Below the pieces are notes generated by a model. The model had not been told where the DNA came from. It saw only the letters and a list, made by a program, of their open reading frames with translations, and made no database searches. DNA of 35,175 nucleotides from Paenibacillaceae bacterium (GTDB lineage: Bacteria > Bacillota > Bacilli > Paenibacillales > CANHGK01): the NCBI GenBank assembly GCA_947460235.1, contig CANHGK010000008.1, positions 77,453 to 112,627 of the forward strand. Direction: 5' to 3'. This document shows positions 1-35,175 of this stretch, piece by piece. Numbering within the stretch: the stretch's first letter is position 1; each line of letters begins with the position of its first letter. The translations under genes were made by a program, and so were the position numbers.

Positions 1-2251
1 GATCACGGACAATGACAGTTCAGAAGTGATTGTTGATACGGCAGCGGAGCAGTTTTTGCAACGTGTTGTAGACGCGGATGGTTCCGTTGTTTGGGATACG
101 GCAGTTACCGGGGGAAGGTTTAAAGATTTATTGACGATGGAGGATCATCAGCAATCCTATTTACTTGGAAAATTACTTGTGAATCGTGTCGATCCAACAG
201 CGCAATACATTTTGACATTGGAGTTTGATCCACAATCATTTGAAGATTTTTTGGCAGAATTTAATCAGGCGGGTGATCAACAAGCTCGTTTGGTAGATAC
301 TCGCGAACAAATCATTATCTATGATCAGGATCCAAAATTAATTGGTCAAAAAGTCAATTCCGTTCAACCTTCGCCGCCGCCATGGATGCAAAAGATGGGC
401 AAACCTGGACAGCGTGGTCTTGCGCAAGATCAGAAAAAATCGGAAGCACGCGGCGGATTTATGCCGGTAGGTCCAGAACGGTTTCCCAAGGAAATGCTTG
501 TGTATGCACCGCTCACCGTTGCACCGTGGCAAGTGATGACAACGATCGATTTTCGTGCCATTAATGATGCAGCCTGGCTATCGTTATGGCAATTAAATGT
601 TGGTCTTATTGGCGCTGCTTTGATCATTTCGTTTCTCATTGCGTGGTACACGAAACGATCTGTGGCACGCCCGATTGTTCGGCTTGGTCGCATATTAAAC
701 GCTGTTGGTGAAACAGATGTCGTTCCGGAAACGGTCGCAGTTAGAGGGACGGATGAACTAGCGGGACTCGGTGAGGCCACGAACCGAGTTGCTGAACTGG
801 TAATTAAAGTGAATGCGATCACCTCGCAAATTCGTCAGCTGCTCGACTATTCAGGACAAGGATTTCTGTCTTTTGGGCATGGATTAACGATCGAGCCAAC
901 GTACAGTCAAGCGTGTGAGTGGATGCTTGGTATGAAACATCTCGGCGGGAAATCAGTGGCGTCATTACTTTTCGAACATGAAGAACTTACGATGCAAGAG
1001 ATGCTCGTTAGTGTTTTTGGTGCTACGACTTCTGCGGAGCGAGAAATGTACATTTCTTTGTTTCCGCAAGAGTTTAAACGAAACGGACGTACGTTTGAAA
1101 TTTCGTATAAAACGATCATGCGAGGACATGAACTTGCCTTAATGCTTGTGCTTACTGATGTTACGATGCAACGACGATTGATGGAAAAAATCGAGTCGGA
1201 GTCGAAAATGTTGCAAATGATCGTTAAGGTTGTGCAGCAAAAATCAGACTTTTTTTACACAATCGATGAATGGAAACGTTTTGTGGCGCAAGATTGTTCT
1301 GAACTGATTCACAGTCAAAACGATGATTGGATGGATGTATTCGACCAATTATACCGAGCGATCCATACATTTAAGGGGAGTTTCGGTCAGTTTGGACTTA
1401 GTAAAGCAGCGAAACAATTGCATGAATTGGAAACATCGTTATCTGAAGCGGCGGAAGCGTGGGAAGAAATTGGCCATTTGCAGGAACATGTGGCCACGTG
1501 GTCACTAGATAAGGTACTCGAACTGGAATTGGAAATGTTACAGGATGTACTTGGAGAGACGTTCTTTCATCGCAATACAGGAACCGTCATCGATATGGCA
1601 AGATTACATGCCTTTGAAAAACGAATCGTTGATGTACTTGCAGAACGCGAGGTTGAGTTAGTACGTGCAGAATTACGTCGTTTAAATCATGTTTCGATCC
1701 GCCAATTATTTGAAGCATATCCGCGATTCGTTTCCGAACTTGCAGAAGGATTGGAAAAGTTTGTGCATCCGTTACTTATTTTAGGTGATGATGTGCTTGT
1801 TGATCCGGATCGTTATCGGAGTTGGACACAAAGTTTTGTGCATTTGTTTCGGAATATGCTCGATCATGGCATCGAAACCCCAGACGAACGCTTGGAATCT
1901 GGAAAAGACGAATTTGGAACCATTCGTTGCGACGTTCGTGCAGTGGGGGAGAACATGGTACTTACGGTAAGTGATGATGGTCGCGGCATCAATACGGAAC
2001 GGGTTAAACAAAAAGCGATTGAGAAACAACTCATTACACCAGAAGATGCAGCGTTGCTCGAAGTGGCCGATGTAATTGGATTTATTTTTGCGGATTCCTT
2101 TTCAACAAAGGATACGGTCAGTGAACTATCTGGACGTGGTGTGGGCATGAGCGCTGTTAAGGCGGAAACCGAGGCCCTCGGGGGTACTTTAACGGTCAAA
2201 AGCAAGCTTGGTGAAGGAACAATATTTATGTTTGAAATGCCAATCGAATGA
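1..2251 (+). CDS. CheA-like membrane histidine kinase with Hpt domain (5' end outside window)
   Basis: The reading frame is open from base 2 and the first possible start (GTG at 26) lacks a clear ribosome site, so the gene begins upstream of the window. Visible order: part of an extracellular Cache-like sensor domain; one membrane segment (about bases 590-650, LIGAALIISFLIAW); a HAMP linker; a PAS-like region (GQGFLSFGHGLTIEPTYS); an Hpt domain with phospho-acceptor His in IHTFKGSFGQFG (His codon 1364-1366); and a CheA-type ATPase with N box HLFRNMLDHGIE, G1 DDGRGI and G2 GRGVGM. Known for the family: ATP-dependent autophosphorylation of the Hpt histidine and transfer to a response regulator. 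No CheW-like domain and no receiver are present. It is a paralogue of the kinase at 23653-26205, with the same order and nearly the same motifs. Ligand and partner are unknown; the CheY-like protein at 31151-31525 is one candidate. Confidence 0.85.
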   Translation, partial: ITDNDSSEVIVDTAAEQFLQRVVDADGSVVWDTAVTGGRFKDLLTMEDHQQSYLLGKLLVNRVDPTAQYILTLEFDPQSFEDFLAEFNQAGDQQARLVDTREQIIIYDQDPKLIGQKVNSVQPSPPPWMQKMGKPGQRGLAQDQKKSEARGGFMPVGPERFPKEMLVYAPLTVAPWQVMTTIDFRAINDAAWLSLWQLNVGLIGAALIISFLIAWYTKRSVARPIVRLGRILNAVGETDVVPETVAVRGTDELAGLGEATNRVAELVIKVNAITSQIRQLLDYSGQGFLSFGHGLTIEPTYSQACEWMLGMKHLGGKSVASLLFEHEELTMQEMLVSVFGATTSAEREMYISLFPQEFKRNGRTFEISYKTIMRGHELALMLVLTDVTMQRRLMEKIESESKMLQMIVKVVQQKSDFFYTIDEWKRFVAQDCSELIHSQNDDWMDVFDQLYRAIHTFKGSFGQFGLSKAAKQLHELETSLSEAAEAWEEIGHLQEHVATWSLDKVLELELEMLQDVLGETFFHRNTGTVIDMARLHAFEKRIVDVLAEREVELVRAELRRLNHVSIRQLFEAYPRFVSELAEGLEKFVHPLLILGDDVLVDPDRYRSWTQSFVHLFRNMLDHGIETPDERLESGKDEFGTIRCDVRAVGENMVLTVSDDGRGINTERVKQKAIEKQLITPEDAALLEVADVIGFIFADSFSTKDTVSELSGRGVGMSAVKAETEALGGTLTVKSKLGEGTIFMFEMPIE

Positions 2252-2257
2252 TTCCGT

Positions 2258-2287
2258 TTGGTGTCCAGGCCTTCTTTCGTTTATAAT
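2258..2287 (+). promoter_or_regulatory. Sigma-A-type promoter of mqnC
   Basis: TTGGTG at 2258-2263 and a perfect TATAAT at 2282-2287 are 18 bases apart. They lie in the 77-base gap between the kinase stop codon and mqnC, about 40 bases ahead of the mqnC ATG. Confidence 0.6.
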
Positions 2288-2328
2288 ATGTTGGATAGCT
2301 TTTTTCCAGGGTGGAAGGGGATAGCAAC

Positions 2329-3468
2329 ATGACAGCAATTGACGCGATTTTGGCGCGTGCCGTTGCAGGAGAACGTCTGACAATGGAAGACGGACTTGCA
2401 CTTTATGCTTCGCAAGAAGTAGAGAAAATTGGACAAGCGGCGAATCAAGTGATGAAGCGTTGGCATCCGGAACCGGTTACGACATTCGTCATCGGACGGA
2501 ATGTAAACTATACGAATATATGTGATGTGTATTGCAAATTTTGCGCATTTTACCGGGCACCTGGCAAAGAAGGTGGCTATGTCCTTGAAGATCAAGTCAT
2601 TTTCGATAAAATCCAAGAAACGATCAATGTTGGTGGTACCGAGATTTTGATGCAGGGCGGTACGAATCCGAATTTGCCGTTCAGTTATTATACGAATTTA
2701 CTACGCGGAATTAAGCAGCGTTTTCCGGAGATCACGATGCATTCATTTTCTCCTGCGGAAATTCATAAGATGGTAGAAGTATCAGACGGATTGACGCTTG
2801 AGCAAGTTGTTCGTGATATCCATGAAGCAGGTCTAGATTCGTTGCCTGGTGGCGGTGCAGAAATTTTGGATGATCGCACGCGGAAGCGGATTAGCCGGTT
2901 GAAAGGTTCGTGGCGTGATTGGATGGATGTGATGACGACTGCGCATCGCATCGGTATGCACACGACAGCGACAATGGTTATTGGATTCGGGGAATCAATG
3001 GAAGAACGAGTCTTGCATTTGCTTCGTATTCGCGACGCACAAGATCTGGTCAAAGAGAACGGATGGAATACGCCAGGCTTTCTCGCATTTATTCCGTGGA
3101 CGTTTCAACCGGACAATACGAATTTGAAGGGCGAGAAAGTAACGCCTGAAGAATACTTGAAAAACTTAGCGATTTGTCGTTTGATGCTCGACAACATTCC
3201 GAATTTCCAATCATCATGGGTGACGATGGGGCCAGAAGTTGGGAAGCTTTCACTCGAATATGGTTGTAACGACTTCGGAAGTACGATGATCGAAGAAAAT
3301 GTTGTTTCTGCCGCAGGTGCGACACATAAAGTGAACATATCATTAATCTTAAAATTGATCCGAGAGGCAGGCAAAATTCCTGCGCAACGGAATACCAAAT
3401 ATCAGATTTTGCGATCGTTCGATCAAGAAGGTTCGCAAGTGGAACGCGATTTTGTAATGCAAAACTAA
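2329..3468 (+). CDS. mqnC: Cyclic dehypoxanthine futalosine synthase, radical SAM (menaquinone biosynthesis)
   Basis: MqnC converts dehypoxanthine futalosine to its cyclic form in the futalosine route to menaquinone, in the cytoplasm. The 379-residue protein has the radical-SAM cluster motif CxxxCxxC (Cys65, Cys69, Cys72, in NICDVYCKFCAFYR). MqnC-type blocks follow: GGTEILMQGG, a SFSPAEIHKM segment, LDSLPGGGAEIL, TTATMVIGFGE and FLAFIPWTFQP. The AFYR after the third Cys and the PGGGAEIL block favour MqnC over its relative MqnE. I chose ATG 2329, not the in-frame GTG at 2311, because AAGGGG at 2315-2320 is a well-spaced ribosome site for the ATG. It has its own promoter and terminator and so looks monocistronic. 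Other mqn genes are not in the window. Its presence implies that the organism uses futalosine rather than, or as well as, the classical men pathway. Confidence 0.9.
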   Translation: MTAIDAILARAVAGERLTMEDGLALYASQEVEKIGQAANQVMKRWHPEPVTTFVIGRNVNYTNICDVYCKFCAFYRAPGKEGGYVLEDQVIFDKIQETINVGGTEILMQGGTNPNLPFSYYTNLLRGIKQRFPEITMHSFSPAEIHKMVEVSDGLTLEQVVRDIHEAGLDSLPGGGAEILDDRTRKRISRLKGSWRDWMDVMTTAHRIGMHTTATMVIGFGESMEERVLHLLRIRDAQDLVKENGWNTPGFLAFIPWTFQPDNTNLKGEKVTPEEYLKNLAICRLMLDNIPNFQSSWVTMGPEVGKLSLEYGCNDFGSTMIEENVVSAAGATHKVNISLILKLIREAGKIPAQRNTKYQILRSFDQEGSQVERDFVMQN

Positions 3469-3484
3469 TCCGTAGCTTTTATGT

Positions 3485-3520
3485 AAAAAGGTTTGATGCA
3501 AAGGCGCATCAAGCCTTTTT
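3485..3520 (+). terminator. Rho-independent terminator after mqnC
   Basis: An inverted repeat pairs AAAAAGG-TTTGATGC with GCATCAAG-CCTTTTT around a short loop and ends in five T. It lies 17 bases after the mqnC stop codon. Confidence 0.8.
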
Positions 3521-3623
3521 ATGTTTAAATTGCATTCCAAAGACCTAATTAAATTTTAAGCGACACTACATTTTGGGAGGCAATTAAACGGTTAACGAAG
3601 AATGTTGTAAGTAAGGGGTGATT

Positions 3624-6600
3624 ATGACCATGGACGGTCGCGGTTTTTCTGTAAAGTTGTTGTTGACATTTTTGTTGGTTGTGATCCTGTTTGGCGTGAT
3701 GATGACCGATTATAATAGTATACCTAGATCTCTAGCTTCAGCGAATACGTCACCAACGAATATTGACTTAAACAACACAATGATTGCGGAAAATGTTGTC
3801 GCTGGTACTTCAGTCGGATTATTAAGTGCAACCGACCCAGATATCGGAGATGCATTTGTTTATACGTTGGTTGCGGGGTCAGGCGATACGGATAATGCGA
3901 ACTTCGTGATTAATGGTGCTATATTAAAGACGGTTGCCTTGCCTGATTATGAGTCGAAGTCCGTCGAATCCATCAGGATACAAGTGAGCGACCAAGCAGG
4001 TGGAACGTTTGAACGAGTGTTTTCAATTCAAATTTCAAATGTAAATGAGCCGCCAACACCAACTAATACAACTCATACAATCAATGAAGATGAGATACTT
4101 ACGTGTACTTTAGCGGACTTTCCATACTCAGATCCTGAAAATGATGCGCTAACGAAGGTGAAAATCACCTCGATTCCGGTAAATGGAAAGTTGCAGTTAA
4201 ACGGTACAGATGTCACATTAAATCAAGAAATTATCCGAGCGAATATTTTGTCTGGACTACTCACGTTTACTCCCGTTACGAATGCAAGTGGCGCATCATA
4301 TGCCACAATCGGATTTCGGGTCTCGGATGGGAATTTTCTAAGTCCAATGACTCGCAATCTGGTGGTTCAAGTTAATCCTGTGAACGATCCACCAACGGCA
4401 CAAGGGAGTACGATAACCACGCTTGAAGATACAGATATAACAATTAACGCGTCACTTTTTTCTAGTTACAATGACATTGAAAATATACCGATGAGTGCTG
4501 TGAAAATAACTGCATTGCCCTTGAAGGGTAGCTTGAAATTAGATGGAATTCCAGTTTCGACGGAGCAAGTCATCACGGTTTCAAATTTGACGTCAGGGTT
4601 GCTAAAATTCAGTCCTGCGTTGAATGGAAATGGCATTAGTTATGCCTCGATCTCGTTTAAGGTCAGTGATGGTGTCGATTATTCCATTTTAGACCAAGTG
4701 ATCGTCATGAATGTCACGCCTGTGAACGATTTGCCAAACGCGTCAAATCAAAGTGTGACGACCAATGAAGATACGACGGTCTCATTTTCACTAAACAGTT
4801 TTGGGTACACGGATATCGATGGTAATGCGTTGAACAAGTTGAAAATTACTGCACTCCCGGCTAAGGGGAATTTGCAACTAAGCGGTGTCGATACGATTTT
4901 GAATCAAGAAATAACTGCTGCGGATATTAGCGGTGGGAAATTAAAATTTATTCCAGTTGCGAACGAGTTCGGGAATACGTATACGATGTTTAGCTTTAAA
5001 GTGAATGATGGGAGCGCTTATAGTACATCCGCATTTGTGATGACGATAGATGTTACTGCGGTAAACGATGCCCCAACTGCTGAAAATATTTCTGTGAATA
5101 CATTAGAAGACATCAGTAAAGTAATTACTACCCCATTAATAAAATTTTCTGATATCGAAAACGATCAGCTTGCCAAAATAAAAATCACGTCACTTCCAAG
5201 TCCGAGTGTAGGCAAATTACAACGTAATGGTGTGGATGTTACGGTCGCTCAAGAAATTTCGCGTGCGGACCTTGATGGAAGCTTGCTGGTGTATACCCCA
5301 GCAGCCAATGGAAACGGAACGCCTTACACGACATTCACTTATCAAGTGAGTGATGGACAATTATACAGTTCGATTTCGTATTCGGTTACCATCAATGTGG
5401 GTCCGGTGAATGATTTGCCTACGTCGACAAATGATTCAATAACCATATTGGAAGATATGACGTATCCATTGAGAACGACAAGTTTTAGATATCACGATAT
5501 TGAAAACACACCACTAAGCAAGGTGAAAATAACCCAACTTCCTCAAGTCGGAAAACTGTTGCTTGTTGCAAACGATGTGCAATTAAATCAAGAAATTACG
5601 AAAGCAGATATTGATGCGGGGTTACTCACATACGTTCCGGTATCAAATGCGTTTGGATTTTCATATGACAATATCATGTTCCAAGTATCGGATGGTACTG
5701 GATATAGCCTCATTTCCTACAAAACAAGCTTTAATGTCACGTCGGTAAGTGAACCTCCGACAGCAACGAATGGAACAATTACATTGATAGAGGATCAAAC
5801 AAAAGCGTTTTCAGTGTCTGATTTAGGATACGAAGACTTAGATCTTGATCCACTTGTTCATGTCCAAATTACTTCATTGCCGAAAGCCGGAAAACTTCAA
5901 GTGGACGGAATCGATGTGCTCGTAAATCAATTGATTACAAAATCGAGCATCGATTCAGGGAAATTTCAATTCATTCCTGCGGCCAATGGAACGGGAATTC
6001 CATATGCTACGTTTTCCTTTAAGGTATACGATGGCCAGTATTATAGTGATCTTATGTACACGTTAACCGTGAATGTGACGCCAGTTAACGATCCACCTAC
6101 CGCAACAGACGGTTATTTCGAAATCATGGAAGACATCAAAACGAAAGTAACATTCGATAAGTTTAACTATTTGGATGTAGAAAATGATGCATTTACAACA
6201 GTCAAAATCACATCGTTACCATCGTTCGGCATTTTACAATTGAACTCCAAACCTGTAACGATGAACCAAGAAATTAGCCTGATCGATATTATCGCAGGGA
6301 AATTAGTGTATGCACCGGCGATGAATAAATATGGGAACCCATATTCTTCATTTGGATTTAAAGTGTTTGACGGAAAAGAGTACTCGGTTTCAAATTATAC
6401 GATGACCATTGTTGTTACATCGGTAAATGATGCGCCTTCATCTGCAAACCAATCCATGATGATGGACATTGACAAATCAATTGTATTAACATCCAAATCA
6501 TTTTCGTTTTCTGACGTTGACAAAGACACACTTGCTAAAGTGAAAATCACATCTAAATCGAAAGGGAAGTTACAATTAAATTCCATTGATGTTACAAATC

Positions 6601-9600
6601 AACAAGAAATTACATTGGCAGATTTGGATGCGGGGAAGTTGGTATATACACCGCTTGCCAAAGAATTAGGAACGCCCTATGCAACGATAGGATTTCAGGT
6701 TTCTGATGGAAATCTATATAGTAATCTTCCAGAGTATTTATTTACAATTAATGTTGTAGATATGAATGACCCACCCGTTGCGAACGATTTGAACGTGGCA
6801 GTCGTAGAAGATACATTGAAAAAAAATGTGTTTTTATCGGCGACGGATGCAGAAAAGAGTCCATTAACGTATTCGATCGTCACGCAGTCGGGTAAAGGAG
6901 TTGTGGTCATTACCGATGTAAAAACGGGAGCATATACGTATACGCCAAATGCAAATGAAAACGGTTCGGATACGTTTACTTTTCTTGCAAATGACGGAGT
7001 ATCTGATTCGAACATCGCGACTGTGCATGTAAGCATTCAAGCAGTAAATGATATTCCGCTCGCTTCAAGTGGTACGCTCGATGTCGAAATTAACGGTTCT
7101 AAAAGTGGTCAATTAATTGGGACTGACGTAGATGGAAATCCATTGACATTCAAAATCGTTTCACCGGCGACCAAAGGATTGGTAACGCTGAATCCGACAA
7201 CAGGCGCATTTTCATATCAAACATCTTCGAATCTACCTGGGTCAGACAGTTTCACGTTTAAGGGCAATGACGGAACGCTTGACTCTATCGTGGCTACCGT
7301 AAACATAACAATACACGTTCCAAACAAAGTGCCTGTCGCAGAAAATATCATTATGAAAATGGTGTTGGAACGCGGACTTACGAAAAAAGCAACATTGAAA
7401 GCGGAAGATCTAGATAAAAGTCCACTAACCTTTTCAATTGTTACACCACCAACGGATGGGCAAGTGGTAATTACAAATTCGTCAACAGGAGAGTTTACGT
7501 ATACTGCGAAAGCGGATGCTACGAAAAATGATGTCTTTTATTTTAAGGTCAATGATGGAACGGATGATTCAAACGTTGCTCAAGTTGAAGTGTGGATCAA
7601 ACCAAAAAATTATTTGCCGATCACGAGTGATGGAACATTTTCGCTACTTGAAGATGGTGAGCTGCTCAATCATATGATCGCAAGTGATAAAGATGGTGAT
7701 CCACTTACATTTTACGTTTATAAAAGCCCAGAATTAGGTAACGTAGATATTACATCTCAATCTTCCGGTGAATTTAAGTACAAACCGGGTGCGAACCGAA
7801 ATGGAAAAGATACATTTCAATTCATCGTCAATGACGGATACGAGGAATCGAATGTTTCGAAGGTTACTTTCACCATTTCGGAAGTGAATGATGCTCCAAT
7901 CGCACATGATTCTACCATTCAAGTGAAACAGAATGTTTCAAAAGCGGATGTTTTGCATGCAGAAGATGTTGATTTGGATAAACTAAGCTACGTAATCGTT
8001 ACAAAACCGACGAAGGGTAACGTAAGTATCAAAAATGCTGCATTGGCACAATTTTTATATGTTGCTGGTTCAACTGCAAATGGAACAGATACGTTTACGT
8101 TCAAGGCAAATGACGGGAAAGTAGATTCGAACATCGCGACCGTAACGATTCAAATCGAAGCGCCTCCGGTCCCGCCATTTATACCATATACACCTGAAGA
8201 ACCGACGCCGATCGTACCGAATGAAAAGCCGACAGCGGAAGATCAGCAATTTACAATTGCGGAAGATCAATCGTTAAAAACGACGCTTAAAGCCGCGGAT
8301 CCTGAAGGCGCGTCAATAACATACAGAATTACGGAACAACCAAGACACGGAAAAGTTGAGATCACCAACAAACAAACGGGTACACTTACCTATATCCCAG
8401 ATGTAGATGTTAACGGCGAAGATCGGTTCAAATTTGTCGCATCGGACGGGAATCAAGATTCCAACGAAGCACAAATTACTATAACGATTTCTCCAGTTGA
8501 TGATGCACCGGTGATGAGTGAAATCAAACCAATCAATGATCCGATCGGCCAAAAGGTATTAACGATTCCATTTGCACAATTGTTCGATCACAGTAATGCA
8601 AAATCTGCAGATCAAAAACCAATCGGATTTATTTTGCAAAACATTGAAAATGGTCAATTGAAAAAGAATGGCAAACCGGTCGAACCCGGTAAGACAAAGA
8701 TTAGCGCTGGTGATACGTTGCAATGGACCGCACCGTTAAAAACGTACGGTAACGTAAAAGCATTTACTTTATTGGCGTCGGATGATTCCAAGAACTCGTC
8801 TTCGCCGGTTTCCGTTGCGATTGACCGCAAGAAGTCGAATCACGCCCCTATCGTTCAGGAATTACAATTGCAAGTAAGTTCAGGAAAAAGTGTTGATGCG
8901 AATATTGTTGCTTCAGATTCTGATGGTGATCCTTTGCAATATCAAATGGTAGTTGGTCCGCATAAAGGAAATGTACTTTTAAACCCGCATTCAGGCGCGT
9001 TAAAATACGCTTCAACAGGCCCGAAAGGGGCAGATCAATTCAGGGTTCGAATATCTGATGGTGAAGATGAATTAATGATGAACGTCACCGTTCAGGTCGG
9101 CCCAGCTTCTGAATTTCCGATGTTACTACCAGAGCCAACGATGCTACAAATTGCACCAGGAGCAGAAGTGTCCGGTAAAATCCAAGCGGACATGGCAAAA
9201 CCAGAACTGATTGAATATGTCGTAAGTATGCCAGCGAAATTCGGAAATTTAGAAGTAAACTCCAAGACGGGAGTGTATCATTATGTTCCCAAAGAAGGGT
9301 TTTCGGGACGAGATCAATTTGCAATTGTAGCTATGCATGGAGACGCCAAATCAGATCCTCAAGTGATTCATGTAGAAATAAAAAACACGCCGCAAGTGCA
9401 CAAGGCAATTATGAAGAGCTATCCGGATGGTACATTTAAGCCGGAACAGCCGGTGAGTCGCTCCGAGTTAGCAGATACGATTATAAAAGTGACTTCGATT
9501 CCGAAATTGAAGCCTTCAGTGCCGCGCTTTCAGGATGTTCCGAAATCAAGTGCCAATTATGCAGCGATCGAAACGGTAAGTGCATACTCTTGGATTCATG

Positions 9601-9974
9601 GTGGATCGCACCATCAGTTTAATCCAACGAAACCGATTAGTCGCAAGGAAATGATTTATATTTTGCTCCGGCTCGAAAAAGCTGGTTTTTTGAAAATGGA
9701 TACAAAACAAATTCAAAAAACGAAGATCTCATGGTTAATCCGTCGGGATTTGAAGAAGATGCAGACATTTGATTACGTGTGGCAATGGGTCACGCGAAAA
9801 GAAGTTGCGATTATTTTCAATCGAATTTTGAAACGCGGTCCAGTACTTGGCGTGAAGAAATCACCTTGGAAAGATGTGACACTTAAAAATCCGGCATTTT
9901 CGGATTTGTATGAAGCGGCGGTTTCACATCGTGGTCTCATTCAACCGATGAAAGAAACGATCATCAAAAAATAA
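3624..9974 (+). CDS. Giant SLH-anchored surface protein with cadherin-like and tandem-95/Big_9-type repeats
   Basis: About 2,116 residues. Order: signal peptide (hydrophobic LLLTFLLVVILFGVMM, likely cleavage near SLASA); one cadherin-like domain to about residue 145 with acidic ATDPDIGDAF; eight repeats of about 113 residues with the core KVKITSLPxxGKLQLNG, a QEI segment, SFKVSDG and VTPVNDPPTA ends; at least eight shorter Big_9/VCBS-type repeats of about 92 residues (for example DTFTFKANDG); and a C-terminal SLH region with three TRAE-like motifs (VSRSE, ISRKE, VTRKE). SLH domains bind pyruvylated secondary cell wall polymer, so the protein should sit in the S-layer, probably as a calcium-binding adhesin or matrix protein; its ligand is unknown. 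AAGGGGTGA (3613-3621) precedes ATG 3624 and ATG 3630; either could start. The third SLH copy is degenerate. brxC follows after 12 bases and may be co-transcribed. Confidence 0.85.
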   Translation: MTMDGRGFSVKLLLTFLLVVILFGVMMTDYNSIPRSLASANTSPTNIDLNNTMIAENVVAGTSVGLLSATDPDIGDAFVYTLVAGSGDTDNANFVINGAILKTVALPDYESKSVESIRIQVSDQAGGTFERVFSIQISNVNEPPTPTNTTHTINEDEILTCTLADFPYSDPENDALTKVKITSIPVNGKLQLNGTDVTLNQEIIRANILSGLLTFTPVTNASGASYATIGFRVSDGNFLSPMTRNLVVQVNPVNDPPTAQGSTITTLEDTDITINASLFSSYNDIENIPMSAVKITALPLKGSLKLDGIPVSTEQVITVSNLTSGLLKFSPALNGNGISYASISFKVSDGVDYSILDQVIVMNVTPVNDLPNASNQSVTTNEDTTVSFSLNSFGYTDIDGNALNKLKITALPAKGNLQLSGVDTILNQEITAADISGGKLKFIPVANEFGNTYTMFSFKVNDGSAYSTSAFVMTIDVTAVNDAPTAENISVNTLEDISKVITTPLIKFSDIENDQLAKIKITSLPSPSVGKLQRNGVDVTVAQEISRADLDGSLLVYTPAANGNGTPYTTFTYQVSDGQLYSSISYSVTINVGPVNDLPTSTNDSITILEDMTYPLRTTSFRYHDIENTPLSKVKITQLPQVGKLLLVANDVQLNQEITKADIDAGLLTYVPVSNAFGFSYDNIMFQVSDGTGYSLISYKTSFNVTSVSEPPTATNGTITLIEDQTKAFSVSDLGYEDLDLDPLVHVQITSLPKAGKLQVDGIDVLVNQLITKSSIDSGKFQFIPAANGTGIPYATFSFKVYDGQYYSDLMYTLTVNVTPVNDPPTATDGYFEIMEDIKTKVTFDKFNYLDVENDAFTTVKITSLPSFGILQLNSKPVTMNQEISLIDIIAGKLVYAPAMNKYGNPYSSFGFKVFDGKEYSVSNYTMTIVVTSVNDAPSSANQSMMMDIDKSIVLTSKSFSFSDVDKDTLAKVKITSKSKGKLQLNSIDVTNQQEITLADLDAGKLVYTPLAKELGTPYATIGFQVSDGNLYSNLPEYLFTINVVDMNDPPVANDLNVAVVEDTLKKNVFLSATDAEKSPLTYSIVTQSGKGVVVITDVKTGAYTYTPNANENGSDTFTFLANDGVSDSNIATVHVSIQAVNDIPLASSGTLDVEINGSKSGQLIGTDVDGNPLTFKIVSPATKGLVTLNPTTGAFSYQTSSNLPGSDSFTFKGNDGTLDSIVATVNITIHVPNKVPVAENIIMKMVLERGLTKKATLKAEDLDKSPLTFSIVTPPTDGQVVITNSSTGEFTYTAKADATKNDVFYFKVNDGTDDSNVAQVEVWIKPKNYLPITSDGTFSLLEDGELLNHMIASDKDGDPLTFYVYKSPELGNVDITSQSSGEFKYKPGANRNGKDTFQFIVNDGYEESNVSKVTFTISEVNDAPIAHDSTIQVKQNVSKADVLHAEDVDLDKLSYVIVTKPTKGNVSIKNAALAQFLYVAGSTANGTDTFTFKANDGKVDSNIATVTIQIEAPPVPPFIPYTPEEPTPIVPNEKPTAEDQQFTIAEDQSLKTTLKAADPEGASITYRITEQPRHGKVEITNKQTGTLTYIPDVDVNGEDRFKFVASDGNQDSNEAQITITISPVDDAPVMSEIKPINDPIGQKVLTIPFAQLFDHSNAKSADQKPIGFILQNIENGQLKKNGKPVEPGKTKISAGDTLQWTAPLKTYGNVKAFTLLASDDSKNSSSPVSVAIDRKKSNHAPIVQELQLQVSSGKSVDANIVASDSDGDPLQYQMVVGPHKGNVLLNPHSGALKYASTGPKGADQFRVRISDGEDELMMNVTVQVGPASEFPMLLPEPTMLQIAPGAEVSGKIQADMAKPELIEYVVSMPAKFGNLEVNSKTGVYHYVPKEGFSGRDQFAIVAMHGDAKSDPQVIHVEIKNTPQVHKAIMKSYPDGTFKPEQPVSRSELADTIIKVTSIPKLKPSVPRFQDVPKSSANYAAIETVSAYSWIHGGSHHQFNPTKPISRKEMIYILLRLEKAGFLKMDTKQIQKTKISWLIRRDLKKMQTFDYVWQWVTRKEVAIIFNRILKRGPVLGVKKSPWKDVTLKNPAFSDLYEAAVSHRGLIQPMKETIIKK

Positions 9975-9986
9975 GGCGGGATGGCC

Positions 9987-10328
9987 ATGAAACCCAAATA
10001 TGCCGAGTGGACAGAAACGAACGCATGGGATGAAGTCGTTGAGACGGGCGGAACATGGCTCATTCTCAAACACAGCACCGCATGTCCGATCAGCGGGGCG
10101 GCATTTCAAGAGTTCAATATTTTGGCGGGACTGCCCCAAAAAAAATTCAAACCCGTACTGATTAAGGTGATTGAATCACGTCCAGTGTCGAATCGCATTA
10201 CGGAGGCGACCGGGGTTACACACGAATCTCCGCAAGCGTTGCTTATCGTTGATGGGGAAGTGCGCTGGCACGCGTCACATTGGAAAGTGACCTTTGAAGC
10301 AATGAAAGAGGCGCTTAGCCGCAAGTGA
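9987..10328 (+). CDS. brxC: Monothiol bacilliredoxin, YtxJ/BrxC family
   Basis: A 113-residue thioredoxin-fold protein with the YtxJ signature KHSTACPISGAAFQEF, in which the single Cys of CPIS is the active thiol. The C-terminal part (THESPQALLIVDGEVRWHASHW) carries the cis-Pro region typical of this fold. In Bacillus, this family removes bacillithiol from S-bacillithiolated proteins in the cytoplasm. AAGGCGG at 9973-9979 overlaps the stop codon of the giant surface protein gene and lies 7 bases before ATG 9987 but only 1 base before ATG 9981, so I prefer 9987. The overlap suggests translation linked to the upstream gene, an odd pairing for a cytoplasmic redox protein. The length is normal for the family. 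Confidence 0.88.
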   Translation: MKPKYAEWTETNAWDEVVETGGTWLILKHSTACPISGAAFQEFNILAGLPQKKFKPVLIKVIESRPVSNRITEATGVTHESPQALLIVDGEVRWHASHWKVTFEAMKEALSRK

Positions 10329-10331
10329 TGT

Positions 10332-10360
10332 TTGACCTTTTGCGTTGCAGCATTTATACT
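10332..10360 (+). promoter_or_regulatory. Sigma-A promoter of the thrS T-box leader
   Basis: TTGACC at 10332-10337 and TATACT at 10355-10360 have a 17-base spacer, close to the sigma-A consensus. The promoter begins just after the brxC stop codon and would start transcription at about 10367. Confidence 0.75.
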
Positions 10361-10369
10361 CAACTCGTA

Positions 10370-10675
10370 GTATATTTGCATAATCAAATGCGCATGGACC
10401 AAAGCCATGTCCGTCCGGCCTCGCAGGCCCAGAGAGAAGTGCCTTCGGCTGCAAGCACTTTCCTGACGAACGAACGGATACCACTTTGATAGCGCGCGTC
10501 ACAGAAAGCAATTCTTGTGAATTGCACAATGACGCCGGCCGACACCGATACCCGTCAAACTAAGGAATGTTTTTTGGGTCACATGTTCGACTTGACCAAG
10601 AGATGTTTGAATTAGGGTGGAACCACGAGTTAATTCGCTCGTCCCGATCGTTATGATCCGGACGGGCTTTTTTAT
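10370..10675 (+). promoter_or_regulatory. Threonine-specific T-box riboswitch leader of thrS
   Basis: The conserved T-box sequence AGGGTGGAACCACGAG is at 10614-10629 and pairs in the antiterminator. Stem I features are visible: AGAGAG at 10431-10436, a distal AAGTGC/GCACTT helix holding GGCTGCAAG, and a specifier loop (GGATACCACTTTGA) with ACC, a threonine codon, at 10480-10482 followed by A. A terminator hairpin (13 paired positions with one mismatch, 10637-10667) and a T run to 10674 follow. Known mechanism: uncharged tRNA-Thr pairs with the specifier and the T-box bulge, the antiterminator forms, and thrS is read. The 5' limit of stem I is approximate. Confidence 0.9.
10637..10674 (+). terminator. 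Conditional terminator of the thrS T-box leader
   Basis: GCTCGTCCCGATC pairs with GATCCGGACGGGC around a GTTAT loop and is followed by seven T. The 5' strand lies just after the T-box sequence, as expected for a hairpin that competes with the antiterminator. Confidence 0.85.
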
Positions 10676-10702
10676 TTCAATTTTTAGGAGGAACTAGAAC
10701 AG

Positions 10703-12628
10703 ATGGCAATTCAAGTTACATTACCAAATGGCGCGCAGCGCGAATACGAGGTAGGCACATCGATTTCAAGCGTGGCGGAATCGATCAGCACAAGTCTTGC
10801 GAAAAATGCCTTGGTCGGTAAAATTAACGGTCAAGTCGTAGATTTGACAACTGAAATCGCAGTAGACTCCAAAGTTGCAATCGTCACTCTTGATGATGCG
10901 GAAGGCTTAGAAGTGTATCGTCACTCGGCGGCCCATTTGATGGCGCAGGCAATTAAACGGCTTTACGGTGGAGAAAATGTAAAACTCGGCATCGGTCCAG
11001 TCATCGAAGACGGATTTTTCTACGATATCGATATTGAACAAACATTAACACCAGATGATTTGCGTAAGATTGAGAAAGAAATGGAAAAAATTGTTTCCGA
11101 AAATGTACCAATTCGCCGCCGCGAAGTGTCGCGTGAAGAAGCGAAAAATATTTTCGGTGCGCTTGGAGATCCTTATAAGCTCGAGTTGATCGATGCGATT
11201 CCTGGCGATGCGCCAATTTCAATTTATGATCAAGGTGAATTTTTTGACTTGTGCCGTGGGCCGCATGTTCCTTCAACTGGACGAATTAAAGTATTCAAAT
11301 TGTTAAACGTATCTGGCGCGTACTGGCGCGGAGATTCTAAAAACAAAATGTTACAACGGATTTATGGTACGGCATTTGCCAAAAAGCAACAACTAGATGA
11401 TTACTTGTTCCAATTGGAAGAAGCGAAAAAACGCGACCACCGTAAACTCGGCAAAGAACTTGAATTGTTTATGTTCAGCGAAGAAGCGCCAGGGATGCCG
11501 TTTTATTTGCCTAAAGGTATGATCGTTCGCAACGAGTTGGAGCAGTATTCCCGTTACTTGCAAAACGCGCGCGATTATAAAGAAGTGCGTACTCCATTTA
11601 TTATGAACCAACGTCTATGGGAGCAATCCGGTCACTGGGATCACTACCAAGAAAATATGTACTTTACTGAAGTCGACGAAGTGAAGTTTGCGCTCAAACC
11701 GATGAACTGTCCTGGCCATATGTTAATTTTCAAAAGTGCATTGCGTTCATACCGTGATTTGCCGATCCGAATTGCCGAGTTCGGTCAAGTTCATCGCCAT
11801 GAGTTCAGCGGAGCACTTAACGGAATGATGCGCGTGCGTACATTCTGTCAAGATGATGCACATATTTTCGTGCGTCCAGATCAAATTCAAGATGAAATTT
11901 CACGCGTATTACAATTAATCGATGAAATTTATGGTTGTTTCGGATTTGAATACAGCATTGGGTTATCTACGCGGCCAGAAGATTCAATGGGCGATCCTGA
12001 ACTGTGGGATCAAGCAGAATCTGCACTTCATAGCGTTCTACAAGCGACAGGAATCCCATACAAAATTAACGAGGCTGATGGCGCATTCTATGGTCCGAAA
12101 ATCGACTTCCGCATCACAGATGCACTGAAACGAAGCTGGCAGTGTGCGACGATCCAATTGGACTTCCAAATGCCAGAGAAATTTGATCTCTCATATATCG
12201 GCGATGATGGTCAAAAACATCGTCCAGTCGTAATTCACCGTGCGATATACGGGTCAATTGATCGATTCATCGGAATCCTTACAGAACATTTTGCAGGAGC
12301 TTTCCCATTGTGGTTATCACCTGTTCAAGCCATTGTATTGCCAATTGCACCAGTGCACGCAGAATATGCCAATGCCGTGGTGGAAAAGCTAAAAGCTGAA
12401 GGAGTCCGCGCGGTTGCTGATGATCGCAATGAAAAAATCGGATATCGGATCCGCGAAGCTCAATTGTCCAAAACACCATATATGCTCGTTGTCGGTGACA
12501 ATGAAGTGTCAACGCAAAGTGTCGCGGTTCGTAAGCGCGGTTCACAAGATCAATCGCAACCTGTCATTACCGTTGAAACGATTTTGACTCAATTAACGAG
12601 TGAAATTGCAAACAAAGCATTATCTTAA
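10703..12628 (+). CDS. thrS: Threonyl-tRNA synthetase
   Basis: This class II synthetase charges tRNA-Thr in the cytoplasm. The 641 residues match the usual full length. Order: TGS domain (first about 65 residues); editing/SAD domain with HSAAHLMAQ and DLCRGPHVPSTG; catalytic core with motif 2 (RHEFSGALNGMMRVRTF) and motif 3 near HRAIYGSIDRF; C-terminal anticodon-binding domain (VLPIAPVHAEYA, DDRNEKIGYRIREAQ, YMLVVGDNE). The zinc ligands are visible: Cys in MNCPGH (about residue 336), His in DDAHIF and His in HRAIYGS. AGGAGG at 10686-10691 precedes ATG 10703. Expression is controlled by the Thr T-box leader upstream, and a terminator follows. Confidence 0.97.
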   Translation: MAIQVTLPNGAQREYEVGTSISSVAESISTSLAKNALVGKINGQVVDLTTEIAVDSKVAIVTLDDAEGLEVYRHSAAHLMAQAIKRLYGGENVKLGIGPVIEDGFFYDIDIEQTLTPDDLRKIEKEMEKIVSENVPIRRREVSREEAKNIFGALGDPYKLELIDAIPGDAPISIYDQGEFFDLCRGPHVPSTGRIKVFKLLNVSGAYWRGDSKNKMLQRIYGTAFAKKQQLDDYLFQLEEAKKRDHRKLGKELELFMFSEEAPGMPFYLPKGMIVRNELEQYSRYLQNARDYKEVRTPFIMNQRLWEQSGHWDHYQENMYFTEVDEVKFALKPMNCPGHMLIFKSALRSYRDLPIRIAEFGQVHRHEFSGALNGMMRVRTFCQDDAHIFVRPDQIQDEISRVLQLIDEIYGCFGFEYSIGLSTRPEDSMGDPELWDQAESALHSVLQATGIPYKINEADGAFYGPKIDFRITDALKRSWQCATIQLDFQMPEKFDLSYIGDDGQKHRPVVIHRAIYGSIDRFIGILTEHFAGAFPLWLSPVQAIVLPIAPVHAEYANAVVEKLKAEGVRAVADDRNEKIGYRIREAQLSKTPYMLVVGDNEVSTQSVAVRKRGSQDQSQPVITVETILTQLTSEIANKALS

Positions 12629-12651
12629 TTTGAATTTTTAGAAATTACAGC

Positions 12652-12693
12652 GGCTGTCCATCGAGTTTCATGGACAGCCATTGTGTTTTTTTT
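12652..12693 (+). terminator. Rho-independent terminator after thrS
   Basis: GGCTGTCCAT (12652-12661) and ATGGACAGCC (12670-12679) form a perfect 10-base stem with an 8-base loop. Eight T follow at 12686-12693. Confidence 0.85.
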
Positions 12694-12712
12694 GGCTAAC
12701 TTTATTATTAGA

Positions 12713-12727
12713 TGGAAAACGCTTTCA
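12713..12727 (+). promoter_or_regulatory. Upstream CcpA cre site of the debranching-enzyme gene
   Basis: GGAAAACGCTTTCA at 12714-12727 differs at one position from the cre form TGAAAACGCTTTCA. It ends 17 bases upstream of the -35 element. Confidence 0.6.
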
Positions 12728-12744
12728 AAATTTTCGAACAATGG

Positions 12745-12773
12745 TTGAAACTCGAGAAGGGCTCGTTTATAAT
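12745..12773 (+). promoter_or_regulatory. Sigma-A promoter of the debranching-enzyme gene
   Basis: TTGAAA at 12745-12750 and TATAAT at 12768-12773 are separated by 17 bases. Transcription would start at about 12780 and give a leader of roughly 95 bases that contains a palindromic operator and a second cre site. Confidence 0.8.
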
Positions 12774-12810
12774 CGTAATACGACCAATTGAACTGGTTTT
12801 CTCCCATCAT

Positions 12811-12826
12811 CAGCAAACGTTTGCTG
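12811..12826. promoter_or_regulatory. LacI/MalR-like operator palindrome
   Basis: CAGCAAACGTTTGCTG is a perfect 16-base palindrome with a central CG, the form bound by LacI-family regulators. Its GCAAACGTTTGC core resembles operators reported for MalR-type maltose/maltodextrin repressors in Firmicutes. It lies about 30 bases downstream of the predicted transcription start, a suitable place for repression. No LacI-family gene is in the window. Confidence 0.6.
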
Positions 12827-12833
12827 TGATTAG

Positions 12834-12847
12834 TGAAAACGATTTCA
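12834..12847 (+). promoter_or_regulatory. Downstream CcpA cre site in the leader of the debranching-enzyme gene
   Basis: TGAAAACGATTTCA matches the cre form at 13 of 14 positions. It lies between the operator palindrome and the ribosome site, consistent with roadblock repression by CcpA. Confidence 0.6.
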
Positions 12848-12874
12848 AAAACGTGAAGGGAGAATCATCAGATC

Positions 12875-15800
12875 ATGTTTCAGATGTTAAACAAGTCGCG
12901 GAAATGGATTTCGTTTGTACTCACAGTTGCTTTATTGCTAAGTTTGGTTCCAATTGCTGCAGTAGCAGGTACGTCAGCTGCAAAGAATTTGACGATTTAT
13001 TACAAGTCGGGTTTTAAGGCGCCTTATATCCATCATAATCTAGGCGGTAAATGGACCGTTTCACCGGGAACGGCGCTTGAAGCGTCAGAAATTCCAGGGT
13101 TTTTCAAAATTTCAGTTGACCTTGGTAGTCAAGATTCCTTGACGGCTGTTTTTACTGACCAGTCACAAAAAGCTTGGGATAATAACTATAAGAAGAACTA
13201 TTCATTCCCCGCGGGTACGTACACCGTTTACGGCACATCCGAAGACGGTGGAGGCTCGAATTGGAAGCTCGGCGCACCAGGTGCTGAAGGTTCAAAAGTA
13301 TTATTAGTGTTCAACGCAGGAAAATGGGCGACGCCATTTGTGCATTACACGCTTGCAGCTGACGGCAAAACAGGATGGACAAAAACACCTGGTGAGCCAA
13401 TGAAAATGATCGAGGGCACGTCGTACGCGTACATTGTTAAAGATTTAGGTGCTTCCAAAACGATGCTTGCTGCCTTTAATGACGGTAAAGATGGTTGGGA
13501 TAGCAACAATATGAAAAACTACACCATATCAAGTGGTGTTTACACGGTCGATGGCGGTTCATTGGATGAAGGATTCCCGGTCGCATTAACAGCGGCTTTG
13601 GCCGGCGTTCAACCGATTGAGGGTTCTACACTTACCGATACGCCAGAGCCGACTGCAACACCAGAACCGACTGCAACACCGGAACCGGCTACAACGCCAA
13701 CTCCAACACCAACAGTAATTCCGACAGATGCTCCAACAGCAACACCAGAACCGACAGCAACACCAACGCCGGAATTAGTAACGCCAGAACCGACGGAAAT
13801 ACCGCTTGAAACAGAAGTTCCAACGGCTACTCCAAAGAAAATTATCAAACCGAAACCGATTGTGACGCCAACACCGAAATCAATCGTGAAACAAACAGCA
13901 AAAGTAACACCGAAAGCAACACCAAAAGTAACTGCAAAAGTTACACCAAAAGCAACTGCAAAAACGGTAATTAAAGGAACGTCAACGCCAAAACCAACAG
14001 CGAAAGCAGGTTCTGTTGCGAAACCGCAAGGGACAGCTGTTGTTTATTATCAAAGTGACGCAGATGAAGCTTTTGTTCGATTCCGTACATTTGGCGGAGC
14101 TTGGAAGCCATTGGATGGCGGATACCCAATGAAATCGATTGGTAATGGATATTTCAAAACTACGATTAATCTTGGGACTTCTCGTGGAATTGAAGCGACA
14201 TTTATGGATACGTTAGGTAACGAAGATCCGGGTGAAGGCAATGCGCCATATCGTATTTATCAAGGATCAAGTACGATTGAAGCAGGCACATTACGTGCAG
14301 GAATTCCTACGGCACCGCAACAAAAAGTAACGATCTATTACAGTAATCCATTTCCAAAAGCATATTTTTACTTTAAGCCACAAAACGGTGCGTGGGTCAA
14401 AACGCCAGGCGTACTGATGACTGCTTCCGATTTTGAGGGATTTGTATCTTTGACGGTCCCTGCAGGTAGTTCTAAATCTGTAGAAGGTATTTTTACAAAT
14501 GGTAAAGGCATTTGGGATGATGACAATAATAAGCACTTTATATTTGCGGCTGGTGGAACATTTACCGTTGTAGATGGTCAAGTGATTAAAGGTACGCCGG
14601 AGACATTGCAAGATGATACGAATTTAACGCCTACGGAGACCGCAACACCGAAACCAATCGTAACAAACACGCCGAAACCAGTTTTAACCGCGACACCTGT
14701 AATCAGAGAAACACCAACGCCTAAAGTGGTTGAAACGCCGGCTCCAACGCCAACTGTTGAACCGACAGCAACACCGAAACCGGTAACAGTTGATAATAAA
14801 AATGCACAATTGCTCGGAATTCAAGAACCAGTTACTGGTGCATCATACACACACGTTGTAAACTCGCGTTTGAAATTGGATGCTTCCATCGCAGGAAAAA
14901 CGGCATTGGTTGAAATGTACTATGCAATTGGTTCCGAAGCGTTCCCTGAACAACCGGCATTAACGCAAAAAGCAGTGACAGGTCATGATGATTATTTCTT
15001 CTCTCCTGATTTTGCGAAACTTTCGGATACGAAAGAATTAAAAGTAAAATTTGTTGCAAAAGATAGTTCTGGAACGATTCTTGCATCTGCAGAAGTTGGA
15101 AAAATCGAGAAGAAAACTCCTTCATTTACAATGACTGGAATCAAAGACGGAACAACGTTAATCAAAGAAAACGGCAAAGTGACTGGTTCTCGGTTCGCAG
15201 TTTGGTCCAAACCAGCGACAAAAGTTCAAGTGTGGATTTATGGTTCCGAAGATAAAGGGGAACCAGTCAAAATCATTGATTTGGCGCCGCAAACAGAGAA
15301 AGCATATGGTGGGACGTATTGGGCTGCCGATATCAAATCGGATTCAGTTGTAACATTCGGAGAAGGCACGATGTATGGCCTTCGTGTCTGGGGTCCAAAC
15401 TTTGCTTATAGCCCTGAATGGAGACCTGGTACTGAAGCTGGATTTAAACAAGATGTAGATAGCGACGGTAACCGTTTTAACCCGAACAAATTGTTGATCG
15501 ATCCATATGCACGAGCAATTTCAAAAGAACCTGATTTGAATAACCATATTTATTTGACTGGCGCTGGATTCCGTCAATTCGATACGGCTAAAGATCAAGG
15601 GAAATCAGTCATTCATGATGCGAAATCATATGACTGGGGATCAGATAAACCGATTATGACGCCATGGCAAGATACATCGTTCTACGAAGTGCATGTACGT
15701 GGATTTACAGCGAACAAAAACTCAGGTGTAAGTGCGCCGGGCACGTTCAAAGGAATGTTAGAAAAAGCATCGCATTTTTCAGATTTGGGCGTTTCATCGA

Positions 15801-17395
15801 TTGAATTAATGCCTGTATTCGAAACGCCGAACGAGAACAAAGTTCCGCCTGCTGAGGAAAATTATTGGGGCTATATGACGACGAGTTATTTTACGCCTGA
15901 TCGGAAATTATCCTCTGACAAATCACCACTTGGACCAACACTTGAGTTCCGTGATTTGGTTAAGGGAATGCACAAAGTTGGCAAAGAAGTCATCCTTGAC
16001 GTTGTATTTAACCATACGGCAGAAGGCGGCGTGTACTGGTTAAGCAGAACAGAGACTGTTCATGATAACGGTCGTGTTGCGCTTGTTAGCTTCAAAGGGA
16101 TTGACAACGCATCGTATTATGGCTTATCCAAAGACAAACAAACGTACTCGGATAACACGGGCTGTGGATCGAACTTTAACGTAGCGAATCCGAAAGTAAC
16201 GCAATTCGTATTAGATTCCTTACATTACTGGGTTGAGGATATGCATGTCGACGGTTTCCGATTTGACTTGGCATCCGTACTCACGAATAGTGTTGAAATC
16301 GGCTACCAATGGAACAAACAATCACCACTAATCAACCGAATTATTAAGGAATTTCCGAATACAAAAATGGTTGCAGAACCTTGGGCGATTGGTGACGGTT
16401 CATATCAAGTAGGTAACTTCCCAGCGGGTGCTGATAGCTCATGGGCGGAGTGGCAAGATAAATTCCGTGATACCGTGAAGAAAGTCATTCTTTCTGATCC
16501 AGCAGCGGTCAAAGATCTTCCGACGCGACTTGCAGGTAGTTCCGATCTTTATGGTGATGATGGACGTAAACCATACCACAGCGTGAACTATATTTTATCG
16601 CATGACGGGTTCACGATGAATGACCTTGTAAGCTACAATCAGAAACAAAACAATATGCAATATCCTTACGGACCATCAGATGGCGGTCCTGATAACAACT
16701 TCTCATGGGATCACAATGGTGATGATGCATTACGTAAACAATCAATTCGTGATCTAGCCATGTATTTGTTTACATCCGCGGGTTCACCGATGATGCTCGG
16801 TGGTGACGAAATGCGCCGCACGCAAAAAGGAAATAACAACACGTACAACTTGGATACAGAGATCAACTATTACGACTGGACTTGGATGCAAACGAACGCT
16901 TCTACGTATGAATTCTTTAAAGGAATCATCGGATGGCGCAATCAACATCCAGCATTGAAACGTGGAGATTTCTATACAGGCAAAGATCACAATGGTGATG
17001 GAATTTCCGATATTCAATGGTCCGGTGCACAATTTAACAAGCCAGATTGGACTGGTGAAAGCAAACAAATTGCATGGCGTATTGATGGCGCAAAAGAAGA
17101 AACTGGTGCATCTAAAGATGATAACGACTTCTTTATTGCAGCCAATCACAATACAAGCACAACGACGTTCCAATTGCCACCGAACCATAAAGGCAAGAAG
17201 TGGTATCGCGTTTTAGATACTGCACCATGGGCGGAAAAAGGCGATTCGATCAAAAACAATATCGATTCGATGGATTCGGTAGATGTTGTAAGTGATGGAT
17301 CGTGGACGGATACAGGGGCACAAAACTTCGGAGGAGATAAATCCTATAACTACGAAGTTGGCGGACGTGCAATGGCGATGTTTGTTGAAAAATAA
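12875..17395 (+). CDS. Secreted isoamylase/GlgX-type debranching enzyme (GH13) with four CBM25-like modules
   Basis: Predicted to hydrolyse alpha-1,6 branches of starch or glycogen outside the cell. Order in 1,506 residues: signal peptide (cleavage near AVA, about 31); two CBM25-like modules (about 37-235); Thr/Pro/Lys-rich linker (about 245-385); two more CBM25-like modules (about 388-575); second TP linker; Ig-like domain; isoamylase N-terminal (CBM48-like) domain; GH13 barrel. The core resembles GlgX/isoamylase more than pullulanase (NYWGYMTTSYFTP, VVFNHTAEGG, GIDNASYYGL). Catalytic residues: Asp1131 (DGFRFD), Glu1168 (AEPW), Asp1244 (SHDGF). Modules 1 and 2 keep the His and both Trp typical of CBM25; module 3 lacks the His and the second Trp; module 4 has Tyr for His. 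No SLH or sortase anchor is seen, so it may be released or held through starch. AAGGGAG (12856-12862) supports ATG 12875. Control is probably by CcpA and a MalR-like repressor. Confidence 0.88.
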   Translation: MFQMLNKSRKWISFVLTVALLLSLVPIAAVAGTSAAKNLTIYYKSGFKAPYIHHNLGGKWTVSPGTALEASEIPGFFKISVDLGSQDSLTAVFTDQSQKAWDNNYKKNYSFPAGTYTVYGTSEDGGGSNWKLGAPGAEGSKVLLVFNAGKWATPFVHYTLAADGKTGWTKTPGEPMKMIEGTSYAYIVKDLGASKTMLAAFNDGKDGWDSNNMKNYTISSGVYTVDGGSLDEGFPVALTAALAGVQPIEGSTLTDTPEPTATPEPTATPEPATTPTPTPTVIPTDAPTATPEPTATPTPELVTPEPTEIPLETEVPTATPKKIIKPKPIVTPTPKSIVKQTAKVTPKATPKVTAKVTPKATAKTVIKGTSTPKPTAKAGSVAKPQGTAVVYYQSDADEAFVRFRTFGGAWKPLDGGYPMKSIGNGYFKTTINLGTSRGIEATFMDTLGNEDPGEGNAPYRIYQGSSTIEAGTLRAGIPTAPQQKVTIYYSNPFPKAYFYFKPQNGAWVKTPGVLMTASDFEGFVSLTVPAGSSKSVEGIFTNGKGIWDDDNNKHFIFAAGGTFTVVDGQVIKGTPETLQDDTNLTPTETATPKPIVTNTPKPVLTATPVIRETPTPKVVETPAPTPTVEPTATPKPVTVDNKNAQLLGIQEPVTGASYTHVVNSRLKLDASIAGKTALVEMYYAIGSEAFPEQPALTQKAVTGHDDYFFSPDFAKLSDTKELKVKFVAKDSSGTILASAEVGKIEKKTPSFTMTGIKDGTTLIKENGKVTGSRFAVWSKPATKVQVWIYGSEDKGEPVKIIDLAPQTEKAYGGTYWAADIKSDSVVTFGEGTMYGLRVWGPNFAYSPEWRPGTEAGFKQDVDSDGNRFNPNKLLIDPYARAISKEPDLNNHIYLTGAGFRQFDTAKDQGKSVIHDAKSYDWGSDKPIMTPWQDTSFYEVHVRGFTANKNSGVSAPGTFKGMLEKASHFSDLGVSSIELMPVFETPNENKVPPAEENYWGYMTTSYFTPDRKLSSDKSPLGPTLEFRDLVKGMHKVGKEVILDVVFNHTAEGGVYWLSRTETVHDNGRVALVSFKGIDNASYYGLSKDKQTYSDNTGCGSNFNVANPKVTQFVLDSLHYWVEDMHVDGFRFDLASVLTNSVEIGYQWNKQSPLINRIIKEFPNTKMVAEPWAIGDGSYQVGNFPAGADSSWAEWQDKFRDTVKKVILSDPAAVKDLPTRLAGSSDLYGDDGRKPYHSVNYILSHDGFTMNDLVSYNQKQNNMQYPYGPSDGGPDNNFSWDHNGDDALRKQSIRDLAMYLFTSAGSPMMLGGDEMRRTQKGNNNTYNLDTEINYYDWTWMQTNASTYEFFKGIIGWRNQHPALKRGDFYTGKDHNGDGISDIQWSGAQFNKPDWTGESKQIAWRIDGAKEETGASKDDNDFFIAANHNTSTTTFQLPPNHKGKKWYRVLDTAPWAEKGDSIKNNIDSMDSVDVVSDGSWTDTGAQNFGGDKSYNYEVGGRAMAMFVEK
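13629..13990 (+). repeat. Tandem repeats coding for the Thr/Pro linker
   Basis: Imperfect 18-base units (CCAGAGCCGACTGCAACA and variants) run in tandem from about 13645, coding PEPTAT repeats. A second block at about 13895-13965 codes K-[VA]-T-[PA] repeats. They form the flexible linker between starch-binding modules 2 and 3. Confidence 0.8.
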
Positions 17396-17404
17396 GAAAT
17401 AATT

Positions 17405-17466
17405 AAAGAGTCGTCTCGAATTGCAATTTGTGATCAAGTTGCAGCCGGGCACGACTCTTTTTTTAT
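17405..17466 (+). terminator. Rho-independent terminator after the debranching-enzyme gene
   Basis: AAAGAGTCGT (17405-17414) pairs with ACGACTCTTT (17451-17460) and a T run follows. A smaller inner hairpin (TGCAA/TTGCA) shortens the long loop. Confidence 0.75.
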
Positions 17467-17537
17467 TGTTTCAGATTTCGCCGACCTATGGTAAGCTAAT
17501 CCCGAATCGTATTCGAACGGGACGGAGTGTACATAGC

Positions 17538-19085
17538 ATGAATCGATGGGCTTGGTTGATCGTGATGGTCGTTGCCATCGCGACGAGAGTATGGGATTGG
17601 CCGTTTTCTCCTCCGGGATTAAATCAAGATGAAGCATCCATTGGATATGAAGCATTTTCGATGTTGTTTTATGGGATGGACAGGCATGGTTATTCGTGGC
17701 CAGTTCATTTGATTTCCTGGGGGAGTGGACAACATATTTTATATGCTTGGTTCGCAATGCCTTGGATCGGTTGGTTTGGATTATCGGAGTGGACAGTACG
17801 CTTGCCAATGCTGATTTGCGGTGTTCTCAGTGTGCCGCTGTTCGCCCTTGTGATGCAACGATTGGCTCCATCAGATCCTGTGAATGCCAAACGAATTGGC
17901 GCTTGGTCTGCGTGGCTTTTGGCACTAAGTCCGTGGAACATTTTATTATCGAAATGGGCGCTAGAATCTAATTTATTACCATTTGTATTTTTATGTGCAA
18001 TTTTAACGACATTACGCTGGATGGATCGACCATCATGGGTAAGGTCTTTCCTGATGGCGCTGTCACTCGCAGCGTGCCTGTATACATATAGTAGTGCGTA
18101 TCTTGCAGTTCCTATTTTGCTTGGATACGTATTCATTCGAATGGCGGTAGCGCGCAAAATGACCTGGAAAGGCATGTTACGCTTCGTTCCGATGTTTGGG
18201 ATCATGTCATTTCCGATGATTTGTTTTGTATTGATTAATCGATTTAACCTTTATGAGTTTCGTACGAGTTGGTTGTCCATTCCTTACATGTCTTCGAAAG
18301 AACGATATATCGAGTATTCGATTTTTTCACATAGTGACTGGTTCGTTCAAATGTGCAAAAATGTTTGGGCTACACTCAAGATTATGTTGTTGCTGTCCGA
18401 TGGGCAAGTGTGGAATGGTTTGGATTCGTTTTGGATTGTAAATGTTGTATTACTGCCATTTATGGTTTTAGGATTTTGGCGTGCGTTAATAAGCAGTTTT
18501 CGGGATGGACGATTTGCGAGGCATCAAGGTTCTGTTTTGATCTGTTGGTTTATCATTGCCTTGTCAATCGGCGTGTTCGCAGCACCAAATATAAATCGAC
18601 TGAATTTGTTATTTTTGCCGATGCTTGCGTTTGCGGCGATTGGATTTGTGGAGGCGTTGCAGGAAGGCATAATCATCCGTAGGATTACGCATGTATTTAT
18701 TGTTGCCGTCCTTGGTTGTAGTGGTTATGTGTATGCGCAAATCGTCCAGGATTGGCCGGTGCAAGTCGGGAAAGAGTTTCATCAAGGCGTTGACCAAGCG
18801 ATCGAAGCAGCAGTACAACAGTCGGAAAAATATGCGATACAAGGTCATGCATTGCCAATCGTTTTTGAGAAAAATGTAAAGTTCGCTCAGATCTATACCA
18901 TGTTTTATTTGAAATTACCGCCAGAACCATATGTAGAGGCTTTGAGTGATTCTGGAAGAACTAGAAATGATTTTCCAATACATTATGAGAACAAGTATTG
19001 GTTTGAAGGTAATGGACCAATCATGCACGTGGTACGGGTAAGTGAGTTGAATCCGGGTAACTTTCAAGTAGCTGTGGTTCGTTAA
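17538..19085 (+). CDS. GT39/PMT-like membrane glycosyltransferase
   Basis: A multi-pass membrane protein of 515 residues. The first helix (WAWLIVMVVAIATRVW) is followed by an acidic extracellular loop with NQDEASIGYEA, matching the DE motif of ArnT/PMT-type GT-C enzymes; many further hydrophobic segments follow (for example VLSVPLFALVM, LLALSPWNILLS). About 10-12 helices are likely, with a soluble C-terminal tail. The family moves a sugar from a polyprenyl-phosphate donor to a lipid or protein acceptor on the outer membrane face. I chose ATG 17538 with weak CGGAG at 17523-17527, because the longer frame from 17421 begins inside the terminator of the previous gene. The neighbours encode secreted proteins with Thr/Pro-rich linkers, possible O-glycosylation acceptors; this is a guess from context. 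Confidence 0.7.
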   Translation: MNRWAWLIVMVVAIATRVWDWPFSPPGLNQDEASIGYEAFSMLFYGMDRHGYSWPVHLISWGSGQHILYAWFAMPWIGWFGLSEWTVRLPMLICGVLSVPLFALVMQRLAPSDPVNAKRIGAWSAWLLALSPWNILLSKWALESNLLPFVFLCAILTTLRWMDRPSWVRSFLMALSLAACLYTYSSAYLAVPILLGYVFIRMAVARKMTWKGMLRFVPMFGIMSFPMICFVLINRFNLYEFRTSWLSIPYMSSKERYIEYSIFSHSDWFVQMCKNVWATLKIMLLLSDGQVWNGLDSFWIVNVVLLPFMVLGFWRALISSFRDGRFARHQGSVLICWFIIALSIGVFAAPNINRLNLLFLPMLAFAAIGFVEALQEGIIIRRITHVFIVAVLGCSGYVYAQIVQDWPVQVGKEFHQGVDQAIEAAVQQSEKYAIQGHALPIVFEKNVKFAQIYTMFYLKLPPEPYVEALSDSGRTRNDFPIHYENKYWFEGNGPIMHVVRVSELNPGNFQVAVVR

Positions 19086-19091
19086 CGACAG

Positions 19092-19132
19092 AAAAAACGA
19101 CGATGATCTAATTAGATCATCGTCGTTTTTTT
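19092..19132. terminator. Bidirectional terminator between convergent genes
   Basis: Bases 19092-19131 form a perfect 40-base palindrome: an A6 run, ACGACGATGATCTAA and its mirror, then a T run. It serves the glycosyltransferase on the plus strand and the starch-binding pilin on the minus strand, whose stop codon begins at the last palindrome base. Confidence 0.88.
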
Positions 19133-20684
19133 AATAACTGCCCCAAGCATCTGATTTGGTAGTTGTTGTCGTAGGGATCGTATAAATTCGGTTGGTTGTG
19201 CCCGTTTTCTCCCATGTCTTTGTAGTGTTTTGATACATGTAATATTTATAGGTATACGTTGAGTTAGCTGGTAGTGATCTAGTAATTGTCCAATTACCAC
19301 CTGTATTCCAAGACATCAATAGATCAGTTTCGACATTATTCACAAAGTAAGCCATATAGATGTTTTGACCAACTGATGTTACGTAGTTCACTTGGAATGT
19401 TATCGAAACATTCGGAATTGGCGTTGGTGTCGATGTCGGAACCGGAGTCGCAGTCGGTGTTGGCGACGGTGATGCGGTAGGTGCAGGTGTTCCTGCGATC
19501 ACGGTGTTGTTTTGAACCGTATAATTCGTTAATAAAACAGCATAATTTGAACCGCCATTGGTGTCCCAAGTTCCAGAACCATTGTTAAAACAAACCGTTG
19601 CTCCGTTTGCAGCAGCGAGCGAGATTGTATACTGCATATATCCTGAAAACGTTGATGAGGCGGACATAAGCATTCCTGGTGATACCGTCCAACTGCCGCC
19701 GGTTGGTTGATAATGGATGTAAGTTGATGTCCAAGTGTTAGATGGTTTGTAATAAACCGTAACCGTGTTCGGATTCGCGTCGGTTGTTACGCTTACTGAA
19801 TTGGATAATGCAGATAAATTACCATTGATATCTTCGGCTTTAATTGTAAACATGTAGGTTGAGCTTGGAAATAAATTAGAAATAGTAACGGTTGTTGTCG
19901 TACTTGTTGCAATTTCAATCCCGTCTTTATAAATGTGATATAAACTTACTGCATTGTTATCAGTTGATGCCGTCCAGCTTAACGTTGCTGACGTTGTTGA
20001 TTTTGAGGCATTGCTTACGTTTGATGGTGTAGTTGGAGGTGATGAATCTCCAGAAAGTGTGTAGGGCTCTTGTTGGTCGAGTGCGCTTGTCCAATTTAAT
20101 GAACTTAATTTTGTTGTAAATGTTTTCACGGTGCCAGAATTCAATTTATATTCAATCGATAAAATTTCTGCATTTGTTGAACCAGAATTAATTTCAGGAG
20201 TAAAACACGCAATGATGGATGTGATTGCATCGATTCCGGGTAGCGCTCCGTCGTACAATGTGTTCATCACATTGTCATTTCGGTCTGTAATGTAAATTTG
20301 ATTGATTCGGTTATCTAAGGCAGAAGAAGCAAGCGTGAAATCAAACTTAACCTTTCTTCCGATCACTTGAAGTGCATCGTTAAAGTTGATTAACTGTGCA
20401 TCGCTTTTTGACATTAACGGGATCGATGAACAAGCATTGGCACTAGGGAATGAAATTTGTTGCGTATTCACTTTGCGAAGTTCACTTACAATTTTATCAT
20501 TTAAAAACCGGAGTTGATCTTGGGCGACAAGTAAGCTGCTTGAATTACTAAATGATTTTGTAAATTGAAAAATTGCCATTGAACTTAGCATGAGGACAAC
20601 AGATATTAAACTAAGTCCTGCGAGTAATTCTACCAGTGAAAGTCCGCGTTGCTTATTGGTACGATCAATTTTGGGATACAACAT
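19131..20684 (-). CDS. PilW-like minor type IV pilin with Fn3, CBM25 and CBM20-like starch-binding modules
   Basis: 517 residues. The N-terminus is a class III prepilin signal: a basic leader ending in Gly14, then LSLVELLAGL with Glu at mature position 5 and a hydrophobic helix. Residues to about 205 resemble a PilW-like pilin head with one Cys pair (about 85 and 160). Then come Fn3 (about 216-301, LSWTASTDN), CBM25 (about 306-394) with the full set of binding aromatics (YIHY, GGSWTVSPG, GTWDTN), a Thr/Pro/Ser linker (about 399-424), and a CBM20-like module (about 425-517; LMSWNTGGNW, YKYYM, KTWEKTGTTNR, DAW). CBM25 and CBM20 bind starch, so this pilin should display starch-binding domains on or near a pilus tip. 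A GAGGAG site 7 bases ahead supports ATG 20684. It follows the PilV-like gene after 27 bases and is presumably co-transcribed. Confidence 0.88.
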   Translation of the reverse strand: MLYPKIDRTNKQRGLSLVELLAGLSLISVVLMLSSMAIFQFTKSFSNSSSLLVAQDQLRFLNDKIVSELRKVNTQQISFPSANACSSIPLMSKSDAQLINFNDALQVIGRKVKFDFTLASSALDNRINQIYITDRNDNVMNTLYDGALPGIDAITSIIACFTPEINSGSTNAEILSIEYKLNSGTVKTFTTKLSSLNWTSALDQQEPYTLSGDSSPPTTPSNVSNASKSTTSATLSWTASTDNNAVSLYHIYKDGIEIATSTTTTVTISNLFPSSTYMFTIKAEDINGNLSALSNSVSVTTDANPNTVTVYYKPSNTWTSTYIHYQPTGGSWTVSPGMLMSASSTFSGYMQYTISLAAANGATVCFNNGSGTWDTNGGSNYAVLLTNYTVQNNTVIAGTPAPTASPSPTPTATPVPTSTPTPIPNVSITFQVNYVTSVGQNIYMAYFVNNVETDLLMSWNTGGNWTITRSLPANSTYTYKYYMYQNTTKTWEKTGTTNRIYTIPTTTTTKSDAWGSY

Positions 20685-20711
20685 ACTTCAACTCCTCGTT
20701 CTAACGTGAAC

Positions 20712-21383
20712 TTATGAAGGTAGCGGGATATATGCTTCAACTTTATACGGTGATTGACGACTTCCGATTTGAGGACTAACCGTGATGATGAATTTACGTG
20801 TATATTTACATAAATACAAATCAACACCACCTGACGTGGTAACCTTATTATTTGGCATGACCGCTTCAATTTTAACTTGATAGCTTAGTGCTCCGTTTTT
20901 CATTTGAATGCCGAGGTACTCTGGGTAACCTACGGAAATTGGTGTTGTCCCGCAGGAATTAGAAGATTCTCTTTGTACATTTGCTAACTCTTTCAAATTC
21001 AAAACATTATCGGTTTGGTTTGTGTTGATAATGGTGGGAGAGATGGTAGCAAATTTATTGCTGATCGAAGAAAATGCGATGCAGCTGTAAATACCTGACG
21101 TCCCACAAAGTGAACTCTTCAATGAATCATTTGTGTCGGTATAATTGATGCTCAACTCATCCCCAGAATGATAATTTATTAATTTTGTTTTCATATCTTC
21201 CATCACCGAACGGGCGATTTGGACCATTTGATCACGACTAGCTGTGTCTCTTGTTGTATTATAAGAGACATAGATTGCGCTTAAAACACTAACCAAAATA
21301 ATACTGAGTCCAAAGATGCCTACGATCGCATCAATGAGCGAAAATCCTTGTTCAGTAGATCTTGATTTTGGAAGCGTATTCAT
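20712..21383 (-). CDS. PilV-like minor type IV pilin
   Basis: 223 residues with a prepilin leader (MNTLPKSRSTEQG) cut after Gly13, giving FSLIDAIVGIFGL and a hydrophobic helix. Position +5 is Asp, where most major pilins have Glu. The soluble head has four Cys (LCGTSGIYSC, SNSCGT, LYLCKY), suggesting two disulfides. Minor pilins of this kind prime assembly and form the pilus tip complex with PilW and PilX homologues. GGAGG 9 bases before ATG 21383 supports the start. It is the first gene of a two-gene minus-strand operon with the starch-binding pilin and diverges from the PilX-like gene. The head sequence is not one I recognise beyond the class. Confidence 0.8.
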   Translation of the reverse strand: MNTLPKSRSTEQGFSLIDAIVGIFGLSIILVSVLSAIYVSYNTTRDTASRDQMVQIARSVMEDMKTKLINYHSGDELSINYTDTNDSLKSSLCGTSGIYSCIAFSSISNKFATISPTIINTNQTDNVLNLKELANVQRESSNSCGTTPISVGYPEYLGIQMKNGALSYQVKIEAVMPNNKVTTSGGVDLYLCKYTRKFIITVSPQIGSRQSPYKVEAYIPLPS

Positions 21384-21407
21384 AATTGGAGTCCTCCGAA
21401 ATAATAT

Positions 21408-21422
21408 ATGTAATTATTACAT
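21408..21422. promoter_or_regulatory. 15-base palindrome upstream of the minor pilin operon
   Basis: ATGTAATTATTACAT is a perfect 7-1-7 inverted repeat, the geometry of Fur/PerR/Zur-type boxes, close to the pilV-like ribosome site. No regulator gene is nearby, so its function is inferred from shape only. Confidence 0.3.
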
Positions 21423-21627
21423 TTCTTTTTGTTTATTTTATCATAAAAAATTGTTAAAATTACATTAGTCTTATATTTAAATTCCTCTGTCAATGCTATC
21501 GCGTGAAAACTCCGAACGTAACATCAAGCAAAAATCATGATTGCCTCTTTTTCCTTCTTTCAATGGTATTCGAGATCACATAGGTACTGCAATTCGTAAA
21601 CGTATATTCAAAATTGAGAGGAGAACT

Positions 21628-23580
21628 ATGATGTCAAATCAAACAACCATGCATCGTCAATCCGGAATGGTTTCAATATATATCGTCATTTTGATGGCGT
21701 TAGTCACCATGTTAAGTCTCGCATTTATTCAGATTGTAAACAATAGTTATCTGGCCGTTGAGAAATCAATGAAGAATGAAGATGCGAATTATATTGCTGA
21801 GTCTGGGTTGCTTACTTTGCATAAATTAATCAAAGTAATGAAGGATAAGAGCATTCCGATTACGGATGCTGAAATTATGAGTGTAGCATGTCAACTGAAT
21901 GGCTTAACCTATAATTCAACTGCTAAAGCTTGCTCGACAGGATTAGCAAGCCCCAAATTATCGTTTTCTCAAGGTAGTGGGGATTTTAGTGTTAACTATA
22001 ACGCACAAACATCCGTTATCAAATTTATTTCAAAAGGCACAAACGGCAATCAGGAACGAAACTTGAGCATTCAGTTTTCCAAGAAAGTGACGGCGGCAAC
22101 ATCCGGGTCATGCTCACCAACAAATAAAGATACGTGTATTATTGTTACGACAGCGAGCAGTGCTCCGGTCACTAAATTTGACCGAACAACGAGTACTGGT
22201 ACTTTCCAACAAGTTGTGGATGGAGATGTATTCGCAAATTATAGTCAATTGACAATGGATGCGGATATCGATGCCGTATTCACTTCTGAAGGGTTCGCTA
22301 CACCTCCTCCAACACCAACAACTACTTATACTACGCCTGTTTGTTCGAATAATAATACAACCATCAATTCGAATGATTTAACGACCCAGGCAACCTATAA
22401 TGGCACAATTTGTTCTAAGTATGTTGATGTAAACACTGGGCGGTTAGATATTAACGGGAATCTGTATGCAAGTAATCAATTGTCACTTCGTGGAAATTCA
22501 TTCGGAAATGGTACAACCTACATGATTAAAGTGAATGGCGAAATGGTTGTGAATAATTTCTGGATTTATGACTTGAATCAATATTACAATTGTGCGAACT
22601 ATGTTTGTAACGGTGAACATGGTTTGGAAATTGCAAATAATTTTGTTCTTACAAGCGGAGGAAGTACATTTCTTGCTTCTAATAAATTTACGTCATTTAA
22701 GGTCGGTGGCGACATGATTGTCAAAGGTGATTTGGTTATCGATCACTCGTTTGATAATGCGCTAGAAATTGGCGGAGATTTGATCGTTACTGGTAATTTG
22801 ACAATCAACAAAAGTTTTGGTGGTGGTGGAACTAGTAAAGGTCTATGGGTTGGCGGATCGATCAAAGTTGGTGGAAATATAACCATTAACGATAAAATTG
22901 GGTATATGCGCGTCGGATATCGAGGAAGTTCAGGCGATGGTTATATTAAATGCGGCGGGACATTCACTTCCAATCATTTATACAGTAATCCTCCGAGTGC
23001 TTGGAAAGATGTTGTAACGAATTTACCGATCACAGATATGTCTTATATTACGAGAGATTTAATTGCGAATAATATTCTTGTGAATGGTGATATTTTCTTG
23101 AATGTACGCGGCGGCATCTATTCGAATTCAAATATTTCGATTAACAGTATTAATACTGTGGGTAAGTTGATTGTTGGGAAATCGATGCTTGCGAAGGGAA
23201 ATATTAGTCTCGGTAAACAAATTTCTGGTTTGGAAGTGGCGAATTACTTGATGGCAAAAGGTACTGTTACCGTGGCTCCGATGACGTACACAACTCAGTC
23301 TAGTAGTTATGGGCGAGTAAACAAAATATTGGCCGGTGGAAGAGGGGTGTCGTTTTCCTCTTCTACACAGTCATACGCATTGGATACCTCGACGAATAAA
23401 TATAATGGGTTATCATTTGAACGAATCTGGAGTGGCGGAACATCTGCACTCACATCGGCATATCCGAATCGGGGCGTGTTATTGTTTGGAGATAGCACGA
23501 CGAATTCTTCCGTAACGACGACGACGTCAACGTCCTCAAGTACAAATGAATGGAGTACGATAGATTTCTCTGCAAATTAA
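21628..23580 (+). CDS. PilX-like minor pilin/pilus protein with beta-helix (polymer-forming) body
   Basis: About 650 residues. After a short basic leader with QSG, a long hydrophobic helix (MVSIYIVILMALVTMLSLAF) and NEDANYIAESGLLTLHKLIK match the N-terminus of PilX/GspK-type minor pilins, which commonly lack Glu5. The remainder is unlike normal PilX. It holds Cys-rich segments (YNCANYVCNGEHG, GSCSPTNKDTC) and then many short repeats (VGGDMIVKGDLVIDHS, IGGDLIVTGNLTINKS, VGGSIKVGGNITINDK) that predict a right-handed beta-helix like bactofilin/polymer-forming proteins. The tail is Ser/Thr-rich. GAGGAG at 21618-21623 precedes two adjacent ATGs (21628, 21631); the second has the better spacing. 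The in-frame extension to 21541 has no ribosome site. It diverges from the pilV/pilW-like pair, so it probably belongs to the same pilus tip. Confidence 0.7.
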   Translation: MMSNQTTMHRQSGMVSIYIVILMALVTMLSLAFIQIVNNSYLAVEKSMKNEDANYIAESGLLTLHKLIKVMKDKSIPITDAEIMSVACQLNGLTYNSTAKACSTGLASPKLSFSQGSGDFSVNYNAQTSVIKFISKGTNGNQERNLSIQFSKKVTAATSGSCSPTNKDTCIIVTTASSAPVTKFDRTTSTGTFQQVVDGDVFANYSQLTMDADIDAVFTSEGFATPPPTPTTTYTTPVCSNNNTTINSNDLTTQATYNGTICSKYVDVNTGRLDINGNLYASNQLSLRGNSFGNGTTYMIKVNGEMVVNNFWIYDLNQYYNCANYVCNGEHGLEIANNFVLTSGGSTFLASNKFTSFKVGGDMIVKGDLVIDHSFDNALEIGGDLIVTGNLTINKSFGGGGTSKGLWVGGSIKVGGNITINDKIGYMRVGYRGSSGDGYIKCGGTFTSNHLYSNPPSAWKDVVTNLPITDMSYITRDLIANNILVNGDIFLNVRGGIYSNSNISINSINTVGKLIVGKSMLAKGNISLGKQISGLEVANYLMAKGTVTVAPMTYTTQSSSYGRVNKILAGGRGVSFSSSTQSYALDTSTNKYNGLSFERIWSGGTSALTSAYPNRGVLLFGDSTTNSSVTTTTSTSSSTNEWSTIDFSAN

Positions 23581-23596
23581 TGAAAAATTAGATATC

Positions 23597-23651
23597 AAAA
23601 AAGGGACGAGCCGTTGCGCGATAGAATCGCTCATCGAATCGTCCCTTTTTT
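23597..23651. terminator. Bidirectional terminator between the PilX-like gene and the kinase gene
   Basis: AAAAAAGGGACGA and TCGTCCCTTTTTT are inverted copies around a loop with an inner GAGC/GCTC pairing. Both flanks give T runs in the direction of reading. Confidence 0.82.
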
Positions 23652-23652
23652 G

Positions 23653-26205
23653 TTATATTACAAATGAAAATTCAAACATCGTTCCTTCGCCAACGATGCT
23701 AGAAACGCTAATCGTACCGCCCATACGTTCTACTTCCGATTTGACCGCTGCAAGTCCAATTCCTCGTCCAGAAATAGCATCCGCTTGATCATTTGTACTG
23801 AACCCGTCCATAAAAATTAACTCATAAAGTTCTGTTACCGATCGCTCGTCTGCTGCTGATTTACTAATCAAATTTGCCGCGACTGCTTTTTCACGAACAC
23901 GTTCAACTGAAATTCCGCGCCCATCATCACCGATACAGATGATTAGTCGATTGGTTGATTCGCTTTGATGGATTTGTTTAATTTCAACCGAAATGCGTCC
24001 AGTTTCGGATTTATCTGCTTCAATCCGTTCCTCCATCGTTTCAAGACCGTGGTCAACCATGTTTCGGAATACATGGATGAGCGATTTCACAAAACGATGC
24101 CAAATCATTGGGTCGACAAGTTGATCGCCACCTTTGATTTCGATTGCCTCAAGTGGTTTTTGCATGCGTAATGCGAGTTGTTGTGTGAATATAACATAAC
24201 TTGATAACAATTGTTTCAGTGGTTGATAATGCATTTCTCGCCATGCAGATTCAAAAGCAGGAGTAACAGCTTGATCAAGTAATTTACGAATCTGTTGTTC
24301 AAATTTGAACACTTGTTGTTTTTCAAAAGAAATCGTTTCTCTAGATCGTTTTAAACGGGATCCAATCATTCGATCTAACATACTCATTTCTTCTTGAATC
24401 CAACCTAACCAATTGGTTGAGCGGATGAATGCAAGTAGTTCAGATTCGTTTTCATGGAGTTGTTCCCACATGGTTTCGAATTCATGAGCGTAAGTGGCTG
24501 CAATCATCATGCCATATTGTCCAAAACTCCCTTTGAACGTGTGAATATGACGGTAACATTCTTCTAACCACGTATGATTTTCCGTTACGTCCAACCAATA
24601 CGGAATTGTTGTTGAGGAAAACGTTCTGAAATCATGCATTAACGCACGAAACTCTTGCTCATTTGTTAACAATTGGACGATCATGTTTAACGTATTTCTT
24701 TCCTGCAAAATTTTGGACTGTAATGTCACTGATTCTGTTAGGTCGGTTAAAATAATCAACATTGTTTCGTTATCGATCATTTTGCAACTCATCTGAATCG
24801 TTCGATCATTAATCACAAGCTCTTGGGACAACAACTCACACATTAATTGTCGTTGCATTGGGATGCTTGTTTCAAATACGTCAGACATCATTTGTTCTAA
24901 TTGCTCTCTTGCACTGTCCTGCTCGTTTCTGGGAAATAACAACATGGATACTGGCACACCGCTTAATGTTTCTCCCGGTGAAGTCAACCAACGTTGGCAC
25001 GCCGCACTATAGGTAGGATGAACGGCTAATGAATTCCCGATGCTCAAAAACCCTTGGTCGGTTTGATCTAATAATGTTTGAAGTTGGGCAGATGTGACTC
25101 GAATATGTTCCATCAAATCAGAAAGCACATGAATGGCCCCGCCCAATTGACCAATTTCGTCGCGTTGGTCTAACTCAATATCGGCTACTTGCAGCCCAGT
25201 TAAATTTGCTCTGGAATTGGCAAAAGTTTGTGCGCCGATCGATAATTGTTTGATGCGCCGTGAAATGGATCGACCGGCAAAAGTTGAAATAAGAAACGAA
25301 ACGGCCAAACTTAATAATAGCATTAATAAAAAAGTGTTTCGTGTCGACGCGTTGATCGATGCGAGCAGCGGATCGATAGGTATCCGTTCGGTTAACGTCC
25401 AAGGTGCATTATTCATTGATTTTGAAACAGTAACGATTTTTGAATATTCGGTTTGAGATTCTGGCACTCGAATTTGCCAAATTGGATTTGCTTGAACATC
25501 ATTTAGGTCTAACTCGCTCTGATCATTATAAACAAGACCTTCTAAAATCGAAGAGAACGCAGATGCATCAATCTCAATCAGCATAATGTACTCACGATTA
25601 CGATCTTTCATATTTCTGAGCAATGCGCCCATGGAAAACGATGCGGTTTTGTGAGGGGAAGGATGAATGAAAAAACCGTCCGAATTTGTGGGGATCCAAA
25701 CCGGTGCACCGTCTGCCTTGATGATTCGGTTACACCACTTGTATTGCCAATCTGACATACCTAAAAAATTTGTTGGAGTACTCGAGATCATGGCATACGG
25801 TATTTTCATATTGTTGTGATTCGAAACTAAGGATTTTTCAATTAGACGAACGCCTAAAATATTTTTATTTGAGTTTTTATAAATCGTTAAAATATTTGTG
25901 ATCGGTTCACCATATTTAACTTTTTCACCAAAATTCGTGGTTTTCAGCAACTCTCCATTTGTGCGAATCGTTTCATTCAATAAAATTTGTCGGTGTATGG
26001 ATTGATATACATCGAGAAACAAGTCAAGTTTACCTGCGGCTTGATAGACGGATAATTCTGATGCCTTTGTGACTTCGTCTTCTAATGTTTGATTCGCGTG
26101 TGTGTAGGAAATGAAAGAAACCATCGTGGCGACGGCGATTAAGCTAATAAATGCATAATAAAACATTTTTGCACCAACTGTATAAAACCGATCCGTCCAT
26201 TTCAC
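23653..26205 (-). CDS. CheA-like membrane histidine kinase with Cache, HAMP and Hpt domains
   Basis: 850 residues from a GTG start at 26205, chosen because AAAGGAGGA lies 7 bases ahead; the longer frame to 26304 begins inside the terminator of the neighbouring gene. Order: membrane helix (about 10-31), extracellular Cache-like region (to about 305), second helix (TFLLMLLLSLAVSFLIS), HAMP, PAS-like segment (DQGFLSIGNSLAVHPTYS), Hpt domain with His555 in IHTFKGSFGQYG, and CheA-type ATPase (HVFRNMVDHGLE, GDDGRGI, GRGIGLAAVKSEVERMGG). It has no CheW-like or receiver domain, so it must pass phosphate to a separate regulator. It is paralogous to the kinase at the window start. Its position beside the minor pilin genes suggests, but does not show, a role in pilus or motility control. 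Confidence 0.87.
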   Translation of the reverse strand: MKWTDRFYTVGAKMFYYAFISLIAVATMVSFISYTHANQTLEDEVTKASELSVYQAAGKLDLFLDVYQSIHRQILLNETIRTNGELLKTTNFGEKVKYGEPITNILTIYKNSNKNILGVRLIEKSLVSNHNNMKIPYAMISSTPTNFLGMSDWQYKWCNRIIKADGAPVWIPTNSDGFFIHPSPHKTASFSMGALLRNMKDRNREYIMLIEIDASAFSSILEGLVYNDQSELDLNDVQANPIWQIRVPESQTEYSKIVTVSKSMNNAPWTLTERIPIDPLLASINASTRNTFLLMLLLSLAVSFLISTFAGRSISRRIKQLSIGAQTFANSRANLTGLQVADIELDQRDEIGQLGGAIHVLSDLMEHIRVTSAQLQTLLDQTDQGFLSIGNSLAVHPTYSAACQRWLTSPGETLSGVPVSMLLFPRNEQDSAREQLEQMMSDVFETSIPMQRQLMCELLSQELVINDRTIQMSCKMIDNETMLIILTDLTESVTLQSKILQERNTLNMIVQLLTNEQEFRALMHDFRTFSSTTIPYWLDVTENHTWLEECYRHIHTFKGSFGQYGMMIAATYAHEFETMWEQLHENESELLAFIRSTNWLGWIQEEMSMLDRMIGSRLKRSRETISFEKQQVFKFEQQIRKLLDQAVTPAFESAWREMHYQPLKQLLSSYVIFTQQLALRMQKPLEAIEIKGGDQLVDPMIWHRFVKSLIHVFRNMVDHGLETMEERIEADKSETGRISVEIKQIHQSESTNRLIICIGDDGRGISVERVREKAVAANLISKSAADERSVTELYELIFMDGFSTNDQADAISGRGIGLAAVKSEVERMGGTISVSSIVGEGTMFEFSFVI

Positions 26206-26282
26206 GAGCGTTCCTCCTTTTGGAGAATGGTCTTTTGCTTCTTTTACGTATTCGATATTTTCTTTGTTTTTCCTGTAAATTG

Positions 26283-26328
26283 AAAAAATAGACGGAAGTA
26301 GCAACGCTAGTTTGCTATTTCCGTCTAT
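26283..26328 (-). terminator. Rho-independent terminator after the NAGPA-domain gene
   Basis: Read on the minus strand, ATAGACGGAAATAGCAA and TTGCTACTTCCGTCTAT form a 17-base stem (one G-T/A-C change) with a short loop, then a T6 run. It lies 5 bases beyond the stop codon of the gene at 26334. Confidence 0.82.
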
Positions 26329-26333
26329 AATGT

Positions 26334-27467
26334 TTATTGATTTGTGAGATTGTAGTTTTTCCTGTTTTTCTTACTTACAGCATTAATGCTTTTTGGGTTT
26401 TTCCCTTCCCAAATGTTTGGGTTCAATACCTTTGCAGGATTGTCGTAAACGAGAAATGCCGTTGGGACATAGCGTTCGCCATATTTGCTGCACGGGTTAT
26501 TAATGATTTGATTTTTATAGACGAGCACCGTAGATGCACCGCCATCTAAGTTCGCGGCAATCACTGCACCATGTTTCAAAAATAATTCTTGAACATCATA
26601 TAGCGTCGCGCCGATGCTGCGTTGTTGCCGGCCATCAATAATAGCAAACAGGATTGATCCGTCTTCTCGTTGAGCCATTGCTGTTCGAGGTGCAATTCCC
26701 CATCCGCTTGCTGCGTCGGGAATTTGTCCGACACCATTCACGATAAACCTTGGAGCGAACGTAACAGCCTCTTGAACACCCAGTTGATCGAGCTCATTTG
26801 CCGTATATTTACCGGCGACCATTTTACCGTCACGATCAATTCCAACAATATGTTGTGGGACAGTTCTACTGGTACTATTATAATAGAGACGACCACCCGA
26901 CATGACAAGTCCAATTGGTTTGAATCCGTTACCTCGCCAATTTGTGTCTACAAATCCGCCGGCATTGACACCTGCAATTGCACCGGTACGGGACACCATA
27001 TGAGATACTTGTTCTCCAGTACCATCGGTGCTAGTAACGATGACGCGTATTTTTTTTGGGTCTGAAATGGTTAGTAAATATCCGCTCCATCCGCTACCTG
27101 AAATTACTTCATAGGTGACCGATGGTTTCTGTTCCTCAACGATATGTACGTGATGCAAATCTGGAATTACAGCATACTCATCTGCGCGGTCTACCCAAAA
27201 TTTAACGCGATTCGCAAGTGCTTCCGTTCCAATCAAATATTTTGCCCATTCTCTGTGTTGCGTAATAATAACGGAATCAGCAATAACGAGTCGGACTTGT
27301 GAACCAGTATCCGTAAAGTAAAACCAAGTAAACCATCCAAGGACCGCTACTAAAGTACTCCAGCGGAGACGCCGCCAAAACGGATTAACTATTTTTTTCT
27401 TGTGCTTGCCGAATTTTTCAAGACGACTGAGCGTGCCAACTGATTGATGTTTATTTAATTCACTCAA
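26334..27467 (-). CDS. Phosphodiester glycosidase (NAGPA-domain) membrane-anchored protein
   Basis: 377 residues if the TTG at 27467 starts it: AAAGGAAG lies 6 bases ahead of this TTG, while the in-frame ATG at 27518 has no ribosome site. A basic N-terminus and one membrane helix (STLVAVLGWFTWFYF) predict a protein anchored with its body outside the cell. The C-terminal 230 residues match the NAGPA fold: GAIAGVNAGGF, KPIGLVMSGG, APRTAMAQ, LFAIIDGR and the key LDGGASTVLV. Members cleave phosphodiester bonds to sugars or act on exopolysaccharide or wall glycans; the substrate here is unknown. It is transcribed away from the PdaA-like gene and has its own terminator. Confidence 0.8.
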   Translation of the reverse strand: MSELNKHQSVGTLSRLEKFGKHKKKIVNPFWRRLRWSTLVAVLGWFTWFYFTDTGSQVRLVIADSVIITQHREWAKYLIGTEALANRVKFWVDRADEYAVIPDLHHVHIVEEQKPSVTYEVISGSGWSGYLLTISDPKKIRVIVTSTDGTGEQVSHMVSRTGAIAGVNAGGFVDTNWRGNGFKPIGLVMSGGRLYYNSTSRTVPQHIVGIDRDGKMVAGKYTANELDQLGVQEAVTFAPRFIVNGVGQIPDAASGWGIAPRTAMAQREDGSILFAIIDGRQQRSIGATLYDVQELFLKHGAVIAANLDGGASTVLVYKNQIINNPCSKYGERYVPTAFLVYDNPAKVLNPNIWEGKNPKSINAVSKKNRKNYNLTNQ

Positions 27468-27562
27468 TGCCGTCTTCCTTTCGATGCATAAATTCGTAAC
27501 GCTGATTTGTTCTATCATATCTTATCGGAAATCGACAATACATAGCTAAGGGTGAATATTCA

Positions 27563-28576
27563 ATGACAACAAGATATAATCGTTTTTTTGATCGTTTTTT
27601 ACGATGTAGTTTGTCGATCGGTTTGATCGTTGTGCTCAATAGCTGTAGTTATTTTTCAACGTCAAAACAAACTACTCATCATTCAATTGCTTCAAACAAA
27701 TCGCAACAAGAGGTCGCGCCAAAAGATGAAGTTGTTGAATTGTTAATTGAAGAAACAGCTACCATCCCGCCAACGGAAACAACCATTGCTTCAACACCGA
27801 TCGCGTCGATTGAAAATTCATTGCAATCTGAAGTAAGTTCGTCCGCTTTACCAATCGTAACCAGCACACCAAATCCAAAACTTTTTGGAAAGCAACCAGA
27901 ACGAGATCAAGCACAGTCATGGTACTATATGAAACGAGGGAAAGGCAACGTCCCACGGTTTCCGATCACGGCATGGTTTAAAACCGAACAACATGTGAAA
28001 TGGGTTGGTCAAGGCAAAAAGGTATATTTGACCTTTGATAACGGTGCGGATATGGGAGATATTGATCGGTTAATTGCCGCTCTGGATAACTACCAAGTAA
28101 AAGCAACTTTTTTTATTACGGGAACAAATATGAAAAAGCATCCGGATGAAATTAAGCGATTGATAGCCGATGGTCAAATGGTTTGTAACCATTCATACAC
28201 GCATCACGATTTTACTGCGATGACGGATGAACAAATTTTGAAAGAACTCCACGACACGGAAGCAGTATATGAAGAGATTACCGGCGAACAAGGTCCGAAG
28301 TATTTTCGCTATCCATACGGGAAGTTCACGTCACACACGCTTGACTTGATTGCAACAGAAGGATATACAACTGTTTTTTGGTCGACTGCAATGAAAGATT
28401 GGTTACCTCGCAAAAATGGCGCGATTGACGCGTACAATGATGTGATGAATAATCTTCATGATGGAAATGTGATTTTGATGCATCAAGGTTCCAAAGATAA
28501 TGTGGATGCATTGGAAAATATCTTGAAAACTGTGATTGATGCTGGCTACGAATTCGAGTTGATGGACAAGTTATAA
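27563..28576 (+). CDS. PdaA-like polysaccharide deacetylase, probable lipoprotein
   Basis: 337 residues. The N-terminal hydrophobic segment ends in IVVLNSC, a passable lipobox, so the protein is probably attached to the outer membrane face. A Ser/Thr-rich spacer (about 35-110) leads to a NodB deacetylase domain with VYLTFDNGADMG (motif 1), NHSYTHHDF (motif 2, metal-binding His), FRYPYGKFT (motif 3) and VILMHQGS (late His motif). TFDNG instead of TFDDG is also found in Bacillus PdaA, which deacetylates muramic acid in spore cortex peptidoglycan, so a wall substrate is more likely than chitin. AAGGGTGA 7 bases before ATG 27563 supports the start. It precedes murI and an M14 peptidase on the same strand. 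Confidence 0.85.
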   Translation: MTTRYNRFFDRFLRCSLSIGLIVVLNSCSYFSTSKQTTHHSIASNKSQQEVAPKDEVVELLIEETATIPPTETTIASTPIASIENSLQSEVSSSALPIVTSTPNPKLFGKQPERDQAQSWYYMKRGKGNVPRFPITAWFKTEQHVKWVGQGKKVYLTFDNGADMGDIDRLIAALDNYQVKATFFITGTNMKKHPDEIKRLIADGQMVCNHSYTHHDFTAMTDEQILKELHDTEAVYEEITGEQGPKYFRYPYGKFTSHTLDLIATEGYTTVFWSTAMKDWLPRKNGAIDAYNDVMNNLHDGNVILMHQGSKDNVDALENILKTVIDAGYEFELMDKL

Positions 28577-28638
28577 TCGCGATGCACGAAATAATTTGAC
28601 GATACATATCATATGACAAAAAGGATGCGAAATTTGCT

Positions 28639-29451
28639 GTGCAACAACCTATTGCAATATTGGATTCCGGCGTTGGCGGCTTGACCGTAGCGAAAGAAGT
28701 GATGCGTCAACTGCCTCAGGAAAAATTGATTTATTTTGGTGATACTGCCCGCACGCCATACGGATCGCGTCCTGCCCAAGAAGTCGGATTGTTTACGCGT
28801 CAGATTATTGATTTTTTAATGCAATATAAGCCCAAAATGATTGTCATTGCTTGTAATACAGCTACTGCGGTGGCTTTAGAAGAATCGAAACAACGCTTGA
28901 ATATTCCAGTCATAGGTGTCGTGCACCCAGGCGCTCGTGCAGCCATCAAAAGCACACGGAAAAATGTGGTTGGTGTTATTGGTACGGAAGGTACGATTAA
29001 AAGCGGTGCCTACGAACGGGCGTTGAAACAAATTTCGCCATCAATCAATGTAATTAGTTTGGCGTGTCCGACGTTAGTGCCACTTGTTGAAAGTGGCCTA
29101 TTCAAAGACAGTCAAGTCACTGCCACGGTTGCGGAAGCGTTGAAGCCACTGCTATCGATTGAATTAGATTGTTTAATCTTAGGGTGTACTCATTATCCGT
29201 TTTTAATGAAGCCAATGAAGGCGGTTGTTGGTCCGAATGTCCGATTAATTAGCTCAGCGGATGAGACAGCTCGGGAAATCAGTACGATTTTGTATCATCG
29301 CAGTCAATTGGCGCACACGGCGGATGCACCGGTGCATCAATTTTTCTCAAGTGGTGATGCACAGAAATTTCACGATATTGCCGTTGATTGGCTTGGAGAA
29401 GAAATGAAACAGCAAACCATCGTTTGGCAAACTGCTGCTGTCGGCGAGTGA
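28639..29451 (+). CDS. murI: Glutamate racemase
   Basis: Interconverts L- and D-glutamate for peptidoglycan synthesis in the cytoplasm. The 270 residues match the family length. Signatures: ILDSGVGGLTVAKE at the N-terminus, YFGDTARTPYG, the first catalytic Cys in VIACNTATAVAL, GVVHPGARAA, and the second catalytic Cys in LILGCTHYPFL. The start is GTG at 28639 with AAAAAGGATG about 12 bases ahead; no better in-frame start is visible. It lies 62 bases after the PdaA-like gene and 41 bases before the M14 peptidase. Confidence 0.95.
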   Translation: MQQPIAILDSGVGGLTVAKEVMRQLPQEKLIYFGDTARTPYGSRPAQEVGLFTRQIIDFLMQYKPKMIVIACNTATAVALEESKQRLNIPVIGVVHPGARAAIKSTRKNVVGVIGTEGTIKSGAYERALKQISPSINVISLACPTLVPLVESGLFKDSQVTATVAEALKPLLSIELDCLILGCTHYPFLMKPMKAVVGPNVRLISSADETAREISTILYHRSQLAHTADAPVHQFFSSGDAQKFHDIAVDWLGEEMKQQTIVWQTAAVGE

Positions 29452-29492
29452 GTTGATTAGTTTTCTCTTAATGTAAAAGGAGGCGAGCTGCA

Positions 29493-30329
29493 ATTTCCGA
29501 TATCATTAAACTTGTTGATCGGTTGGGCGGGAAATTGGAGCAGTCACAAAAACATATTATTGGATATTCATTTAAGGGACGTCCGATTTGGGCATTCACT
29601 TGTGGGAACGGTCCGAAGTCTTTGCATATTAATGCGTCAGTGCATGCGAACGAATGGATTACTACGATTGTTTTATTGCGATGGTTCATGAAAATGAACA
29701 GACGATATCGCAAAACGTATCTCAATGAAGATGCAATCAAAATTTGGGTCGTGCCACTTGTAAATCCGGACGGAGTCGATCTTGTCATGAATGGACGACG
29801 AAGCGACTGGAAAGCGAATGCTCGAGGTGTTGATTTGAATGATCAATTTCCGGCGGGTTGGGAAGTTGAACGTAAGCGGCGAGGGAAATTGAAAGCGGGC
29901 GCGCGTGATTTTGGTGGAGATGCACCATTGTCAGAATCGGAATCGATGGCATTGCATGATCTTGTTAAGAGAACATCTCCTGATGCTGTCGTTGCCTTAC
30001 ATACACAAGGTAGAGAAATTTATTATAATTATCGTGATTTTGAACCGCGTGATGCGGCCTGGTTGGCAAAGCAAATGGGGTTGGCTGTAACCAAAAATGC
30101 ATACCGAGCAGTGAAACTATCGAATAGTGATGCTGGATTTAAAGATTGGTTTATTCAGGAATTTAGAAAATATGGTTTTACAATTGAAATGGGCAGCGGA
30201 GTTAATCCACTGCCCATTAAGTACCATTCAACACTTTTAATTGAATTTGAAGCGATGATGAATGTATTATGCAATTTCATTGCGGGGCATACACCAACGA
30301 ACAAAGAATACCCGCCAAAGTACAAATAA
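29493..30329 (+). CDS. M14-family zinc carboxypeptidase (peptidoglycan gamma-D-glutamyl-type)
   Basis: About 278 residues. Zinc ligands are in SVHANEW (HxxE) and the later ALHTQG; substrate and catalytic signs include NPDGVDL, RGVDLNDQFP and the Glu in FTIEMGSG. The closest known type appears to be the gamma-D-glutamyl-L-diamino acid peptidases that trim wall peptides, which suits its place after murI. No signal peptide is visible, so it may act in the cytoplasm on recycled muropeptides or in the forespore. Start: the only strong ribosome site (AAAAGGAGG, 29475-29483) points to an ATT at 29493; the first conventional in-frame start, TTG 29523, has none and would remove the first 10 residues (DIIKLVDRL part) of a helix usual in this family. 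The last 63 bases overlap the DUF3054-like gene on the other strand. Confidence 0.83.
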   Translation: MSDIIKLVDRLGGKLEQSQKHIIGYSFKGRPIWAFTCGNGPKSLHINASVHANEWITTIVLLRWFMKMNRRYRKTYLNEDAIKIWVVPLVNPDGVDLVMNGRRSDWKANARGVDLNDQFPAGWEVERKRRGKLKAGARDFGGDAPLSESESMALHDLVKRTSPDAVVALHTQGREIYYNYRDFEPRDAAWLAKQMGLAVTKNAYRAVKLSNSDAGFKDWFIQEFRKYGFTIEMGSGVNPLPIKYHSTLLIEFEAMMNVLCNFIAGHTPTNKEYPPKYK

Positions 30330-30674
30330 AACACCATTAAATATAAATGCAACGATCGCGAATGATGCAATTGGAAGTTTATCAAAAAAGTAATATCTAA
30401 GTATTAGTGCGAGACCCAAAGCAACGAACCATCCGGCGATGACCCGGATGAGTCGTTCGCGCGAGCTCATTTCATGACAAAACGAAAATGCACGCGATGC
30501 GAAACCGATGATCGTCCAACTAATAATGAATGGTAAATAGGCCAGCACAGGGTACCATGTGTTATTATGAATGTCATGTTGTTGTAGTCCTATTAATATA
30601 AATAAAAACAAGATGACTGAATCTAGGATCCAAGAAAATAGCGAGAATCTTTTGAATATACTTAAAATTGTCAA
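30267..30674 (-). CDS. DUF3054-like four-helix membrane protein
   Basis: 135 residues from TTG 30674, which has GGAGG 7 bases ahead; the longer frame to 30827 has no ribosome site. Four hydrophobic segments are visible (SVILFLFILIG, YLPFIISWTIIGFA, VIAGWFVALGLALIL, FAIVAFIFNGVLFVLW). LDSVILFLFILIGLQQH and a Pro before the second helix resemble the DUF3054 family, which has no known function. The 3' end overlaps the M14 peptidase gene tail to tail by 63 bases. Confidence 0.65.
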   Translation of the reverse strand: MTILSIFKRFSLFSWILDSVILFLFILIGLQQHDIHNNTWYPVLAYLPFIISWTIIGFASRAFSFCHEMSSRERLIRVIAGWFVALGLALILRYYFFDKLPIASFAIVAFIFNGVLFVLWRVFFVRWCMPRNEIA

Positions 30675-30794
30675 GATAAAACCTCCAAAAAATGGAATAT
30701 AAGACTCGAAAAGTTTTGAAATATAGTGTATAATCAAATTGTAGTGTAAGCGTATGCACACCTCAAGGTGTAATTGGGAAGGATTTATGAATAA

Positions 30795-31022
30795 ATGGTT
30801 ACAAATGACATCAGAGTGTGTGATCACTGTCAGTTTTATAAATTAAAGTCGATCGTACCAAAGTTGAAGAAAATGGCAGGCGATTGTGAAATTCAAGTTG
30901 GCTGCAAATCGTATTGCGGTCCTTGCGCCAAGAAAGCGTTTGTTTACATTAACGGACGTTATGTGACAGGAAAAGATGAAGAAGAAGTGATTGCTAAAGT
31001 GATCCCATTAGTAAAAAAGTAA
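30795..31022 (+). CDS. DUF1450-family small cysteine-rich protein
   Basis: 75 residues. CDHCQFYKL and VGCKSYCGPCAKKAF give five Cys, and FVYINGRYVTGKDEEEVI gives the conserved end of the DUF1450 (YuzB-like) family. Its thioredoxin-like/ferredoxin-like Cys pattern suggests metal or redox binding, but the function is unknown. GGGAAGGA (30775-30782) lies 12 bases before ATG 30795. A TATAAT at 30729-30734 could be its -10, but no convincing -35 is seen. Confidence 0.8.
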   Translation: MVTNDIRVCDHCQFYKLKSIVPKLKKMAGDCEIQVGCKSYCGPCAKKAFVYINGRYVTGKDEEEVIAKVIPLVKK

Positions 31023-31150
31023 GCGGTTTAAAAATGTGAAGCCAAGTTATGATTGCTCAGGTTCTGTTCCCCTCCACGGAATAAGAAATCGAACGTTTAT
31101 TTCCAAATCCATTTGGTATGTGTAGTTTACACACGAGGGAGGGGATCGAT

Positions 31151-31525
31151 ATGTCTAACGGAAGAGTTATTACAGTTTTAGAGGCCCCATTTATGCAAAT
31201 GGTATTGGGTGCAATACTCGGAGATCTTGGTTTTGAGCTCGTCGGTAAAGCCACCAATGGAACGACTGGAATTAACTTGTTTGAAGAAACATCGCCGGAT
31301 CTTGTTTTTATGGATTTGATTTTACCAGACATGGAAGCAGCGGATGCCATTCATGCGATTACTGAAAAACATCCGAAGGCATATATTGTCGTATGTACGT
31401 CTCTCGGCAAACAAAAAGAAATTTTGGATTCACTCAAATGTGGAGCAAAAGACTTTACACTAAAACCGTTTACGCCACAAAGTATAAAAGAAATTACATC
31501 GAAAGCACTTACTTCTCACAGGTGA
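31151..31525 (+). CDS. Stand-alone CheY-like response regulator with altered acidic pocket
   Basis: 124 residues, a single receiver domain without output domain. Phospho-acceptor Asp in LVFMDLILPDM, Thr/Ser in VVCTSLGKQ and Lys in TLKPF are present, and CGAKDFTLKPF resembles CheY of Bacillus. The first acidic pair, normally DD before xxFM, reads LEAPFM, so one Asp is lost and the other is Glu, which could weaken magnesium binding or phosphorylation. AGGGAGGGG just before ATG 31151 is a strong ribosome site, so the in-frame ATG at 31118 is not needed. It is a candidate partner for the two CheA-like kinases. A terminator separates it from the amylase gene. Confidence 0.85.
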   Translation: MSNGRVITVLEAPFMQMVLGAILGDLGFELVGKATNGTTGINLFEETSPDLVFMDLILPDMEAADAIHAITEKHPKAYIVVCTSLGKQKEILDSLKCGAKDFTLKPFTPQSIKEITSKALTSHR

Positions 31526-31548
31526 AAAAGTAAGCGCTTTTATTTTTT
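31502..31548 (+). terminator. Rho-independent terminator after the CheY-like gene
   Basis: AAAGCACTTACTT (31502-31514) pairs with AAGTAAGCGCTTT (31528-31540) with one G-T pair, then a T-rich run. The stem includes the last codons of the gene. Confidence 0.72.
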
Positions 31549-31568
31549 AAAAAAGAACATCCTTTCGG

Positions 31569-31597
31569 TTGCGAATGATGATATTTTTATGTATGAT
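31569..31597 (+). promoter_or_regulatory. Sigma-A-type promoter of the amylase gene
   Basis: TTGCGA at 31569-31574 and TATGAT at 31592-31597 are 17 bases apart. The predicted start near 31604 lies just ahead of a cre site. Confidence 0.65.
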
Positions 31598-31607
31598 TAT
31601 CAATACG

Positions 31608-31621
31608 TGAAAGCGCTTAAT
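31608..31621 (+). promoter_or_regulatory. CcpA cre site at the amylase transcription start
   Basis: TGAAAGCGCTTAAT keeps the TGAAAGCGCTT core of the cre consensus and begins about 10 bases after the -10 element, a position used in catabolite repression of Bacillus amylase genes. Confidence 0.65.
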
Positions 31622-31657
31622 ATTTGCTTCGTTGTAGAGCATCGGGAGGTTTTTGTT

Positions 31658-34600
31658 GTGAATCGCAAAGTGATACGTTCGTTGTGTGGGGCACTTGCAT
31701 TACTCGTTACAGGACTTAGTTTTCCAATTCATACACTTACATATGAAAACGCTTTCTCAGTCGCGCCTGCGATTGCACTAGCGGCATCTCCAACGGCGAA
31801 TTCTAGTGATGTTGCTGAAATGGCCGCTACGATTGGTGATCTTCCATCAAAAGATAATCCTACAATGATGCAATATTTTGAGTGGTATTTGCCGAACGAC
31901 GGTGAACTTTGGAATAAACTTAACCGTGATGCGAAACATTTAGCGGATGTAGGGATTGATTCCGTTTGGATCCCACCATCATACAAAGGTGGCGGTTCTG
32001 AAGATGTCGGTTATGGTGTTTATGACGTTTACGATCTTGGTGAGTTCGATCAAAAAGGTTCTGTTCGAACCAAGTATGGATTCAAAGATCAGTTGAAGAG
32101 TGCGATCACTGAATTGCACAAGAATAATGTAAGCGTTTACGCAGACGTGGTGATTAACCATAAAGGGAATCAAGACGGTTCTGAAACCGTTCGTGCTGTT
32201 GAAGTAGACCCGCGTAATCGCAATCGCGAAACTTCAGGTGAATATGATATTCAAGCCTACACGAAATTTGAGTTTTGGGGACGCGGCGATAAATATTCAT
32301 CATTTAAGTGGCATGCAAATCACTTTACGGGCAACGATCCGGGCGGTCGTATTTTTCGATTCGTTGGTCCAGGTAAAGGTTGGAATACAGAAGTCGATAC
32401 CGAAAACGGAAGCTATGACTTTTTAATGTTTGCAGATATCGATTACAACAATCCAGAAGTCGTTACCGAAATGAAAAAATGGGGCGCTTGGTTTACAAAC
32501 GAACTTGACTTGGATGGATTCCGATTAGATGCGGTAAAACATATTAAATTTGATTTTATGCGCGATTTCATTTCAAATACACGCAAACAAACTGGTAAAA
32601 ACATATTTGCGGTTGGCGAATACTGGTCTGGAAACGTACAATTACTTGCTAATTACATCAAGAAAACGCAAGGCGTAGCATCATTATTTGACGTCCCACT
32701 GCATTATCGGTTTAACGATGTGTCCAAAGGCAACGGAAACTACGACATGCGTGAAATTTTGAAAGATACATTGAGTGGTACACAACCTGAGTACGCAGTG
32801 ACTTTCGTTGATAATCACGATACACAACCTGGACAAGCGCTTCAATCATTTGTAGGTCAGAACTTTAAGCAACAAGCTTACGGATTCATATTGACCCGCC
32901 AAGAAGGTATTCCATTAGTGTTTTACGGCGACTATTACGGAAATAATGGTCACGGCATGCAATCATACCAAGAAAAGATCGACAAGTTATTAAAAGCACG
33001 TAAGCTTTATGCATATGGGAAACAAACGGATTATATTGATGCACCGGACGTGATCGGTTGGACGCGCCAGGGAGATTCAAGTCATCCCAATTCCGGGCTT
33101 GCAACCGTGATTACTGATGGACAAGCGGGAACGAAAACAATGAATGTTGGTAAAAACCACGCAGGTGAAACGTGGTACGATATGACGGGCAACCGTAGCG
33201 ATACCGTCGTCATTAGTGGGGATGGATCCGCAGAATTTGGCGTGAATGATCATTCAATTTCTGTATATGTAATGAAAGGTGATGTGCCGCGCAAACCGGT
33301 GACGCCTGTCAACGATACGCCTGCACCCAAAGCAACCGTAGCACCAAAAACGCCGGTTCCGACTGAGGATGTAATCGGTACGACGGACAGTGGAACTACG
33401 ACGGAAGATGCAGTAACCATTTACTATCAAACGAAATCAGGTTTTGCGAAACCATATATTTATTTTCATAAAGCTGGAACGGCATGGGGAACGGCGCAAA
33501 CTCTTGCTTTGAACGAAGCAGACAATGAAGGATATGCATCGATTTCGATTCCATTGGGCGGTGCATCTGGTATTGAAGCTGCATTCAATGATAATAATGG
33601 TCATTGGGATAGCCGGAACATGAAAAATTACACTTTTTCAGTCGGTGAATCCACATTTAACCCTGGTAGTGGTAGTTCAGAGGGAACCATCAAATCAGGA
33701 TCACCTAGCGGAAATAAGGCAACGGCAACGCCTAAAGTAGTGGTAACACCGAGACCTACACCTACCCCGGTTGCAATAATTGAAACACCAATGCCACAGC
33801 CAACCGAGGAAGTTGCAGTAGATCCATCGCCAAGCGATGAGGAAGTTGAAGTAAGTTTTACACTCGCTCAAGTTCAACAAGCAATCAAAGCAAAAAAAGC
33901 ACTTCTATTAAATGAATTGAATGGCCGCATTGTGCTCCCGAATGATGCGTTGCAGTTGGTAAAACGTAGCGGTATTGAGTTGGGAATCGGAAATGTGTCG
34001 ATGACGTTTACTTCGGAATTAATGACTTCGATCTTGAAAGCAGCTTCAAAAAATAAATTGCAATTAGAGTCGTTATCCTTACAAGTCACGCAAACGAACC
34101 CTGAGACAAAAGCAGATTTGTTCGAAAAGGCACGACGTATGTCTAATGACGCAGCCCAACCTAGCGGAGACCTTTACGATTTTGATTTGTATTTAACAAC
34201 AAAATCGGGTGACTCGTATGCGATTTCACAATTCGAAAAACCATTATTGGTGCAAGTGAAACTTCCTGCAGGTGCAAATTCGAATGTCATCGGGTTTTAT
34301 CATGTTGATGACGAAGGGAACTTGGAATTCGTCGGTGGCCGTGTCGTCGGTGGTGTCGTTTCTGCGACATTGAAACATTTTAGTACGTATGGATCATTTG
34401 AGTATTACAAAAATTATGATGATATTGATGACTCCAATGAAGCGTCGCAAGCAATACGTGAATTGGCAGCAAAACATATCGTTACTGGTGTAAATGATAC
34501 ACAATTTGCGCCAAATAAAGCGGTAACTCGTGCAGAATTCGCATCGATTCTCGTTCGTGCATTAGGACTAGAAGCTGCAGAACCGTCAACGTTCACCGAT

Positions 34601-34954
34601 GTAAGCAAAAATGCTTGGTACTATGATGCAGTAGCGGCGGCAAGCGGTGCAGGTATCGTGACGGGCAAAGGAACGAATCTTTTCAAACCAAATGCGAAAA
34701 TTACACGTCAGGAAATGGCGGCAATGGTTGTACGTGCATATGAAGGCATCGCAGGCATGACGGTAAGTACGGATGCGATGGTAGATTATGCGGATGTGAA
34801 CAAAATTCAATCGTGGGCACGCGGATATGTTGGTGCGGCGCAACAATTAGAGTTGTTCAAAGGACATGGAAACCGGTTTGATGCGGCAATGTCCACAACA
34901 CGTGCGGAAGCAAGTGTAGCGATTTATAATTTGTTAGCGCTTACTAACAATTAA
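31658..34954 (+). CDS. Cell-surface alpha-amylase (GH13_5 type) with CBM25 and three SLH domains
   Basis: 1,098 residues. Order: signal peptide; GH13 liquefying-type amylase (about 65-545, starting MMQYFEWYLPNDGELW); TP linker; CBM25 (about 582-680); second TP linker; a beta-rich domain common in SLH proteins (about 725-920); three SLH domains (VTRAEF, ITRQEM, TTRAEA). Catalytic residues: Asp291 (GFRLDAVKH), Glu321 (VGEYW), Asp388 (FVDNHD). The 30- and 67-residue spacings equal those of the Bacillus licheniformis amylase triad (231/261/328). It cuts internal alpha-1,4 bonds of starch while held in the S-layer through secondary wall polymer. In the CBM25 the usual His is Tyr (YIYF) but both Trp are present. 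GGGAGG at 31644-31649 points to GTG 31658; the frame from 31589 would begin before the predicted transcription start. Likely repressed by CcpA. Confidence 0.93.
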   Translation: MNRKVIRSLCGALALLVTGLSFPIHTLTYENAFSVAPAIALAASPTANSSDVAEMAATIGDLPSKDNPTMMQYFEWYLPNDGELWNKLNRDAKHLADVGIDSVWIPPSYKGGGSEDVGYGVYDVYDLGEFDQKGSVRTKYGFKDQLKSAITELHKNNVSVYADVVINHKGNQDGSETVRAVEVDPRNRNRETSGEYDIQAYTKFEFWGRGDKYSSFKWHANHFTGNDPGGRIFRFVGPGKGWNTEVDTENGSYDFLMFADIDYNNPEVVTEMKKWGAWFTNELDLDGFRLDAVKHIKFDFMRDFISNTRKQTGKNIFAVGEYWSGNVQLLANYIKKTQGVASLFDVPLHYRFNDVSKGNGNYDMREILKDTLSGTQPEYAVTFVDNHDTQPGQALQSFVGQNFKQQAYGFILTRQEGIPLVFYGDYYGNNGHGMQSYQEKIDKLLKARKLYAYGKQTDYIDAPDVIGWTRQGDSSHPNSGLATVITDGQAGTKTMNVGKNHAGETWYDMTGNRSDTVVISGDGSAEFGVNDHSISVYVMKGDVPRKPVTPVNDTPAPKATVAPKTPVPTEDVIGTTDSGTTTEDAVTIYYQTKSGFAKPYIYFHKAGTAWGTAQTLALNEADNEGYASISIPLGGASGIEAAFNDNNGHWDSRNMKNYTFSVGESTFNPGSGSSEGTIKSGSPSGNKATATPKVVVTPRPTPTPVAIIETPMPQPTEEVAVDPSPSDEEVEVSFTLAQVQQAIKAKKALLLNELNGRIVLPNDALQLVKRSGIELGIGNVSMTFTSELMTSILKAASKNKLQLESLSLQVTQTNPETKADLFEKARRMSNDAAQPSGDLYDFDLYLTTKSGDSYAISQFEKPLLVQVKLPAGANSNVIGFYHVDDEGNLEFVGGRVVGGVVSATLKHFSTYGSFEYYKNYDDIDDSNEASQAIRELAAKHIVTGVNDTQFAPNKAVTRAEFASILVRALGLEAAEPSTFTDVSKNAWYYDAVAAASGAGIVTGKGTNLFKPNAKITRQEMAAMVVRAYEGIAGMTVSTDAMVDYADVNKIQSWARGYVGAAQQLELFKGHGNRFDAAMSTTRAEASVAIYNLLALTNN
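31744..31757 (+). promoter_or_regulatory. Second cre-like site, inside the amylase signal-peptide region
   Basis: TGAAAACGCTTTCT matches the cre form at 13 of 14 positions and lies about 85 bases into the coding sequence. Intragenic cre sites can act as roadblocks, but coincidence is possible. Confidence 0.5.
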
Positions 34955-34981
34955 GGGTTAAGTAAACCATTTAAAATGAGT

Positions 34982-35026
34982 AGAGACTGTCTTCCGAGAA
35001 AAATTTCGGGGACAGTCTCTATTTTC
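34982..35026. terminator. Bidirectional terminator after the amylase gene
   Basis: AGAGACTGTC (34982-34991) and GACAGTCTCT (35011-35020) form a 10-base stem, with an inner CCGA/TCGG pairing and a T-rich tail. It also overlaps the stop codon of the minus-strand gene entering from the right. Confidence 0.78.
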
Positions 35027-35175
35027 GTTTGGATGTTTCTTTGTGAAGTTGTCGTTCATGATACAACCACATGGCATAGTCGATCGGCCGAGTGTGTGTA
35101 AATTCAAATGCTTCCCGATCGCTAATTTGAGTGAATAATTTACGTCCTGGTTTTGGGTTTAATTCCAATACAAAA
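35019..35175 (-). CDS. 3' end of an unrecognised gene (5' end outside window)
   Basis: The minus strand holds an open frame of 51 codons ending in TAG at 35019-35021. The residues include LELNPKPGRKLF and RPIDYAMWLYHERQ, then a basic tail. It is too short to assign a family. The shared terminator with the amylase gene supports a real convergent gene. Confidence 0.55.
   Translation of the reverse strand, partial: FVLELNPKPGRKLFTQISDREAFEFTHTRPIDYAMWLYHERQLHKETSKRK

Follow-up and report, generated by a model that had tools for sequence, protein, structure and literature searches.

A type IV minor pilin carrying CBM25 and CBM20-like modules in a starch-specialised Paenibacillaceae bacterium

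Results

The window analysed here is a stretch of 35,175 nucleotides from a Paenibacillaceae bacterium whose genome (G000; 2.72 Mb, 42 contigs) is 99.2% complete. Positions 19131..20684 encode, on the minus strand, a protein of 517 residues (J2) that, from Pfam, NCBIfam and blastp, is a prepilin, probably a minor pilin (PilW/GspJ-like), with C-terminal Fn3, CBM25 and CBM20 modules. A preliminary description of this DNA had read a single frame from a prepilin N-terminus through Fn3 and CBM25 to a CBM20-like domain. This reading holds, with every Pfam cut-off passed, once the strand is corrected to minus, where the frame is uninterrupted; the plus strand is stop-rich. The ATG is preceded, at a distance of 7 nt, by the ribosome-binding site GAGGAG (20692..20697, minus strand), and 27 nt separate J2 from the upstream pilin gene I2. 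A frameshift at the pilin/Fn3 joint, which would have refuted the preliminary description, and a chance fusion at this position were ruled out by the continuous frame, the gene's own ribosome-binding site and the absence of an in-frame stop.

The pilin module occupies residues 1-211 (20052..20684, minus strand). It matches Pfam N_methyl at residues 10-33 with 22.0 bits against a cut-off of 21.2, and it scores above the cut-off of the NCBIfam GFxxxE prepilin model (TIGR02532). The leader of 14 residues ends in Gly14, followed by Leu15, with the cleavage site placed after Gly14 and with Glu19 as Glu5 of the mature alpha-1 helix; J2 thus satisfies the criteria for a class III prepilin leader, which is short and charged, has Gly(-1) and precedes a hydrophobic alpha-1N with Glu5. 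A helix followed by beta strands was predicted for the module, at low confidence. In the published definition of a modular pilin (PMC8179133), a short linker connects the N-terminal pilin module with an additional functional module, and J2 meets this definition.

The arm that follows begins with the Fn3 module (residues 219-298; 19791..20030; Pfam fn3, 34.1 bits) and continues with CBM25 (residues 306-406; 19467..19769), a Thr/Pro-rich linker recognised from its sequence (residues 407-425; 19410..19466) and a divergent CBM20 module (residues 426-510; 19155..19409), all on the minus strand. Both carbohydrate-binding modules, without which the preliminary description would have failed, pass their Pfam cut-offs, CBM_25 with 76.4 bits (E 3e-21) and CBM_20 with 29.2 bits against 23.3. 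Structure prediction, which had been suggested as a check, gave an AlphaFold model of Fn3-CBM25 with a pLDDT of about 90 that superposes on a CBM25 bound to maltotetraose (2c3w, TMt 0.87) and on the Fn3 domain of chitinase A1 (1k85, TMt 0.91). The alignment used for this model included the window's other CBM25 copies and the Fn3 domains of L009 and L010, which aided the model. The His and both Trp expected in the CBM25 site are preserved as His324, Trp332 and Trp373, in register with the solved structures 2c3v and 2laa. The companion statement that the CBM20 part keeps its Trp residues is only half correct. Alignment with the genome's CBM20-like tails and 1ac0 showed that Trp491 (the equivalent of W590 in Aspergillus niger glucoamylase) is kept, as are Lys480 and Asn498, but that the GdW Trp equivalent to Trp543 is lost. 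W543 and W590 are the two site-1 tryptophans of that CBM20; J2 has the equivalent of one of them and fails the criterion of having both. The GdW-column Trp is present in the two other CBM20s of the genome that were scanned with Pfam and in other aligned CBM20-like tails. Because this residue is absent from J2 we term its module CBM20-like; CBM25 is the module to rely on.

Upstream in the same operon lies I2 (20712..21383, minus strand; 223 aa), a PilV/GspI-like minor pilin with the N-terminal motif GFSLID and thus Asp5 in the mature protein. It misses the curated cut-offs (PilV model, 21.7 bits) and is not detected by the N_methyl model, and its assignment rests on resemblance to the N-termini of I1, I3 and K1. 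The gene of the divergent K-like minor pilin K2 (21628..23580, plus strand; 650 aa) has a ribosome-binding site and start, and its product combines a prepilin-like N-terminus (Gly / MVSIY) with a large domain that appears beta-solenoid-like in a single-sequence fold. K2 meets the K-type criterion of no Glu5 and a large extra domain; no family model matched it, and its similarity to the K1 N-terminus is weak (blastp, 22% over 67 aa, 2e-4). A fold search with K2 returned no significant match, and its top match, the tapirin C-terminal domain (E 0.4), is a lead only. When the genome's pilins were compared all against all by blastp, J2 best matched J1 (1e-8) and J3 (2e-6), whose own J labels are positional, and none of the J equivalog cut-offs of NCBIfam was reached. 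Glu5 is present in all three J and absent from all three K subunits of the genome's trios. We recognised no H gene within the J2 trio. The best explanation of these comparisons, which remain at the level of sequence, is that J2 takes the J (PilW/GspJ-like) role in a minor-pilin trio with I2 and K2.

Three minor-pilin trios were found in the genome. A locus on contig C3 contains PilB, PilT, PilC, PilD, two major pilins and PilM/N/O, so that a lack of type IV pilus (T4P) assembly genes, another finding that would have overturned the preliminary description, does not apply. Trio 1 lies within this locus in the same divergent layout, K | I-J, and has no extra module; relative G005 (L092) has this layout as well. 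Trio 3, in the order I-K-J on contig C4 (L023 7996-11390), is flanked by GH57-CBM25 and GH15-CBM25 genes, and its K-like subunit of 800 aa bears nine ricin-type lectin repeats. A second assembly locus on contig C5 (L024 7854-13018) has the order PilB-PilC-PilM-N-O, with no PilT or pilin genes in the stretch read. A competence (ComG) pilus was also considered and rejected, the fourth ATPase match (C21) being, in our reading of its sequence and neighbours, CpaF/TadA-like and not ComGA.

The genome is specialised for starch. A protein search with J2 gave 98 match places, and about 40 reading frames match its CBM25 part by our own count, not each of them confirmed with Pfam; identity of these copies to the CBM25 of J2 is mostly below 50%. 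Four CBM25 are present in a neighbouring secreted enzyme of the GH13 debranching type (12875..17395, plus strand; Pfam), and an alpha-amylase encoded nearby (31589..34954, plus strand) combines CBM25 with three cell-wall (SLH) domains. Fusions of CBM25, often as Fn3-CBM25, were also seen with an M6 peptidase, with two phosphoesterases (PF04185) and with a DUF1349 protein (L072 758-5383; L076 1432-3735; L077 1799-4084; L070 3104-6001), so that the secreted proteins of this genome seem to be tagged for starch quite generally. The window further encodes a protein of 2118 aa with many cadherin-like/Big_9 repeats and an SLH domain near its C-terminus (3618-9974). The region is flanked by two possible sensory kinases (23653-26304 and 26-2251), both of which combine Hpt with HATPase and one of which also has HAMP.

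The preliminary description had proposed a search of genomes for other prepilin fusions with CBM25 or CBM20. None was found among 56 other genomes scanned for prepilins, and a full-length search of genome G002 likewise gave no orthologue of the J2 fusion; its conservation could not be assessed since no orthologue was found. The 56 genomes were selected, not random, the tally was made by hand, and some prepilins escape the N_methyl model, as I2 does in this case. Prepilins above threshold were present in 33 of them (107 in total, mostly three each, the longest 386 aa); G000 has seven, among which the J2 frame (517-518 aa) stands out. No prepilin N-terminus was seen in the CBM25 genes checked in L030-L059, several of which end at the locus edge, and a scan with J2 gave Fn3 relatives only in genome contigs and nothing in viral contigs. 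CBM25 occurs in 90 of 298 genomes of the order, most having one to a few among the matches listed, and weak PF03423 matches elsewhere in the phylum fall in frames of 100-250 aa.

Among the matches listed, G002, from another family, is the sole similarly CBM25-loaded small genome seen in the order. The J2 pilin part gives no match there. A gap of 13 nt separates the I-J-K genes of G002 from an upstream open reading frame (L081 10219-14535, G002:C20) that contains Fn3 and four CBM25 and whose 5' end is past the contig edge. The C-terminal half of the encoded protein can be aligned (24% over 684 aa; Pfam VWA) with the vWA proteins that occupy this position in G007 and G010, orthologues that are without CBM25, and the CBM25 block precedes the strand RKIVIFLSDG and is thus inside the vWA region. 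Inferring from these two genomes, pilus-locus proteins may have acquired starch modules twice and with different carriers, the J2 pilin in one case and the G002 vWA protein in the other.

Discussion

Taken together our results suggest that J2 is probably a tip-located modular minor pilin that forms, with I2 and K2, an alternative starch-binding tip of a T4P, likely with retraction. In such a mechanism PilD would cleave J2 after Gly14 and the pilin module would insert at the filament tip, with the Fn3-CBM25-CBM20 arm pointing outward. Binding of the arm to alpha-1,4-glucan, mainly via CBM25, is inferred, and starch is its likely target because of the roughly 40 CBM25 frames of the genome and the CBM25-bearing vWA protein at the pilus locus of G002. 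PilB would extend and PilT retract the pilus carrying J2, and a tip attached to a starch granule or a glucan-rich surface could hold the cell or draw it nearer, beside its CBM25-bearing amylases. Our findings support the preliminary description in its suggestion of a pilus that binds starch granules or soluble glucan and perhaps pulls cells to the substrate, although its CBM20 half is weaker than was stated there. Several observations weaken this model. There are no expression or binding data, and the C5 locus, in which no PilT was seen, could assemble the J2 trio instead of the C3 machine. I2 has Asp5 and stays below curated cut-offs, K2 rests on weak N-terminal similarity alone, the CBM20 is one site-1 Trp short and the pilin fold is of low confidence.

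The same components would allow a shorter structure. The J2 trio might form a membrane-based pseudopilus, or J2 might be an unassembled membrane-anchored starch receptor that retains maltodextrin or amylases at the surface, without any long pilus. The C5 locus, with its PilB, PilC and PilM-O and without PilT or pilin genes, would fit this, and subunits of the I, J and K types are found in type II secretion pseudopili too. We consider it improbable given the occurrence of major pilins, PilD and PilT and given that the main T4P locus shares the trio layout; moreover a thick wall and an S-layer, inferred from the SLH proteins, would bury a subunit that is not extended. It is also unlikely that the arm serves to bind the bacteria's own alpha-glucan, as exopolysaccharide or released glycogen, in a pilus for aggregation or biofilm and not for plant starch. 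CBM25 binds alpha-glucan whatever its source and T4P commonly bind exopolysaccharide, but the many secreted amylases and CBM25 proteins of this genome would degrade such a glucan. Finally, the fusion could be a mere spill-over of CBM25 shuffling with no specific pilus function, as the M6 peptidase, phosphoesterase and DUF1349 fusions may indicate. We give this very little credence: the J2 site residues are kept at mostly less than 50% identity to the other copies, which suggests selection, and the G002 vWA protein gained CBM25 separately.

A starch-binding tip presented by J2 leads us to a wider and more speculative idea. The three I-J-K trios, of which the first has no module, the second a J that would bind starch and the third a lectin-bearing K, could be interchangeable tips on one retractable machine that choose among glycan targets and reel the cell to starch granules. 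We put this forward tentatively, as a possibility with the balance somewhat against it. The genome offers a natural case for asking if a single pilus machine is retargeted by exchanging its minor-pilin sets, and J2 connects T4P with starch degradation in parallel with the separate gain of CBM25 in G002. The likely ligand of J2 is legible from its domains and open to direct testing, starch being an easy substrate.

Modular pilins of many architectures have been catalogued, carbohydrate-binding ones included (PMC8179133). The preliminary description had stated that lectin and vWA pilins are known in Gram-positive T4P but knew of no described pilin with starch-binding domains, and our literature search agrees: no starch-binding pilin was found described, although a CBM25 case in the PMC8179133 dataset cannot be excluded. 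The only paper found that combines CBM25 and pilins concerns Bifidobacterium pilin-related proteins annotated as isopeptide-forming. The design of a module on a pilin is thus known, and as far as could be found its starch-binding version is undescribed. The closest parallel in design is with Streptococcus sanguinis PilC and PilB, where a small pilin module in a Gram-positive T4P bears a grafted C-terminal binding module (PMC9934059, PMC8179133). PilC carries a lectin, and modelling puts it at the pilus tip (PMC9934059); PilB carries vWA, and the partner is an I-like pilin, PilA. In contrast to the arm of J2, the ConA-like lectin and the vWA module serve host ligands, and there is no K-like partner. 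Among insoluble food polymers, cellulose is a known target of pili, and the binding module is usually unrecognisable. Pilins of Ruminococcus albus and R. flavefaciens have been linked to cellulose, and CbpC/GP25 of R. albus, a Gram-positive that degrades polysaccharides, is a type IV pilin that binds the substrate, as is proposed for J2; these reports describe a Pil-family protein with cellulose as ligand and mention no CBM (PMC3672088, PMC4300822). Pilus activity is tied to starch in Bifidobacterium adolescentis, in which halo formation or twitching occurred solely with starch and solely in T4P-bearing strains (PMC13091076), but this organism belongs to another phylum, has no reported starch-binding pilin, and its starch effect may be nutritional. 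In diderm T4P an HIJK/GspIJK tip complex presents the PilC/PilY1 adhesin, with I, J and K types and a K without Glu5 as in the J2 trio; there the adhesin is a separate protein and here J2 itself bears the modules, with no H gene recognised. Within the genome itself the tail of J2 has the CBM25-linker-CBM20 order of the CBM25-CBM20 amylases (e.g. L068), where it sits on a catalytic GH13 enzyme and its CBM20 retains the GdW-type Trp.
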